From: a virus
Direction: 5' to 3' (one strand)
DNA: 64,000 bases
IMG/VR virus record: IMGVR_UViG_3300044614_000719
Location: 30,761-94,760 of that record
In this document: piece by piece, positions 1-64,000 of the stretch
Numbering within the stretch: position 1 is the first letter of the stretch
Layout: every line of letters starts with the position of its first letter
Notes under the pieces: generated by a model
Database searches by the model: none
Seen by the model: only the letters and a program-made list of their open reading frames with translations
What the model was told of the DNA's origin: nothing
Program-made: the position numbers and the translations under genes

Positions 1-316
1 AGTCGAGTTTGCCATAGTTTTCTTTACCATCCACAGTCAAATCTATCAATTGAGTTCCTTGCTTATCTCCACACCCACAAGCACCACAATAGAATGAGTT
101 TGGAAATTTATCACTTTCTTTTCTATTTGAACACGGAATGAGATTATCATCACCATGACAACTCAATTGTCGCAATGTTTTTGTTTCTGGTATTACTTTT
201 TTATTAGTAACGCCGCGAGATGCCATTGATTTAGCAAATGAAGCGGCTTTATGCATAATATTTCTTTGATTCGCCATTGCTTGCTGACGAAGTATGTTTT
301 CATCTGGGGTTTCCAT
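1..316 (-). CDS. Unknown protein with Cys-rich segment, partial
   Basis: The frame is open from an ATG at 316 to the left edge of the window, giving 105 residues without a stop, so the C-terminus is missing. A GGAGA ribosome binding site lies just upstream. The N-terminal half is polar and Lys/Arg/Gln-rich; further on come CHGDD, IPCSNR and YCGACGCG, a cluster of cysteines that could hold a metal ion like a zinc ribbon. I do not recognise the family. It starts 13 bases after the stop of rnh and is probably in the same transcript. The zinc-binding idea is inference from cysteine spacing only. Confidence 0.6.
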   Translation of the reverse strand, partial: METPDENILRQQAMANQRNIMHKAASFAKSMASRGVTNKKVIPETKTLRQLSCHGDDNLIPCSNRKESDKFPNSFYCGACGCGDKQGTQLIDLTVDGKENYGKLD

Positions 317-328
317 AATCAATCTCCA

Positions 329-1165
329 TTAAAAATCTTGAATGTCATTCATAAGATTCTTCAAACCCTTTTCAACAAAATAATTAAAAATCTTGCTGCG
401 ATCTACTGTAATTGGTTTGTTGTATTCCGCAAGAATTGCCTGCTCATACTCTTGAGGTATGTAGGACAGATCTACCAACATTTGGTTGCGGTTCCAGTTA
501 CTTTGTAGATCGTTTGGCACATTACCTGTGCTAGACCAAGTGTCCAACTTCTTAGATGATAGTGGCTTTTGTCGCTTACCATCTACTGCAAAAACATCAT
601 CATCTGAAAGAATATTTGGAATACCATCTCCAGAATCCCCGCGTACAATGTGTTCAAACAAAAACTTATCGGGGGATTCACAGGTAATAAATCCCTTTTG
701 ATTTGGGCTATATTGAACAATATTTGGATATCGCATCAATTGCTTGAAATCTTTATCACCGGAAACGATCAAAATCTTTTCCTGCGTGTGATAATGCTTA
801 GACAAAGTGGCGATAATATCATCGGCTTCACATCGTTCAATCTTCATTGTGCGATATGGCATATTTTCCGCAACTTCATTACGAATCTTAGAAAGAGTTT
901 CAAAAACTTGCTTCCAATAGAATTCATCTTTTGCTTGCGTCTTTTTACGGTTAAACTTATAAAGCGGAAAGATATCTTTACGCCAATAATTACCAGCGTC
1001 TTGACAAATTACAAGTTCACCATACTCCTGATGAAATCTATTTCGATAGTAACGATATGTGTTTAAAGTAATATGTCGAATCATATCTTCATCTAACTGA
1101 TCCGGTGAATCATATTGAGAAAAGATAGATGAAAGTACGATTTGTGTATTGTCAATTAGAATCAT
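329..1165 (-). CDS. rnh: RNase H / 5'-3' flap exonuclease (T4 Rnh type)
   Basis: This 278-residue protein belongs to the FEN/5'-nuclease superfamily, like T4 RNase H (305 residues), which removes RNA primers and adjacent DNA from lagging-strand fragments. The metal-binding acidic residues are visible: Asp5 in the N-terminal MILIDNT, the EADD motif (CEADDIIATL), SGDKDF, and the helix-hairpin-helix-like segment GDSGDGIPN, which binds duplex DNA behind the active site. The start overlaps the stop of the upstream gene as ATGA (1162-1165), indicating translational coupling. In T4 the enzyme works with the gp32 binding protein and the clamp; neither is in this window. Assignment is secure from motifs and length. 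Confidence 0.93.
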   Translation of the reverse strand: MILIDNTQIVLSSIFSQYDSPDQLDEDMIRHITLNTYRYYRNRFHQEYGELVICQDAGNYWRKDIFPLYKFNRKKTQAKDEFYWKQVFETLSKIRNEVAENMPYRTMKIERCEADDIIATLSKHYHTQEKILIVSGDKDFKQLMRYPNIVQYSPNQKGFITCESPDKFLFEHIVRGDSGDGIPNILSDDDVFAVDGKRQKPLSSKKLDTWSSTGNVPNDLQSNWNRNQMLVDLSYIPQEYEQAILAEYNKPITVDRSKIFNYFVEKGLKNLMNDIQDF

Positions 1166-2316
1166 TTAATTACCTGTATAATTACGGTATTTTCGTTAAA
1201 TCTGCCATTCGGGACAGATTCTTTTGTTTTAACAGTTTCCCATGCATTATTAATGGCACGAACACCACCAATCATGCGTGAGAGTACACTTTTAGGATCA
1301 CGAAGTTTCTTTGTTTTTGAAGAACCCTCATCAAACCCAATCAATGTAGTGCCTTTGATTGTAAAACCATCAACCAATGGAGATGCGTCATACACAGTAA
1401 GTGTACGATATTTTGTGTTAAATGCAACCAATTTCTTTGCACCAATAATTTCTCTAGGATCGACTGAATTCAAATTAAACTCAGTGCATTCCTTTTGATA
1501 CTTTAATTTTGCAATCAATTGTTCTGGCTTCTTCTTTTTCTTCTTTCTTGGTTTGCGAATCTTCTTTGCAAATTGTGCTTGCGCTTGTAATTGTACAACC
1601 ATGTCTTGATGAAATTGTAAGAACTTCTTGAGTTTTGGCTTACTGATCCAAGAATATGCTTGCTTTAAATCTTCATCTTTACCAGAAATTGCTTCTTCCA
1701 ATTCTTTAATTCTTGGTTTAAAAGAATCCGCAATCATTTGCGCTTGCATGGACTTTACATCCTTTTTACGAATCCATTCCGTTATTTCAAATTCAAATTT
1801 ATTCGATGTTGGTTTTGTTAAATAATTAACCAATTCATCTACACGAATTTCAAGTTCGCAGATATATTCAGAAACTTGTTCATTAATTCTGTCTTGAATT
1901 GAAACTTTTGGTTTATCGACAACTGGTGCCAAATATTGAACTTTAGATCCCTCTTTGATCAAATTATCAATATGAGTTTGAACTAGTTTCTTCTTTGCTT
2001 CGGGTAGTGTTACGCCATTGTTAGAAACGCGACAATATGCACCAACACACCGAAAGTCAAAACTTACGGTTGATGCATTTTCTACCTTCTCCTGATCGCT
2101 TTTAGTGTATTTGTTTTTCTTCAAATACTCTAGAGTGGCTTTGCGGTAGTCTTTTTCAGACCAATTATAATTATACCAATTCAAAGCCTTTTGAATTTGC
2201 CAAATGAGTTCACTATCGTCCGTAATCTTCATGGCGGCAATGTTTGGCTCACCACCAAGTAATACAGATTCAACAGTATCACCCCTACCGATGGACTTGT
2301 AGCGTTTCTTGCTCAT
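1162..2316 (-). CDS. Conserved-looking phage protein of unknown function
   Basis: This gene encodes 384 residues of unknown function. The N-terminal third contains a Trp/Tyr-rich segment (IWQIQKALNWYNYNW) followed by RCVGAYCRVSNNG. The middle is helical and charged, with a run of lysines (RKPRKKKKKKPEQ, about residues 255-267). The C-terminal part is beta-rich (AFNTKYRTLTVYDAS, FTIKGTTLIGFDEG). The lysine run suggests contact with nucleic acid. No Shine-Dalgarno sequence is visible before the ATG, but a promoter-like TTGACA-N16-TACACT lies immediately upstream. It is coupled to rnh by an ATGA overlap, so a role in DNA replication or repair is possible but unproven. Confidence 0.75.
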   Translation of the reverse strand: MSKKRYKSIGRGDTVESVLLGGEPNIAAMKITDDSELIWQIQKALNWYNYNWSEKDYRKATLEYLKKNKYTKSDQEKVENASTVSFDFRCVGAYCRVSNNGVTLPEAKKKLVQTHIDNLIKEGSKVQYLAPVVDKPKVSIQDRINEQVSEYICELEIRVDELVNYLTKPTSNKFEFEITEWIRKKDVKSMQAQMIADSFKPRIKELEEAISGKDEDLKQAYSWISKPKLKKFLQFHQDMVVQLQAQAQFAKKIRKPRKKKKKKPEQLIAKLKYQKECTEFNLNSVDPREIIGAKKLVAFNTKYRTLTVYDASPLVDGFTIKGTTLIGFDEGSSKTKKLRDPKSVLSRMIGGVRAINNAWETVKTKESVPNGRFNENTVIIQVIK

Positions 2317-2323
2317 GGACTAT

Positions 2324-2351
2324 AGTGTATCAGGCATTGCTGCGTTGTCAA
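2324..2351 (-). promoter_or_regulatory. Candidate sigma70-type promoter
   Basis: On the minus strand TTGACA (2346-2351) is separated by 16 bases from TACACT (2324-2329). The -35 matches the bacterial consensus fully and the -10 at four of six positions. A start about seven bases downstream would fall at or next to the ATG at 2316, giving an almost leaderless message, in keeping with the missing Shine-Dalgarno sequence. It sits in the 31-base gap between the methyltransferase stop and the next gene. Confidence 0.4.
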
Positions 2352-3850
2352 GGTTTATAGAAAACAAATACTGGTTCGTATTTGTGAAATCTACCATTAA
2401 CCTTACAATAATTTTTACACTTTGGTAAACCATCTTCACCCACACGATTTTGACCGGGCATGTTTTCCAGTGCCATCTTTAATGTAAATTTGTATTCCAT
2501 ACCCAAAGACTCTAGTATTTTTCTAGAATCTTCTTCTAATGGAAGGTAATCACCACTTACCAATAAGTCAGCAATATTCCATAAAAGATACCTATCATTC
2601 TTTAAATAAGAAACACAGGTTTCTAGTGTTGGTCTTAAAAACCCATCTCGCCAAGAATCATATGAAGAAAATTTCTTATATGATTGATTCTCATCTTCAG
2701 AATATGCTTCTCTGTTAAAATACGGTGGTGAAGTAAATACCAAATCTACTTTGCCTTTGTATTGTTGGAAGTTGGTGTTCTCAGAAATGACTTCAGAGCC
2801 AAGCTGATATAGATCGCAAGTATTAGTTGAAGAAAAGAAGGGATTCGCTCTATATGTTTTTGTATTATAAAAATCTGCAATAGCATGGTACTTAGAAGAG
2901 TGACCATCACATTGCCAATTTTCAGGATTAGGATCAGTTCCAACATAGTGTACATTCCTGTCATCGCGGATAGACATTGCTCCTAGAATTCTACCACCCC
3001 AACCACTAGATGGATCGTAAATTACAATACGATCTTGATCTTTGCAGTGTTCTGTAAACCTCTCATACAAATACTTAGCAGTCATCGGTGGAAAGTTAAC
3101 TGCGGGTTGAATATAACCAATACGGAAAGATGCAAAACCGGCAGGGAAAACTCTTTCACCCTTCTTATACAGACGAATGGCATACAATTGATCGTCTGGT
3201 AAATTCTCATGATCAAATGTGGAATAATGCCGATATGACATCTTGGGCTTCCACTTTTCAAACTGCTCTTTTGTCAGTTGAAGAATGTTAGACTGCTCAA
3301 GTTGAAAATAACTACTGCTTGCACCTTCGCGGGGAGCCACTTGTTCCAACATGAAATCGTAACCAGTAAATACGGATGGACTATTAAAGAACGCTTCCAT
3401 CCATTCGTCACCAGATCCCACATCTACAACAGAATACTTCTTATCGTGCTTGATTGTAGAAAGGGCGTGCTTATAGAAAGAATCGCGGCGCAAATGACGC
3501 ATAGTACCACGAATCATTCGCGGCAGATATTTGTCATCTGCAAACATATCGTAAATAGAATATCCGGTATCATTCGCAGAATAATTGATTCTCGTCTTGA
3601 ACATATTTGAGAACCACTGATCGACTTCTACACCGATGCGGGATTTATTTACAATTACATCATCAGGAACATTAGATAGTTCATCTGAATGTGTAAATTC
3701 ATGAACAGGATATTGTCCCAGTTGATTAAACTGATCGATTATATCTTGCTCGTCTTTTCCTGTTCTTGGAGGACAACCATATGTGTCCCACGAATTTAGA
3801 ATTGCTTTACGCATCTTGATTACCCATTGCTCAAACTCCTTTGGAGTCAT
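2348..3850 (-). CDS. SAM-dependent DNA methyltransferase (N6-adenine/N4-cytosine type)
   Basis: The protein contains motif I for S-adenosylmethionine binding (DPSSGWGGR, about residues 279-287 from the chosen start) followed by the catalytic motif IV TSPPYF (about residues 373-378), the signature of amino-methyltransferases acting on adenine N6 or cytosine N4. The roughly 275 residues before motif I may hold target recognition or another function; the segment VVDVGSGDEW there resembles a second, degenerate nucleotide-binding loop. I chose the ATG at 3850 (500 residues), preceded by GAGG. The frame is open back to an ATG at 4051, but that stretch overlaps the C-terminal coding part of the acetyltransferase gene. 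No restriction enzyme lies beside it, so self-protection or regulation is more likely than a restriction-modification pair. Confidence 0.82.
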   Translation of the reverse strand: MTPKEFEQWVIKMRKAILNSWDTYGCPPRTGKDEQDIIDQFNQLGQYPVHEFTHSDELSNVPDDVIVNKSRIGVEVDQWFSNMFKTRINYSANDTGYSIYDMFADDKYLPRMIRGTMRHLRRDSFYKHALSTIKHDKKYSVVDVGSGDEWMEAFFNSPSVFTGYDFMLEQVAPREGASSSYFQLEQSNILQLTKEQFEKWKPKMSYRHYSTFDHENLPDDQLYAIRLYKKGERVFPAGFASFRIGYIQPAVNFPPMTAKYLYERFTEHCKDQDRIVIYDPSSGWGGRILGAMSIRDDRNVHYVGTDPNPENWQCDGHSSKYHAIADFYNTKTYRANPFFSSTNTCDLYQLGSEVISENTNFQQYKGKVDLVFTSPPYFNREAYSEDENQSYKKFSSYDSWRDGFLRPTLETCVSYLKNDRYLLWNIADLLVSGDYLPLEEDSRKILESLGMEYKFTLKMALENMPGQNRVGEDGLPKCKNYCKVNGRFHKYEPVFVFYKP

Positions 3851-3894
3851 TGCAAGTAGATCCTCAAAGTAAACATTTACATCTAGATTATTAA

Positions 3895-4347
3895 TTACGT
3901 GGTCATTACGCTCGTAAAAGGGTTTCTTTCCCACCTGTAAATCACTCCCGGCAGTTTCCCGCCCATCCACGATATTGTTCCCACTTCCTGAAACCCGTGC
4001 TTCAGATAGAACTTTATTGCTCTTTCGTTGTTTGCTCTGACTGATAGCCATACATCTGTTCCTGCATATTGTAAAAATTGATTCAAAACTTTAGATGCGC
4101 TTCCGTTACCTTGTGATCCCGCTGCAATCTGATGCAGCATTGTGTGACCTTTTGGAACGGTCAAGTTACCCAACTTGACATCCTTTTTATATAGGCTAAA
4201 GGTGATTACAACATTATCCTCGAAAATAGTATTCTTTGCAACTATTTTTCGCGTAACATAATCTTGCCGTATATGAGGAAAGTATTCCTTGTGTTGCTTG
4301 AATATTTCCATGACTTCTTTTAAATTGTCTATTGTCGCCAGATTCAT
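3895..4347 (-). CDS. GNAT-family N-acetyltransferase
   Basis: This 150-residue protein has the GNAT fold layout. The acetyl-CoA pyrophosphate loop is seen in IAAGSQGNGSASKVL (Q-x-x-G-x-G/A pattern) and motif B in ANNERAIKFYLKHGFQEVG, typical of the family's C-terminal half. The substrate cannot be inferred. Its start overlaps the gp46 stop as ATGA, so it is translated with the recombination subunit, and it is followed by the DNA methyltransferase. Possible roles are acetylation of host proteins or of a modified base; both are speculation. Confidence 0.85.
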   Translation of the reverse strand: MNLATIDNLKEVMEIFKQHKEYFPHIRQDYVTRKIVAKNTIFEDNVVITFSLYKKDVKLGNLTVPKGHTMLHQIAAGSQGNGSASKVLNQFLQYAGTDVWLSVRANNERAIKFYLKHGFQEVGTISWMGGKLPGVIYRWERNPFTSVMTT

Positions 4348-6047
4348 AGTATCTTACTGAAATTGTTTCTTTTCACAAATACAATATGATCTTGGAATTT
4401 ATCTTGAAGAATTTCTTTGGACTTGTGGGAGATTACATAAACATTTGTTCCCTTATCCAGTCCCTTTAGAATGTTCAAGAACGCTTCTGTGGCAGAATCA
4501 TCCAGACTACCATCCATAACTTCATCAAAGATCAGTAGATTGCAGTTGAGAGAATTCTTTAATTGTGCAATATAACGCCATGCAAACAATAAAGCCAAGT
4601 CAATCTTGCGCTTTTCTCCTTCACTAAAACTGTCATAAGTGAAGATATCGCGGTAACGACTCTTAATGGTTTCTTCGAACGACTCCCCCAGTTCAAACTG
4701 CACAAAGAAGTCCATCTTACCAAGATAACCATTAATTACTTTGTTCATGATTGGAAGATAGTGCTTGATGATCTTGCTCTTAATTCCGGTATCCTTAAGG
4801 AGCAGAGCAGCAATAGAATAGTAATGAAGATCGTCAGACATTTCCTGACGAAGTTCTGTTTCCTTTTTCCCCTCTTCGACGATTGAATTTAGTTTTGCAT
4901 CTTCTGCGGTAAAGTCAACAGAATCATCTTTGTTCATTTCCTTTTGTAACTTAGAAATAAACTGATTGCAAGCAGAAATTGTATTATTCTTTTCTGCTAC
5001 TTCTTTTTCAAGTGCAAGAATTTGCTTTCCAATCTTGCGATCTTTTTCAATCTCAACTTGAAGTTCAGAAATCACTTTGTTTAGTTCTTCAACTTTAGAA
5101 CTAAGTTCAGATTTGTTAGTTTCCAAACCACTTACAATTCCTGTTTTGTGTTCTTCTGATAGTTTTTGTTTACAGAGAGTGCATTCTTTATTCTTTTGGT
5201 AATAAGTAATTTCTTTGTTTATTTTACCAATCTGTTCATTCAAATGTGATACTTGATATGAAACTTTATTCATTTCATCTTCATCTCCAGCACTAGTTTC
5301 TGTAGAAAGATTGTCGATTGCTTGAGATAATTTTTGAATATCTTTTTGCAGATCAGAAATAGTGTTTTGATTTGTCTCTATTTCTGCTAAGATTTTATCT
5401 TTGGATTCCTTGCTCTTCTCCTGAAGAACCTTAATGTGATTCTTCTGTGCTTTTGCTCGTTCCATGAGAATAGCAAGACGGTGTTCAGTATCTTTGATTC
5501 CGTCTTTTGCGGTGGATACTTTTGCTTTAAGCAGAGTATTCATTACAGAAAACACATCAATATCCAAAAGATATTCTACAATTGATCTGCGCTCTGCTGC
5601 GGCTAAACGCATAAATGGAACATAGTTTGTACTACCAAGAATTACAACTTGACAAAAAGACTTATGATTCATTTTGAGAATCTGCTCTTCAAGCATTTTT
5701 TGATAGTCTTTGGATTTTGAATCTTGATTTAAAAGATTACCATCCTTATAAATTTCAAAAATCTTTGGTGCTAAACCGCGCACAATTTTATATTCTGCAT
5801 TACCAATAGTAAATTCAATTTCTACCTTACAATCTTTTTGATTGATGCTATTTGCAAGTTGTGGAATATTGATATTTCTGTATGGTTTTCCAAACAATAC
5901 AAATGAAATAGCATCAAGAAAGGTTGTCTTTCCTGCACCATTTTCACCACTAATAAGTGTAGATTTGTTTTTTGTAAGATTTAATTCTGTAAAACTATTT
6001 CCAGTTGAAAGGAAATTCTTCCAACGAATCTTAGTAAATGTAATCAT
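4344..6047 (-). CDS. gp46: gp46 recombination endonuclease subunit (Rad50/SbcC-like ATPase)
   Basis: At 567 residues it matches T4 gp46 (560). Walker A is GENGAGKTT (residues 34-42), the zinc hook CTLC (289-292) sits at the tip of two coiled-coil arms, the ABC signature is FSEGEKRKIDL, and Walker B is LLIFDEVMDGSLD. Gp46 with gp47 forms the phage Mre11/Rad50 complex that resects ends for recombination-dependent replication and degrades host DNA. The partner gp47 is encoded about 1 kb upstream, separated by two small genes, whereas in T4 the pair is nearly adjacent. Secure assignment. Confidence 0.96.
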   Translation of the reverse strand: MITFTKIRWKNFLSTGNSFTELNLTKNKSTLISGENGAGKTTFLDAISFVLFGKPYRNINIPQLANSINQKDCKVEIEFTIGNAEYKIVRGLAPKIFEIYKDGNLLNQDSKSKDYQKMLEEQILKMNHKSFCQVVILGSTNYVPFMRLAAAERRSIVEYLLDIDVFSVMNTLLKAKVSTAKDGIKDTEHRLAILMERAKAQKNHIKVLQEKSKESKDKILAEIETNQNTISDLQKDIQKLSQAIDNLSTETSAGDEDEMNKVSYQVSHLNEQIGKINKEITYYQKNKECTLCKQKLSEEHKTGIVSGLETNKSELSSKVEELNKVISELQVEIEKDRKIGKQILALEKEVAEKNNTISACNQFISKLQKEMNKDDSVDFTAEDAKLNSIVEEGKKETELRQEMSDDLHYYSIAALLLKDTGIKSKIIKHYLPIMNKVINGYLGKMDFFVQFELGESFEETIKSRYRDIFTYDSFSEGEKRKIDLALLFAWRYIAQLKNSLNCNLLIFDEVMDGSLDDSATEAFLNILKGLDKGTNVYVISHKSKEILQDKFQDHIVFVKRNNFSKIL

Positions 6048-6049
6048 AA

Positions 6050-6484
6050 TTAATGTTCGTGTTTCTTAGTACCACCAAGAGTCTTTCTTCTACGCAAAGA
6101 AATTCTTCTCTTTCTTAATGCACGACCTCTTTTGCTCTTTGATTTTCTGGCAGCCCGTCGAGCGCGGCGACGCATTTTTGCTAACTCGGAACTTTTTCTA
6201 CGAGCGCACCGTCTACTTATTTTCTTTTCACCGGGCTTACATCTAAAGATGACTTTTCTTTTTCCACCTCTGACTACAATTTTACGCTGTGCAACACCCT
6301 CGTCAAGCAAAATATCCAAAGAAGAATCCATAAACTCTTCAAGCAATTCTTCAACTGGATCGTATACTAAAAAATTACTAGACAATAAATCAAAATCAAA
6401 ATGGTTTTCTTCCAAAAACAATTCAACCATTTTGGTTTCATCTTCAGTGTCTACTGTAATTATATTTTCTACTACTGTAATCAT
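6050..6484 (-). CDS. Small protein with acidic N-terminus and very basic C-terminus
   Basis: I take the ATG at 6484, which overlaps the stop of the preceding gene as ATGA, giving 144 residues; the longer open frame to 6550 lies inside that gene. Residues about 1-75 are acidic and hydrophobic (VDTEDETKMVELFLEEN, VEELLEEFMDSSLDILLDEG). The last 60 are extremely basic (KMRRRARRAARKSKSKRGR, RRISLRRRKTLGG). This charge split suggests a nucleic-acid-binding tail on a small acidic domain, perhaps a DNA-packaged or head protein. I do not recognise a named family and no enzyme motif is visible. Confidence 0.75.
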   Translation of the reverse strand: MITVVENIITVDTEDETKMVELFLEENHFDFDLLSSNFLVYDPVEELLEEFMDSSLDILLDEGVAQRKIVVRGGKRKVIFRCKPGEKKISRRCARRKSSELAKMRRRARRAARKSKSKRGRALRKRRISLRRRKTLGGTKKHEH

Positions 6485-7044
6485 GTTTGTACAGTATTTA
6501 TGTTGCTCACACCTTCTGTGTACCAAGATGGCACATTTCCTGTCTTCCATTTTGCAAATCTAGATTTTTCATAAATGTAATAATCACGATATGCCCGAAC
6601 TGCATCAGAATTTTTATACTGATCAGGCATTGCTTGAGCAAAAGGCGGCATGGTAGCATTCGGTATATTTTTCGGACAATGTGCCAAACTATATTGAATC
6701 ATATTGTCATAACAATGAATTTTGTTATAACGGGCTTGATATACCTTTAGCATTTCGTGGGTATGCTCCCACAACCAGTAATAGGATTCCGTGCTCGCTC
6801 TGGTCCATATGGTGCATGGATGGTTTATCATGGTGCATCGCAAAAAAGTAAATCCTGGCTTATTTACTTCCCATGTCTTAAACTTTCTTCCGTTCTTTGT
6901 AGTTCTTGTAATCTCATTACCATCCAAAACATGATGGGCAGTAGACATCAATTGACAAGATTCTAGGATCATTTTAACTACATGCTTATCACACATCATT
7001 TGTGCAGCAGTACGAGGATTGTTGTCTAATACAAAAATATTCAT
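6481..7044 (-). CDS. Unknown phage protein with MNIFVLD N-terminus
   Basis: This protein has 187 residues. The N-terminus MNIFVLDNNPRTAAQMMCDK continues with HVVKMILESCQLMSTAHH, a pattern I recall from uncharacterised proteins of marine phages. Conserved-looking histidines, cysteines and tryptophans (CDKHVVKM, RCTMINHPCTIWTRAS, YYWLWEHTHEML) could form an active or metal site, but no named motif is clear. It is ATGA-coupled to both neighbours, gp47 upstream and the acidic/basic protein downstream, so it is probably made with the recombination proteins. Function unknown. Confidence 0.75.
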   Translation of the reverse strand: MNIFVLDNNPRTAAQMMCDKHVVKMILESCQLMSTAHHVLDGNEITRTTKNGRKFKTWEVNKPGFTFLRCTMINHPCTIWTRASTESYYWLWEHTHEMLKVYQARYNKIHCYDNMIQYSLAHCPKNIPNATMPPFAQAMPDQYKNSDAVRAYRDYYIYEKSRFAKWKTGNVPSWYTEGVSNINTVQT

Positions 7045-8090
7045 GTTTCTTGTGAAGAAAGACTTTCCAAATAAAGTTCGTGAATAATCTTCTTTAGTTT
7101 TTCTTTATTCTGAACTTCTTGCATCCCATCAATTTCGTTATTGATGATGGATACCGTATCCAATGATGCATCAACTTTATCAACCGAAAGTATATCATTG
7201 TTTTGCTCTTCCGCAACCGTTAAGTTTGCTACTTGAGCGCCATAAAGACTATCCATAAATCTATCAAAAATGTATGGTTTAGTTTTTGTTTCTACAATAA
7301 TTTTTACAAACTTGTTCTTATATTCTGTGAAATCAATTTTCATGGGATCTTCGTCTTTATCATTATAACGAAGAACATAGAACATTTTGTTTTTATTAGG
7401 AATAAATTCCATGACGCGGGTATCTGTGTCAAACACATGGAAACCTTTGCGTTCATTAACATCACCAAATGTTATTTGATAAGGTGTACCAAGATATGAG
7501 ATATTCTTGTCTGTTTGCTTGCAATGAAAGTGACCAGAATATACATGTTCAAACTTTGAGAACAAAGATGGATCGGTTCCTTCTTCGTGCTTAACTCCAC
7601 GCAAAACTTGATACCCGACAAACTCAAAATGACCAAGAACAAAATCCGCAGAAGTATTTTTAATAAACTGCAAACTTTGTTCACTATTTGCTTTATTTAA
7701 CCACGGAACAAATACAAAATCAACTCCACTGAAGTTTACCTTTGCTGGTAAAAAATCGTATATCTTGAAGTCTCCGTCAAACAATTCTCGAAGAGAGTTA
7801 ACATCATTAGTATTTCTAAAATAGGTATCATGATTACCCGCAATACAATGCATTTCGTAGTTGCCATCTTTTAATTTGTCTATAAACCTCTTACGAACTT
7901 GATTTAATGTATGAAAATTAACAAACTTGCGGCGATCCATAAGATCACCCAAGTGAATTATTGTCTTAATGTTGTGTTCTTCCAAATATGGGAAGAATTG
8001 ATTTTCAAAAAAGTCTAAGAAGTGATCCAAAAATAATGGAGCATCATTTCTAGCACCAAAATGAGTATCAGCCAAAAATGCTATTTTCAT
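7041..8090 (-). CDS. gp47: gp47 recombination endonuclease subunit (Mre11/SbcD-like)
   Basis: This is a 349-residue calcineurin-like phosphoesterase (T4 gp47: 339). The metal-binding motifs are in order: DTHFG (8-12), GDLMDRR (48-54), GNHD (85-88), then LGHFEF and YSGHFHC. It is the nuclease of the gp46/gp47 complex that processes DNA ends for recombination-dependent replication. It overlaps gp55 upstream and the unknown gene downstream by ATGA junctions, so late sigma factor and nuclease are translationally linked. Confidence 0.96.
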   Translation of the reverse strand: MKIAFLADTHFGARNDAPLFLDHFLDFFENQFFPYLEEHNIKTIIHLGDLMDRRKFVNFHTLNQVRKRFIDKLKDGNYEMHCIAGNHDTYFRNTNDVNSLRELFDGDFKIYDFLPAKVNFSGVDFVFVPWLNKANSEQSLQFIKNTSADFVLGHFEFVGYQVLRGVKHEEGTDPSLFSKFEHVYSGHFHCKQTDKNISYLGTPYQITFGDVNERKGFHVFDTDTRVMEFIPNKNKMFYVLRYNDKDEDPMKIDFTEYKNKFVKIIVETKTKPYIFDRFMDSLYGAQVANLTVAEEQNNDILSVDKVDASLDTVSIINNEIDGMQEVQNKEKLKKIIHELYLESLSSQET

Positions 8091-8683
8091 TCATCCTCCA
8101 TTATTAGACTCTTGCGATTTTTCTTTTTATTTTTTGGCTTTTTGGGTGTCTCTTCATCTAATGTTTTTAAATAATTTTCTTCATCTTCACTTATACCCAT
8201 ATGCTTTAAGTATTCAGATAAATCACCTTTTGTATCCAAAGACTTTAGGTATTTGTATTTAATTAATGTTTGTTTCTTCTCTTTTTGAATTCTACGCAAG
8301 AACGCATAGTAAATTATTTGGGTAAAGTAAGAAAAGGGATTATTTGATTTAGTGGGATCAAAGTTTGAGCAATACATCAAACAATTTTCAACCCCATCAC
8401 CAATCATATCGTCTTTAAATGGATAATTCATAAAGTTTGGTTTCTTTGCCAAATTTTCAGCAATTTCCATAAAACATTGACCAATATACGGAGTTACTGG
8501 TGGTATGGGATCTCCAACCTCTTTTGATTCGTTTACTTTTGTTTTCCATTCAACCATTTCATCAAAAAACATTTTATTGTTGATGTAATGTGATTTCTTT
8601 TGAATTTCTTCAATTACTTCTTCAGGAAGAGGCTCTTCTATAACTTCTTCTTGCTTCTTCTTTTTCTTTTTGTTCTTTTTCAT
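8087..8683 (-). CDS. gp55: gp55 late-promoter sigma factor
   Basis: T4 gp55 (185 residues) is the small sigma factor that directs host RNA polymerase to TATAAATA late promoters. This protein has 198 residues from the ATG at 8683, chosen over an upstream in-frame ATG because GGAGAA stands at good spacing. A Lys-rich N-terminus is followed by a helical region containing NPFSYFTQIIYYAFLRRIQ, which matches the sigma region 2-like part of gp55. The end KSLIMEDE is short, hydrophobic and acidic, and might serve as the sliding-clamp contact known for T4 gp55; that is inference. Exact late boxes elsewhere in the window are its expected targets. Confidence 0.9.
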   Translation of the reverse strand: MKKNKKKKKKQEEVIEEPLPEEVIEEIQKKSHYINNKMFFDEMVEWKTKVNESKEVGDPIPPVTPYIGQCFMEIAENLAKKPNFMNYPFKDDMIGDGVENCLMYCSNFDPTKSNNPFSYFTQIIYYAFLRRIQKEKKQTLIKYKYLKSLDTKGDLSEYLKHMGISEDEENYLKTLDEETPKKPKNKKKNRKSLIMEDE

Positions 8684-8715
8684 AATGTTCTCCGCTTGTG
8701 GGTATGATACTACAA

Positions 8716-8734
8716 CGCTCGCATAAAGCAAGCG
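8716..8734 (-). promoter_or_regulatory. Hairpin in the gp55 leader, with MotA-box-like sequence
   Basis: Read on the minus strand, CGCTTGC and GCGAGCG form a 7-bp stem (one G-T pair) around the loop TTTAT. The same left arm contains CGCTTG, which also complements CAAGCG just before the gp55 Shine-Dalgarno, so two exclusive structures are possible. TTGCTTTA (8724-8731) resembles a T4 MotA box and lies 14 bases before TATCAT (8704-8709), a possible -10. A role in middle-period expression of gp55 is inference. Confidence 0.4.
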
Positions 8735-8752
8735 ATTTCCTATATTTTTGTC

Positions 8753-8780
8753 TTGACAGATTTGCGAAACCCCTTATAAT
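8753..8780 (+). promoter_or_regulatory. Consensus sigma70 promoter pointing against all genes
   Basis: TTGACA (8753-8758), 16 bases, then TATAAT (8775-8780): both hexamers match the bacterial consensus exactly, on the plus strand. Transcription would start near 8787 and run antisense into the neighbouring gene at 8816 and into uvsW. A short inverted repeat CCGGT-GGAT-ACCGG and the palindrome GGGCCC follow within 30 bases. No plus-strand gene is visible downstream. Confidence 0.5.
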
Positions 8781-8815
8781 TCTCAGTGCCGGTGGATACC
8801 GGGCCCTGCAATATA

Positions 8816-9448
8816 TTACTTGAGGTAGTCTTGGGGATCAGATGACCAGTCATCTAGATTATTTCCAAACCCCTGATCTTCTGTTAATTCGTCTATCATT
8901 TCTTCATCAGATATATCTTCAGATGAATCATTATCAGAAAAGTCAGGTCCAATTAAATCTATTCCCTGTGATTCCAAAAATTCAATCAATTGTTTAGCAA
9001 CATCCATTGGTAAATTTAAATTAAAATTTGCCATATTATTTGGAATGTTTTTGGGAGTGGGTGGAATTAAACCGGGCATTCCAGGCAGCATTGGCATTAT
9101 GTTTGGATTTACTGGAGGCAAACTTTTATCTTTTGATTTTAAAAGTTTGTATATCTCCGGAGCGTCTTGTTTTATCTTTTCCATCTCATAACAATTTAAT
9201 AATAGAACATCGGGTTTCCATGATGTCATAATAGAATTTAATGGTACTTCTATATCAGTATCGGCTGAATACTCTGCCCAATTCTTTAATAAAAGAACTT
9301 CGGTAGAATTCATATTCTCATCCATCATCATTACTGTCTTAAATGCCATAGGTCTATGGAGAAATATTGATTTTTCGGAAGTAGAACTTATTTCCGTAAT
9401 AACGCTATCACCGTTTGTTAGTTTTAGCACTTTATATTCTGAATCCAT
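8816..9448 (-). CDS. Unknown protein, possible Sm-like N-terminal domain
   Basis: This protein has 210 residues. The first 80 are beta-rich (YKVLKLTNGDSVITEI, IFLHRPMAFKTVMMM, TEVLLLKNWAEYS), a pattern like small Sm/LSM beta-barrels seen in similar phage proteins; I cannot confirm this. A Pro/Asn-rich linker (MPMLPGMPGLIPPTPKNIPN) is followed by a short helix and a strongly acidic tail (DNDSSEDISDEEMIDELTEDQ). It lies between uvsW and gp55. A perfect inverted repeat AGATGAC-CA-GTCATCT (8840-8855) lies within its last codons. Function unknown; an RNA-related role is only suggested. Confidence 0.75.
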   Translation of the reverse strand: MDSEYKVLKLTNGDSVITEISSTSEKSIFLHRPMAFKTVMMMDENMNSTEVLLLKNWAEYSADTDIEVPLNSIMTSWKPDVLLLNCYEMEKIKQDAPEIYKLLKSKDKSLPPVNPNIMPMLPGMPGLIPPTPKNIPNNMANFNLNLPMDVAKQLIEFLESQGIDLIGPDFSDNDSSEDISDEEMIDELTEDQGFGNNLDDWSSDPQDYLK

Positions 9449-9450
9449 AT

Positions 9451-10926
9451 TTACTCCTCTATCGATATTACTATTTTACGAAAATCAAACTTTTCGTGTT
9501 CATATATTTTAAGTCTTTCACCAAAATGTCTAAGCGTGTGATTTTGATGAGACTTCCAAGACAAATCATCCGCTATATCATACAACTTTGCTTTTTCTTT
9601 AAATTCCGATTTTCTAAGTTGTCTTCCAATACTTTGTAACACCCGTATTCTACTCTTAGATGGAGAAGAGAACACAATATTATGTAGTCGTTTAATGGAT
9701 ATACCTGTGCTGAATGTACCATATGATGCTACAATAATGGCGTTTTCTTCTTTCTCTACAATCTTTCTTATCATTTCTCTATCGTCGGCTTCAGTACCAC
9801 CATGTACGAAGAATACTTTCTTATTGTTCATTTTTTGCAAAATGTCGTACAATACCTTTCCATGTTTTTCTACAAACTGAAATAGTATTAGAGTATTTCC
9901 CTTTAAACTTTCTGCCAAATTACAAATGAATTCGTTTCGCTTTTGATTTTGCACCAACCAGTCAATTTCTTCTGCGTATTTGAATTTCTTACAACTTTGT
10001 TTTACTTCTGGTGGATAATTTAAAACAATACAATCAATATTTAATTTGGATAATAGTTCCTTATCCATCAACTCTTTTGTACTGGTGACTTTGTGGACTC
10101 TTCCAAACAGTCCTTCTATTACTAGTTTATGGGTGAATGTTCCATCCAAAGTACCAGTTGTACCGATGCGATAAGGACAACCTGTAAGTTTGGTCATTAT
10201 CGCTGTTAGTGATTTTGATTTAAACAAATGGCATTCATCACCTATTACTACTTCGAATTCATCAAAGTAAGTTTTTGACATCTTATAAATGCTTTGCCAA
10301 GTTGAGATTACTATTTGCTTGTCTGTTTCTTTTTCCTCTCCACCATGTATCTTGTGGCAATACTTCCGCAGTTTCCATTCGGATGTTTTTGAATATTCAA
10401 AGAAATCCGAATACATTTGTGTAACTAATGAAATAGTTGGAACAATGATTAGTATTTTCTTTTTAGGATTGATTCTATCAAGATAGTATCTTACCAAAGT
10501 ATAAATGATAAGACTCTTTCCGGAACCAGTTGGAGAAAGCAAAAGACATCTATCATTGTTAATTGCATGACAGATGCCTTCTACTTGGTGATCGTGAAGA
10601 TTGAATGGGATATTTAAAAGTTTTGCAAACTTTACGACTTCATCAGGAGTAATCGAATTTTTCTTTGGAGTTTCGCGTCTCTCAATGTTATACGATCTAT
10701 CTTTTGCAAATTGGATGACATAATCTTCCAATCCGGCATAGATTTCTTGCTTATAGATGTTGTACAGTTTGATCTGTCCATCCCACATTTTATTCCTAAA
10801 CGCAGGCATGAATTTATGACCAGGCACTTTGAACGTGAAAAAGTCGGAAAGTTCTTTAGCATATCCTTTTTCACACTTTACCTTGATATAAACAGAATCA
10901 ACTGGTTCAATTATTAAATCACTCAT
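9451..10926 (-). CDS. uvsW: UvsW recombination helicase
   Basis: This 491-residue superfamily 2 helicase is colinear with T4 UvsW, which unwinds branched DNA, R-loops and stalled forks and helps switch replication from origins to recombination. Walker A is SPTGSGKS (131-138), the DEAH-type box is DECH (230-233), motif III is GTTGTL, and motif VI is QSIGRQLRKS. The first 100 residues form the UvsW-type N-terminal DNA-binding domain. The start codon is abutted by a hairpin that contains the only visible Shine-Dalgarno-like sequence. It follows uvsY, as in other T4-like phages. Confidence 0.95.
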   Translation of the reverse strand: MSDLIIEPVDSVYIKVKCEKGYAKELSDFFTFKVPGHKFMPAFRNKMWDGQIKLYNIYKQEIYAGLEDYVIQFAKDRSYNIERRETPKKNSITPDEVVKFAKLLNIPFNLHDHQVEGICHAINNDRCLLLSPTGSGKSLIIYTLVRYYLDRINPKKKILIIVPTISLVTQMYSDFFEYSKTSEWKLRKYCHKIHGGEEKETDKQIVISTWQSIYKMSKTYFDEFEVVIGDECHLFKSKSLTAIMTKLTGCPYRIGTTGTLDGTFTHKLVIEGLFGRVHKVTSTKELMDKELLSKLNIDCIVLNYPPEVKQSCKKFKYAEEIDWLVQNQKRNEFICNLAESLKGNTLILFQFVEKHGKVLYDILQKMNNKKVFFVHGGTEADDREMIRKIVEKEENAIIVASYGTFSTGISIKRLHNIVFSSPSKSRIRVLQSIGRQLRKSEFKEKAKLYDIADDLSWKSHQNHTLRHFGERLKIYEHEKFDFRKIVISIEE

Positions 10927-10943
10927 GTCCTATTATTTAGGAC
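10927..10943 (-). promoter_or_regulatory. Hairpin touching the uvsW start codon
   Basis: On the minus strand GTCCTA-AATAA-TAGGAC is a perfect 6-bp stem with a 5-base loop ending one base before the uvsW ATG. The right arm contains AGGA, the only ribosome-binding-like sequence nearby, so folding would limit initiation. The region lies in the 19-base gap after uvsY. Confidence 0.4.
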
Positions 10944-10945
10944 AA

Positions 10946-11383
10946 TTATGATTCTCCATTTATGAACTTACGCCAAGTAATGGCGTCTCGTATGTGGTAT
11001 TGACGATTAGAAATCATTTTGATAATTGATTCTAAGTAGTTTACTTTTTCTTCTTGTACAAATACTCTATCTCTTTTTTGATTTAGATCTGCATCAGATT
11101 CCATGTACAATTCAACATCTTGTTTGAGAATACGCAACTGAAATGGCTCCCAGTTCAGTTCTTTTAATTGTTCTTCTGACATTTTGCCAGTATAGTATTC
11201 CCACTTTAATTTTAAAAGTTGTCCCAGTTCATTTTTCCATTTGCGTAGTACAAGTTTCTCATCGTACAGCATATTTAAATATTTACCATGTAACTGGGGA
11301 ATGCGTAGAGACTCCGTATCCAGTTCAGATTCATTGAACTTCAAATCAACATCCGCCATCTTTTTAATATCATCAAATAGCAT
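10946..11383 (-). CDS. uvsY: UvsY recombination mediator
   Basis: The protein has 145 residues from the ATG at 11383, which has AGGAGA upstream; T4 UvsY has 137. It loads UvsX recombinase onto gp32-covered single-stranded DNA. It is helical and charged, with the family's feature of a central lysine/tyrosine segment (LLKLKWEYYTGKMSEEQL) and a C-terminal helix (YLESIIKMISNRQYHIRDAITWRKFI). Position between the capsid gene block and uvsW is conserved in T4-like phages. The longer open frame to 11416 has no better start signal. Confidence 0.88.
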   Translation of the reverse strand: MLFDDIKKMADVDLKFNESELDTESLRIPQLHGKYLNMLYDEKLVLRKWKNELGQLLKLKWEYYTGKMSEEQLKELNWEPFQLRILKQDVELYMESDADLNQKRDRVFVQEEKVNYLESIIKMISNRQYHIRDAITWRKFINGES

Positions 11384-11427
11384 AAAATCTCCTATTGGGA
11401 GTATATCACACATCAAGTAAAAAGCAA

Positions 11428-11955
11428 TTAAATGTTCTGTCTGAGGGTTTCTACTGTAAACCCGCTGTATGCAAATGTTACTCCAGCAATCGCAGGATTA
11501 ATATCACTAACAGTACTGTCTAGATCTAATCCAGATATTGCCAAAGGAAAACAATCTCTATATGTGAAATGCAATAAACCTAAAGACTTGCTGTTCATTA
11601 CTATTATTGAAATATCAGAAAATCTTTGTGTTTCTTGAACTTGATTATTGAATGTATCGATTGGAGTTATCGTTCTCAACCAATTATACAATTCTAGCCA
11701 ATTAGACATATCTTCATTTACAATGAATTTAACATTTAAATCATCATGCGTTACCTTGCCTGGAGTCCTCTTTATATCGGTGGCAAAGGGACTAGGCTGC
11801 GATATAGGACTAGATTGGATACCGGGTAGGTTGATTGACTGACAGAAATAAACTATATGAGGAGTTCTATGCAATACCATTTTATATTCGTTCAACTGCA
11901 TTGGGTTGATCGACTTTGGCTGTCTTTGTATTGCGTTTGTTATTAGATTGCTCAT
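11428..11955 (-). CDS. Tail-tube-fold protein (gp19/gp54 type; gp3 position)
   Basis: This protein has 175 residues. The segment SINLPGIQSSPI, then PGKVTHDDLNVKFIVNEDMSNWLELYNWL, resembles the beta-sandwich tail-tube fold and mirrors features of the true gp19 at 20561-21106 (SIQLPETTV, YNDVSLTIL). It is therefore likely a tube-related paralog, such as a tube initiator or terminator. In other T4-like phages the gene after gp23 is often the tail completion protein gp3 (about 176 residues), so that is the main alternative. No Shine-Dalgarno is visible before the ATG; a late-promoter-like TATAGATACTATT abuts it. Confidence 0.65.
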   Translation of the reverse strand: MSNLITNAIQRQPKSINPMQLNEYKMVLHRTPHIVYFCQSINLPGIQSSPISQPSPFATDIKRTPGKVTHDDLNVKFIVNEDMSNWLELYNWLRTITPIDTFNNQVQETQRFSDISIIVMNSKSLGLLHFTYRDCFPLAISGLDLDSTVSDINPAIAGVTFAYSGFTVETLRQNI

Positions 11956-11958
11956 AAT

Positions 11959-11966
11959 AGTATCTA
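11959..11966 (-). promoter_or_regulatory. Late-promoter-like box TATAGATA
   Basis: The minus strand reads TATAGATACTATTATG into the start codon of the tail-tube-fold gene. The box has one mismatch to TATAAATA. Initiation at the usual late-promoter distance would fall at or next to the ATG, giving a leaderless or nearly leaderless message. It follows directly after the gp23 terminator. Confidence 0.4.
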
Positions 11967-11969
11967 TAA

Positions 11970-11998
11970 AAGAATAAAGGGTTCCTTTCGGAACCCTC
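11970..11998 (-). terminator. Intrinsic terminator after gp23
   Basis: On the minus strand AGGGTTCC-GAAA-GGAACCCT is a perfect 8-bp stem closed by a GAAA tetraloop, followed by TTATTCTTTT. This is a textbook rho-independent terminator 26 bases after the gp23 stop, separating the capsid block from the uvsY block. Confidence 0.88.
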
Positions 11999-12023
11999 TA
12001 CTCGTTAGTTTACACACTAATTA

Positions 12024-13490
12024 TTAGTTAGTGGTTGGGTTATATGTAGCGTCGTTACCGTGGAGAGCGTCAACGCGGAAGATGCGGTAGTATTGATTGC
12101 GTCTGCGGGTCAATACTTCTGCGTCTGGGAGGTTACTGGCGTTGAGAACATATGGGTTACTTACCATACCATAACGGGTCTTGAAACCAATCTTTGGTTG
12201 GAATGTACCTGTATCAACGGCTCTTACCATTTGCAATGGAACGTATGGGCAGTAGAAGAGACCAGCGTCGTATGGACTTGTTCCCTTATATCCTACGCAT
12301 ACGAAATTGATTGGTGAGAAGGTTTCTGTGTGGGTTGGCATTGAATATGGATCAATGTAAACCTTGATACGTCCACCGTGGAGTGTACCAGCGAAGGTGT
12401 TACCATTAACGTCTGTGTTAAGAGCACCACTGAAAGCTGGGGAGAAGTCGAGCAAGCCACTCATACTGAGGGCAGCAGCAACGTCTGGACTTGTGATGAT
12501 AAAGTTACCCTTACCACGACGAGTCTCAGCACCTACTACGTTGCATTCGCGCTCGATTTGGAAGGTCAAACCACGGAACTTTTCAGCACTCCAACGACCA
12601 TCTGAGTCGAGTTCGAGATCGTAAGTACCACCACCACCGGCTCTGTTCAAACCAGCACCTGAAGCCTTACCGGAGAGGTCGGCTTGTTGGCAACCCAACT
12701 TAGCGACATCATAGATTTGACGAACCAACTCGCGGTTGATTTCAAACATGATTTCAGTTGAGAGGATGTTAGCCAACTCTGTCTCAGCGTCAAGTCCGTG
12801 AACGGCCTTGAGGTCTTGAGCGAGTTCTGTTGTGTACTCTGCCTTGAGGGCGCGAGTCTTGGCGGTAACGGCTGTCTTTTCGATTGTGAAAGACATTTCA
12901 CCAAAGTAGTTTGTTCCACTACCGAGTTGTTCACCCTTAGATGTGGTAACAGCGCGGCCAGCCTCAAAACGTCCGTCTGTTGAACCGGCGTCATCTTGGA
13001 AGATGTCACCCATATCACCAGCAGCACCAGTTTCACCGGAGAAACTTGTATCGGCTTCCTTGAAGAGGGCTTCACTTGCACTGCCATTACGAGATGACAA
13101 TGTTCCTGTTCCTCCAGCCTTACCTTGATACTTAGTCTTCATAGCGAAGATCAAGCCGGTTGGGCCGTTCATTGGTTGAACACCAGCGATGTCGTAAGCC
13201 ATCAAATTTGGCATAGCGCGGCGAACCAAACTGATCATAATTGGATCGAATGAATCGATACCTGTACCAGTTGTGGATGATGCACCTGCTTCGAAACCAC
13301 CAATATTACCGAGTCCTGTGCCGGTGATGCCTTGGTATGATTCGCGGAGGGCGCGCTCTTGGTTCTCCAAGAGGATTGTTGTTACAGTCTTCTTATAACT
13401 GTCCTTGATTTCTGGCAATGCCTTGTGCTCAAGGATTGGTTGCCACTTCTTGCGGGCAGATTCTGTGATCATTTGACGATTAGGGTCCAT
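12024..13490 (-). CDS. gp23: gp23 major capsid protein
   Basis: At 488 residues this is the HK97-fold major head protein of T4-like phages (T4: 521). Characteristic stretches include RRAMPNLMAYDIAGVQPMNGPTG, FKTRYGMVSNPY near the C-terminus, and AEYTTELAQDLKAVHGLDAE. The N-terminal 65 or so residues would be removed by the gp21 protease; GGFEAGAS is a plausible cleavage region with Glu before Ala. It has its own exact late promoter and a strong terminator, as expected for the most abundant virion protein. The coding sequence is visibly richer in GC than its neighbours, probably reflecting codon selection for high expression. Confidence 0.97.
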   Translation of the reverse strand: MDPNRQMITESARKKWQPILEHKALPEIKDSYKKTVTTILLENQERALRESYQGITGTGLGNIGGFEAGASSTTGTGIDSFDPIMISLVRRAMPNLMAYDIAGVQPMNGPTGLIFAMKTKYQGKAGGTGTLSSRNGSASEALFKEADTSFSGETGAAGDMGDIFQDDAGSTDGRFEAGRAVTTSKGEQLGSGTNYFGEMSFTIEKTAVTAKTRALKAEYTTELAQDLKAVHGLDAETELANILSTEIMFEINRELVRQIYDVAKLGCQQADLSGKASGAGLNRAGGGGTYDLELDSDGRWSAEKFRGLTFQIERECNVVGAETRRGKGNFIITSPDVAAALSMSGLLDFSPAFSGALNTDVNGNTFAGTLHGGRIKVYIDPYSMPTHTETFSPINFVCVGYKGTSPYDAGLFYCPYVPLQMVRAVDTGTFQPKIGFKTRYGMVSNPYVLNASNLPDAEVLTRRRNQYYRIFRVDALHGNDATYNPTTN

Positions 13491-13525
13491 TTTTCTTTGC
13501 TCCTTTAAACCTTTTTGTCTGAGTT

Positions 13526-13533
13526 TATTTATA
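13526..13533 (-). promoter_or_regulatory. T4-type late promoter of gp23
   Basis: An exact TATAAATA on the minus strand, 35 bases before the gp23 ATG, with AAGGAG as ribosome binding site between them. This is the expected target of gp55-bearing RNA polymerase. Confidence 0.85.
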
Positions 13534-13550
13534 ATTTCTCAATTTTTGAA

Positions 13551-14768
13551 TTAAGATTTTAGTGTTCTGTTAATTGTGTTTGAATAAAGTTCCATGAGTG
13601 GAGAGAGTGTTTCTTGCTCTGGCTCATCTTCAGTTGCTTGTTCCAAAAGTGTAATTTGTTCATTTACTTTTTGAACATTCTTTGGTGCAACTTTTTTACT
13701 TCCAGAAACAACACCTTCAACCAAGGTCTTTACTTTACTGCGGAAATCTTCTTCTCCAGAGTATTCAAGATTTTCTGCAATCTCTCTTGCTTTTTCTGCT
13801 TGAAGAACAGTCAAACCTCTTGTTTCTTCAGCAAATACTCTTTGAGCAGTTAGTAAACTGATTTCTTGATTGAGAACTACGTTCTTTTCAATCTCTTCGT
13901 TTATTCTACCTTCAAGAGTTTCGACTGCTTCTGAAAGTTCAGCAAACAAATCTACTTTTTCTTCTGGGATTTCAACATAAGATTCTGCAAAAAGATTCTT
14001 CAAACCATTGATGAAGTCTTCTGCAATTTCAGTTCTTAAACCATTTTCAATGGCAACTGCATTTTCTTTTGCCCACTCTTGAACAACATAAGCCAAATAA
14101 TTATCAAGTTGTTCTACCAAAGCAGACTTTACAGTTTCTACTTCTTCTACCAACTTTTCTTCAAATTGTTCGACTAATGCTTCTGCAATTGTTTCAACCT
14201 TTGAAGCAACTGCGGCTTCGTAAATTGAAGCGGCGTTCTTTACAAAATCTTCAGATAGTTCTTGTGAACCGAAGATTGCTGTAATATCAGAAGCTAATTG
14301 TTCGCTGGTCATTTGTGGTGCTTGTGGGGAAGTGAAAGATGGCTTCATGTTGAGGGTTGCAGCCAATGCACCTGCATTTCCACCAGTTGGTTGGATGATT
14401 TGTTCACCACCACCATGTGCATCTTTTACACCACCACCCAAGGCATCATGAACATGTCCACTGCCCTTTGTTGGTTGTGGTAATTGACCTTTAAGGGAGA
14501 TTGAAGCGGCAGCAGATGTAGTAGCAGAACCCTTCATGGCATTACCAACTGCTTTAGCAACTGGAGCCTTGTCCTCTGCTTCTTCTTCGCCTTCTTCTTC
14601 CTCACCGGCTTCTTCTTCCTCACCGGCTTCTTCTTCGCCTTCTTCTTCCTCACCGGCTTCTTCTTCTTCGCCTTCTTCTTCCTCGTCCATTTCTTCTTTT
14701 TCTTCGACGAGTTCATATGTATCGAATAAATCTTTTACGATTTCTTCTGCAATTTTCTTGGGGTCCAT
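13551..14768 (-). CDS. gp22: gp22 prohead core scaffold
   Basis: The protein has 405 residues, clearly longer than T4 gp22 (269). It is the internal scaffold around which gp23 assembles and is later degraded by gp21. It is helical and Glu-rich: an acidic low-complexity block near residues 20-62 (tandem GEEEE/AGEEEE units) and long coiled-coil-like segments with repeated VEEVETVKSALVEQL patterns. The C-terminal part (EEDFRSKVKTLVEGVVSG, NVQKVNEQITLLEQATEDE) matches the family. It has its own late promoter and lies between gp21 and gp23 as in T4. Confidence 0.88.
   Translation of the reverse strand: MDPKKIAEEIVKDLFDTYELVEEKEEMDEEEEGEEEEAGEEEEGEEEAGEEEEAGEEEEGEEEAEDKAPVAKAVGNAMKGSATTSAAASISLKGQLPQPTKGSGHVHDALGGGVKDAHGGGEQIIQPTGGNAGALAATLNMKPSFTSPQAPQMTSEQLASDITAIFGSQELSEDFVKNAASIYEAAVASKVETIAEALVEQFEEKLVEEVETVKSALVEQLDNYLAYVVQEWAKENAVAIENGLRTEIAEDFINGLKNLFAESYVEIPEEKVDLFAELSEAVETLEGRINEEIEKNVVLNQEISLLTAQRVFAEETRGLTVLQAEKAREIAENLEYSGEEDFRSKVKTLVEGVVSGSKKVAPKNVQKVNEQITLLEQATEDEPEQETLSPLMELYSNTINRTLKS
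14583..14694. repeat. Short tandem Glu-codon repeats in gp22
   Basis: Imperfect repeats built from cttcttctt and cctcaccggctt units encode the runs of Glu with Ala-Gly. The block looks like replication-slippage expansion and explains part of the extra length of this scaffold protein. Confidence 0.75.
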
Positions 14769-14798
14769 TTGTTAAATCTCCTTGATTTGTCGCTCAGT

Positions 14799-14806
14799 TA
14801 TTTATA
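14799..14806 (-). promoter_or_regulatory. T4-type late promoter of gp22
   Basis: An exact TATAAATA on the minus strand about 30 bases before the gp22 ATG, followed by AAGGAG. It lies in the 42-base gap after the gp21 gene. Confidence 0.82.
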
Positions 14807-14810
14807 CATT

Positions 14811-15458
14811 TCACAATTTAGATAAGAAATCGCGGAATACTTTTAATTTGGCTTCTTCCAAGTTTCTTGATCCTGCTTTTTCAATTTGTTTTTTGTAATT
14901 CTCAATGATTGTTGGTTTGAAAACACCATTGTCCCAAACCCATTCTTTACCTTCCATGATGCCGTCTACGAATGCGTTTGGTGCAGAGGGATCTGCAACT
15001 ACATCGACAGCGGCAAGCATGAAGTCTTTTTGGACATAATTGACTCCATTGCGCTCAGCCAATGAACCCATACCACGGGTAGACACTCCAAGTTTAGCAC
15101 CTTCATCAATAAGGTTTTGTACAATTCTACCATATGGGGTGTCCATGATCTTTGCATTACCCATTACTTGACTACCCTCCACATGAAGATCTTTGATCAT
15201 GTGGCATACTCTTTCTAAATTAACAGTTGGTCCTTCTGGATGTCCAAGTTCACCCAAAGCGCGACTATTTTTTACAAAGGTATCATTGTATGTTTGTACA
15301 GCCATCTCCATGACTGGTCCTTCGTAAAATCGTTGATTCTTGTTTACTTTATTGGACTCTGCGAAAACACCACGAATGAAGTAAGACTTCTTACCACCCT
15401 CTGCGGCTTCAGAAACATATTGAATGTCTTGTTGTCTTGTTTCAGTAATAAGTTTCAT
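14811..15458 (-). CDS. gp21: gp21 prohead maturation protease
   Basis: This 215-residue serine protease is of the T4 prohead protease family (T4: 212). The likely catalytic residues are His73 in GELGHPEG and Ser126 in LGVSTRGMGS, with a downstream acidic partner in VDVVADPS. It cuts the scaffold and the N-terminus of the capsid protein after head assembly and then itself. It is placed between a small core gene and gp22 as in T4. Confidence 0.95.
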   Translation of the reverse strand: MKLITETRQQDIQYVSEAAEGGKKSYFIRGVFAESNKVNKNQRFYEGPVMEMAVQTYNDTFVKNSRALGELGHPEGPTVNLERVCHMIKDLHVEGSQVMGNAKIMDTPYGRIVQNLIDEGAKLGVSTRGMGSLAERNGVNYVQKDFMLAAVDVVADPSAPNAFVDGIMEGKEWVWDNGVFKPTIIENYKKQIEKAGSRNLEEAKLKVFRDFLSKL

Positions 15459-15463
15459 CTATA

Positions 15464-15739
15464 TTACCCCTTTTTCTTTGCGTTCTTTTGAGCAAGAGCA
15501 ATAATGTCTCCACGGGTAATCTTATCATGTGGTGCTCTTACTGCTGCTAATTGCTCTTTAGATAGTTTCTTTTTTTCCTCTTGTACTTCTTCTGGAGGAT
15601 TCATCATGGCACCAGCAACGGTTTGCTTTGCGTTGTTCATATACTCTCCTGCTTTTGTGTATAAAGCAGTACGAACTTCTGTTCGGAATTTCTCTAAATT
15701 GTTATCGAATAGTGCATCGATTATTTTTTCGCTAGACAT
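15464..15739 (-). CDS. Small prohead core protein (gp67/gp68-like)
   Basis: This protein has 91 residues, helical, with a charged C-terminus (KITRGDIIALAQKNAKKKG). The start SSEKIIDALFDNNLEKFRTEV followed by TKAGEYMNNAKQ resembles small core proteins encoded just before gp21 in T4-like phages (gp67, gp68), which are needed for head shape and are processed by gp21. It has its own late promoter. Exact equivalence to gp67 or gp68 is not certain. Confidence 0.72.
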   Translation of the reverse strand: MSSEKIIDALFDNNLEKFRTEVRTALYTKAGEYMNNAKQTVAGAMMNPPEEVQEEKKKLSKEQLAAVRAPHDKITRGDIIALAQKNAKKKG

Positions 15740-15757
15740 AGAATACCTCTTTTTTAT

Positions 15758-15765
15758 TATTTATA
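15758..15765 (-). promoter_or_regulatory. T4-type late promoter of the prohead core gene
   Basis: An exact TATAAATA on the minus strand about 20 bases before the ATG at 15739, followed by AGAGGT as ribosome binding site. It would drive the core gene and gp21. Confidence 0.82.
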
Positions 15766-15771
15766 GTTTTG

Positions 15772-16743
15772 TTAACTTAGATATGTATCGACTTTGGCTG
15801 CCCACTCTGGATACTCTTCTCTGAACTTTTGGATAAAGCGTTGCCTATATGCTATGCTTTGTTCTCCATCATCACGTTTTGCATCCATTAAATGTACATA
15901 TTTTAACTCTGTACTTCTATCAATATTTAATTCTACTGTGTGTTCTTTTTCTATGTCTTCTTCATTTAATACGGTTTTTAACCCATCTAAATTTTTATAT
16001 TTTTGCTTATACATTAAAACTGGTAAAAACTCTTCAAATAAAGAAAATAATGCGGTTTGTGTATATGTACTACCTTTTTTATTATTTGCATAAAAAGTCA
16101 TAAGACTAAACTCATCCAGCAGATCATTTAATAGTTTTGTATTGTGTGTATTTTCAAAAAACAATAAAGTTTTATTTGCACATTCTCGTATTAATTGTAA
16201 ATCAGTTCCACCAAATACTCCCGCATTTAAAGTCCCAAACTCCGAATTTTTCATTGTTAGAATGTTTAATTTTTTAAATTCTTCGGGTATTGCTTCAAAA
16301 TTATTATTAAATAATAGTACTAAAGTGTTTTGGTATAAATCCTTTAACCACCATGAATATTGTTGTGCATATAGATTGGGCAAATTGGTTGGAAAATATT
16401 CTCTAAAGACAACATCACCATCTATGTGTAAAAACGGTTCTGTTTGAACTGCATATGTTTTTATTTTCCCAAGATACAAGTATTTTTTGTTTATACCATC
16501 TAATGTCAAATTAACTTTACTGTATGGTAAATTTAATGCACCAACTAAAATATCTGCACCCATTGCATCAGTATATAACTCAAATTGATCGGAATGTTTA
16601 GAGGCAGATAAAAAAGACCAAACCCAACAATACCAATGAACTCTTCTTTTGGATAGACTGTCTCCCCATTTTTTTGAGTTTATTGCTTCTTTAATGTTTT
16701 GTGTATCATCAATATTAGTTGAAAAACTGTGTATCAATTTCAT
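15772..16743 (-). CDS. Glycosyltransferase-like protein (DUF6734 type)
   Basis: This protein has 323 residues from the ATG at 16743, just after the stop of the collagen-like gene; an upstream in-frame ATG at 16773 would overlap that gene. The pattern ELYTDAMGADIL, LPYSKVNLTLDG, then PFLHIDGDVVF contains a DxD motif used by GT-A glycosyltransferases to bind nucleotide sugar with a metal ion. The layout resembles DUF6734, a family I associate mainly with Bacteroidota. Its placement between a collagen-like structural protein and the prohead genes is unusual for T4-like phages and suggests it decorates a virion protein with sugar. Substrate unknown. Confidence 0.75.
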   Translation of the reverse strand: MKLIHSFSTNIDDTQNIKEAINSKKWGDSLSKRRVHWYCWVWSFLSASKHSDQFELYTDAMGADILVGALNLPYSKVNLTLDGINKKYLYLGKIKTYAVQTEPFLHIDGDVVFREYFPTNLPNLYAQQYSWWLKDLYQNTLVLLFNNNFEAIPEEFKKLNILTMKNSEFGTLNAGVFGGTDLQLIRECANKTLLFFENTHNTKLLNDLLDEFSLMTFYANNKKGSTYTQTALFSLFEEFLPVLMYKQKYKNLDGLKTVLNEEDIEKEHTVELNIDRSTELKYVHLMDAKRDDGEQSIAYRQRFIQKFREEYPEWAAKVDTYLS

Positions 16744-16750
16744 AATTAAA

Positions 16751-18310
16751 TTAAACTCCACCGGGCGCCACAATTACTCCGGGATAATGATAACCATTAT
16801 AATAATAACAATAGAAAGAACTAATGCAATCTGCACATTCAGTTGGTGGTTCTACTGGACACTCAGCAGTCAATGCACTTAACGCTCCAGAGCATCCACC
16901 ACCACAGGCTTTCAATACTTTTACTGCTGCATCTAAAGCAGCGGTACAATTTGTACAACCCTCACCACTGGTTGAGTCGCAACCTTCAAACGCGCCAGGA
17001 TCTGGGCAATCTTCACATGGTGGGCAAAAACAAGTTATTTGTGGACATTCTTCTGGTGTTGCAAAATCTAATTTTCCGTCTGCTTGTCCTCCGCAAGCAG
17101 ACTCACCCCCTAAAGGGACACCGGAACTTGACCACGCTCCCCCTGAGTAGAAATACATTACTCCGTTAGTTGCGTCAATAAAAATATCACCATCTGTTAA
17201 CTCTGAACAATTTGCAATAGGATTGCTGCATCCACCATTGCATGGATTGTCATTTCCCTCTAATGGTGTAGAAGAAGGAGGAGTTCCACCGGCTTCAGTA
17301 CATTGACTATTTAATACACTACCTTGATCTGCTATTGGTGGTGATGAAGATGGTCCTTCTGGTCCACAGTCTGGATTATTATCTACCAATGAATCATATA
17401 AACCATTACCACCGTTACCATCTGCTCCCTTTAATATATCCCACCAATCTTCCATTCTGGTAGAGTTGCCACCACCGTATATTGATTGTGTTGGGACGAA
17501 TATTAATCCAGATGCGCTACCGTTTCCCGCATTAGCACCATTACGACAAAAATTACTCAAACCACTACCAAGTTCTGCTGATCCTTGACCAAATGAGTTT
17601 AAGTAATCACCAAATGTCCACTGAGTTGAAGAATAACAAATTCCATTAACATTTGAACCTTTGAATATTGGAGTGTGAATATATTTTGCTGGAGTATAAT
17701 TTGTATCAATTCTATCTGTTAAAGGAGAAGTGCTACTACAATTATTTCCTTGTACTGGATTCCCATCAGTTCCTATGACATACTGAGTTCCACTGGCATA
17801 ACCAAAGTTGTGTTGAAGATTATTTAAATCAGATCCAGAACCGGAACTAAATGGATTTGTACCACCAACTGCTGTACCGTTTTTATTTACAACATAACCA
17901 GTTGCATTTTTTAAACATGCAATTGAAATTTGACCTGCTGGTGGTGCTGGTGGTCCTTGAAGATAACCGCAAAATATTCTAGCACCACCACCAGCAGGTC
18001 CTTGGGGTCCTGTTGGGCCGGCAGGTCCTGTTGGTCCTGCTGGTCCTGCTGGTCCTCTTTCTCCACCACTACATTCATTTGGGTTTGGTGCTACGAATGC
18101 TTCATCACAACCAATTAAGCCACTAGTACAAGAATCGCCTTTAATTCCTATAGCATCTTCGTACAACTCTCCTGCTAAATTTAAATTATCTATTTCTTGT
18201 GCTTGGGTGTAAATGATTCTATTTATTTGGTATACGTCTATAGTTGCGCCTCTTCTATAGGCGGTCTTTTGTGGAAAATTACTGACGTATATCTTAAAAT
18301 TAGTTGCCAT
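16751..18310 (-). CDS. Collagen-like, Cys-rich virion protein
   Basis: This protein has 519 residues. Residues 83-106 are eight perfect G-X-Y triplets (GER, then GPA/GPT/GPQ units), able to form a short collagen triple helix and hence a trimer. The N-terminus (FKIYVSNFPQKTAYRRG) probably attaches to the virion. The long Gly/Ser/Asn-rich middle looks fibrous. The last 110 residues are rich in cysteine pairs (CFCPPCEDCPDPG, GEGCTNCTAALDA, CGGGCSG) and end in Tyr/Gly-rich YCYYYNGYHYPG. It is likely a head or neck fiber; location between portal and capsid genes favours the head. The following gene is a glycosyltransferase. Confidence 0.8.
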   Translation of the reverse strand: MATNFKIYVSNFPQKTAYRRGATIDVYQINRIIYTQAQEIDNLNLAGELYEDAIGIKGDSCTSGLIGCDEAFVAPNPNECSGGERGPAGPAGPTGPAGPTGPQGPAGGGARIFCGYLQGPPAPPAGQISIACLKNATGYVVNKNGTAVGGTNPFSSGSGSDLNNLQHNFGYASGTQYVIGTDGNPVQGNNCSSTSPLTDRIDTNYTPAKYIHTPIFKGSNVNGICYSSTQWTFGDYLNSFGQGSAELGSGLSNFCRNGANAGNGSASGLIFVPTQSIYGGGNSTRMEDWWDILKGADGNGGNGLYDSLVDNNPDCGPEGPSSSPPIADQGSVLNSQCTEAGGTPPSSTPLEGNDNPCNGGCSNPIANCSELTDGDIFIDATNGVMYFYSGGAWSSSGVPLGGESACGGQADGKLDFATPEECPQITCFCPPCEDCPDPGAFEGCDSTSGEGCTNCTAALDAAVKVLKACGGGCSGALSALTAECPVEPPTECADCISSFYCYYYNGYHYPGVIVAPGGV

Positions 18311-18311
18311 T

Positions 18312-18911
18312 TTACGTGGTTACGTTAGGATTAAATGTCATTCTTCCTTGCAATAAACGAATAACAAATGAGGTTGGTGTTTCTCCCTCATCTCCAATTT
18401 TATATTCCAGTTCAATATCATAAAGATATTTTCCACTGTAACATGTTGTTCCTGTTGGTGCGTTACCATTTGTTCCACAGGTTGTGCCAGCAGGCATTCT
18501 CATAGTTAAATTATATTCGGTATTGTCTGGAACTAATGTAAATTCTATTAGTTCTTTAGATGCGGGTATCGAAGTAAAAGTAGTGGTTGTTATTGTTTTG
18601 GTAGAACCATTAAATGTATAGACTCTAGTTCCTTGTATTTGTAAAACACCTCTATTATCTTTTACTTTACTTCTTACCGTCAAAAATGTACTAGATGATG
18701 TACCTTTCATCCAACCGAATGCAGCAGATTCTGTTGATTTAAACAACTTAATTTCTTCAGGCACATCAATGTTTAAAGTAGTACCAGTCCAAACAGTTTG
18801 ATTTGCTTTTGGAATAAAGCGAAAAATACCACCGCCGGGTTTCATCGCCTTTACTGATGTTATAAAATCAGAACCTTGTTCTATATTAAATTCATAAAAG
18901 GCTGCTGGCAT
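18312..18911 (-). CDS. Unknown beta-rich structural protein
   Basis: This protein has 199 residues with alternating hydrophobic and polar beta patterns (TTLNIDVPEEIKLFKS, GVLQIQGTRVYTFNG, ELIEFTLVPDNTEYNLTMRM) and no enzyme motif. It overlaps the gp20 stop by 20 bases and has GGGAG before its ATG. Two bases separate it from the collagen-like gene, suggesting they act together, perhaps as an adaptor for that fiber on the head. That role is inferred from position only. Confidence 0.72.
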   Translation of the reverse strand: MPAAFYEFNIEQGSDFITSVKAMKPGGGIFRFIPKANQTVWTGTTLNIDVPEEIKLFKSTESAAFGWMKGTSSSTFLTVRSKVKDNRGVLQIQGTRVYTFNGSTKTITTTTFTSIPASKELIEFTLVPDNTEYNLTMRMPAGTTCGTNGNAPTGTTCYSGKYLYDIELEYKIGDEGETPTSFVIRLLQGRMTFNPNVTT

Positions 18912-20529
18912 CGTAATCTACTCCCGTTGATTGCTGTGGTGCAACTGCTGTTGGTTGACTTGGTGCAGATGCTCCTGCTCCAGGCGCACCGCCAGGAACA
19001 CCCATAGTTTGTGCTGCCAATTGCTCGGCGCGCATTTGTTCTTCCATTTGCTTTTGTTCTTGTATCATTTTTTCTTGTTCAATTTGAGAATCAATCAATT
19101 GAATGTCTTCGTCTGTTTGATGAAGAATATTCTTTCTAATCCATTCTTCCGAGAAATACTTACCAGAATAATCGGAAACTTCTCTCAAAATTGCCATTCT
19201 GTCTTTTAGCACTTCAGATTGCTTAGATTCTAAGAACATTGAATCCGTTGAAAATTCAAAACGAATGTATTGACAAATCTTATTCCATTCGTCAATATCT
19301 ACTATTCCTTTTGCAATCAATTGAGTTCTCATAAAGTTTAAGAACAACTCTGAAAACCGAGAGCGAAGGCGAGAAATGAATTTAGCAAACTTCAATTCAT
19401 CTCTGCTAATATCCGCCGCTCTACCCATGTTAAATCCATTGTCTGCTTCTAAACGAGACATAGGAATATTCAAACTTCTAAACAGTTTCTTTTGGAAGTA
19501 TTTTACATCTTCCATTTCACCTAGATTTTGACCACCGGATAGTGTTTGAATTTCTGTTCCCTTACCGCCTTCACGACGGGGGAGCCAATAATCTTCCAAC
19601 ATACTCAAGTGTTTTCTGTCGTCGCGGATTTCACCAGTACCGGCATCGTATGTAATCTTATTGCGATAACGCAACATGATGTCTCTTAGATACTGCTCTG
19701 CTTTATTTTTTGGCAAAGAACCAACGTCGATATAGAATATTCTACGCTCTGGTGCTCTTGACCAACGATAAATTACGGTAGCATCTTCGACCATTCTTAA
19801 TTGGTTCAATGGTTTAATTGCTTTATGAAGATAACTTACTACTCTTTTTGTGCCGTAATCAAATAAACCAGAGTGGCAGTAATTAATGGAGTCGGGAGAT
19901 AACTTGATACCTTGAGTGGTATCATACATGTTAAATCTTTCTTGAACGGTGTACAAATAATATTCTTCTACACCATCAATAACATCAACACCATTTACTT
20001 TTTGTTTTTTCTTTATTTCTCTTACTTTTTTAATTCTAAGAGGATCTACTTGTCGTACTTCTTTTATTCCTTGTCGTGGATCATCTTCCAGAATAATGTG
20101 GTAATATAACCTACCATCAATATACCAGCGACGAACAATCTCATAACACTTTCTATTGAAATCCAATAAGAATAAAATGTGTTTAAATTCGTCATATAAA
20201 ACTTTTTTAACTTCTTCTGGAATAATACTAGAATCTACTTTGTCTATATTTAATTTAATATATGTACCAGAAGCATCTTCGGTTATTACTTCATTTACGA
20301 TGTCGTCTATTCCCATTTCAACTTCAGCATGAAGACTCATTTCACGATACTTTTTAACCAAATCTACATCAGACTTGACAGTACCATCAAGATCTACATA
20401 CCAGCCTTGAAAACCACCGGCTTGGACGAAGGATGCGCCATCGTCCATAGCCGGGGGAATTACTGAGGGAACAGATTGTTGTTGCTCTTTAGTTCTACCA
20501 AAAGTAAAACCGAATATATCAAATGCCAT
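18892..20529 (-). CDS. gp20: gp20 portal protein
   Basis: This 545-residue portal protein (T4: 524) forms the dodecameric vertex through which DNA is packaged and to which the neck attaches. Typical segments are AEVEMGIDDIVNEVI, RRWYIDGRLYYH, VDPLRIKKVREI, DATVIYRWSRAPERRIFYIDVG, and the stretch AEQYLRDIMLRYRNK. The C-terminal 50 residues are a disordered-looking Gln/Ala/Pro tail. The same segments are used as a marker of T4-like phages, so the assignment is secure. Confidence 0.97.
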   Translation of the reverse strand: MAFDIFGFTFGRTKEQQQSVPSVIPPAMDDGASFVQAGGFQGWYVDLDGTVKSDVDLVKKYREMSLHAEVEMGIDDIVNEVITEDASGTYIKLNIDKVDSSIIPEEVKKVLYDEFKHILFLLDFNRKCYEIVRRWYIDGRLYYHIILEDDPRQGIKEVRQVDPLRIKKVREIKKKQKVNGVDVIDGVEEYYLYTVQERFNMYDTTQGIKLSPDSINYCHSGLFDYGTKRVVSYLHKAIKPLNQLRMVEDATVIYRWSRAPERRIFYIDVGSLPKNKAEQYLRDIMLRYRNKITYDAGTGEIRDDRKHLSMLEDYWLPRREGGKGTEIQTLSGGQNLGEMEDVKYFQKKLFRSLNIPMSRLEADNGFNMGRAADISRDELKFAKFISRLRSRFSELFLNFMRTQLIAKGIVDIDEWNKICQYIRFEFSTDSMFLESKQSEVLKDRMAILREVSDYSGKYFSEEWIRKNILHQTDEDIQLIDSQIEQEKMIQEQKQMEEQMRAEQLAAQTMGVPGGAPGAGASAPSQPTAVAPQQSTGVDYDASSLL

Positions 20530-20560
20530 TATAAAACTCCTTCACGAGTATATAGGTAGG

Positions 20561-21106
20561 TTAACGTCTTAAGTGAAGACCGTTCTTACCGTCTACTTCG
20601 AAGAAGTGGTACTTCAATGTTACTGTAAATTCAACTAAAGCGTCATTGTTGTCGTGTGACAAATCTACGGCAGAGACATCACTGCACCATGCTTTTTGCA
20701 GTTTATATGTTCTGATTGGGCTGTGATTGCGATCCAATTGAATTAATTCAACTACAGCGTTCAAGTTTGCATCATTTGGCAACAATCCTACGTTTGCAAA
20801 ATGACGATTCCAAACATGGTTCCATGCTTCGAAGAAATGTCTTACGCGCATATCAGTACCATCACTCAAGATAGTAAGTGATACGTCATTATAAACTCTA
20901 TCGCCTGGGAATTTGTAAATTCTTCCCATGTGATTTACAGGAATTTCACCAACTGTTGTTTCTGGCAATTGAATGCTTTTAACGTGGATGATTTGATCAT
21001 CTGCATTGAATGCAGGAACGCCTGCTGGTAAATTACTGACTCTGAATTGGAACAGATTTGATCTTGCTCCGCCATCGAATTTAGATGTAAACTTGCTAAT
21101 GTCCAT
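20561..21106 (-). CDS. gp19: gp19 tail tube protein
   Basis: This protein has 181 residues (T4: 163). It stacks as hexameric rings to make the inner tail tube. The beta-rich layout with SNLFQFRVSNLP, SIQLPETTVGEIPV, YKFPGDRVYNDVSLTIL and FFEAWNHVWNRHFANVG matches T4-like tube proteins. It follows gp18 at 18 bases, as expected for sheath and tube made together. Confidence 0.93.
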   Translation of the reverse strand: MDISKFTSKFDGGARSNLFQFRVSNLPAGVPAFNADDQIIHVKSIQLPETTVGEIPVNHMGRIYKFPGDRVYNDVSLTILSDGTDMRVRHFFEAWNHVWNRHFANVGLLPNDANLNAVVELIQLDRNHSPIRTYKLQKAWCSDVSAVDLSHDNNDALVEFTVTLKYHFFEVDGKNGLHLRR

Positions 21107-21124
21107 TTATTGCTCCCTCTTCGA

Positions 21125-22951
21125 TTAGGCTCCAACGACTTCTTCAAAGCTCAAACCAGTTGGTGTAGCAATGAAGTTGAGTTGAATGAAGTTGATTGAT
21201 TTGTTTGGTTTGATATAGATATCTGCTACAAAGTTGTTTGAGTCGATTACTTGTGCTGTATTGTTTGTTTCATCACAAACTACACGGAAATCGGTGATAC
21301 CTCTTCTTCCAAGAACATTTCTGAGGAATGGAGTTACCAAGTTTACAAATTGTGCTCTTGTAAACTCATCGTTGAATTCAAAGAGTTGGAACTTGGCGGC
21401 AGTTGCAATTGATTTCTCAAGAATTATGAACAATCTGCGAACATTGATTCTGTCAAAGGCAGATGGTCTACTTAAGAGAGTCTTGTCTCCGTAAAGAACA
21501 GGACCAATTCCGGGGAATGAAACTACAGGATTCATTCCAATCTTATACAAATCATCGCGTTGTGCTTGATTTGGATTGAAAGGAAGTTTGATTACTCTGT
21601 TAATTCCACCACGGTTTAATCCGGCTGGAGAGAACCAAGGATCATTTGTGCTATCTGTACGAGCACACAATCCTGCAATATCTGCATTTAGAGGAATATA
21701 AACATATTCGTCGTTATAATTGTCGTATTGCAATTTGTAACCAGTATCAGCAACACCATAGGAAGTGGAATCGCCATTTGTTCTAAATGCAACGATATCA
21801 TCCAAATATGCACTTGGTGTTTGATTGAAACCATTTGTTGGTGTTGGGGACACGAATGCCACAACATCTTTTCTTGTTTCTGCTATTTCTGTTACACGGT
21901 ATGCAGCAGTTTTACCGAGTGGTCCTGTGATAAACATTGAAACATCGATGATTTCTGGATCACCCATGTATGTGTTGAATGCCTCTGCGATGTCGTTATC
22001 ATTTGGTGTAGTTCCAACCAATCCACCATACAGCATACTAACTACAAGATTTTCGCCAGTTTTAACAATTTTGAATGCGGCTGTAGTAGTTGTTACGGCT
22101 GTGCCCCATGCAGTGGTTCCAGTTGAAGTTACAGCACCAAATGCATTTACATTTGATGTATTGTTTGTTACACTTGCACCATCTAAGTGATTTAATGACC
22201 AAACATACTTTGATTCATTATTGATTACATCTTTATAATAATTAGATGTTCCGTTTTGATTTACTGCGTTTGATGCCTTTGAAAGGTAAGCAAACTTTTC
22301 AAGAATTGTACCAGCAGTACCGGAAATTTTACCATCTGCATCAATTACAAGAACGTGAATTTCGTCTTTAATATCTGCTCCAGTTACTGCTGTTGCCCAA
22401 GGGGATGTTCCTGGCAAACCATCAAAATTACCGATATAGTCGATATATTGATTGGCGTTTCCGTCTGTATCGGCTCCATATGTTTCAGCAGCATAATAAT
22501 CCAAAACTACTACTTTGATACTGTTACCAAGTTCGCCTGGATACTTTGCTCCCCAGAATCCATTTCCGACAACTGGAGTATATGCTCTAAATGATGTCAA
22601 TCCGCAAAGATTATGTCCTGCAACCGCAGCAGTTCCTGAGGTTGCGGTAAATGAACCAGCACTATCGTTAATAAATCTTACAATTTTAATATTGTTACCG
22701 TAAGACAAGAAATTGGCAGCAGACCACCACCATCTGTTGTATTTGGTGGCATCGGTCATTGCGCCTGATGCTTTTGCTGGCTTATAAAATACTTCTGAAA
22801 GTTCTTTTTCGCTCGTAATTGTCACTGGTTCGTTGCCTGGTCCCCATTGGAACAAGCCAACCATACCTGCTGGTGTGGTGGCGATTGCTGGCACCAAAAG
22901 TGTGACATCTTTTTCTGTTACATTTACGCCTGGGCTAATTTGAATTGCCAT
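21125..22951 (-). CDS. gp18: gp18 contractile tail sheath protein
   Basis: This protein has 608 residues (T4: 659). The N-terminus MAIQISPGVNVTEKDVTLLVPA is typical of sheath proteins. The conserved C-terminal domain contains FPGIGPVLYGDKTLL, SAFDRINVRRLFIILEKSIA, and the ending KSINFIQLNFIATPTG, by which sheath subunits knit together around the tube. The variable middle domain faces outward. GAAGGAG precedes the start. Confidence 0.96.
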   Translation of the reverse strand: MAIQISPGVNVTEKDVTLLVPAIATTPAGMVGLFQWGPGNEPVTITSEKELSEVFYKPAKASGAMTDATKYNRWWWSAANFLSYGNNIKIVRFINDSAGSFTATSGTAAVAGHNLCGLTSFRAYTPVVGNGFWGAKYPGELGNSIKVVVLDYYAAETYGADTDGNANQYIDYIGNFDGLPGTSPWATAVTGADIKDEIHVLVIDADGKISGTAGTILEKFAYLSKASNAVNQNGTSNYYKDVINNESKYVWSLNHLDGASVTNNTSNVNAFGAVTSTGTTAWGTAVTTTTAAFKIVKTGENLVVSMLYGGLVGTTPNDNDIAEAFNTYMGDPEIIDVSMFITGPLGKTAAYRVTEIAETRKDVVAFVSPTPTNGFNQTPSAYLDDIVAFRTNGDSTSYGVADTGYKLQYDNYNDEYVYIPLNADIAGLCARTDSTNDPWFSPAGLNRGGINRVIKLPFNPNQAQRDDLYKIGMNPVVSFPGIGPVLYGDKTLLSRPSAFDRINVRRLFIILEKSIATAAKFQLFEFNDEFTRAQFVNLVTPFLRNVLGRRGITDFRVVCDETNNTAQVIDSNNFVADIYIKPNKSINFIQLNFIATPTGLSFEEVVGA

Positions 22952-23040
22952 TGTTTCTCCTTCTAGACGCCGTGTGTTATTTCTATAATTAGAAAATACT
23001 ATTTGCTAGGAATATGTATAATTTTATGGTGTTTCGATTT
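22952..23040 (-). other. Intergenic leader of gp18
   Basis: Eighty-nine bases between gp17 and gp18. It holds an AT-rich inverted repeat (TTTCTA-TAAT-TAGAAA near 22983-22998) and the gp18 ribosome binding site. No exact late box is present; a promoter here is likely but I cannot place it. Confidence 0.4.
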
Positions 23041-24663
23041 TTACAAAATAGTATCGCCAAATTCACCACCAAACCCATCATCATCCCCATAATCCACGTT
23101 ACTTAGGAAACCAAAAGGCATAATTTCTTCCTCAATCGCATCAATTTGCTTTTGAAATAGAGTCTTTCTTATATCCAAATCTGTCAAATCTTTAAAATAA
23201 GTTTGGGTACTTAACCAACCAAAAAGAACCAAGCACATAATAAGATCGTCATTGCTGCCAGTATCTGCTTCATATGAATTATTTTTTGAAATAAAGGTAA
23301 CAAGTTCTCGCATGATATCGATATCGTTTAGTATCAGTTTGTCACTCTCTATCATACTCTTCAATACGGAGCATCCTAGACGCTTTACAACCTTTGTGGT
23401 GCGTACACCCAACTGGGTATCTGAGTTACCAAACCCACCATCTAAAGTCTGACCCTTTCTTCCCCGCACAGAAGATATAAGAACATTTTCATATTCTAAT
23501 TCTTTATATAAAATATCAGCAACTTGTCCGCCAATATCATTGATTTCTACTAAAATAAATGCTTCATTATATTCCCTAGAAGTATTCATAATAATATTGG
23601 GATATACCATAGGAGAAATCATGTTATTTTTAAATACAGCAACGACCTTATAGGGCATCTCAGTTATATCAAGTACACAAAATGCACTATAGTCTAATCC
23701 TTGACCTCTAGAGGTATCAACCAAAGTCAAATAACTGTGCTTCTCTTTTGGTTTTTCATAAACTTTCAATCCATCGTCATTTTTATAAATTGGATTGCGG
23801 AATACCAAAGTCTTCAATTTATTTGCACTAATGAGTGTATTTGTAGAACCAATGAAATCACATTCGTGTTCTGTTCGGAACTTGTCTTCAGAACCCAAGT
23901 TACGGATTTCTTGTTCGCGCCAAACTTGATCTCTGCCGGGAACTTGACTCCAATGGATTTCTACATTCTTAAAGTCGTTTCGGTGTTCCGCAGAATCTAC
24001 CCAAATCTTATAAAATAAATTCAAACCATTTGGTGTGGAAATTATTACTAATTTGGTAGTTTTACCGGAAGTAATTGTTGGAAATACAGAGGTATAGAAA
24101 TCATTTGCAATGTTTTCAGGAACGTGAGCAAACTCGTCCAACATGATAAGATTAAAAGATCCACCACGGATAGCAGATGCAGAGGTTGCAGCAGCAATAA
24201 TTCTAGAACCGTTTTCCAGTTCTATGCTCATTTTATTCCATTCTTTTATACCTTGTTGTAGCCACTTCGGAAGGTATTCGTATGCAACTTTCAATCTATC
24301 CATGTGCAACTTTGCTACAGTTTGTTTATTTGCAAGAATAGCAACATTGCTTGTTGGATTGAAAAGAATATACCAAAGAATATAAGCAACCAGAGTAGTT
24401 GACTTACCGCATTGACGAGGCATTTTGCCTATCGTGAATCTATTTTCATTAATAGTTTCAACAAACAATTCTTGGAAATCAAACATATTAAAATTGATAA
24501 GTCCTTTGTCCAGACTTACAATCTTGACATAGTTTTTAATAAAGTAAATCGGATCTTGGGAGCACTTAACATATTCTTCTACTTGTTCGGGAGTAAAAGA
24601 AACGTTTACATTTGCTCGTTTAAGATTTGGATTTCCAAGATATGTTTTTTCTTTATTCTGCAT
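23041..24663 (-). CDS. gp17: gp17 terminase large subunit
   Basis: This 540-residue packaging motor (T4: 610) has an N-terminal ATPase with Walker A PRQCGKST (82-89), Walker B LIMLDE (172-177) and coupling motif IISTPNG. The C-terminal RNase H-like nuclease contains LTLVDTSRGQGLDYSAF, LVEINDIGG and DDLIMCLVLFGW, which supply the metal-binding acids that cut concatemers. It overlaps the end of gp16 by 11 bases, coupling the two terminase subunits. Confidence 0.97.
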   Translation of the reverse strand: MQNKEKTYLGNPNLKRANVNVSFTPEQVEEYVKCSQDPIYFIKNYVKIVSLDKGLINFNMFDFQELFVETINENRFTIGKMPRQCGKSTTLVAYILWYILFNPTSNVAILANKQTVAKLHMDRLKVAYEYLPKWLQQGIKEWNKMSIELENGSRIIAAATSASAIRGGSFNLIMLDEFAHVPENIANDFYTSVFPTITSGKTTKLVIISTPNGLNLFYKIWVDSAEHRNDFKNVEIHWSQVPGRDQVWREQEIRNLGSEDKFRTEHECDFIGSTNTLISANKLKTLVFRNPIYKNDDGLKVYEKPKEKHSYLTLVDTSRGQGLDYSAFCVLDITEMPYKVVAVFKNNMISPMVYPNIIMNTSREYNEAFILVEINDIGGQVADILYKELEYENVLISSVRGRKGQTLDGGFGNSDTQLGVRTTKVVKRLGCSVLKSMIESDKLILNDIDIMRELVTFISKNNSYEADTGSNDDLIMCLVLFGWLSTQTYFKDLTDLDIRKTLFQKQIDAIEEEIMPFGFLSNVDYGDDDGFGGEFGDTIL

Positions 24664-25108
24664 CTATAATATCGCCATTATTTTCTAACTTCTCAATTTC
24701 TTTTATTTTTCCACGAAGCAGTTTTTGCAGATCTGCCGTGCTACCGACAAATATAGAATTGTTGGTAGTTACAGAATTGGGAGTATTGGTTTGAGGTTCT
24801 CCTTTAATAACCTTCATCTTGTTGTGCATATCCAACAGATCTTTATTCGTCTCAGCAACAGTTTTAATTAATTGTGCAAGAACTTCATATGCTCTTGGTT
24901 GTTCTGTTTCCGATGCTAAATTCAGAATACCATCTATAGCAGATGTACCTTTGTTTATTAGTTCTTTTAAATTATCTCTTACCGTGAGATAATCTTTATC
25001 CAGATCGTCCTTTTGAACAGTAATTTCTGTTGCTTTGCGTAATTGTGGGACTTCTGGTTCTGGGGTTGGTTCTATATTAAATTGTTTTTCCAGTTCATCA
25101 AATGACAT
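24653..25108 (-). CDS. gp16: gp16 terminase small subunit
   Basis: The protein has 151 residues (T4: 164). It is mostly helical with a central segment LTVRDNLKELINKGTSAIDGILNLASETEQPRAYEVLAQLI that matches T4-like small terminases, which form rings that recognise DNA ends and regulate gp17. Position immediately before gp17 and the overlapping reading frames confirm the role. Confidence 0.92.
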   Translation of the reverse strand: MSFDELEKQFNIEPTPEPEVPQLRKATEITVQKDDLDKDYLTVRDNLKELINKGTSAIDGILNLASETEQPRAYEVLAQLIKTVAETNKDLLDMHNKMKVIKGEPQTNTPNSVTTNNSIFVGSTADLQKLLRGKIKEIEKLENNGDIIDAE

Positions 25109-25118
25109 AATGTATCCA

Positions 25119-25286
25119 TTAATATTCTGTGATTGTTTGTTTTATATCGTAGTCATCACTGGGAACTACTTGTACTCCAGACTTTAATTCAATTTTATCG
25201 CCATTAGTATCTAGGACATAATCATCATTGGTGTCCTTTAAATATACCACTGGCTCTATATGAATGTTTACTAATTTCTTTGCCAT
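25119..25286 (-). CDS. Small unknown protein between gp15 and gp16
   Basis: A 55-residue frame starts MAKKLVNIHIEPVVYLKD and ends YDIKQTITEY. It fills the 179-base gap between gp15 and gp16, starting two bases after the gp15 stop and ending ten bases before gp16. The composition is ordinary for these neighbours, with repeated D/Y segments (DTNDDYVLDTNGDKIEL). No known family is apparent. The tight fit makes it very probably real. Confidence 0.75.
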   Translation of the reverse strand: MAKKLVNIHIEPVVYLKDTNDDYVLDTNGDKIELKSGVQVVPSDDYDIKQTITEY

Positions 25287-25287
25287 A

Positions 25288-25956
25288 TTAATCCAAATTA
25301 AAAAGATTAACGTCGATAGTTTTGATAAGTCCTGCTTCTCTTACTGGTCCATAGTAATAAGTTCTAGCGACAAATTGCAATTCAAATATAATAGATCTTT
25401 GGTTGTCGTCTTTAAAAGAACCTTCGAATTGCTGATCAGTATTGGTACTAACCAATGTAATCGGAATATCTAGTTTTTCATAACCATCACTCAATACACT
25501 TGGTTTAATTGTTATTGTGAATTCTGGTGTAAAGAATGGGAATATTTGTTCAATAATTTTTAAACCATCATCCATAGTACGGCTATAAATGAATAAAGAA
25601 AATGTTAATTTATATGGTACTTCATTAAAGTGATAATTAATAATAACATCACCATTTGTTTGTACCTTTTCTGCTCGTCTCTTTGTTGAACTGTTTAATT
25701 TTCTTTCCGTATCGTATTCCAATCCCGTCATCATAAATGACATTCTTGGTATTCCGAGAGCAGTAGCATATGCAACAGGATCATCCAATTCCAAATTTAA
25801 ACGCTCCATCATTCTTTCTTTTGGAGCATATGTTAATGGAACTTTTATTTTCTTGTAAGTATTGCCGGAACCACGTTCTATGTAAATGTTATTAAACAGC
25901 GTACCGAACGCCGCTGTTATCTTTTTTGTAATTCCGTGATAAAACGTGGTAAACAT
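25288..25956 (-). CDS. gp15: gp15 tail terminator (sheath stabiliser)
   Basis: This protein has 222 residues (T4: 272, whose extra length is a C-terminal tail). The N-terminus MFTTFYHGITKKITAAFGTL followed by IYIERG, KIKVPLTYAPKERMMERLN and IPRMSFMMTGLEYD matches T4 gp15 closely in pattern. Gp15 forms the hexameric ring at the top of the tail that joins it to the gp13/gp14 neck. It overlaps the gp14 stop by one base. Confidence 0.94.
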   Translation of the reverse strand: MFTTFYHGITKKITAAFGTLFNNIYIERGSGNTYKKIKVPLTYAPKERMMERLNLELDDPVAYATALGIPRMSFMMTGLEYDTERKLNSSTKRRAEKVQTNGDVIINYHFNEVPYKLTFSLFIYSRTMDDGLKIIEQIFPFFTPEFTITIKPSVLSDGYEKLDIPITLVSTNTDQQFEGSFKDDNQRSIIFELQFVARTYYYGPVREAGLIKTIDVNLFNLD

Positions 25957-26672
25957 TAATACTTATTCTCCGAGAATGGATCTATTTCAGTAAAATCAAT
26001 CAAATCTCTTGTACCAGATTGTAGTATATCATTATCACTTTGTTGTTTTTTATCTTTAACCGATGTGATGGTTTCGTCTATAATTCCATCGGAGTTATAG
26101 TCCATTTGTTCCGTAACAGTTTGCGTCAAATTTGTTTGTATTGAATCTATTTCGGATATACCAGTATTCAAGTTTTCGTAAGAGTACTTGAAGAGTTCGC
26201 ATTCTAATTTATATGTGTATAGTTTTCCAAATTGATAAAATACTTCTTTATTATCTACGTATTTAATTTCAAACAAACCCTTTGAGAATGGATGGAAAAT
26301 TAAATCACCTTCCATTGGGTTGCTTATTTGTACTGGACGATCTGCCATTACTTCAAATTTTGCTGCTTCTCTTTGAAATCTTCTTTTTGAAACAACTAAA
26401 CTTAATGTATCTCTTATTTCTAAACCAAACTTTGAAATAATTTCGCGCTCTCCAGAAAACCCAGAGTAGTTGTCCATAAACATTTCTATTTGTATTGCAT
26501 CTTTAAAATAAGAAGTTGCATCTTCACCAAACAACTGATCTAAATTTGCAAATCTACGAGGAATGTAATAGACATTTATTCCATTAATTTTAATGGATTC
26601 CTCAATAAGATCTTCCATGAGATCTTGTTGAGGTTTATAGGCGTAATTATTGAAGTGTGGATTTAAAGCCAT
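25956..26672 (-). CDS. gp14: gp14 neck protein
   Basis: This protein has 238 residues (T4: 256). The stretch LMEDLIEESIKINGINVYYIPR, then LFGEDATSYF, GFSGEREIISKFGLEIRDTL and GDLIFHPFSKGLFEI follows the T4 gp14 pattern. With gp13 it forms the neck that seals the head after packaging. It lies one base after gp13. Confidence 0.95.
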   Translation of the reverse strand: MALNPHFNNYAYKPQQDLMEDLIEESIKINGINVYYIPRRFANLDQLFGEDATSYFKDAIQIEMFMDNYSGFSGEREIISKFGLEIRDTLSLVVSKRRFQREAAKFEVMADRPVQISNPMEGDLIFHPFSKGLFEIKYVDNKEVFYQFGKLYTYKLECELFKYSYENLNTGISEIDSIQTNLTQTVTEQMDYNSDGIIDETITSVKDKKQQSDNDILQSGTRDLIDFTEIDPFSENKY

Positions 26673-26673
26673 T

Positions 26674-27498
26674 TTATCCTATAAATCCTTGTGGTGGGAG
26701 TTCGTATTTGGCTTGAATTTCGTTTTCTATTTTTTCAACTTCTGATTTTGCTTCAGATGCCATATTAGCACCATTAAATGAAACACCACCCGGTAAACTC
26801 ATACCACTAAACTTAGATAGATTTAATCCCCATTGTTGTTTAATTAAAGCTGTTAAATACATTTTTAATAAACGATCATTGTAAATTTCTGGATACAATG
26901 AAGGATCGAGAATTTTATATGCTTCAAATACTAAGTAATTACCCTTAGTCATTTTTTCTGACCAATTGGTTTCTACATAAATCCGATTGGTAACGCGACT
27001 AAACTCAATCATCTTTTCGGGGGTCAACATATCCTGAAGCATTTGCATATGACTTCTTGTTATGTTATAACCAATTAACGAGTCACCATATGTGTTGGTT
27101 CTTAACCCATATAAGTCATTTAACGCGATTTGATACTTTGCATCAAACATACCCAAACCACCCAAAGTATCAAATAATTGAAAGCAACGAATTACACTAA
27201 TTATTGAATTACCATCTGGGTCTAATGCAGGTGCTGCTTTAATTTCTATACCATCGTCAGTTGCAGCCAAAGTTGGTTGGGTTAAATCTATATAACCCCG
27301 CTCTATGTCTTGCTGGGTCACTTGTTTTCTTAAATAAACTCTCTCCACACCATCAAAATGGTATTCGGCAAAAAACTGTAAAGCATCGTCCACACGATCC
27401 TCTATTTGCGAATCATCCACGTTGATTTGTACAACAGGATAACCGAGTCGTCTTAGACAATAATCTTTAAGTTGTTCCCTTGTTGAAGGTTTTGCCAT
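26674..27498 (-). CDS. gp13: gp13 neck protein
   Basis: This protein has 274 residues (T4: 309). The N-terminal STREQLKDYCLRRLGYPVVQ, the DRVDDALQFFAEYHFDGVE segment and YLTALIKQQWGLNLSKFSGM are typical of gp13 of T4-like phages. It assembles on the portal before gp14. Its ribosome binding site AAGGAG is inside the 3' arm of a perfect 12-bp inverted repeat that surrounds a late promoter, implying special control of the neck-terminase-sheath operon that begins here. Confidence 0.95.
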   Translation of the reverse strand: MAKPSTREQLKDYCLRRLGYPVVQINVDDSQIEDRVDDALQFFAEYHFDGVERVYLRKQVTQQDIERGYIDLTQPTLAATDDGIEIKAAPALDPDGNSIISVIRCFQLFDTLGGLGMFDAKYQIALNDLYGLRTNTYGDSLIGYNITRSHMQMLQDMLTPEKMIEFSRVTNRIYVETNWSEKMTKGNYLVFEAYKILDPSLYPEIYNDRLLKMYLTALIKQQWGLNLSKFSGMSLPGGVSFNGANMASEAKSEVEKIENEIQAKYELPPQGFIG

Positions 27499-27505
27499 AT
27501 GTAAA

Positions 27506-27544
27506 ATCTCCTTGGTTCTACATTATTTATAAAACCAAGGAGAT
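27506..27544 (-). promoter_or_regulatory. 12-bp inverted repeat enclosing the gp13 late promoter and ribosome binding site
   Basis: On the minus strand the left arm ATCTCCTTGGTT (27533-27544) and right arm AACCAAGGAGAT (27506-27517) are perfect complements around a 15-base loop. The loop carries an exact late box TATAAATA (27524-27531); the right arm carries AAGGAG for gp13. Initiation at the normal late spacing would be at about 27518, the base before the right arm, so late messages would lack the left arm. Read-through RNA would fold and hide the binding site, and the TTTT after the stem could also stop transcription. Confidence 0.8.
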
Positions 27545-27567
27545 CCTTTTTTGTAAATGTTATTTAC

Positions 27568-27915
27568 TTATTCTTTAAACAAATATTGAATTTTTGCTAA
27601 ATCAGCAACCGAAAGTTTCATATTATCACCCAAAGTATCTACTTCAATTGGTTCCCATGAGACATCTACTTCTTCGTTTAAAAACTCACTAAATTCTTTC
27701 AAAAATAGTTCTTTATTTTCATCCGAAACAACCGTACCATCTGGTGCGTATTGCTTTACCAACTTTAATCTTTGATCTTCTACTAACTTGACTTCAGCGT
27801 TTAGAACATTTAGCAACTTCATTAGTTTAAATGAAATCTTAGTTGGGAGTGGTTCTTCAATTAGTTTGTTTAAAACAGATACAGAACTATAAATATCAAT
27901 CAATCGAACTTTCAT
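27568..27915 (-). CDS. Small helical phage protein of unknown function
   Basis: This protein has 115 residues beginning MKVRLIDIYSSVSVLNKLIEE and continuing with KLMKLLNVLNAEVKLVEDQR. The layout resembles the DUF1617-type proteins found in tail gene clusters of other phages, but I am not sure. The C-terminal part is acidic (FLNEEVDVSWEPIEVDTLGDN). It is the last gene of the fiber block; the hairpin/late-promoter element lies beyond it. AAAGGAG precedes its start. A tail assembly role is inferred from position. Confidence 0.75.
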   Translation of the reverse strand: MKVRLIDIYSSVSVLNKLIEEPLPTKISFKLMKLLNVLNAEVKLVEDQRLKLVKQYAPDGTVVSDENKELFLKEFSEFLNEEVDVSWEPIEVDTLGDNMKLSVADLAKIQYLFKE

Positions 27916-27966
27916 AATTTCTCCTTTATAAAATCAGGTACATTATATAGTCAATAAAAGTAAATG

Positions 27967-30567
27967 TCAATCTGGTATACCATCAGTTGTTGTAAACTTT
28001 TCTAGAGGATAATATTTATTTAAAAATGTGCTATAAGATAGGTGAGTTCTATAAATAAAACACGAAGAATAAGCACTCTGGGTTGAAATTAAAAGACCCC
28101 TAGAATATACTAAAAAGTTTGAATCTATTGCGCTAACGGCGGAATTTATATTTGACCAACCACCAGTTTGAGTTCCACCTTGATCTGTAGTTAATTGATC
28201 TACATTAATTCCTCTGTAAAAGTCATAATTACTGACCGCTGGCGGTTCTCCGGCTACTCTTGATGTATTTTTAAACAAATAATCGATAAACAAAGGATGA
28301 GCAAATTTGTAAGTTTTTGAAACTAATGTCGTCCCACCAATTACGGTTGGAACTGTAGAGTTTTGAAGATTTTTGCATACAAAATTTACTGGTTGCAGTG
28401 TTATTCCTCTTAATGCTGCTCTTAAATTGCTTTGATTGTTTTTAATAGTATTAAGATTTATTGCAGAAGATATGCATCGGTTTCCACTTGCGGTCATTTC
28501 AAAAACAACATAGTGTGTTGTTTGTGTCGTTGGAAAACCAAAAACGTCCCATTTTATTATGGGATATTGTCCCAAAGAGGCCGCATTTGTTGCGGTGGAA
28601 ATGCCCGTTTGCGACGGAGCACTAAATGATGGACTTAAAGGTCCAATTGGATAAGTTATTGATGATGGAGTACATGAGCCACTTACAGTAACTCCAAAAC
28701 GATTTTCTTCATATTGAAAACTATGTGAAGAAAGTGGTATCGCACCAGTAACTAATAATTCTCTTGTAATTAAGTTAAAACCAAATATGTCGCATAATGC
28801 TTTCCACAACAATAAATCGTTTCCTTCTAAACTTATACCAGTCATATTTTTTATTGTTTGTGTGCCATCATAATTGACATCACCACCATTAATAAAATCG
28901 TCAAGTTGAGTTGTTGTTAGATTTTTTAGTTTAACTATAAAAGTATCAAACTCTGGTAAAGTTAAATACATTGGCAAAGTAAATCTAACCTTAGCACTTG
29001 CACTCTGTGTTGTATTTTCTGTGTTGAGTGCTATCATTGTGCTAATATCTTCAAAGAACTTTAAATTAGCACCATTGGGATTTTGTGTATTAATTGGTGG
29101 TATTTGATAAATTTCCCGACACATATCTTCAGTGGTTGTGTCGTCGTTTACCGGTCCATAAAAACAATTAGTACAGCAATCTTGTAAATCACTTTGTGCA
29201 TTTAAAACTGGTATTGTTCTATCTGTAGCAGTATTATCTGCAACCAACAAATACGAATATGGATTATAATATTGTCCAACTCCCGGTATATTAATTAAAT
29301 CTCTATCAACAAAAATATTACAATCACCAAATCCAGATGTTGTTCCTAGACTACCAAGTGTAACTTGTTGGTTTGTCCAAGGTGCTCCATATGAAAAAGA
29401 ACCAGTGCAATTTACACTTGCTGGAAAATCATTGGTGTTTCCCATTGCCCATATAAATTCTTGAGTACCACCAGCACCATAATTCCAACATGTTCCATGT
29501 GCCCATGTTTTATAAAATTCTTGATCAAATAAAGTAACACAATATTCTTGTCCACATGGTAAATCTAGATAGGATCTATTCCCATTAACCGAATTAAAAT
29601 TCTGTATTGTGTTTAAATCAACATCCAGTAGCACAAATCTATCATAATATGGGTATATTGAACTATCTCTAGTTGCGGCAACTTGGGCAGGACCAGTTAA
29701 GCATGTACCTCCGGGAGCATATCTTTGATCATATGCACCAGTGGGTACGTATGTCGTCTCAGTGGGTGGACTTGTATCACTATCAACGATTGTTACAGTT
29801 CTACCGTGATCTGTCCATTTATATCTTGGTCTACTTACGCGAGAAACTATAGTGCTTTTAAAATTAGAGGTTTTATAATCTATTAGTATAAACCCCGGCA
29901 ATATGGGATAATTTGTTAATTCATCATAAGAAATTTTTAATGCTTTCCAAAATATATTAGTTAAATCACCAGTTCCGTATGAAAAACCCGAAACAGATTC
30001 TGAAATTCCACTGGGTGGAAGGCTTCCGGTAAATGAACTATTAAACCAATTGCAAAAACAAAAATTTGGTAGTGAAGGATTGCAACTTAAAGGTTGTTCT
30101 AGTGTTCTGTAGTACACCGAAGAAGACAAATCTTCATTTGGTGTAACTCCATTGTTTTCTAAATTCGTTTTGACATAATCATAAGACAATGATGTTTTTT
30201 TCCAATAAGTTTTATCTAAAGTGCTAACTGGATGAAACCATGGTCTTAATCCGGAAATTGTCGGTGATGATGTAATGGCACACGCTGGTTGATTTAATAC
30301 CGGTCTTGCCACCCCAACATAATTTGCTCTCGTTGTTGTAACAAGACCAGTCGCTGCCGTTCCCACATTGAAATAATATACATAACCAACATCACAGTCG
30401 CTACACAGTGAAGGAACAGTGGTTACGGTATTATCAAATACTAACTTTGGTGCTCCACTTGCATCTCTAACATAAATTTTAGAAATTTCTTGTGGGGTTC
30501 CAGAAGCATCACGTACAAAAATTCTAGAAATTTCTCTTGGGTTATTTGAGTTATCTCTAACAAACAT
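27967..30567 (-). CDS. Tail fiber/adhesin with N-terminal VRDASG repeats
   Basis: This protein has 866 residues. The N-terminus holds three imperfect copies of a 14-15 residue unit (FVRDNSNNPREIS, FVRDASGTPQEIS, YVRDASGAPKLVF), a motif I recall from fiber proteins of marine T4-like phages, probably part of the attachment region. The remainder is Cys-, Tyr-, Asn- and Ser-rich beta structure with pairs such as CSDC and CNWF and no recognisable enzyme motif. It lies two bases after the 1537-residue fiber gene and likely forms the distal or receptor-binding part. Confidence 0.75.
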   Translation of the reverse strand: MFVRDNSNNPREISRIFVRDASGTPQEISKIYVRDASGAPKLVFDNTVTTVPSLCSDCDVGYVYYFNVGTAATGLVTTTRANYVGVARPVLNQPACAITSSPTISGLRPWFHPVSTLDKTYWKKTSLSYDYVKTNLENNGVTPNEDLSSSVYYRTLEQPLSCNPSLPNFCFCNWFNSSFTGSLPPSGISESVSGFSYGTGDLTNIFWKALKISYDELTNYPILPGFILIDYKTSNFKSTIVSRVSRPRYKWTDHGRTVTIVDSDTSPPTETTYVPTGAYDQRYAPGGTCLTGPAQVAATRDSSIYPYYDRFVLLDVDLNTIQNFNSVNGNRSYLDLPCGQEYCVTLFDQEFYKTWAHGTCWNYGAGGTQEFIWAMGNTNDFPASVNCTGSFSYGAPWTNQQVTLGSLGTTSGFGDCNIFVDRDLINIPGVGQYYNPYSYLLVADNTATDRTIPVLNAQSDLQDCCTNCFYGPVNDDTTTEDMCREIYQIPPINTQNPNGANLKFFEDISTMIALNTENTTQSASAKVRFTLPMYLTLPEFDTFIVKLKNLTTTQLDDFINGGDVNYDGTQTIKNMTGISLEGNDLLLWKALCDIFGFNLITRELLVTGAIPLSSHSFQYEENRFGVTVSGSCTPSSITYPIGPLSPSFSAPSQTGISTATNAASLGQYPIIKWDVFGFPTTQTTHYVVFEMTASGNRCISSAINLNTIKNNQSNLRAALRGITLQPVNFVCKNLQNSTVPTVIGGTTLVSKTYKFAHPLFIDYLFKNTSRVAGEPPAVSNYDFYRGINVDQLTTDQGGTQTGGWSNINSAVSAIDSNFLVYSRGLLISTQSAYSSCFIYRTHLSYSTFLNKYYPLEKFTTTDGIPD

Positions 30568-30569
30568 AA

Positions 30570-33500
30570 TTAAGGTTGCTTTCTTACAAAGATAATTTGT
30601 CCGGGCGGTCCGCTTGGCGATCCACCAGCAGTTGGATCTGTGCCATTTGGTACTACCAAATACAGTGGTCCTCTATTTGCATCTGTAATTGTACTTGAAT
30701 AGTTTGTGGTATTGTATGTAGTCGCACCACTATACAATAGTGCTTTTGTTGCCACTGCATTCAAATCAAAATTATACTTACCATCTGCATTTGCTATTGC
30801 AATAGTATTTAGGAGGACTGGTTTACCTCTTGCAACCGCACCAACTTCCCATGCTTGAAGAGCATCTGCGCCAGCACTTGCACCGTTGCTATCAAACAAT
30901 TCATCTTGTGCCCATCTATGTGTATCTGAGTGAGTGCTTACGGACAATCCAGTAACTGTTGCATTTGCAAAATTAATAGTTCTAGTTGTACCCCCAACCT
31001 CACCAAAATCAATGTCTATATCAAATATAATTTTGTTACTAGTAGTAAATTCTGATCCACTAATACGTATCGTTCCATCATCGTCTACATCGGTAAAATA
31101 TAACGAAGTTAATTCGCTACCAGCAGAAATGCTTCTAAATGTTAGTGCAAAGTTTTGATCCGCAATAATAGCAAAATCTTCAGTTGCAGTGTTGTTAAAA
31201 TTTACAGAACGCATAAATGCGTATGCACCTGATGTTGCTATATCAACAGTATTGGAAGTAGATCTAATTTGTTTAGAGTTTAGAGTCACACTTCGACCAG
31301 AACCAGAAAATGCTATATCATTTTCGGAATTCAATGTAATGTTACTTGCTAAAGCAGTAAATGCCCCATTTTGTAGAACACTCGAACTATTATAAGTTTT
31401 AACATTTAGTGTATAAGCATCAGCATACACAACTTCAGTTATTACATTATTGTAAATATATTTTTGTCCCGCAAGGCTTGCCAATGCTGAAGTTACTGTT
31501 ATTAAATTAGTTTCAGCAAAATTATTTGTAGCAGTAAATCTATATTCTTTAGAAATTATATCAGTAGAAGTGGCAGTTCCTCCTATGGATGGTCTGCTAT
31601 TAAATGATTCAATATTATAATAACTTGGTTTTGTTGTTGTTGCGTTTGTTTCATTACCATATCTTACAGTTGTACCAAAAGAAGTTGCACTAACAAGAGA
31701 AGAATTTGTTGCAAATCTTGGTGTCAAATCAGTAGAAAGAATAGTCTTTGCAGATATTCCTATAGTTTTTGTACCAGTGGCTGATGTAGTTGTTAAAGTT
31801 GCGGTTCCATCAGTATTTCTAAACAATAAAACTTCACCATTTGTTGCTAATGAACTTGATGTGTTTGGTGGTTCAGATGCGTTTTGTGTACCAACGCTAC
31901 TATACCAACCAATACCCAACATACTTCTAACTGTTGTTCCTGCTCCAGTAACTGGAATTGCTTGCATATCGCCTGTAGATGCGCGTCCTAAGAAAGTATT
32001 TGGACTTATTGTTATTGGGGATGGTACAGCACCTATTGAACTGGCATTTGCTAAAACTGTATTTGGTCCTATGACAGATAATCCATAATTTACAGTTAAT
32101 TCTTTTGCCGTTGAATCATAAGAACCAGTAGCAGTTAAACCAGAACCAGTTTTGAATGCTAGAGAAGTTAAATTAGCATCAACAGTGTTGACTCCTCCAG
32201 TACCAACAATAATTTGACGTATAGTTGGTGTTGGTTGAGTCGAACCTCCTGTAGAATTTATAGTTATAGTGTTTGTTGCGTCATTTGCGGTAAAACTAAT
32301 ATTTGTACCAGCACTAAATGTAAGTTTTCCTTTATTTGCCCCTAGTGCATTTAAATAAGTAGGAGAACCACCAGTACCAACTTCAATTAAACCAAAATAT
32401 GGCATTTGTAAAGATGGTGCTGTAGAAGTTCCAACCCCTGTTGTCCAGGCCAAATCCGAATTTGTTATTGCTTCAATTGGTCCACTGCCAACTCTTCCAA
32501 CAAAAGAGTTAGAGGAAACTGAAATTGCGCTCATTCCGTCTGTTGTTCCGGGATTTCCAAGCAACACATAATCATCTGATATATTTAAATCAAAAATAGC
32601 AGTATCGTTATTTGTATCTGTTACTATTGATATAAATTGACCAGATTTTAATGTAAAATTATCACTAGAAGTATTTGCGTCAAAACTATCTAAAGTAGTA
32701 CCATTTTTATTCTTAATGTTTACTTTAGCAAATGCGTTTTGTGCAACTCCAGTATTTGTTATTACTATTCTATTTGGAGAGCCTGGATTTGATAAAGAAA
32801 TTCCAGTTCCTGCTTCAAAGAAAATTGCACCATTTTTATCAGCTGCGGTAATGTAATTAGAACCACCATCTATTGTCCATTTGCTGTATACACTGCTTAT
32901 ATTATCAATATATCCTGTTGGAGCAATACCCATCAAGAAACGTAATGCGTTTCTTCCCAGTCTTTGTATCGAAGAAGAGGGGAACACTGATGTACTATTT
33001 GCACTTGGTGTTATTCTACCAACAACGAAACCAGCAAGTTCCGAGGGTAGATATTTACCAAGCGTATCTGTTGGCCAGAATCCTCCGGAGTCAACATCAT
33101 AACTCGAAGAATCATAAGTGTATATTCCACCACTGGTATATGTTATTGTTTTTGCGGGTTCTAATGCTAGAGAAACATCATCATAACTGGAACCCAAATT
33201 AGATACGAATGAACCAGTTCCACTACCCAATAAACTTACAGTTGAAGCAGTTGTTGTATTTCCGCTTGCCAATACTTGGTATCTTGCATCATAGTTGATA
33301 TTACTTGTAGCAACACCACCAGTAACAGATGCTGTTATAATAATTGAATCGTCTGTGTTGTGTGTAAATGATATTCCAGGTCCAGCAATAAATTGTAAAG
33401 TATCTGAAGGTACTTCAGCGGTATATGTAATAGCAGAATCTGCATCGGTAAAGATTACGCTGCTAAAACTATTTTGTCCTTCAAAATTAATGGTTTTGGT

Positions 33501-35183
33501 TGTATCATTTGCTACAATTCGAAGTGTGCTACTTGTAAAAGATATGATATCATTTGGATTTGCAGAAACTACTTGTCCATCTCCATCAGATCCTACACCA
33601 TTTACTTGTATGGTTTTGAAAGTGTCTTGTGCTCCAGCCAAACCTTCTACACGTATTTCAATTTCATTATCTGTATTAATATCAAGTTTAATATTTTGAC
33701 CACCAACTAGAGTCAAATTATAATTTGGTTGATCGATTTCCAAACTTTCTGTGCTGGAATCTGAACTATTAAAAATGGTAATTTGATCTATATTTGCATT
33801 CTCGGGAGTAAACGATGTAATCAAAACACCTTTTTTATCCGAAATTGCAACAAATACGGGTTTAATTATTCCAGAACTGTATGTTCCTTCCTCCACGAAA
33901 TCACCAGCAGTGCTTTGGGAAAGGTAATATTTAATGCCTGGTTCAAGACTTGTTATCGAATTAAATTCAAATTCACCATTTAGAACTATTGTTGCTTGAC
34001 CACCGATTACAGATTCAACTATACCAACTATGTCATAGTTTCCTGCTGGTGATGCTTGTGCTTTTGCATAAGTTATGTCACCATCTGTAATGGTTCCAAC
34101 ATATACTACATCACCTTCAGACAAAGACACATAATCTGTAGTGACTATTCTGTTTGTAAACTTTTTATTTACTTGTCCATCAGAACCAGTTAAAACTACT
34201 TTATTTGCTCCGGATGGAGAGGAAATAAATTGTGAAGAATTTTGTATATCAGTAATATAAATTCTACCATTAACATTGATTAAATTATCATAAGCAGCCA
34301 ACTTTTGCATAGTCAAAATAGGCTGATCCAAATCGGTAGAATCTGCATCATAAAAATAAAATCCTGCAAGAGATTCTGCAAATTTTAATTTCCAAGTTGC
34401 TGGCCAAGTTGTTGTTGCAGTTTCACCAATAGCACCATACTTCCAATCTGTTGGTGCTGCACCTACGTTAAAATTTAAAGACAATATGCTTACAGAAAGA
34501 TCGTCATCATTTGTAGAAAGATTTGAACCCGGCAAATCTTGTGTGCAGAAATTAAAGTTTGCTTGAGTATTTGATTCTGTCACATAATTTGAAAATATTC
34601 CGTAGTTATTTTCAAATGTAAAATTAGTACCAACAAACCAACTATTATTAAAACCACCAAATTTTATGTAAGCATTTGATGATTCACCTACAGTATTGCC
34701 ATTTGCTTTAAGAACGGCAAACCAGTTATTTGCACTGTTTCCAATTACAGATTGGGAAGATGCTAAAGTTAATTGTTGTCCTTGAATACTTAAACTTTGT
34801 TCAAATGTGTGAGTATGTTTTAGTGTTGGTGGTAAAAAAGAATCCAGTTTTACTTTTTTAATAACACCAGATCTTTCAACTAAAGCATAATCAGTTCCAA
34901 GAGTTGGTGAAACTGTGGAAGCACTAGTTAATTCATCTATTGCGTCAAATTTTATAGTTAATTCATTACCGGCAGTAAATCCAAGACCAGGACCATTATC
35001 AATATTAATTGTAACAACACCATCGGCGCGAGTGGTACAAATACCATCTCCATCAAAAATATCAACAACATATAAAGAATTCAATCCATTAATTAATTGG
35101 TTTGTGCGATTCAACCAAGTGATTACTGTATCTGAATTTGTTAGCGTTTCTAAATCAAATACTGGTTCTCTGAATGCACTCAT
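30570..35183 (-). CDS. Long tail fiber protein
   Basis: This protein has 1537 residues, beta-rich and low in Cys. The N-terminal domain (MSAFREPVFDLETLTNSDTV, TWLNRTNQLINGLNSLYVVD) probably docks to the baseplate. It is followed by many repeats of a trimeric-fiber type pattern G-x-G-I/L-S-F...T/D-N-T-I-x-I (for example GPGISFTHNTDDSIIITA, AGTNISFTANDATNTITIN). The end GPPGQIIFVRKQP is short and exposed. Such fibers bind host surface structures. The 65-residue gene upstream overlaps it by four bases and may be its partner. No peptidase-type chaperone domain was recognised at the end. Confidence 0.82.
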   Translation of the reverse strand: MSAFREPVFDLETLTNSDTVITWLNRTNQLINGLNSLYVVDIFDGDGICTTRADGVVTINIDNGPGLGFTAGNELTIKFDAIDELTSASTVSPTLGTDYALVERSGVIKKVKLDSFLPPTLKHTHTFEQSLSIQGQQLTLASSQSVIGNSANNWFAVLKANGNTVGESSNAYIKFGGFNNSWFVGTNFTFENNYGIFSNYVTESNTQANFNFCTQDLPGSNLSTNDDDLSVSILSLNFNVGAAPTDWKYGAIGETATTTWPATWKLKFAESLAGFYFYDADSTDLDQPILTMQKLAAYDNLINVNGRIYITDIQNSSQFISSPSGANKVVLTGSDGQVNKKFTNRIVTTDYVSLSEGDVVYVGTITDGDITYAKAQASPAGNYDIVGIVESVIGGQATIVLNGEFEFNSITSLEPGIKYYLSQSTAGDFVEEGTYSSGIIKPVFVAISDKKGVLITSFTPENANIDQITIFNSSDSSTESLEIDQPNYNLTLVGGQNIKLDINTDNEIEIRVEGLAGAQDTFKTIQVNGVGSDGDGQVVSANPNDIISFTSSTLRIVANDTTKTINFEGQNSFSSVIFTDADSAITYTAEVPSDTLQFIAGPGISFTHNTDDSIIITASVTGGVATSNINYDARYQVLASGNTTTASTVSLLGSGTGSFVSNLGSSYDDVSLALEPAKTITYTSGGIYTYDSSSYDVDSGGFWPTDTLGKYLPSELAGFVVGRITPSANSTSVFPSSSIQRLGRNALRFLMGIAPTGYIDNISSVYSKWTIDGGSNYITAADKNGAIFFEAGTGISLSNPGSPNRIVITNTGVAQNAFAKVNIKNKNGTTLDSFDANTSSDNFTLKSGQFISIVTDTNNDTAIFDLNISDDYVLLGNPGTTDGMSAISVSSNSFVGRVGSGPIEAITNSDLAWTTGVGTSTAPSLQMPYFGLIEVGTGGSPTYLNALGANKGKLTFSAGTNISFTANDATNTITINSTGGSTQPTPTIRQIIVGTGGVNTVDANLTSLAFKTGSGLTATGSYDSTAKELTVNYGLSVIGPNTVLANASSIGAVPSPITISPNTFLGRASTGDMQAIPVTGAGTTVRSMLGIGWYSSVGTQNASEPPNTSSSLATNGEVLLFRNTDGTATLTTTSATGTKTIGISAKTILSTDLTPRFATNSSLVSATSFGTTVRYGNETNATTTKPSYYNIESFNSRPSIGGTATSTDIISKEYRFTATNNFAETNLITVTSALASLAGQKYIYNNVITEVVYADAYTLNVKTYNSSSVLQNGAFTALASNITLNSENDIAFSGSGRSVTLNSKQIRSTSNTVDIATSGAYAFMRSVNFNNTATEDFAIIADQNFALTFRSISAGSELTSLYFTDVDDDGTIRISGSEFTTSNKIIFDIDIDFGEVGGTTRTINFANATVTGLSVSTHSDTHRWAQDELFDSNGASAGADALQAWEVGAVARGKPVLLNTIAIANADGKYNFDLNAVATKALLYSGATTYNTTNYSSTITDANRGPLYLVVPNGTDPTAGGSPSGPPGQIIFVRKQP

Positions 35184-35377
35184 TTGTTATTGCCTTTTAG
35201 TAATGATTGAACTATATTTTCTAATTCTCTAACTCTTTTTTCTAATGTTATATATCTATCGTTTTCTCGCTTAATCCGCTTCGCTTCCATTAGTTTATTT
35301 CTATCACACGATAAAATTGCTCCAGTTTTACGATCTCGTTTTAGATCCTCTCTACCAGTTATTGGCAATTCACTCAT
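35180..35377 (-). CDS. Small coiled-coil protein
   Basis: This protein has 65 residues, ending in a heptad-like helix (YITLEKRVRELENIVQSLL) that could trimerise. The N-terminal half is basic (REDLKRDRKTGAILSCDRNK). It overlaps the genes on both sides by four bases, so it is translated with the baseplate and fiber genes. Similar tiny genes sit before fibers in related phages; a connector or assembly role is inferred. Confidence 0.78.
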   Translation of the reverse strand: MSELPITGREDLKRDRKTGAILSCDRNKLMEAKRIKRENDRYITLEKRVRELENIVQSLLKGNNK

Positions 35378-38300
35378 AGAACAGCAATGCCTCTCAAATC
35401 TTGTATTTTTGGTACAAAGGCAGCATTGTCACTAAATAGACACAATTTTATAACAAATTTATTATATGGTGAAGATGCATCCGTTGGAAGCGTAAATTGA
35501 ACATCCACATATTCATCTTCTGTTCGCGTGAAGAAATTATCAAATTCCGAAGTACCCATGTCTGGAACGAGTTCCACATATGGATTTTCGTGGAATGTTT
35601 TTGTTTGTTCTGTTGGTTGATATTTCAAAAATGCTTTTACTTTTGTTCCAACAGGTTTATTTACGGACAATACTAATTTAAATCCAGTAGATTCAAATCC
35701 TTCTTCGAGTGTTACTATTTTTGTAATATATCTTGCTCTTCTTATATCACCAAAATCATTCGCATAAGGATTCAATTCTCCGTTTGTTTGAGTGCTATTA
35801 TTATTTTCTATTAAATTCTTAACTAAGAACGCACTCATTCTTTCCGTATTAATAACCGGACATACATCTTTACTTGTAGTAAGAGCAATTGCTTTAAAGT
35901 ATAAAGATTCCCCGTCTATTAAGGTTTGTGTAGAAGTATATTTAATGTTTTCATTTGCATTAATTGGAGTATATGTTCCATCTAATGTGTTATTGTTACT
36001 TATTCTCCAGAAAATTCTTGCAGCATCAAACTCTTGATATGCATTGTTCAAATTCAACAATTCATATTTTACGTCTTTTCCTGCAATATTTGTCTTACAG
36101 GCAAACGTGTGTGTTTGGTTAGGAGTAAACTCACATTTATTAAGAACCATCATCATATCCATAGCAGGTTGTGGCAACCAAGTGCTGGCGTTTGAGGAAC
36201 TGAAGAACACACCAACATAAGGTTGTTCTGTTACTCTTTGTGTGCTGTTTACCAGTGTTTGACCTATTTCTGCAACATATATTTCATACTCGTCTGTTGT
36301 AGATCTTACTACGAAAGAGTGTTCACCGGGTTCAAGATATACTGGTGTTTCAAATGTAAATCTTGTTGCCGTTGCTGAATTGTTTGCAGATGGAGTATCT
36401 GAAACGTTCACTTGACTTGGGTGTAAAATTGAAATACCACCCGGATAAATTTTATAAGCGTCTGGGAAGCCATTTACTGTTGGTCTTACTTCTATTTTTG
36501 CTGGTATATTTGTAGAATTGTCTGGTTTTCTTGCAAAGAAAACATCAATGCTACTCAAGAATATACCATTTGGATACAGTTCTGGATTTATTGTAAATGT
36601 TTGCGCCAAAGGATCTACTCGAACTGTAGTGGTTTGAACATTAACAGTTGTTTCTGATCTTATTCTTTCTTCTGTGGTATTAATGGTTTCAGTTTCAAAA
36701 GTTCTAATTGTTGCCTTTGTAGTTTCTCTTACTTGTGAAAGACCGGAAGCAGAATATGTTCCCGTTGCAAAAGTAGTTGCTCTTGAAAAATCATTATTTT
36801 GATTGTCAGAAATTGTAAACTTTCTATCACCAGTTCTGAATGTGCCAGTCGGCATATCAAATATTATGAAAGCATTTCCTTGAGCAGATGACTTTTTAAA
36901 TCCACCACTTGTAGATGTAAATTTATTTGCTTCCGTTAGAGAGACTTGTGCTATATCCGTATCTAATGCATCTAAGGTGCTGTACAAATAACAATATTGT
37001 GAAACATCTACACCATCAAAGAATGGGTATAATCTTGAATTAGATTTCAGTCCACTAATTCCTATTTTGATTCTTCTGCCTCTCATGTAAGGAATGAAAG
37101 ACACATCTACAACTCTATCACCCAAAGAAATTTGTTCAGTTCCAGTTCTTAGTTGTTCTCCAGTGATATTTCTTTCTTCTCTTATTGTACTGTTTGTGGT
37201 TGTAGTTCTGGTTGTAGTTCTTCTTCTTCCTCTTGTTGTTCTATTTGTTGTTGTATTGGAAGAAGTTTGTCTACTCAATTCACTCCAATTACCAAAATTC
37301 AATGAGAAGGGTCCATCTTCTGACGAATTTAATTCATCTAAAATGTCTTCCCATATGTCATTTTCTCCTGCAAGATTTACATTTAAATCTGGTCTGGTTT
37401 CAGTGTCAACCCAATCGTCTTCTCTAGGTGAAAGCCGTACGGTTCCTTCAAGATTTAATGTTTCAAATGGCGTTAAAGTCATTGAACGCGTTGCTTGTGG
37501 TTGAACTACAAATGCAGTTTCCGTGAATGGAAGCATAAACAAACCAGTTGATATTGGTGCATTACTGGTAGTTCCAGTTACCCCAGTTTTAGTATTCAAA
37601 ATTTCAATAAATTTTGCAGACTCAGTTGGAGTAACAGAAATTAATTTTAAATTTTCTGTTTGGGCTTTTGGTCTTAAGCAAGTTTCAACCGGATCTATGG
37701 CAATGTTATAATCAACATGAGAAACTTCACCAATTTTATGATTTTCAAATGGATCTACTATAATACCATTTTTAAATCTATTATTGCCATTTGTATCTTC
37801 AATTAACAGGGAGTCTGCATCTTTTTCCAACAAAGACAAAGCAGAATATACTTCAAGTTGCTGTACTCGTTTTTCCAATCTACCAATGTCTCGCATAGTA
37901 TAACGTCTATTATCCGTATACTGTAGTGAGAGGTCTTGACTATCAAACACATAACTTGGTTTTTTGATCTTATAAAGAATCATTCCATCTTCAGGTAATT
38001 CTGGATACGATGGAGTAAAGGATGCAGCACCATATGCAACTTTAAACGATCCATTTTTGTTAATGTATAAAATATCGTAGCGCGGAGCATAAACACCAAG
38101 AGTGGTGTTAATAGTAGAAGATTGTGGAAGTATTACAAATTTATTATAAACAATATCATCCTCAAGCGTACCTCTGCAATCAATAAATGCAGTACTATGG
38201 TATTGCTCTCCATCTACCTTAGAGACGTAATACGGAATATTCTTAACACTTAAAAGATTATTGTTACTATCTCTATAAGATTCACGAACAACTAATCCTG

Positions 38301-41256
38301 GACCTGTTGGTGCTTCATAGGCAAGCCCGTTAACGCGAATTTTTACTTTGTAATTTTCGGTTAAGCCGTCCCGTTCAAACAAACCAAAAGTTGGAACAGT
38401 TGGTGTTATTGGACCTTGATTTGGATCGGTGTTTGTGTTTGCTCTAACGCCATCATTAGACAAAACAAGAATACTTGGTTTGTATAAGTAATCGTCTGTT
38501 TCTTTAGAAATACCAAACAGATTTTTAACGTTATTTGAAATAATAGTAAGAATGGATGAACCAGAAACCGCAAATACGGAATTTAATGAATAAACATCAA
38601 CACCACTTATGAGTGGTATAGTTGCAGTCCATTTATCCTTAAATGGACCAGACGTGTTATAAGTTAAATCAATTGTAGCATTAAATGTTTTTTGTTGTTT
38701 TACTTTTATTACATTAGATGCTGAACATTTTATTTCGGCACCAAAAATCATATTAGTAACGCTGCTTGTTGATTTTTTCTTAAACTTTATACCAACGTTT
38801 GCATCATCTGCAACGATTATATCATAATATAGTGTATTGTTGTCTGAAGGTTCTGCTGAAGATATTGCTAAATTGTTGTATTTTACTAGATTTAAACTAT
38901 TACCGGATTGATCTACTGCAAAGGAATAAGTTGAAGAGAATACGCTTGGGAATTCTGCTCCATTTATATTACCGGCAACAAAAACTTCTGCACTATTTGT
39001 TGGGAAATTAACATCAAAAATTTGTTGAATTGTCAATAAAGTTGAACCAAAATTAGCCGATCCAGATGTAACATTTTCTAGTACATCGCCGGCTGGTAAA
39101 GGTATTATTTGTTTGTCCGAAGTAGGATTAAAAATCTTAGTTAGATATTGACCATTTACATAATCTTGTTGTATTTCTATTACTGGTTCAATTGAACTAT
39201 ATGATACTCCGCTCGTATTTGTCAAAACATTTGATTTACCAATTTGTGTTACATCTTTAAATGAAACTGGTTCATTATAAAATATATTGGTATTCATTAA
39301 TGAAATATCATAAACATTTCCAGCATTTAGTTTTATTGCTTTAATTCTAGTAGTTCCTATAGAAGATCCCTTAGCAATAGTGGCAATATTCGCTGTAACT
39401 ACACTATCCGTCAAAGCAGTTGTTGTTGAATTTTGTACAACATTTTCTGAACTAAAATCATACCAATCGGTTACGGTGCTACCAGTTGTAGAAACGGTTT
39501 CAAAAATACGCAAAGGAAGAATATTTCTTTTTGTATTCTTTAGTAATGTACCTGTAGTAGTTGGAGCTAAATTTGTACCAAATCTAAAACGACCAAGAGC
39601 TGTTCCAACAGGAATTAGTGGATCGTTTGTGTTTATGAGTAAAGGATTTTGTGTTCCAATTTTTTGTCTTTTAATAGTTAATATAGATGGAACACTATCC
39701 AATGCCGTAGTATTTGGTTGCCAATCTACAACAGTGCCAGCAGCATAACCAACAACATTTCCATTAAAATCTTCTGTAAGTGCTTGAATTACAGTTTCAC
39801 CAATTACATATTCATAGTTTGGATTATAGGAAGTTGATGTACTTGTCAAAGTTTGAATTAATAATTCACCACCAGTTGGACTATCCCAAACTTGTTGATA
39901 TTCTCTACCAGAAACATATGTTGGTGTTTCTGTAGTATTTCTAAGATTAATAAATGAGCCTGTTCTCTTTTCAAATTTACTATTTGAAGAGATACCAGTG
40001 CCTCTAGATAATAAAGTTCCTGTTTCTGTTATTTGGTATACATTTCCATATTTAGTTTCCATTATGGAATTAGGACAAAGAACATAAAGAACTTTAGTTG
40101 CGGTATCCCAATTTAAATATTCACCAACAATTTTAGATTGTGCATCCGCTTGCTTTTGAATATGATACGACCCATTGCCAGGGTGGTTTCCACAATTTTC
40201 ATATTTCCACTGATAAAGTTCTCTACCCGGTACAAATTCTCCAGTTTCTGCAATTTCATTTGAAAAGTATATTTTTTGTACAGTACCACATTCTGGTGTG
40301 CTTATTTTTCTAACGTTATCAATAGAATATATGGTACAAGATGATAAACAACTACCAGACGCATCTCCTGTGCAGAGAACTAGTCTTTCAGATGCATTTG
40401 TACAATTTGAACAATTGCCGTTCTCTCCAGCAGTATCGTTTAGTGGTTGATCAAACTCCACGAAAACCGAAACTTTTTGTGATAGTGTATCAATGGTAGA
40501 TGATATTACTAAACCAGTAGCAGAAAAACTAGTAGTACATGGAGAACCATTTGTTGTGGGTAATTCTTTCAAAACCACTCTTTGACCGCTTTGGTAAATT
40601 CCTTTACCCAAAGTAATTACACCTTCTGTACCACCAACGCAAGGTAGAGTGGATGGGGCACTATTATAAGCCTCAACGCTTGTTAATTTATAAACGTTAG
40701 ATACTGTTTGTATTGATTTTATTGTAGTGCCAACCGATACGGGATTGCCATCGTATGTTTTTCCATCATATGTAAATTGATCAATTGCATCACAGTATAT
40801 TACACCGTTTGCTTGATTAAACGTTGTAGGATTTGGTAAATCTTGATACAATACTTTTATGAATAAAGTACCACCCATACCGTCTGAAGATGGTGGAACC
40901 CATCTTAAGGGAATTCCTTCTGCAATAACCTCACCAGTTAAACCATTAATTTGTTTAACTCTAAAGTGTTTTAAAATATCATAATTTCCTTGACTTGTTG
41001 CTTCTAAAAATATTTCTTCACGAAATCCTCTACGACCATCTTGCGTTGGTGAATCTAGATTGGTACTAGTGGGATCATATGCAGTTCTGTAATTTCCTCT
41101 AAATGGATCTAGAAAATTAACTCGGATTACATCGGTAACTTTGTCGGAAAAACAACTTGCAGTATATGTTGTCTGACTCGTTTCGCCAGAAACTCTCATC
41201 AGTTCGTTTGATAAGCCATTTTTATAACCGTTGTTTGTTTGTGTTGTTAATGCCAT
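35374..41256 (-). CDS. Large baseplate/fiber-connector protein, C-terminal part of DUF4815 type
   Basis: This protein has 1960 residues. The middle contains NRRYTMRDIGRLEKRVQQLEVYSALSLLE followed by DPFENHKIGEVSHVDYNIAI, a segment that in related phages is in the same polypeptide as the DUF4815 N-terminal domain, here encoded by the preceding gene. A Thr/Arg-rich hinge (TTNRTTRGRRRTTTRTTTTN) follows, then VDVSFIPYMRGRRIKIGISGLK and a C-terminal beta-rich region. The first 1100 residues are a repetitive beta structure with several cysteines and are probably an extra insertion. It likely links wedge to fibers, as gp10 does in T4. No enzyme motif was seen. Confidence 0.75.
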   Translation of the reverse strand: MALTTQTNNGYKNGLSNELMRVSGETSQTTYTASCFSDKVTDVIRVNFLDPFRGNYRTAYDPTSTNLDSPTQDGRRGFREEIFLEATSQGNYDILKHFRVKQINGLTGEVIAEGIPLRWVPPSSDGMGGTLFIKVLYQDLPNPTTFNQANGVIYCDAIDQFTYDGKTYDGNPVSVGTTIKSIQTVSNVYKLTSVEAYNSAPSTLPCVGGTEGVITLGKGIYQSGQRVVLKELPTTNGSPCTTSFSATGLVISSTIDTLSQKVSVFVEFDQPLNDTAGENGNCSNCTNASERLVLCTGDASGSCLSSCTIYSIDNVRKISTPECGTVQKIYFSNEIAETGEFVPGRELYQWKYENCGNHPGNGSYHIQKQADAQSKIVGEYLNWDTATKVLYVLCPNSIMETKYGNVYQITETGTLLSRGTGISSNSKFEKRTGSFINLRNTTETPTYVSGREYQQVWDSPTGGELLIQTLTSTSTSYNPNYEYVIGETVIQALTEDFNGNVVGYAAGTVVDWQPNTTALDSVPSILTIKRQKIGTQNPLLINTNDPLIPVGTALGRFRFGTNLAPTTTGTLLKNTKRNILPLRIFETVSTTGSTVTDWYDFSSENVVQNSTTTALTDSVVTANIATIAKGSSIGTTRIKAIKLNAGNVYDISLMNTNIFYNEPVSFKDVTQIGKSNVLTNTSGVSYSSIEPVIEIQQDYVNGQYLTKIFNPTSDKQIIPLPAGDVLENVTSGSANFGSTLLTIQQIFDVNFPTNSAEVFVAGNINGAEFPSVFSSTYSFAVDQSGNSLNLVKYNNLAISSAEPSDNNTLYYDIIVADDANVGIKFKKKSTSSVTNMIFGAEIKCSASNVIKVKQQKTFNATIDLTYNTSGPFKDKWTATIPLISGVDVYSLNSVFAVSGSSILTIISNNVKNLFGISKETDDYLYKPSILVLSNDGVRANTNTDPNQGPITPTVPTFGLFERDGLTENYKVKIRVNGLAYEAPTGPGLVVRESYRDSNNNLLSVKNIPYYVSKVDGEQYHSTAFIDCRGTLEDDIVYNKFVILPQSSTINTTLGVYAPRYDILYINKNGSFKVAYGAASFTPSYPELPEDGMILYKIKKPSYVFDSQDLSLQYTDNRRYTMRDIGRLEKRVQQLEVYSALSLLEKDADSLLIEDTNGNNRFKNGIIVDPFENHKIGEVSHVDYNIAIDPVETCLRPKAQTENLKLISVTPTESAKFIEILNTKTGVTGTTSNAPISTGLFMLPFTETAFVVQPQATRSMTLTPFETLNLEGTVRLSPREDDWVDTETRPDLNVNLAGENDIWEDILDELNSSEDGPFSLNFGNWSELSRQTSSNTTTNRTTRGRRRTTTRTTTTNSTIREERNITGEQLRTGTEQISLGDRVVDVSFIPYMRGRRIKIGISGLKSNSRLYPFFDGVDVSQYCYLYSTLDALDTDIAQVSLTEANKFTSTSGGFKKSSAQGNAFIIFDMPTGTFRTGDRKFTISDNQNNDFSRATTFATGTYSASGLSQVRETTKATIRTFETETINTTEERIRSETTVNVQTTTVRVDPLAQTFTINPELYPNGIFLSSIDVFFARKPDNSTNIPAKIEVRPTVNGFPDAYKIYPGGISILHPSQVNVSDTPSANNSATATRFTFETPVYLEPGEHSFVVRSTTDEYEIYVAEIGQTLVNSTQRVTEQPYVGVFFSSSNASTWLPQPAMDMMMVLNKCEFTPNQTHTFACKTNIAGKDVKYELLNLNNAYQEFDAARIFWRISNNNTLDGTYTPINANENIKYTSTQTLIDGESLYFKAIALTTSKDVCPVINTERMSAFLVKNLIENNNSTQTNGELNPYANDFGDIRRARYITKIVTLEEGFESTGFKLVLSVNKPVGTKVKAFLKYQPTEQTKTFHENPYVELVPDMGTSEFDNFFTRTEDEYVDVQFTLPTDASSPYNKFVIKLCLFSDNAAFVPKIQDLRGIAVL

Positions 41257-41272
41257 TTTTACCCTTTTATCC

Positions 41273-41280
41273 TATTTATG
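41273..41280 (-). promoter_or_regulatory. Late-promoter-like box CATAAATA
   Basis: The minus strand CATAAATA differs from the exact late box by one base and lies in the 36-base gap before the 1960-residue gene, about 17 bases before its ATG. The same variant occurs at 61279-61286. Strength is uncertain. Confidence 0.4.
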
Positions 41281-41292
41281 TGCATTAGTTAA

Positions 41293-43227
41293 TTACTCTG
41301 CCACAAAGATAACGCTTTCGTGAGGAAATACTGCACCTTCTAAATTTTCACTATTAGTTAATATTGCCATGTCAACCATGTCGCCCTGTATATCTTCGGT
41401 TGCTCCAAAAAATGGTGCCCATGCATATATTCTTTTTTCTGCTGTAGTGGTATTAGCAGGATAAATCAAAAATGTATTTGTATCTACGTCAATTAGATCC
41501 AAAGAAGGCATTTCTTCATAATTTATGGTGTTTGCTGTGGTTCTTTGTACAAAATTGCCTTTTACGTAATTGCCTAGTTCAAACTCCACATTTTGTCCAG
41601 TAACTACTTTAATATCCGTTTGATTTCCATTAATTACATAATCCACAGTTCTTGGTGCATATGTTTCATATTCATATCCATAAACATATGCTTTTCCTGG
41701 CTGCATTGTAATGGTCATCTTAGTAGGATCACCTACAGGAACATCCGATAAAGAATATGTTCCTTTAGAGTCTATTTGCAACTCTACACCACTAACATTG
41801 AATCCAGTTACAGGACCTGTGCTTGTATTTTTTGAAAAATATGAACCAGAACCAAATGTAAATTTATTGGTATTTTGTAATTCAACTACAATTTTTAATG
41901 ATTTTGGTATCGCTAAACTCGTATCATAATCACCAATAACATCTACAATTTTTGCTACAACAAAAGGTTGATTTGCTAATGAGGGGGAAGTGAACGGATT
42001 AAAAGTAGAAGATCCAGCCCATACGTATCCATTTATTTGTGGTCTAAATGTTGTTCCGGGAAACATACTTGTAATAGAATCATTACTAACTGTTAAAAGA
42101 TATCTGTCTTTTCTTAAATGATTCTTTACCTCAGCAATAAAAGGCTTAACGGTATATGAACCCGACTCATCTTGAGTTCTTTTTGCAAATAAATCTAAAA
42201 TTTGAGAATATGAAGATTGATCTTTGATGTAATCAACTACGCCGTTTGTTGTTCTTAAAATTTGTATAAAATCGTCAGTAACGTAGTTGTCTATATCTAC
42301 AACTCCCGAACGATATTCAATTTTAGTCAAATCTAAAGAAATTTTATATCTATCGGCACCGGGAGCATTAAAATTATAAAATCCACGAGCAGGATCATTT
42401 AATGTACTATCTTCCGTTGCGGTAACAATTTGACGATTTATTGTATAACCAATTCTATGTGATGGTTTATTGAATAAACGTACACCCTGACTTGCCCAGT
42501 TATATGTTAAACCAGTATCAATACTAAAATCTGATTCGTATTGAGAAGAATTTTTAAATAAAGATATTGTTTGCTTTTGAGTAGTTACAAAATAACCGTC
42601 TATATAAAAAATACCATCATCTACGGTTACTAAGTAACCATTTCCAAATGGTTCAACGGTATATTGAATAGGTGTTGTTGTTTGTTGTGTTGGATTTATA
42701 ACTTTTACAAATGGTCCAGCGTTGGAAGAACCAATGTAATAATCTCGTTGCATCTCAAATGTGCCATTTTGAGTATCTGCAATTGATACTACGTTATAAA
42801 ATGCAACAGCATAGTCATCGGAAGCGGAGTAGCCCGATGGTTCAAAATATGATATTTTTACAGTTGCCAATTCTGTAAAAGTTGTGCCGGACTTACTATA
42901 AACTTTTAATAAATTAGTAGGAAGATTGGTTAAATAATCGTTTGTTAAATTAGTAGTAGCACCTATTGTTGATTGTGTGTATTTCTCTAAACGAATATAC
43001 GGTGTATTTACAATTTGTATTTTACCACCAAAAACTTGACTACCATCTTGAAAAATATGATCAGCAAATTTTGCAACTTGAGATTGCAAAATAGTTTGCA
43101 GTTGTGTCAGTTCTCTGGCTTGAACTGCATATCCAGGCTTAAAAAGTATTTTTAGAAAGTTCTTTGCTTCCTCAAAATCATCATAATATGGTGAATTTGA
43201 ACTAAAATCTGGATTCTTAAAAGTCAT
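41293..43227 (-). CDS. DUF4815-type baseplate protein (N-terminal part)
   Basis: This protein has 644 residues. The start SPYYDDFEEAKNFLKILFKPG, then AVQARELTQLQTILQSQVAKF and ADHIFQDGSQVFGG, is the hallmark N-terminus of DUF4815 phage proteins, usually 1000-1500 residues or more. Here the frame stops and the expected later segment (YTMRDIGRLEKR) is found in the next gene. The rest is beta-rich (YVYGYEYETYAPRTVDYVING). The role is structural, in the outer wedge. The start lies seven bases after the gp8-like gene. Confidence 0.85.
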   Translation of the reverse strand: MTFKNPDFSSNSPYYDDFEEAKNFLKILFKPGYAVQARELTQLQTILQSQVAKFADHIFQDGSQVFGGKIQIVNTPYIRLEKYTQSTIGATTNLTNDYLTNLPTNLLKVYSKSGTTFTELATVKISYFEPSGYSASDDYAVAFYNVVSIADTQNGTFEMQRDYYIGSSNAGPFVKVINPTQQTTTPIQYTVEPFGNGYLVTVDDGIFYIDGYFVTTQKQTISLFKNSSQYESDFSIDTGLTYNWASQGVRLFNKPSHRIGYTINRQIVTATEDSTLNDPARGFYNFNAPGADRYKISLDLTKIEYRSGVVDIDNYVTDDFIQILRTTNGVVDYIKDQSSYSQILDLFAKRTQDESGSYTVKPFIAEVKNHLRKDRYLLTVSNDSITSMFPGTTFRPQINGYVWAGSSTFNPFTSPSLANQPFVVAKIVDVIGDYDTSLAIPKSLKIVVELQNTNKFTFGSGSYFSKNTSTGPVTGFNVSGVELQIDSKGTYSLSDVPVGDPTKMTITMQPGKAYVYGYEYETYAPRTVDYVINGNQTDIKVVTGQNVEFELGNYVKGNFVQRTTANTINYEEMPSLDLIDVDTNTFLIYPANTTTAEKRIYAWAPFFGATEDIQGDMVDMAILTNSENLEGAVFPHESVIFVAE

Positions 43228-43234
43228 ATTTTCC

Positions 43235-45715
43235 TCAGAACTCTATTAAAAGTTTTATTATTTCAGAATTTTCTACTCGTCTTTGCACAGGACCTGCATC
43301 ATTTATATATAACAAATCCCCAGAATACGGCACAAGACTTGGTTTAAAAATAACTTCTTGAACGTAAAGATTCATATTTTGAGCAGTTGTTGGATCATAC
43401 AAATCATTAATTGTTTGTAATATATCCGAAGAACCACCTAAAGCATTAAATTCTTTGTCATTGTAATTATTAACATAAAGATATACTGTACTTGAACCAT
43501 CTGTTCCGGTTGGTAATCCTACTCTGATTATTTTTCCAATAGCACCAGTGCTTGGTTGTTGTATAATAGTATTGGTTTCTAAAGAAACACCATCTTCATT
43601 AACTAAATCATATACCGTATCTGCACCGGAGCGATTTACTGTGCATCTTAAAATATAAGCATAACCAAATGAAGTTTCCGACAATATTTCTGTGGGTTCA
43701 CTAATTGATACTAAAGAACCTTTTGCAGTGATAGTTGGTACACCCAATACGTCTTTTAATCCAATTATAGTTTCACCAGGCACAAATTCTCCATCTTCAT
43801 ATCTTCCCGGCAAGAAACCAAGTTCAGCATCTTTTACTTTTACTTTTGCTCTATTTGGATATACAGGATTAACAAAAACATATCCACTTAGGGGTGGGTA
43901 TATTTCTGCACTTTTATAACTGCTTGTCCCAAAAAGTGCATCATCCGAAGAAAAGTCTGTAGGATTAAACACATTTTCATAGGTTGCATAAATCGAATTT
44001 GAGCAATTTTCTTCACAATCCAAAAACACAAAAAATTCATCATCAGAAATATCGGTTGCTGTATTTTTCTTATTTTTTATTCTATATCCAGAATATGTTT
44101 CAAATGCACCATTAATTAAATCGCACTCTACAGTTGTACTGATTCCACTTACAGAAACATTTGTTATTTTTGCTTGAAATTGATCTGGTCTAGAATCTGG
44201 TCCCCGAACAATAATGTCATCTACTTCGAAAAAATTTGTAGTATTTGTATATGGATTGAGTGGAGTACCAATAACTATAGTTACTTTGGGATCTATAGAC
44301 TCTATTACCATTTCTCGTATTTCAGAAATAGTCGAACCGGCAATTTCTTGTAAATTTGTATCGATATTTAAAATCTTAGGATTTTTAATTAAACAAAATT
44401 GAGTGTAATATGTATTTTCGGAAACAACATCTAGATACTGATCTCCGCTATATACAACTCCTGTATTTTCTACAGAAGAATATAGTATTGGATCTGATTG
44501 TGATAATGTAGTAATTGGTTTAATTTTCTTGGATATCATTACATGTTTTGCGCCAAGAAGTTTTACTACATTGGATGTCAATCCATTTAATCCCAAAACT
44601 GGGCTTAAAATTGTAGTAGAATTTACTAAAAACTTTGCTTCAGCATAAGTATAGTTTTTTCCATTATAGATTAAATCTACTCTTGTAATTTTCTTATCAA
44701 GATCAAATACAGGTATTGCTACCGCATCCGAACCATTACCAATTACTCTTATATAAGGAATAATACAAAATGGTTCGTTTAGTGGTGGTATTATAAATTC
44801 AATATCACCTGAAAATATATCGTACAATAGATTGCATATTTTAAATCTGATAGCAGGATTGCCCGATGTGGGGTTTGTAACTGTTTCTGTTTCTTCTATT
44901 AATGCAGTGTAACCATTTTTAAAATGTATTATATAGTTATTATCATAAAAATTGGCAACTCTTGAAAGTTCTGTTCTTCCTTCAAGATCTGCGTCAAAAT
45001 AATATTCTGTATGAATATCATCCCCCTCAACAGTATCTTCTGTAGCATAACCATAATACAAATTCGAGACAAAATTATTATTTACTATTTCTGGGAAGGA
45101 AGCACCTTGTTGAACAACGTCAATTGATTCAATTGCACCTTTTACGGTGTTTACCTCGACATTTTGTTGTAAAACTCTTTCGTCTGTGTATAATTCAACA
45201 CCTACATTTTCTATTGGTAGAAATCCGGGATAATCAAATTTTTCTAGATTCTCTTCTCGAACTTGATACAAAAATTTCCAAGTATATCCATCGGGTTTAA
45301 CTTCTGGGTTTAAACCTTGAGTTGTTGGTGGATAGGTGCTTAGACTGTTTTCATTCTCGGGACTTGCTAAACAAAGATACACACTATTATTTTCAGAATT
45401 ATATGCGTAAAACTTTTCGTTCAATTCATATTGATTTTTATTTTTGTCAAATGCCTCGTATCTGGTTCCGGAAATCCAATCTATCTTTTTTATCATTAAA
45501 GATAAATCTGAACGAAAAATTTGGTTCATAAAGAACATATTGTTCCATGCATTTTGATCTGCTTGCATGGTATCTGCTGCTCGTGTAACCGAGGCAACTG
45601 GACTTGTTACAGCATTACCAATTGAGATAAAATAAGTGTTATCTGTTTTAGTTTCAAAATCACTAATAAACACGTTTGCGTTATTTTCTCTACCTCTTTG
45701 TCTGAATGTTGCCAT
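43235..45715 (-). CDS. gp8: gp8-like baseplate wedge protein, extended
   Basis: This protein has 826 residues against 334 in T4. The first 170 residues follow T4 gp8: TYFISIGNAV, NNMFFMNQIFRSDLSLMIKKIDW, KFYAYNSENNSVYLCLA, and the end of that domain STYPPTTQGLNPEVKPDGYTWKFLYQV. The remaining 650 residues are beta-rich extra domains not in T4 (for example SGYVFVNPVYPNRAKVKVKD). Gp8 is part of the wedge that holds gp6/gp7 and gp10. The giant gene lies between it and the gp7-like gene, breaking the usual order. Confidence 0.82.
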   Translation of the reverse strand: MATFRQRGRENNANVFISDFETKTDNTYFISIGNAVTSPVASVTRAADTMQADQNAWNNMFFMNQIFRSDLSLMIKKIDWISGTRYEAFDKNKNQYELNEKFYAYNSENNSVYLCLASPENENSLSTYPPTTQGLNPEVKPDGYTWKFLYQVREENLEKFDYPGFLPIENVGVELYTDERVLQQNVEVNTVKGAIESIDVVQQGASFPEIVNNNFVSNLYYGYATEDTVEGDDIHTEYYFDADLEGRTELSRVANFYDNNYIIHFKNGYTALIEETETVTNPTSGNPAIRFKICNLLYDIFSGDIEFIIPPLNEPFCIIPYIRVIGNGSDAVAIPVFDLDKKITRVDLIYNGKNYTYAEAKFLVNSTTILSPVLGLNGLTSNVVKLLGAKHVMISKKIKPITTLSQSDPILYSSVENTGVVYSGDQYLDVVSENTYYTQFCLIKNPKILNIDTNLQEIAGSTISEIREMVIESIDPKVTIVIGTPLNPYTNTTNFFEVDDIIVRGPDSRPDQFQAKITNVSVSGISTTVECDLINGAFETYSGYRIKNKKNTATDISDDEFFVFLDCEENCSNSIYATYENVFNPTDFSSDDALFGTSSYKSAEIYPPLSGYVFVNPVYPNRAKVKVKDAELGFLPGRYEDGEFVPGETIIGLKDVLGVPTITAKGSLVSISEPTEILSETSFGYAYILRCTVNRSGADTVYDLVNEDGVSLETNTIIQQPSTGAIGKIIRVGLPTGTDGSSTVYLYVNNYNDKEFNALGGSSDILQTINDLYDPTTAQNMNLYVQEVIFKPSLVPYSGDLLYINDAGPVQRRVENSEIIKLLIEF

Positions 45716-45730
45716 TTATAGTTCCTTTAA

Positions 45731-48700
45731 TTATGGTCCAAATCCACCACCACCAAACCCACCAAATTCCCCTGGTCCGGGTTCAAATAATTCTGGATCT
45801 CCAAACGGACTAGTATCTGTACCAAAATCTGTTGTAATTATTTCCTGATTATTTATTACTGTTGCCAACAGGGTTTCATTATCTTTTGTAGATACTGTAG
45901 AAATTATTATATTATTTTTTACATCGTCCGACAAAACTGTAGCACGATTTTCTGTAATTTCGTCTTCTGGGAAGATATTGTCATCTGATTCGTAACCCGC
46001 AACATAACTCAATAGATCAGAATGTACATCTTTAAGCACTTGGAATGCATCTTTACCGAGAGAAGTCCAATAAACATATCCTCTTTCTATGTAATTTTTA
46101 ACTTCCACAAACATTTCATTTCTTACTTTGTTATAGGTATCACTATCTCTTAATATATTTCTACCATCCCAAGACGCAACACCACTTGGTGTAGGAGTAG
46201 GTGTAGAAATTCCTTTATCATGCCATGCTGGAGTGAATTGCCAAAGATTATTATATGTGTTATTTCCAGCGGCATCCACTTCATTTGGATTTTGTAATCT
46301 ATATGCATCTCTCATTGTTTTACTTAACAGATAAAAGGTTTCAACAAATAAACCAATTTCTGTATTTTTTCTATACCAACACCACATTTTATTTGGATCT
46401 AAGCCACCCCAACCTTGTATGGTATTTGCATTACTGTGTAATCCTATATTCCATTCTGATGAATTCAAATTACCATTAAGAAGAATCATATAAGCAGAAT
46501 ATTGGTATGCACCTGGCGCATAAACAAAATTATTAGGATCTTGTGCTGTACGGTAATCTTTTCCAGCAGGATCTAGTTTTCTAAATCTTTCTCTTCCTTT
46601 GTTATGCCAGCAATCGTCAGTATATACTGTGTTCCAAGGCTCTCCACCCAAAGTTTCAGAAGAAACCAATACACCTTTACATACTTCTGTTGCACGATTT
46701 GTCTTTAACAGAGTTTTTCTTGGATAAGTTCTTCCAACAACTGGTTTATTAAATTCATCCAATACTGGTGCTTTCCAGTCGGGTTGTATTGCTTCATTAA
46801 TGATTGTTTTTAGGGTTGGGAATGTTGTTTGTAACCATTGTTTATAATCACCAACTGGTTCTCTCGATACTGGATTTGCTCCAAACGACAATGCACCACC
46901 ATATTGGTAATTAAACATACCAACTCCAACATCCATTCCAAGGAAATTAATTCCAATATCAATCCAAGGTTGTAATTCGGATTGTAAGAATGCAGCATGT
47001 GCCGGATTATTTTCTGGATTTGGAATTTGCCATCCTCTAATAGAAGGTGCTGGCAAACAATTAGTTCCTACTCTTATTCCTCCACCGGTCGACGAAGCAA
47101 TATAAAGTAGATTGTTGTGTATTTCTATTGTGGAATTATTTAATGTTGGTGATAAGCCATTGTAACCAAAATCAATTTTAGTAAAAGATTGTCCATTATT
47201 AATAGTTTTGTATAAACCAGTTCCCGTACTAGTATAAAATATATCATTCGTTACTGGTGTCAAATCTATAAAATTAGAACCAGGAATTATTCCCGGAGCA
47301 GTTGTTTGTGTAATAATGGTAAATGTTTGTCCACCATCAGTAGAAATACCAATTCTATTTGCAACAACATAAAGTTTATTATTAAGTTGTTTTATACGTT
47401 GAACGTCAACTAGTTGGGCACCAAAATCATTCATTGTAAAGGTATTACCACCATCGGTTGAAATGCCCAATCCTCCGGTCTGTGTTCCAACATAAATTTT
47501 GTTATTATTATCAACAAATACTGTATTACAACCTGAACTGCTGCTACCACCACCTAAACCGCTGTTAGTCCTATTTCGCATTGTAAAAGTAGCACCACCA
47601 TCCGTTGAAATACCTAGCCCGGTTTGTCCTCCTGTTGGACCAGAAACTCCTCCTACTGCGGCATAAATTGTATTATTTTTTACAAAAACTCCACTAATCC
47701 TAGCAACATGTGCTGAATTGGTGCCCCCCAAACCCGAAGAACCACCACTTTTGTTAATAAAAGTTTGACCACCATCAGTAGAGATAGATAATCCGCGGTT
47801 AGTTGCAGCATATACATTATTACCCACAACAAAAATATCACTAATCGTATCACTTCCAAGTCCATTGGCTGTGGTTCTAGTTACATATGTTGCGCCACCA
47901 TTAGTGGATATAGACAATCCACCCGCAGTATTTACAGAATATATTGTATTACCATTTACTAACAGTTTTCTAATTTGATTATTGGCAGGAAGTCCATTAC
48001 TTGCATCTGAAAGTAAACTGAAAGAACACTCAGGTTCACAACAAACAGCATCTCCTGCATTTTGCAACCAACCACCACCACCAGCATCACCAATAATTGT
48101 TGGTGCTCCAGTTTCGGGTTCACCATTTAAGGTTGGTATTGTATAGCCCATATAAACACCAACATCTGCGTCTGGATGAGAATCAATCCATTGCTCCATA
48201 CAAGTCAATACTTCATTTTTTCTACCTTCAGGATCAAAGCAAGGTGAAGTTCCATTCCAATCAGTATCAGAGCAAAGAGGATAACTTTCTGCTTCTGCTA
48301 CAGTTGCAGGTATTAGAAGAGTATTAACTTGTCCATCTGTTGGGAATACATCAACTGGAGTTGTTATATTTCTCCAACATGCTTCGGCAGGATTTACAAT
48401 TTTATTAATTACTGTAGTTACACCATCTTGTGCGACTTGATAAATTTCATAAATTCTACGTTCCATTGAACTTGTGATGGCAGAGGTATATACCGCTGGC
48501 CGTTCACCATTTGGATATGTGTGGTATACAGTTCCGCCTGGTGTCCAAATCATAAATCTACGAACACCCTTATCATAGTTCCATGTAAAATAGTTATCAA
48601 TAAGTTTTTGAAAACCAACATTTGGTATTGGATTTCCACTTCCATCCAAACACTTCTTAAAGAATTCTGCTCTATTTGTGTTTGTACCACTATAGCCCAT

Positions 48701-51700
48701 TACTACTTCAGCACCCGGTCCACCAGATACAGTAATAGTAGCAGCAATACCTGGTCTTCTGTCTACATTAAAGTCTGCTGCTGGTTGTGGCCAATCTCTA
48801 ACATTTGTTTGTGTTGGATTTTTAATGTATTTGTAAATTGAATATTCTTTTCTTGCAGCAAGAATTAATCCTAATCCTTGTGCTCGTTTTGCGGTTTCAC
48901 TTCCTCTAATATGAGGCCAACCTGGTCGATCAAGTTCTTGAGCCGCCGATACGGTTGCAGGAGGTGTGGTGATAAATGGATCAAACCTTCCATTTGCACC
49001 CAAATAACCACCCCAATATATGTCATTTGCAAAATCCTCAAGAGGTATTGCTACCATGTCGTCATAAGCAGCATATTCTACTGCTAATCCATACATGTGT
49101 CTTCTTGCTCTGAGCAAACTGGTTATTGGATATGTTGTAGAACCCGCACCGTGTACAACAGGATCAACATAGCAGTATTCTACACAATTTAGTGAGTTGT
49201 TGGTCCATGTCGCCGGAGTTCCTTTAGTGCAACTAAATGTATCAAAATTATTGTTTCTTAGTTTAAAATTATCTTCTATCAGTGCTGGTTTTATATATGG
49301 ATTTGCTACTATATCTCTACAACTGAACGTTGGTGTTTCGCCTGGTTGACAATTTGAAACACAAACTGGTGATTCACCTTGAGCACATGGTCTTAAGTTA
49401 TACCCCTCAGTGCGATATTCTTTTGGTTCTGATGCTATTCCGTTTAAATTTGTCATTATGACTGATGCTAGATTATTGTCGGACCAAATCACTTCATCTT
49501 TGTATTTAATTGTTGTTGCAATTTGAGAACGATTTAAGAAATCATTTGTCATGTTAATCCATGGCATATGCTTCAAAAAACTTCTCCTTGAAGCATTTTT
49601 TGATGCAAATTTAACTTGATAAATTCTTTCTCCAGCAAGATGATTTGGATTTGTTTCCGTAGATGGGAACGAAGACACTTCTGTTGCGGCAAATCCACTA
49701 TCTGTCCAAGATTTTACAAATCCAGCATTATCCTTCAAATTAGAATTGTAGTATTCATACATCATTTCCGCCACATCAGAACCACAAACACCTTGAACAA
49801 ACCAAGAATACAATTTACCAGATCGTTGATTATTAAACATACCAACTCTGGCTTGTTCTTTGTGATGTATGGATTGTTGTCTACTTTTGTTTATTTCTGC
49901 ATTATTTTTATAATTTACAGTGGATGCTTCATTAAATCCATTAGGAGTTGCAGCATAATACTTGTGGACGTTGTTACATATTTCACCATGTGCAGAATTT
50001 GGATAGTGATTTAATCCTTCAATAATAAACAAATTAGGATCTATTTGTGGTAATAGTTCTGAGAGTTCTTGTCTCAAGTCAAGAACATCTGGTTGTCCTT
50101 CTACGTTTTCAAATAGACACATTTTACTAATCGCTGCACCCATTTTAAATATTTTACTCTGTAATGCTTCGACTGCTTTGCGTATAAAAACTAGTTTTTG
50201 TTCTAAAGGTAAAGCAGCATACGCAACATCACCTGGGTAATCTATGTCCAATTCAGAACAGAATGGACAACCATTATCTCTATCCGTGTAATAATCCGTC
50301 GACCATATAAGACCATCTTTTGCCGGATTCCAACCCTGTTTCCATTCCTGATAGTATGGTAAATTAAACATATCATAGTGCGATATTTTAACTTGTGGTC
50401 CAAATACCGATTTAATATGATAATTCATTTTTCTGGTCAATTTAATATAAGAAACTATTCTTTCCCATATTTCATTGGTTAGTGGTTGGTTATTAACTCT
50501 ACCATAATTATTAGGACCTGTTCTGCCAGTTATGTTTAAACAACGAATTTGATCGACTAGTTCTTCTTCATAATTTACAAATATTTCTTTTGGTTTATAC
50601 GCACCGTTTACAAATTCTTCTGCTACTAAAGATTTCCAAGTTGCACTTTGAACAATGCAAGAAGGTACTGTGGGCAAATTCATTACAAAATATTTGTATT
50701 CTTCCTCTGCTTTGTACAGGTTTAACAACATTTTATATTGATCGACAAACAAATGATCAGCACATCCATCATCTTGTCTTATTGGTGCAAAAACGAAACC
50801 TTTATACTTCCATATATTTCCCGGTTCATTTTTGGTGTGATCACCATCGCTAGATTGACGTAATTTTACTGACAAATTATATTGAGGAATAACATGCTCA
50901 TGACCAGATCTGAGTTGTACTGTTCCTTGCCAAGTATAATCATATGCCAAATCATTTCTTCCATTTTGCGCTGGAGTTCTTGCCCAAAAACTATAAGGAA
51001 TACCAGAAGAATTAGTACTATTTCCATAATGTGTAAAACTATAATCTAGTGGTTTTCCTCTATCTGTTGGTTGTTTTGTAAACACAACACCATTTATTGT
51101 AATAAAATTAAAACTACCACTGGCGCCATTTGGGAATGGATCATTTGGACGCATTGGTGCTCCCCATTCGCCGGTTTCGGACATATATTTCACAAACATT
51201 ATGCTAGGAATACCTGGTACTTGGAAGCAACCACTACTACTATAACATGCATTATTGCAGTGAGTTACGGTTGTTGTGGGAGATGTCCGAACTACGACAG
51301 GTATGGCATTTCCATTAGAATCTATTCTATAATTTGCAGCCGAATACCAATTCAAATTACCAACTTGGTGTCCAGACCACGTAATTCCCGTATTATAAAT
51401 GTATTGAAGAGCCGAAAGAGATTTACCATTTTGATCAAATCCAATTCCACTACCATAGTCATGAGAAGCACCTCCAAATATGGCGCGACCTCTGTGTATT
51501 TGAGTTTGATAATCTGCTCGCATTAAAGTGATATACTTCAATTCAACATCTTCTTGTTGTCCACCCTCATCAAGAACATAAGTTGGAGGAACTGAACTAT
51601 CAGTCAAAAGCCAAGCACCTCTTGAGTTATTATTTAAAGTTATTGTTTGTGGAATGTCGGTTCTGTCGAGAGAATTGCCGTATGCTCTAAGTGTTACTGA

Positions 51701-54700
51701 AGATGATGGTTTAGCCGTTACTCTCCAAAGATACTTGTTACTACTAAGCAATCTACCGCCACTAATAATAACAGAAGAATTAACAGCAATTCTACTATTT
51801 GTTACTGGTTGCGCTCTACTATTTCCGCTTCGTTGACGCCATTCTTCTAAAATATTGTGCAACTCTAATGTATTTGTTGTACCAACTGTAGATGTGGCTC
51901 CAGAATTCCAATAATTAAAATGTTGTGTCCCATGTAAGCAAGCATGGAAAATCATTTCTTTCCAGAATTGTAATGCCGTTTCTCCTTGACTTCTAGAATA
52001 TCTCATTCTAGAACCAGATACATCACCACCATCTGGACTTGGTATCCAAGGTGTCAATTTTTGCCAAGCGTTTGGATTTGATCTAATTATGCCTCTTAAT
52101 AGTTTCATATCTCTTAAGAATGCAACCCAAATTGGACTTGTAAATCTCAAATAACCTTGTGGTAAATCTTGATTTTCCCACACAAATCCCATCAAATATT
52201 TTTGATCATCATTTTCTGGATTTATTGCATAGGTATAACGATTAAACATTCCAGTCTCTAATTCACCATATAATGGTGGAGTATACAAAGCGTCTGGGTA
52301 ATCTTCTCTTATGTCTCCTTGCCAACCACCATATTGATCTTGAACATATTGTGCTTCTTCGGCATTTAATGCATAAGAATAATCAATAGAATATTTTACA
52401 TTTGAATAACCATTATTTACAAGAGGTTGTTTAAATAGAGTGGTTCTATAATAAATTCCCCAATCAAAAGTCACACCAGTCCATGCTCTAGTTGCAGCAT
52501 CTGTGCTTGAGTTAGTCCACGGAAACTGTTGCATTCTAAATGGTTCTCCAACATCCACAATGTAACCAAAATTAGGAGATAGTACATTATATGCTGTTGC
52601 TATTGGTGAAACATACCAACTGGAACTGTGATTTGTGTATAGAGAACGATCCATGCTGTTTGTTTTAGTAATAATAGCATTATAACGATCCATAAAATCT
52701 TGCGACAGCGTTTTACCATTTACTGGATTTACCGTACTTGTAAATCTACTATCAGTTACTATGGCCTCCAAAGCATCTGGATCTGAAAAATCTCTTTCGC
52801 AAGTGTAATGTCTATTATCTACAGCACAGTTTGAATATGTTTGTTGAGTATAAGATTCTGGCACATAAGATAGTGTTGGTATTTTCTCAAAAGGAATATC
52901 TTCAAATGTTGGCAATGATGCTCTGATTGTTGCTAAATCTGAAGCAGATAATTTGAAATTTAAACTTGCTCTTTCAGCAAAAGTAATAATGGTGTTAGTA
53001 TCTTCTATTAATTCAGCACCAACATTAAAACCTCCATATATTGCTTGCGACCATGTTTCACCACTAATGGTGTTAATTCCAAGTCTATCGGAATCTGAAG
53101 GAGTATTAATTATTACGTTATTATTTGTGTTATTTTTAAACTGTGCAGCATCTTCAACGATTGTTGCAACCTTTGAAGCATTTACAGAAATCATTTGAGA
53201 TAATTGTGGGCATGTTTGTTGATATATTGGGGCAGTTATATCAACAACAGGCATTATTCCCGCTAAAGAGTTATTAGCCCAAGCACTATTTCCATTACCA
53301 GAACCATACCAAGTATATGGACTATATCCACTAACGTTTGTTTCTTTACCATTTGAATCGAGCGGTCCACCAGTTTCATACCAAGGATAATTTAAATTAT
53401 TAACAATCGCTATTCTTGAATCATTCAAATGATTATTCCAATAACCTTTTGTAGATACCGCAGCACCATATGCGCGATTACAATCAATAAAAAGATTATT
53501 GTTTACAGTGTTTTTCACACCACCATTAAAAAATACGGCACATCCTTCACCACCACCAACTTGATAAAAAACGTTTCCAATAACAGAACAATTTGACATT
53601 AAATCGTCAAAATAAACACCGTGTGTTCCTGCTGTATTTTTATTTTCAGCAGTAACACAACCACTCGGAACTGTTGAATTGCTGTAATAATAACCACCCG
53701 GAAGATTAGTTTTTACGTTGTTTAAGAAATTATATCTGATTATATTGTTGATGAATGCCGCATTTCTGCCTGCATATATTCCTCCAGCATCATCCGTTTC
53801 TCCAATCAAATTATGTAAATGGTTATATTCTACAGTTAGATTTGCACCATAAATCAGTATACCTCCACTACCATCAGACATTAAATTATAAGAAGCAGTG
53901 TTGCCACAGCCATTTAAAATTATAGCAGCAGCATAATTGTACTTATTTCTATTCCATCGTTTAATGGAACATTTAGTTACCAATTTATTTGCTGGTTCTA
54001 AAGTTTGTCTATTTCCGCCAGTATTAATTATTGCAGTTCTACCAATATCATATAATGTGCAACTATCGATGGTAACATTTTTACCACCCATAGCATTTAT
54101 TCCATCCTTTTTAACATTAAAAATCTTGCACTTGCGAACAATTACATTTTCGCATAGATTTAATTCAATTCCACTACCAGCACTATCACGGAAAGTTAAT
54201 CCCTCAATTATAATATTTTTTGTTTTGTATAATTTAAATAGAGATTTTAAAGTATTTTTGCTGTTATAAACATGTCTCGATTGTAATGCTCCACCGGGTT
54301 GATACCAACCATAATTGGTGTCCTCCCAACCTTTATATGGGAAACACTTTGAACATGTTCTGTCTGGGAAACCGTTTGGGTGATAACCAACTTCAAAACT
54401 ATTCTCGTCGTCGTCTTTTGCTCCGGGCCCAGCAACTGCACGGTGTGTTATGCGTATTTCTGAAGAAGCAGATATTGCTTCTGTTGGCCAAAAATATAAC
54501 TTTTTGTTGGCTCTATCAATATAATATTCACCCGGAGTGTCTAATTCCTCTAAAATGTTAAGAGCATACCAACGTCTTGGTGTTGGATTTGATAAATATG
54601 TTCCCGTTAAATCTAATGCTCCAGTTGTAGGATTGCAAAGTGAATAATTTTGTACAGCATATTGGGATTTTCTAGATGCTACTGTAATGGTTCTGGAACT

Positions 54701-56401
54701 TGTATTAATTGATACGACTTTATATGCCTCATCGGCCCAGTCCCATCTCCAGAATCCGTACAACCAAATTCCATCATTTATTGCAGCACTACTCCATGTT
54801 GAAATAACAGAATCATAATCTGAAGAATATGTAAATGTTGCATTTTGAAAGCAATTTTCATTACGTGGGGCACCACTACCACAATAACAACTTGCATCAT
54901 CCGCCGGACCATCTGTTAACAAATCGACATTACTTCCAAGATAAGTTGGATCTACACACCACACCCCGCTTGTCCCACTACTTACAACTGTAGAAATTAC
55001 AGCAGATTCGCCAAAAGTATATCCATTACTATTGAGCGATGTTTTATTTGGCCATCTAGCAACAGTCATTGTTTTGCCATTGAAAATCAATTCAGGCAAA
55101 GCAGGCATATCTGCGACGTTACCAACATCACCACCCGTACCTCCACCATTCCACATGGAAGGAATTCCGGGCCCAATATCATAACCAGAAATATCAGCAA
55201 CATAAACATTTCCTCTTGCTTCTGCCGATATTCTGCTCCACTTAGGATCTGAAGAGTTGACTAAAGTAAATGCACTGTGGCTTATTTCCTCAGCACCACT
55301 TATAACGACTGTTTCATTCTTATATGGCCTATAAGTTATATACTTTCCTTCTTTACCACTATTCGATTCATTTAAGTAAAAGATGGGATTTGCATCTGTG
55401 CCAAGCATACGATATGTACCTTGACGAATTTGAATTTCGACGTTTTTATTGCCTGTATAATTTCTAGCAAGTTCAGATGCCTTTTTAATTGTTTTTACTG
55501 GTCCATTTGTTCCTGTAGTATATGGGAATAGACCGGTCCAATTATCATTTCCGGTGGTTGAAACGTATATCTTGTATGCATCTCTATCACTTACAGGTGG
55601 TTTTGATAAATTCCATATACTTGGGGCACCACCATCACCATAATAAGTGTTATCAGTTATATAATTAAAAGTTAAACCATCCGCTTTACATCTACCCAAA
55701 AATTGATTAAAACTTGTTTTTGCATCATCAATAATATTTTCTTGCCATGGTGTCCAAGAAATATTTCTTCCATCAAAAGTAGTTCCATCCAAAGCAGTAT
55801 AATAATCAATAAAAGTAAGAGGTGACCAATTTAAATTTGGTGGAACTGCTGCCCAAAATGTTGGTTGTATTACTCTTCTTCCCTCTGGTACATTTAATAG
55901 TGTTGTTTTAAATTGATTATATTTTGTTGAACTTACCACATCATCTGTAAATACATCTGTAGTTCCTGGTCCTCCCCATCCACCCATAGGATCAACCCAA
56001 ATCATAGGAACAACAGAATGTGCATTTACATTTACATCACGTTGCCATGCTGCTGCCCAAACAGTGTAGTCTAATGCGGATACATCAGTATCCAATGGAG
56101 GAACAACAACATCTGTTGTTGTGTCTGTAGTGAATACGAAATCTGTTGTTGTGTCTGTAGTGAATACGAAATCTGTTGTTGTGTCTGTAGTGAATACGAA
56201 ATCTGTTGTTGTGTCTGTAGTGAATACGAAATCTGTTGTTGTATCGGTTTCAATAACCACATCTGTTGATGGTGGTGGGGGTGGTGGAACATCCGGCAAA
56301 GATCCCAATGCTTGATTATATGCATTATTCGGACTATTTATTAAAGAATCCAAACTGCTTATTGTGGGCTGAATAGTTATTGATGTAGTAATATTTGGCA
56401 T
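45731..56401 (-). CDS. Giant multidomain tail protein with polysaccharide-degrading and propeller domains
   Basis: One uninterrupted frame of 3556 residues. Residues 1-110: proline run and four 10-residue TTDTTTDFVF repeats, a flexible stalk. About 110-270: a TIM-barrel-like piece. About 270-900: right-handed beta-helix with the entry motif IYVSTTGNDNWTG, the element PGEYYIDRANKKLYFWP typical of bacterial carbohydrate-active beta-helix proteins, and coils such as NVIVRKCKIFNVKKDGI. About 1200-2600: large domains with hydrolase-like segments (ETALQFWKEMIFHACLHG). About 2800-3115: six Asp-box motifs (S-x-D-G-G-x-T-F), a sialidase-type beta-propeller. C-terminal 400: another globular domain and a GGFGGGGFGP tail. 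Inferred to degrade a host capsule or exopolysaccharide. No good Shine-Dalgarno is seen, but no other start lies nearby. Confidence 0.8.
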   Translation of the reverse strand: MPNITTSITIQPTISSLDSLINSPNNAYNQALGSLPDVPPPPPPSTDVVIETDTTTDFVFTTDTTTDFVFTTDTTTDFVFTTDTTTDFVFTTDTTTDVVVPPLDTDVSALDYTVWAAAWQRDVNVNAHSVVPMIWVDPMGGWGGPGTTDVFTDDVVSSTKYNQFKTTLLNVPEGRRVIQPTFWAAVPPNLNWSPLTFIDYYTALDGTTFDGRNISWTPWQENIIDDAKTSFNQFLGRCKADGLTFNYITDNTYYGDGGAPSIWNLSKPPVSDRDAYKIYVSTTGNDNWTGLFPYTTGTNGPVKTIKKASELARNYTGNKNVEIQIRQGTYRMLGTDANPIFYLNESNSGKEGKYITYRPYKNETVVISGAEEISHSAFTLVNSSDPKWSRISAEARGNVYVADISGYDIGPGIPSMWNGGGTGGDVGNVADMPALPELIFNGKTMTVARWPNKTSLNSNGYTFGESAVISTVVSSGTSGVWCVDPTYLGSNVDLLTDGPADDASCYCGSGAPRNENCFQNATFTYSSDYDSVISTWSSAAINDGIWLYGFWRWDWADEAYKVVSINTSSRTITVASRKSQYAVQNYSLCNPTTGALDLTGTYLSNPTPRRWYALNILEELDTPGEYYIDRANKKLYFWPTEAISASSEIRITHRAVAGPGAKDDDENSFEVGYHPNGFPDRTCSKCFPYKGWEDTNYGWYQPGGALQSRHVYNSKNTLKSLFKLYKTKNIIIEGLTFRDSAGSGIELNLCENVIVRKCKIFNVKKDGINAMGGKNVTIDSCTLYDIGRTAIINTGGNRQTLEPANKLVTKCSIKRWNRNKYNYAAAIILNGCGNTASYNLMSDGSGGILIYGANLTVEYNHLHNLIGETDDAGGIYAGRNAAFINNIIRYNFLNNVKTNLPGGYYYSNSTVPSGCVTAENKNTAGTHGVYFDDLMSNCSVIGNVFYQVGGGEGCAVFFNGGVKNTVNNNLFIDCNRAYGAAVSTKGYWNNHLNDSRIAIVNNLNYPWYETGGPLDSNGKETNVSGYSPYTWYGSGNGNSAWANNSLAGIMPVVDITAPIYQQTCPQLSQMISVNASKVATIVEDAAQFKNNTNNNVIINTPSDSDRLGINTISGETWSQAIYGGFNVGAELIEDTNTIITFAERASLNFKLSASDLATIRASLPTFEDIPFEKIPTLSYVPESYTQQTYSNCAVDNRHYTCERDFSDPDALEAIVTDSRFTSTVNPVNGKTLSQDFMDRYNAIITKTNSMDRSLYTNHSSSWYVSPIATAYNVLSPNFGYIVDVGEPFRMQQFPWTNSSTDAATRAWTGVTFDWGIYYRTTLFKQPLVNNGYSNVKYSIDYSYALNAEEAQYVQDQYGGWQGDIREDYPDALYTPPLYGELETGMFNRYTYAINPENDDQKYLMGFVWENQDLPQGYLRFTSPIWVAFLRDMKLLRGIIRSNPNAWQKLTPWIPSPDGGDVSGSRMRYSRSQGETALQFWKEMIFHACLHGTQHFNYWNSGATSTVGTTNTLELHNILEEWRQRSGNSRAQPVTNSRIAVNSSVIISGGRLLSSNKYLWRVTAKPSSSVTLRAYGNSLDRTDIPQTITLNNNSRGAWLLTDSSVPPTYVLDEGGQQEDVELKYITLMRADYQTQIHRGRAIFGGASHDYGSGIGFDQNGKSLSALQYIYNTGITWSGHQVGNLNWYSAANYRIDSNGNAIPVVVRTSPTTTVTHCNNACYSSSGCFQVPGIPSIMFVKYMSETGEWGAPMRPNDPFPNGASGSFNFITINGVVFTKQPTDRGKPLDYSFTHYGNSTNSSGIPYSFWARTPAQNGRNDLAYDYTWQGTVQLRSGHEHVIPQYNLSVKLRQSSDGDHTKNEPGNIWKYKGFVFAPIRQDDGCADHLFVDQYKMLLNLYKAEEEYKYFVMNLPTVPSCIVQSATWKSLVAEEFVNGAYKPKEIFVNYEEELVDQIRCLNITGRTGPNNYGRVNNQPLTNEIWERIVSYIKLTRKMNYHIKSVFGPQVKISHYDMFNLPYYQEWKQGWNPAKDGLIWSTDYYTDRDNGCPFCSELDIDYPGDVAYAALPLEQKLVFIRKAVEALQSKIFKMGAAISKMCLFENVEGQPDVLDLRQELSELLPQIDPNLFIIEGLNHYPNSAHGEICNNVHKYYAATPNGFNEASTVNYKNNAEINKSRQQSIHHKEQARVGMFNNQRSGKLYSWFVQGVCGSDVAEMMYEYYNSNLKDNAGFVKSWTDSGFAATEVSSFPSTETNPNHLAGERIYQVKFASKNASRRSFLKHMPWINMTNDFLNRSQIATTIKYKDEVIWSDNNLASVIMTNLNGIASEPKEYRTEGYNLRPCAQGESPVCVSNCQPGETPTFSCRDIVANPYIKPALIEDNFKLRNNNFDTFSCTKGTPATWTNNSLNCVEYCYVDPVVHGAGSTTYPITSLLRARRHMYGLAVEYAAYDDMVAIPLEDFANDIYWGGYLGANGRFDPFITTPPATVSAAQELDRPGWPHIRGSETAKRAQGLGLILAARKEYSIYKYIKNPTQTNVRDWPQPAADFNVDRRPGIAATITVSGGPGAEVVMGYSGTNTNRAEFFKKCLDGSGNPIPNVGFQKLIDNYFTWNYDKGVRRFMIWTPGGTVYHTYPNGERPAVYTSAITSSMERRIYEIYQVAQDGVTTVINKIVNPAEACWRNITTPVDVFPTDGQVNTLLIPATVAEAESYPLCSDTDWNGTSPCFDPEGRKNEVLTCMEQWIDSHPDADVGVYMGYTIPTLNGEPETGAPTIIGDAGGGGWLQNAGDAVCCEPECSFSLLSDASNGLPANNQIRKLLVNGNTIYSVNTAGGLSISTNGGATYVTRTTANGLGSDTISDIFVVGNNVYAATNRGLSISTDGGQTFINKSGGSSGLGGTNSAHVARISGVFVKNNTIYAAVGGVSGPTGGQTGLGISTDGGATFTMRNRTNSGLGGGSSSSGCNTVFVDNNNKIYVGTQTGGLGISTDGGNTFTMNDFGAQLVDVQRIKQLNNKLYVVANRIGISTDGGQTFTIITQTTAPGIIPGSNFIDLTPVTNDIFYTSTGTGLYKTINNGQSFTKIDFGYNGLSPTLNNSTIEIHNNLLYIASSTGGGIRVGTNCLPAPSIRGWQIPNPENNPAHAAFLQSELQPWIDIGINFLGMDVGVGMFNYQYGGALSFGANPVSREPVGDYKQWLQTTFPTLKTIINEAIQPDWKAPVLDEFNKPVVGRTYPRKTLLKTNRATEVCKGVLVSSETLGGEPWNTVYTDDCWHNKGRERFRKLDPAGKDYRTAQDPNNFVYAPGAYQYSAYMILLNGNLNSSEWNIGLHSNANTIQGWGGLDPNKMWCWYRKNTEIGLFVETFYLLSKTMRDAYRLQNPNEVDAAGNNTYNNLWQFTPAWHDKGISTPTPTPSGVASWDGRNILRDSDTYNKVRNEMFVEVKNYIERGYVYWTSLGKDAFQVLKDVHSDLLSYVAGYESDDNIFPEDEITENRATVLSDDVKNNIIISTVSTKDNETLLATVINNQEIITTDFGTDTSPFGDPELFEPGPGEFGGFGGGGFGP
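56111..56242. repeat. Four identical 30-bp tandem repeats plus a partial copy
   Basis: Four perfect head-to-tail copies (56111-56140, 56141-56170, 56171-56200, 56201-56230) and 12 bases of a fifth lie inside the giant tail gene. In frame they encode the decapeptide TTDTTTDFVF. Perfect identity at the DNA level suggests recent duplication or ongoing recombination, which would vary the stalk length. Confidence 0.95.
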
Positions 56402-56405
56402 AATT

Positions 56406-58337
56406 TTATTCTATAGGACTTGTTGTAGATCTGGGAGGTGAAGTTAATTCATTTGGAATTACTAACGGAGAATCTTCTATACCGTCAGAATCTTCTGGAA
56501 TATCATTTGTTGAAATTTCTAAATCTGTGGTGTATATAATTTCTTCTTCGAGTATATTTAGATCAGTAAATTCGGGTGGCTCTAAACCAATTTTAAAATT
56601 TGCAAAATTGGAAAAGGTTTGAAATTCAGTCTGTATGATATTTTCATAAACATCAGAACCAAGTGTATTTCCATCTTCATCAAAACCAAAACGTAATTCA
56701 AATGATCCCGGCTCAGAAGTAGTCAATTCGCGTTTTTCAATAATGTCGTCTAAAACATCATATCTATAAAATGCCTTATACCCCGCAGGATGTACATTTT
56801 GTTTTAAAATGTCAGAAAATTTGTAAGAATTAACGTTAGAACCAATTTCATATGAGTTTTGTTGATAATAAAAATTATCTTGAAGAATGCCCATTTGGCT
56901 TAACAGTGATTTTTTACTTCTATAAAACCCAGTTCCAGTAAACAAATAACCAGTAACATAACGTATTCTGCAATCATAAAGTCTGTCAATACTTTCAGTT
57001 TTGGGATTAGGCTTACCTGTAAATTGCGTGCCATATCCATTTACATTTAATCCCCAATTAAATCCCGGATCTAATATTTGTATTTCTTCTATTTCGCCCT
57101 TTTCGCTCACTTTACTAATTTGGGCTTCAAATCCTGCTCCAAAATCTTTGTGCTTTAAATATTGATCAGGTAAATCTATTCTTTCTGGATCTACAATTGA
57201 TCCATAAAGTGGAGTGCATCCATCTTCTGTTATTGCTTCCACAGTTTCACCACCATTACACAATAACCAAAGAGCAGTCCCTGCTTTAACCAAAGTAATT
57301 TCCATTCCAACTTTAAAATCATATATTGGATAACCAAAAGAATCCGGGCATTTATAAAGATAGTAATCTATTATCATAGAATACAAATCGATACTATATT
57401 CCTCTATTACTCCAAATACATTTTTGCTATAGTAAACTTTAGAACTATTTAAATTTCCAGTTACATTTATTAAATTTAAAGTGGTTATTGGATTACTTGC
57501 ATAGTAAAATGTATACGTATCTTCTATTATAGCAGAAAATGTCTTTGAACCATTTTCATCTAAAACATAAAGTTCGGTGCCAATTAGTAAAGCAGCATCT
57601 TCTTCATTTAAATTTTTTGCTCTTATAAATTTTGGAACTACCCATTGTGCTTCAGATGCTTTTAATAATTTTTCTCTAGGATACGTAAAAGTTATTTCCG
57701 TATCAAACATCACTCTAAACAAAAATCTAAAAGAATCTTCTGTTCCTTTTTTGGAATAAAAGTCTTTTATTCTTTTTAATACTTTTGTAACATCCGGAGC
57801 ATTTCCGGTTTCTCTATCTATTGAAAATTGTTTTGGAAATGTGCTTAAATATGTTTCTTGAAAACGATCAACTAATTCCGGAGGTATTGTGTCAACATCA
57901 AAATATTGTTCTAATGTGTGTGGAATTAAATTTACATTTTTTGTAGATTCCAACCAAATGTAATAATACTTGATAAAATCAACAAAAGTTTGATAATCTT
58001 GTTCCAGAAAATCTGGTATGCTTGAACTTACAACAGAAGATAGTTTATTTTTTAGTTCTAAAGTTATTGGTTTTGTAGATACAGATATTGTTTTTCTTGT
58101 CTCTAATATCTCTTTATTGTATTTGTTTTTAACATAGCAAGTTAGAATGTATTCACCTTCAGGTAATTGAATTTGAAATACATCTATACGTGCAGTCTTT
58201 TCAATTACTTGATTGTTGACTTCAAAAACAACTTTAGAAAATACACCACTGGTGTCTCTTACTTCATAGTTTATAGTAATGACATCAGAAAAAACGATGT
58301 CGTTATTTATTGGTGTTTTTAGTAGTAATTCTATCAT
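56406..58337 (-). CDS. gp7: gp7-like baseplate wedge protein with N-terminal Ig-like domain
   Basis: This protein has 643 residues, shorter than T4 gp7 (1032). The first 90 form a beta-sandwich, Ig-like stretch (VITINYEVRDTSGVFSKVVFEVN, GEYILTCYVKNKYN). The following region matches wedge proteins of T4-like marine phages: PDFLEQDYQTFVDFIKYYYIWLE, RIKDFYSKKGTEDSFRFLFRVMF, then LLSQMGILQDNFYYQQNSYEI and VHPAGYKAFYRYDV. It joins gp6 in the wedge. It overlaps the gp6 stop as ATGA. The symbol is a functional analogy rather than clear homology over the whole length. Confidence 0.72.
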   Translation of the reverse strand: MIELLLKTPINNDIVFSDVITINYEVRDTSGVFSKVVFEVNNQVIEKTARIDVFQIQLPEGEYILTCYVKNKYNKEILETRKTISVSTKPITLELKNKLSSVVSSSIPDFLEQDYQTFVDFIKYYYIWLESTKNVNLIPHTLEQYFDVDTIPPELVDRFQETYLSTFPKQFSIDRETGNAPDVTKVLKRIKDFYSKKGTEDSFRFLFRVMFDTEITFTYPREKLLKASEAQWVVPKFIRAKNLNEEDAALLIGTELYVLDENGSKTFSAIIEDTYTFYYASNPITTLNLINVTGNLNSSKVYYSKNVFGVIEEYSIDLYSMIIDYYLYKCPDSFGYPIYDFKVGMEITLVKAGTALWLLCNGGETVEAITEDGCTPLYGSIVDPERIDLPDQYLKHKDFGAGFEAQISKVSEKGEIEEIQILDPGFNWGLNVNGYGTQFTGKPNPKTESIDRLYDCRIRYVTGYLFTGTGFYRSKKSLLSQMGILQDNFYYQQNSYEIGSNVNSYKFSDILKQNVHPAGYKAFYRYDVLDDIIEKRELTTSEPGSFELRFGFDEDGNTLGSDVYENIIQTEFQTFSNFANFKIGLEPPEFTDLNILEEEIIYTTDLEISTNDIPEDSDGIEDSPLVIPNELTSPPRSTTSPIE

Positions 58338-60220
58338 TTAATTGGTTTTCTAAATGCGCTTTCTACTAGATTTATTACAACTGAATTCACATCTGCTTGA
58401 TCAATACTCAATATAGTATCTGGATTTACAAATACGTCAGAATCATAAACATTTGCAAAGAATTTTATTATTGAATTTATAGAATTCAATGGTTTAAAAT
58501 TATTTAATTGCAATTTACCTGTCGTATAGTCAACCGTTCCAATATATTCAGGCAAATTGCCAGACAAACTTAAATCAATATTTTGCAAAGCACCTAAAGA
58601 GTATTCTTTTCCTTCTTGCACAAATGAAATGTACAAATTACCAATACCATCATCATATATTCTACAGGAACGAATTACATTTTTGTAATCAAGACAATTA
58701 AACAATGAAGATTGAATATTTGGTTTTTCTATAGAATCACTTCTTACCAATCTATTTTGTAATTTTATTGTGTAATTTTGTTTTATATTATAAACTGGAG
58801 CTAACCGATATTCTAATTGTGGTGTTATTGTTGCACTTAAAATAGAACTATCGATATCTAGAATGGATCTTTCCAATTCATTTGAAATTAAATCAGCATC
58901 AAAAACATCTAAATTGTCTATGATGTAATTGTTTATTGCTGTTTTAATTTTAGTTTTAAGTTGCTCTATAGAACCTTTATTTTTAATTATGTCAATTTTT
59001 GCATCGCAATTAATTATTAAGTATATGATGTTCGGGTCTACAATCTCAGGAATTATACCAACAACAGATCTGTCTCTAGATAATCCCTTTAGAATTGTAT
59101 TTTTTTCGGTTTGGGTTAAAGCGGCCCGGTTTTCTGGTTTTATAGCAATAAAAACTTTACCATAAAATGGTGGATCATTTTCTTCTCCACCCCAACACTT
59201 TATTGATTTAATGAAACCAAAATCTTTTTGTAGTAAAACAGAATAATCGTTTGCAGTTACTGCTCTTTCTTGTGCTGTAAATGCCTTTGGTGCTTTATAT
59301 TTAATAGATTGTATTGTTTCTCTTTCAGAACCACCAAATGAGGGTGTTACTACGGCTATAGTGGCATCACTTAAAGCAGGAGATGTGAACACTCTAGAAA
59401 GAACGTCATCATTAATACCAATACCATTTGCTTCAGAACCAGAACTTTCTAAGAATGTAATTGTAACTAAGTTACCTTCTGTTAATCTTTTTCCTATTAC
59501 TCCATCTCCAAAGTATATTCTATAATACTCATCAGGTCCTTCTTCTAGGAAATAAACATTAGAGATACCATCTATTTCTGTGATATTTGATGCTTCACTC
59601 CAGACATCAGAAGAACCCGAAGCATCCGTTACACTTCTTTGTACTGTTACAGTTATTGTGCTTACGTCTACTTTTGTGCTTCTTAGTGTTATTTTTTTGA
59701 AAGGATTGGAACCATCAATTACATAATTGACTGTACGCAATATTCCTTCTTTTAAATTAATTGCACCTGTTGAAAATGTTGTTACTGTGCCATCCTCAGC
59801 CTTTTCGGCTTCGGTGAATAGAGCGTCATTTAAATTATAAAAATAGTAAACAGAAGTGTCTTTATTTACTTTAAACGCAGTATATTTTTCCAAAACATAA
59901 CTATCCAACATTCCATTACTTGCGGGGCGACTAACTTCTACTGAGCATGTTGCTGAAGTTGTTGAAGTTGGAGTATATCCTAAATTTTTTGCAATAGAAA
60001 CAACTGATGATCTTTTTTGCGCTGTATCCAAAAAGGCTTCATTAAATGTTATATTGTTGTATAATGATTGATAATGTGTGTTGTATGCTAAAATATCTAA
60101 AAGAATGTTTAGAGTAGAACCCTCAAAATTATAGCCATTAAACTTGTCTTGTGTTTTTAAGAATGATATTAAATTTTGTTTAATATCATTATAATCTAAT
60201 TTTGAAAAATCTGGGTTCAT
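58334..60220 (-). CDS. gp6: gp6 baseplate wedge protein
   Basis: This protein has 628 residues (T4: 660). The N-terminus LDYNDIKQNLISFLKTQDKF, NFEGSTLNILLDILAYNTHYQSLYNNITFNEAFLDTAQKRSSVVSIAKNLGY is a clear gp6 signature, followed by KAFTAQERAVTANDYSVLL, conserved in baseplate J-type proteins. Gp6 dimers form the continuous inner ring that changes shape when the sheath contracts. It overlaps gp25 and the gp7-like gene with ATGA junctions. Confidence 0.95.
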   Translation of the reverse strand: MNPDFSKLDYNDIKQNLISFLKTQDKFNGYNFEGSTLNILLDILAYNTHYQSLYNNITFNEAFLDTAQKRSSVVSIAKNLGYTPTSTTSATCSVEVSRPASNGMLDSYVLEKYTAFKVNKDTSVYYFYNLNDALFTEAEKAEDGTVTTFSTGAINLKEGILRTVNYVIDGSNPFKKITLRSTKVDVSTITVTVQRSVTDASGSSDVWSEASNITEIDGISNVYFLEEGPDEYYRIYFGDGVIGKRLTEGNLVTITFLESSGSEANGIGINDDVLSRVFTSPALSDATIAVVTPSFGGSERETIQSIKYKAPKAFTAQERAVTANDYSVLLQKDFGFIKSIKCWGGEENDPPFYGKVFIAIKPENRAALTQTEKNTILKGLSRDRSVVGIIPEIVDPNIIYLIINCDAKIDIIKNKGSIEQLKTKIKTAINNYIIDNLDVFDADLISNELERSILDIDSSILSATITPQLEYRLAPVYNIKQNYTIKLQNRLVRSDSIEKPNIQSSLFNCLDYKNVIRSCRIYDDGIGNLYISFVQEGKEYSLGALQNIDLSLSGNLPEYIGTVDYTTGKLQLNNFKPLNSINSIIKFFANVYDSDVFVNPDTILSIDQADVNSVVINLVESAFRKPIK

Positions 60221-60612
60221 CTGATCCTCTCAAGATTTATTTGTAGACTCTGTGGAGTGCTTTGATCTTCATTTCTTAAAGTAAAAGTTATGTCTATTTG
60301 CAGCAAATTTTTGTCGTCAAAGTTTTGTACTTCTACCTTTTGCAATAATGCTCGTGTTTCATATTTCGAAATTATATATTCTACTTTTTTTGTAATAATA
60401 TCAGATAAAATTGCATCTGGGAAATTTTCAAACAATACCTCATTTAATCCCACATCTATTAGTGGATCAAATGGTTTATCAAACTTTTTCAAAAACATCA
60501 AATTACGCAAACTTTGCTTTACCGCATCCAGATCTTTTTTAACAGATATATCACCAGTTATTGGGTTGCTGGTAAAATCGTTACTTAAATCTGTTATTTT
60601 AATTTTTGTCAT
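60217..60612 (-). CDS. gp25: gp25 baseplate wedge protein
   Basis: This protein has 131 residues (T4: 132). It contains the conserved VKQSLRNLMFLKKFDKPFDPLIDVG and LNEVLFENFPDAIL, and the EIDITF-like end (LLQIDITFTLRNEDQ). Gp25 is the small wedge part, shared with type VI secretion (TssE), from which sheath polymerisation begins. It overlaps its neighbours by one to four bases. Confidence 0.95.
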   Translation of the reverse strand: MTKIKITDLSNDFTSNPITGDISVKKDLDAVKQSLRNLMFLKKFDKPFDPLIDVGLNEVLFENFPDAILSDIITKKVEYIISKYETRALLQKVEVQNFDDKNLLQIDITFTLRNEDQSTPQSLQINLERIR

Positions 60613-61250
60613 TAGTGTTTAATCAGTAAAGTGTTTAAGATTCGTATGTCTTTTTTAAGAAAATTTAGAACAAAATCAGCATTTATTTGTTCGGCATGAT
60701 TCCAAGAACACCATTCACAACAAATATAACCATATGGGGATAAACTGGTATCCTTCTTTAAGGGAACTACTACAAATGCAATTGTGTTTCGTGCTTCCAT
60801 AAATCCTTTAAAGTGACTATCAGTTAATGTATTGGTAAAAATTATTCTGGCTTCATCTTCTTGTAATATTTTAAGTTTTTCTATAAATCTAGTCAATAAC
60901 ACTCCTTGTTGTTGATCTATAGTTTGTTCTATACCCAAAGAGCAAGATTCATGTGTTATTGAAAACTTTAATATGCTTTCACCGCTAAAAAAATCACCAC
61001 CATTATGAAATTGTGCAATATATGCTCTTGCACAGTCTAATTGTATTCTTACCTCTGTCAATACTTCATTTACCTGCGTGTGCAGTTTTGTAAAATCTGC
61101 GCCATTGTTGGAAAACAATGTATGTTTTTTATTTTTTGTGTTTTTTAGTAATTTTAGTAACGCAAAACTAGTCCCCATAGCAAAAGATATAATCGAAACA
61201 CCAGCAGCATACCACATTTCAGGACTGATTGATTTGAATATTGACAACAT
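60612..61250 (-). CDS. Membrane-anchored GAF-like protein
   Basis: This protein has 212 residues. Residues about 12-34 (WYAAGVSIISFAMGTSFALLKLL) form one membrane-spanning helix followed by a Lys-rich stop-transfer stretch, placing the rest in the cytoplasm. The soluble part resembles a GAF-type sensor: ARAYIAQFHNGGDFFSGESILK, SITHESCSLG, then NTIAFVVVPLKKD and SPYGYICCEWCSW. It lies between the spike gene and gp25, where T4 has no equivalent. It may be an infection-period regulator or sensor or a membrane-attached factor; no catalytic domain is fused. Confidence 0.7.
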   Translation of the reverse strand: MLSIFKSISPEMWYAAGVSIISFAMGTSFALLKLLKNTKNKKHTLFSNNGADFTKLHTQVNEVLTEVRIQLDCARAYIAQFHNGGDFFSGESILKFSITHESCSLGIEQTIDQQQGVLLTRFIEKLKILQEDEARIIFTNTLTDSHFKGFMEARNTIAFVVVPLKKDTSLSPYGYICCEWCSWNHAEQINADFVLNFLKKDIRILNTLLIKH

Positions 61251-61278
61251 AAAAATACCCTAATAAATTGCGTGCCTT

Positions 61279-61286
61279 TATTTATG
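61279..61286 (-). promoter_or_regulatory. Late-promoter-like box CATAAATA
   Basis: On the minus strand CATAAATA overlaps the stop codon of the spike C-terminal gene and lies about 29 bases before the GAF-like gene ATG. One mismatch to the exact late box; it could drive the GAF-like gene, gp25, gp6 and the gp7-like gene. Confidence 0.45.
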
Positions 61287-62886
61287 AATTTTTGGCGCCA
61301 GTTGGTGTCCATTCTTTCTTGTTATTTTTCATAAATGACTCTGTTTCGGATGGTTTGGAAGTTTCATATTGACTTGGGTTGTCAAAATTCGTTGGTTTTG
61401 GATCTGCTGTAAATGGTGGTGCCTTTTTATCGTCTGGTTTGTATAAAAGAGGAGTTTTTAAAGTTACATCTTTTGGTGTTTTTAGTTCTATTTTGTCTGT
61501 GGCAGATCGCAATACGGTGAACTTTTCTCCAATCAATTCCAGAATATTTCCAGAATATATTCTAAACTTGCCGGTGTACTCTGCGCCAAATATATCCATA
61601 CTCTTTTTTGCTTTTATTGTAACTTCGGAAAGACCGTCTATTTGTATACTTGCAGTCGATGCTAACCACCAATTACCGCCAGTTTTAGTAACAAAGGAAC
61701 CATTAATTGTTTTTTCTTGAGATTGCAACTCTTGTTTTTTGTGTTCTCCCTTTTCATTAATACTACCCACAACTTCAGTTACTTGATTTCCGCCGACATA
61801 AGTTCTTTTATCGCCCAACAAATATTCGCCCAAATAACTCGAAGAGTTTGACAGATACTTTTGATCGAATTCCCCATCAATTCTTTCATCTCTGCTTCCT
61901 CCTATTTCGTTAACTACATCACCTCCGACAACAACATGCATGTGGCCACCGACTTCTAAATTATAGTCACCAGCAACCGTATGGTTATAATTTCCTTCAT
62001 CTTGACGAATGTTTACGTCACCCTTGTTTAAACGTATGTTTGCATCACCTTCCACCAAAGAAACATTCATATTTCCTTTATGAATGTAAATATTAACATT
62101 CGCATTTCCCGCCACATGAATATCAAAATTTACATTTTCTTCTTTACTGTTTTCTTCTTCATCGTCATTTATAAGAATTTTTAAACCTTTATCAATGGTT
62201 ACACTAGAATAACCACCCAAATGAACATATTGATCCCGGAAGACATGAAAATAACTATCTCTTACATGCTGCTCTACGAAATCACCATTAGGATAAACTT
62301 CTAGATTTGTACCGGAACGATGAAAAACTGATAATCTTTCGCTGCCAGGTGTATCATCAGTTTCAAATACGTGACCGCTTTCCGTTTGATGTGTTTTATT
62401 AAACGGATATATTGATACTGGTTTAAATTCTTTGCTTTTCTTTTCTTGATTTGGATATAAATCTTTACCTTCTATTTCTTCGCCTTGTTTTCTGCCGTGT
62501 TCAGTTTCTGGTTGAGTCCATTGTTTATTCGATTGCGTTACTTGTTCGTCGTCGCTTTTCTTTTGTTTTTCTTTTTGTATTTGTTCTTTTGTTTTTGCTG
62601 GTTCCGCAGAGGCTTGCGCTTGAGACGAACTACCAGTGACTCCACCTTTGGGTGTTGTTTGACCAGCTCCACCACCTCCACTAGCAGAACCAGAAGAAGC
62701 ACCAACGGTTCCATCTTCCGTTAAATCTGCCGCAGTTATTCCTCCGGTTACTTTTTGTCCTTTAGTAATAGTTGTTCTTTGGGTGCGCTCGCGTTGGGGT
62801 AAAATTGAGGATGGTTTATTATTTCTAATACCAGAAGTGCTGGTAGTTGGTTCTGTTGGTTTTAAATTATCATCGCAATTAGACAT
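61282..62886 (-). CDS. gp5 C-terminal-like beta-helix spike protein
   Basis: This protein has 534 residues. The first 150 are disordered-looking (Ser/Gly/Gln/Lys-rich). From about 210 to 470 runs a triple beta-helix of eight-residue repeats with Val/Ile and Gly (GNANVNIYIHKG, GDANIRLNKGDVNIRQ, AGDYNLEVGGHMHVVVGG), like the needle of T4 gp5C and VgrG. A later stretch (TKGGNWWLAS-like region, IDGLSEVTIKAKKSMDIFG) is also of VgrG type. The lysozyme domain of T4 gp5 is not present in this or the neighbouring gene. It follows the OB-fold half at four bases. Confidence 0.85.
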   Translation of the reverse strand: MSNCDDNLKPTEPTTSTSGIRNNKPSSILPQRERTQRTTITKGQKVTGGITAADLTEDGTVGASSGSASGGGGAGQTTPKGGVTGSSSQAQASAEPAKTKEQIQKEKQKKSDDEQVTQSNKQWTQPETEHGRKQGEEIEGKDLYPNQEKKSKEFKPVSIYPFNKTHQTESGHVFETDDTPGSERLSVFHRSGTNLEVYPNGDFVEQHVRDSYFHVFRDQYVHLGGYSSVTIDKGLKILINDDEEENSKEENVNFDIHVAGNANVNIYIHKGNMNVSLVEGDANIRLNKGDVNIRQDEGNYNHTVAGDYNLEVGGHMHVVVGGDVVNEIGGSRDERIDGEFDQKYLSNSSSYLGEYLLGDKRTYVGGNQVTEVVGSINEKGEHKKQELQSQEKTINGSFVTKTGGNWWLASTASIQIDGLSEVTIKAKKSMDIFGAEYTGKFRIYSGNILELIGEKFTVLRSATDKIELKTPKDVTLKTPLLYKPDDKKAPPFTADPKPTNFDNPSQYETSKPSETESFMKNNKKEWTPTGAKNS

Positions 62887-62890
62887 ATTA

Positions 62891-63727
62891 TTATCCTAAA
62901 ATCTTTTTATTTGCACTATTCAGTGGTTCTTCTTTTACTAGTTTCCAGTTATCAAATTTAGAAGATTCCATGCTACTTTTTACAGAATTATCACCAGAAC
63001 CCAATCCACTTAAAGTGCCAGTATTTTTACCATTTAAGTTAACAACACCACACTTAAATTCTTCTTCTACTTCAATATCAGCAACATACGCTTGATCGTA
63101 TAATCCTTCTGGTCTTTTTAATTTCTTCAATCCAATAATTGTATCTTTAATTTTAGTCGCATCATTTATAGCAATGGCTCTACCAAAACGATCCGTTTGT
63201 TTTTTTGGTTCTTGTTCTGTTAATTGAACACCACGGTCTTTAGTTTTCTTTCCTTTACCAAATGGGTATTCTCTTTTAACTTCTTTTGATGGAAAGTTTT
63301 TTAAATCTTCTTGTTTTCTTGGATCTCTAAACCCATCTCCATAATTTTTTTGGAACGTTTCTCCCTCTGAATCTTTTTGTTGTAAAGTATCAGAGCCTGA
63401 AGTTTCTTCTTTTGGTGGATTTTCCGGTAAAGTGGGCAACCAACCTAGCACAACTGGTTGTTGGCACTCAACACCATCTTTAAAAAATCCAAAGACCCAT
63501 AACCCTTCGACTAACCCAACTGGAGCACCTTGTGGGGTATTACCTGTTGTTGCTGGTTGAATTACTTCAGCCCAAGGTAAAGCATCGGTGGGAATATCCT
63601 TTTTAAATGGACTGTGATAACTGTGGATGCGTACTCGGACTCTTCCTTTTTGTAAAGGATCTATTCTATCTTCTACACATCCCCACCACCATCTAAAACT
63701 GGGATCACCCAAATGATCATTAGGCAT
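62891..63727 (-). CDS. gp5: gp5 N-terminal OB-fold hub protein
   Basis: This protein has 278 residues. The N-terminal 110 show the OB-fold of T4 gp5: RWWWGCVEDRIDPLQKGRVRVRIHSYHS, ALPWAEVIQPAT, GLVEGLWVFGFFKDG, CQQPVVLGWLP. The remainder is charged and linker-like. In T4 this domain is fused to lysozyme and needle; here the needle is a separate gene and the lysozyme is absent. It joins the hub to the spike. Its start overlaps the end of the upstream gene by eight bases. Confidence 0.88.
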   Translation of the reverse strand: MPNDHLGDPSFRWWWGCVEDRIDPLQKGRVRVRIHSYHSPFKKDIPTDALPWAEVIQPATTGNTPQGAPVGLVEGLWVFGFFKDGVECQQPVVLGWLPTLPENPPKEETSGSDTLQQKDSEGETFQKNYGDGFRDPRKQEDLKNFPSKEVKREYPFGKGKKTKDRGVQLTEQEPKKQTDRFGRAIAINDATKIKDTIIGLKKLKRPEGLYDQAYVADIEVEEEFKCGVVNLNGKNTGTLSGLGSGDNSVKSSMESSKFDNWKLVKEEPLNSANKKILG

Positions 63728-64000
63728 ATTCGTCTCCCTTAGAATCTTTTACTGCTTTAATTCGCATAATATATGTTGCTGACAAAGCATCGGACGGACC
63801 ACCACTCTTTAATCCAATATCATGAGAAATAGTGGTGATTAAGAAAACACCAGTACCCAATACATCTTTTTCTTTTAAATTTTCACCAGATTCTTCAATA
63901 AGAGATTCGTTTACAAGTTTTCTAACCTCAATTAAATCACCAACTTTCATTTCACTGTTACCGGGAACATTTAAATACACAATGCTTTGATCCATATTTT
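63720..64000 (-). CDS. Probable baseplate hub protein, C-terminal part
   Basis: The frame runs off the right edge; 91 residues from an ATG at 63995 are visible, but that methionine may be internal. The text VGDLIEVRKLV, then GTGVFLITTISHDIG and ATYIMRIKAVKDS resembles the C-terminal region of gp27/gpD-type hub proteins, which end in a domain binding the spike. Position directly before gp5 supports this. It is incomplete and the assignment is moderate. Confidence 0.6.
   Translation of the reverse strand, partial: NMDQSIVYLNVPGNSEMKVGDLIEVRKLVNESLIEESGENLKEKDVLGTGVFLITTISHDIGLKSGGPSDALSATYIMRIKAVKDSKGDEYA

Follow-up and report, generated by a model that had tools for sequence, protein, structure and literature searches.

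The leader of the neck gene gp13 in a T4-like phage raised the question of why a T4-type late promoter octamer, TATAAATA, should lie in the loop of a hairpin whose 3' arm carries the Shine-Dalgarno (SD) sequence of the same gene. The phage is represented by a virus record of 94,760 bases (G000), of which a stretch of 64,000 nucleotides, here called the window, was analyzed (Table 1). Genes recognized in the window are those for gp13, gp14, gp15 (sheath stabilizer), small and large terminase, sheath, scaffold and major head protein. By analogy with T4, the virion protein gp13 is essential. Among the 60 of 2326 records listed for named phages, the best gp13 relatives are at most 46% identical and come mostly from phages that infect Synechococcus, Pelagibacter and Methylophilales. 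A search of Rfam at gathering thresholds gave no match anywhere in the window. The arrangement is best explained as a hidden-ribosome-site leader of the type known from T4 gene e, placed here on gp13, and we assign this reading a probability of about 0.8. Predicted folding, compensatory change in relatives, rarity within the genome and the presence of gp55 support this reading. The observation itself was confirmed, and comparative analysis of sequences supports the core of its interpretation.

Table 1. Features of the gp13 leader and of related loci (window coordinates).
Feature	Position	Strand	Remarks
gp55-like late sigma factor	8087..8731	-	phrog_234, E 2.1e-58; match at G000:C1:38871-39362 (window 8111-8602)
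gp14 (head closure Hc2), next gene	25956..26672	-	1 nt beyond the gp13 stop
gp13 neck protein (head-tail adaptor Ad2), 274 aa	26674..27498	-	phrog_211, E 1.2e-36
Whole RNA stem-loop, 20 bp including G-U pairs	27503..27547	-	
3' arm (AACCAAGGAGAT)	27506..27517	-	carries the gp13 SD
AAGGAG, gp13 SD	27508..27513	-	inside the 3' arm
Predicted late transcription start	27518	-	inferred; 6th base after the octamer; spacing from PMC1524935
TATAAATA, T4-type late promoter octamer	27524..27531	-	in the loop
5' arm (ATCTCCTTGGTT), anti-SD strand	27533..27544	-	absent from RNA started at the late promoter
115-aa gene, phrog_1401	27568..27915	-	directly upstream of the hairpin
Perfect sigma70 promoter, TTGACA-17-TATAAT (12/12)	27942..27970	-	upstream of the 115-aa gene

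The arms form a perfect 12-bp repeat around a 15-nt loop (27518-27532), with the octamer inside the loop and AAGGAG in the 3' arm, as the sequence-only reading had described. The gp13 start codon, an ATG at 27498, lies 9 nt downstream of AAGGAG. In predicted folding, the RNA stem extends to 20 bp with G-U pairs and the loop shrinks to 5 nt. The folding energy of the hairpin was -25.9 kcal/mol compared with -8.8 +/- 2.5 kcal/mol for shuffled sequences (z -6.8), and none of 200 shuffles folded as well. The probability that the SD is unpaired in the modelled long RNA was 0.0004 for each of four upstream starts, and the stem was retained in modelled RNAs 302-802 nt long. RNA beginning at 27518 was predicted to have almost no structure. 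Modelled starts from 27524 through 27513 all freed the SD (unpaired probability 0.67-0.86), so the exact choice of start is not critical; when the modelled RNA was extended upstream, the SD closed between 27536 and 27542. The proposal that the hairpin forms only in the long RNA is therefore borne out in the folding model, which hides the SD in the long RNA and frees it in the short one.

Initiation had been placed at 27518, the base preceding the 3' arm, and this predicted position agrees with a late-promoter motif that occupies -13 to -6, as given in PMC1524935. The octamer is no more frequent in the window than expected by chance (6 found, 9.2 expected), and its weight therefore comes from its position and conservation. 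The core ATAAATA is scarce across the window (15 found, 35 expected), a pattern that would fit avoidance of late-promoter-like sites other than at promoters. No exact copy of this core occurs on the minus strand from 27524 to 18226, so about 9 kb that include gp13, gp14, gp15, terminase and sheath may depend mainly on the gp13 octamer as their consensus late promoter. The suggestion that the hairpin governs this whole operon is weaker: the promoter may serve the operon, but the hairpin hides the site of gp13 alone, and the ATG of gp14 has its own AGGA close by. For the hairpin to control the entire operon, coupling or polarity would be required.

The factor expected to recognize TATAAATA is gp55, which was found in G000 and in 7 of the 12 clade relatives searched; the remaining 5 are fragments without a match. 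A gp55 match in G009 (G009:C1:43953-44447) has a single in-frame TGA. In the gap beside the gp55 gene of the window lies a plus-strand TTGACA-TATAAT promoter-like site (8753-8830) followed by a conserved GTGCCGGTGGATACCGGGCC stretch, with similar stretches in G001 and G003. The site has no match in Rfam and possibly specifies a small or antisense RNA.

Relatives of gp13 were collected from IMG/VR, and the best 80 of 117 were taken. The layout is present before gp13 in every one of the 36 loci that reach 68% identity and include a leader (L001-L036), each with an enclosing repeat, an ATAAATA core and an SD in the 3' arm; L053, 88% identical over half of the protein, is cut before its leader and lies outside this count. 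A pattern search built on the 3' arm (AACCAAGGAGAT..ATATG) matched 24 stretches. The other 43 of the best 80 relatives are 42-45% identical, and none of the 40 printed leaders from this distant group, judged by eye, has such a hairpin. An automatic hairpin test likewise gave none in 12 of these distant leaders, in T4 or in the records of 12 named phages, of which 10 are from cultures and 2 from single cells. This form of control is thus dispensable elsewhere.

The 37 leaders represent 20 distinct stems. Because MAFFT placed the leaders poorly, pairs were counted in an alignment anchored at the CC/GG of CTCC/GGAG, with anchors picked for best pairing, which favors pairing somewhat. Pair 3 is G-C in 10 of the stems, A-T in 5, T-A in 3 and mismatched in 2, and pair 4 is T-A in 7, A-T in 5, G-C in 2, G-T in 2 and mismatched in 4. 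Watson-Crick pairing accounts for 98 of the 120 cells of inner pairs 1-6, compared with 63.4 +/- 4.6 under a null in which whole 3' arms were re-dealt in the anchored register, and both sides have changed in 26 cells (null 8.8 +/- 2.6), where a cell counts a sequence and not an event and the loci are related. None of 2000 shuffles reached either value. Covariation of the arms, the absence of which had been named beforehand as the refuting outcome, was thus found, and it makes the hidden-site claim directly testable. The weakest stems are those of L020 and L023 (7 of 12 pairs each) and of L026, L028 and L030 (7, 7 and 8).

Folding was extended to 26 of the 36 leaders, near-copies being left out. 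With GGAG scored, the probability of an unpaired SD in the long RNA was at most 0.0092 in all 26. In the short RNA it exceeded 0.5 in 23 of the 26, and the SD was still largely paired in the model for L010 (0.103), L036 (0.303) and L027 (0.444).

The gp13 leader is also rare within the genomes that carry it. When 381 NATAAATA sites from 13 records were scanned (11 of these records belong to the hairpin clade), a stem of at least 8 bp together with an SD and a start codon was detected at 11 places. Ten of these were gp13 leaders, one per record, from G000 and 9 of 10 clade relatives; G008 was missed since its imperfect gp13 stem fell under the threshold, and the eleventh place was a weak 8-bp site in the outgroup record G018. 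The control octamers were imperfect and gave 11 (a shifted motif at the same sites), 8, 5, 3, 1, 1 and 1 places, and the counts of 8 and 5 probably fall in the same palindromes. When the 83 late-leader candidates from these 13 records were compared for SD accessibility in the long RNA, gp13 accounted for nine of the ten lowest values, the tenth being that of a 478-aa gene of G008. Ten leaders combined a hidden site in the long RNA (<0.1) with an open one in the short RNA (>0.6), eight of them at gp13 and two in G018. The gp13 leaders of G003 and G012 were hidden in the long RNA and had short-RNA openness of 0.48 and 0.44, and the gp13 leader of G008 scored 0.4 in the long RNA, where another SD register was taken, and 0.0004 with GGAG scored. 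The earlier statement that no other leader shows the hairpin holds among the six candidate NATAAATA leaders of G000, in which the SD is hidden at gp13 alone.

A switch of the e type calls for early or middle RNA that reaches the gene. The phrog_1401 family of the adjacent 115-aa gene was present in 13 of 13 hairpin-clade records searched, and 34 of 36 relatives show an upstream frame that ends in a similar C-terminus. The 115-aa protein gave a confident structural model (pLDDT 91), whose structural relatives were exclusively phage proteins of the viral library, uncharacterized or unnamed (E 0.001). Neither a fold search of the PDB at E 0.001 nor a tblastn search of the phage collection at E 0.01 gave a match, and the best Pfam match was under the cut-off. 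Identification with the 'tail fiber assembly' protein of S-SCSM1 was rejected, as the two have no similarity.

A perfect sigma70 promoter such as that preceding the 115-aa gene is expected 0.07 times per window. Its -10 element and TTGAC are kept in all five aligned relatives, and the surrounding bases vary. Of 31 relatives whose upstream sequence is long enough to judge, 9 (L001-L007, L015 and L016) have near-consensus promoters, and all 31 keep the hairpin; sigma70 read-through is therefore not the general reason for the hairpin. Where the promoter is lacking, the 115-aa gene closely follows the preceding gene. The sequence-only reading had traced read-through RNA to the fiber genes, a view that is weakened for the window by the 12/12 promoter and is possible for other relatives. 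In this phage, the promoter sequence makes sigma70 transcription the likelier source, and in the subclade of the window host-type RNA polymerase could reach gp13 early, as with T4 e. An ATAAATA at 28013-28019, within a fiber gene, was given no weight as a late promoter of the 115-aa gene, because the corresponding stretch in relatives follows the coding sequence by eye.

The proposed switch would operate as follows. Early in infection, polymerase arriving from upstream, most plausibly from the sigma70 promoter before the 115-aa gene (the use of which we infer), would copy both arms. The long RNA would fold into the 20-bp hairpin with AAGGAG buried, and gp13 would hardly be translated. Later, gp55-RNA polymerase would use the TATAAATA enclosed by the arms to initiate near 27518. 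The resulting late RNA, devoid of the 5' arm, would present AAGGAG free at 5 nt from its 5' end and should be translated.

The stem-loop might instead serve chiefly to end the upstream message, either by intrinsic termination or by protecting the 3' end, and house the promoter and SD to save space. The leaders come in two anatomies that bear on this reading, which we consider unlikely. In 11 of 23 leaders (the kin of the window, L017, L019, L022 and L036), the 5' arm lies 23-29 nt past the upstream stop and 4-7 U occur within the 8 bases past the SD, with 4 U in L001, which has the hairpin of the window, and 7 U in L017, L019 and L022. Weak termination could occur in this form, and in T4 the interval between wac and 13 likewise holds a GC-rich hairpin. 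In the other 12 of 23, the 5' arm lies 7-10 nt past the upstream stop and the stem is kept with only 1-4 U after the SD, and on this ground termination was rejected as the conserved role. Nor would a terminator need its pairing to include the SD. The suggestion that read-through RNA terminates at the stem plus TTTT is weaker: only 4 U follow the SD, a terminator scan of 20000-39000 passed the site over, L001 has the identical hairpin followed by 4 T in 8 bases where at least 5 define an intrinsic terminator, and the U-poor relatives speak against it. The 7-10 nt form suits a coupling switch, in which gp13 is shut unless ribosomes ending the upstream gene open the hairpin, and output from the long RNA follows the upstream gene. 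A distance of 7-10 nt from the stop is within or at the edge of the reach of a terminating ribosome, which could open the hairpin in these 12 leaders. The 23-29 nt of the other 11, among them L001 with both the hairpin and the spacing of the window, are probably beyond that reach, and coupling leaves the placement of the promoter between the arms unexplained; we hold it to be distinctly unlikely. Since pairing of the SD is common to both anatomies, hiding of the site is taken as the conserved role.

A function of the inverted repeat in DNA, as a site for a dimeric regulator or as a cruciform at the late promoter, would fit the perfect symmetry around the octamer. A fixed binding site would keep its letters, but the inner arms vary among phages with their pairing kept and G-U pairs included, and no such repeat occurs in the five remaining late-leader candidates of G000; this very improbable reading was rejected on arm covariation. 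That the repeat arose by chance at a late promoter could draw only on the octamer being no commoner than chance, and this negligible prospect is refuted by the folding z-score and by covariation in two lineages. The hidden ribosome site remains the preferred reading.

T4 uses the logic of a hidden site for e, soc, 49, I-TevI and other genes, according to PMC3014915 and PMC2988022, and the precedent invoked for gene e and others is thereby borne out. The e and 49 leaders were read and folded for comparison. As at gp13, the SD hairpin of e, soc and 49 forms only on the long RNA, with a late TATAAATA in the 5'-strand stretch, and the late RNA of e lacks the 5' strand (PMC3014915). The gp13 leader shares several traits of the e type: the SD lies in the 3' arm of a hairpin predicted to be stable in long RNA, the promoter is positioned, as far as its letters tell, so that late RNA loses the 5' arm, the phage encodes gp55, and the pairing is kept by selection in relatives. 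The switches of e, soc and 49 sit on lysis, decoration or recombination genes, whereas the gp13 leader precedes the first gene of the neck block, is clade-wide and usually the sole such leader per record, and has a perfect sigma70 promoter beside it in the subclade of the window. The leaders of I-TevI, -II, -III, segB and Aeh1 mobE follow a like promoter-in-hairpin logic (PMC2988022), but these homing endonucleases are selfish genes inside early or middle units, unlike the virion gene gp13. Virion genes are nevertheless not outside the known kind, because PMC2988022 names T4 39, 25 and 26, together with soc and e, as late genes that are repressed by a hidden ribosome site and lie on long RNAs with early and middle genes; gp13 is not among the genes so named. 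For gene 25 (and 38), PMC3014915 describes a structure between SD and AUG that aids translation; the gp13 SD sits inside the stem, and the leader therefore differs from this split-SD enhancer. In T4 gene 13 itself (L326:3090-3125), a GC-rich hairpin ends just before the SD, and no late promoter octamer is present.

The PeSL cassettes of T4-like phages resemble the gp13 leader in joining a promoter to a stem-loop. PeSLs are early sigma70-type promoters with terminators and occur in many copies per genome. The gp13 leader differs in having a late-type promoter in the loop, a stem that hides the SD and a single copy in G000. Mentions in PMC4503421 and PMC3950731 indicate that PeSL cassettes may move between phages. 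No earlier report of a hairpin at gp13 was found in the open-licence literature searched, a coverage outside which most journals lie. The gp13 leader would extend to this gene, with unusually wide reach, a switch whose logic was already known from T4. There, the known sites are lysis, decoration, recombination and homing genes, with baseplate genes 25 and 26 added by PMC2988022. Conservation with compensatory changes at gp13 suggests translational timing of neck assembly in many uncultured phages.

The layout is not confined to gp13. The pattern CTCCTT-TATAAATA-AAGGAG occurs in at least 120 stretches of IMG/VR, compared with 40 when one arm was scrambled. A start codon follows 93 of the 121 matches listed (24 of 40 in the control), and 20 of these 93 lead gp13. 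Extension by 3 pairs or more is seen in 49 of 88 distinct stem-loops, compared with 10.4 when the flanks were re-dealt (maximum 20, 500 shuffles). Twenty representative genes led by the pattern comprise gp13 (1), tail tube (3), baseplate hub with tail lysozyme (1), baseplate hub (2), baseplate wedge subunit (1), head closure Hc2 (1), large terminase (1), homing or other endonucleases (4), a glycosyltransferase (1), genes of no family (3) and genes of families mainly of unknown function (2). Its presence on other virion genes suggests that what looked like a peculiarity of T4 may be a widely used element of regulation. A broader reading, which we offer tentatively and at somewhat below even odds as a whole, is that hidden-site late leaders are a general and partly mobile checkpoint of virion assembly in environmental T4-like phages. 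Under it, two large lineages or more would silence gp13 on RNA that passes through from upstream, although they spell the late promoter in three different ways; the cassette would also guard structural genes for the tail tube, the baseplate hub and wedge, head closure and terminase; and phages could pass on a leader of about 60 nt as one piece, for which L235 and the pair L262/L272 are suggestive.

One pattern match, L235, led to a second gp13 lineage, of which the best 80 of 233 relatives were analyzed; 77 of the 80 loci gave 55 distinct leaders, and 54 were scored. These have the same layout as the clade of the window with different stems. The SD was hidden (<0.1) in 47 of the 54 leaders and not in 7. 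A TATAAATA-type octamer or TATACATA was present in 41 of the 54, and CCTAAATA in 12 of the other 13. Only 16 of 54 combined a motif, a hidden site and an open short RNA (>0.5), a low count due in part to predicted starts that often fall inside the SD and leave the short RNA unscorable. The mean enclosing stem was 7.96 compared with 4.75 (maximum 5.4, 100 shuffles), and the longest gapless stem was at most 5 in 23 of 55 leaders. Gp55 was found in two of three second-lineage records. In L361-L411 and G021, which belong to this lineage, TATACATA replaces TATAAATA in the loop of the gp13 leader. Its strand bias in G021 was 10 to 1 (4 to 2 for the reversed control), and in the other four records searched it showed no excess over the control; as a sequence motif, TATACATA is perhaps a variant late promoter, for which these counts are only suggestive.

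On a tree of 55 gp13 proteins, 31 of them with the hairpin and with L235 as the only representative of the second lineage, the hairpin label requires two changes, one for the group of the window together with L235 and one for L195/L202. In L235, 59 bases (L235:222-280) that comprise the whole hairpin leader plus ATGGCAA are identical to L012; the outer 25-nt blocks on both sides are near chance identity, and the two gp13 proteins are 47% identical. The 30-base junction of L235 occurs in no other IMG/VR contig, and the leader reflects either an exchange or an assembly chimera. The leaders of L262 and L272 are 90% alike over 67 nt and precede different genes, with flanks at chance identity in ungapped comparison, which is a second hint of a mobile late leader.
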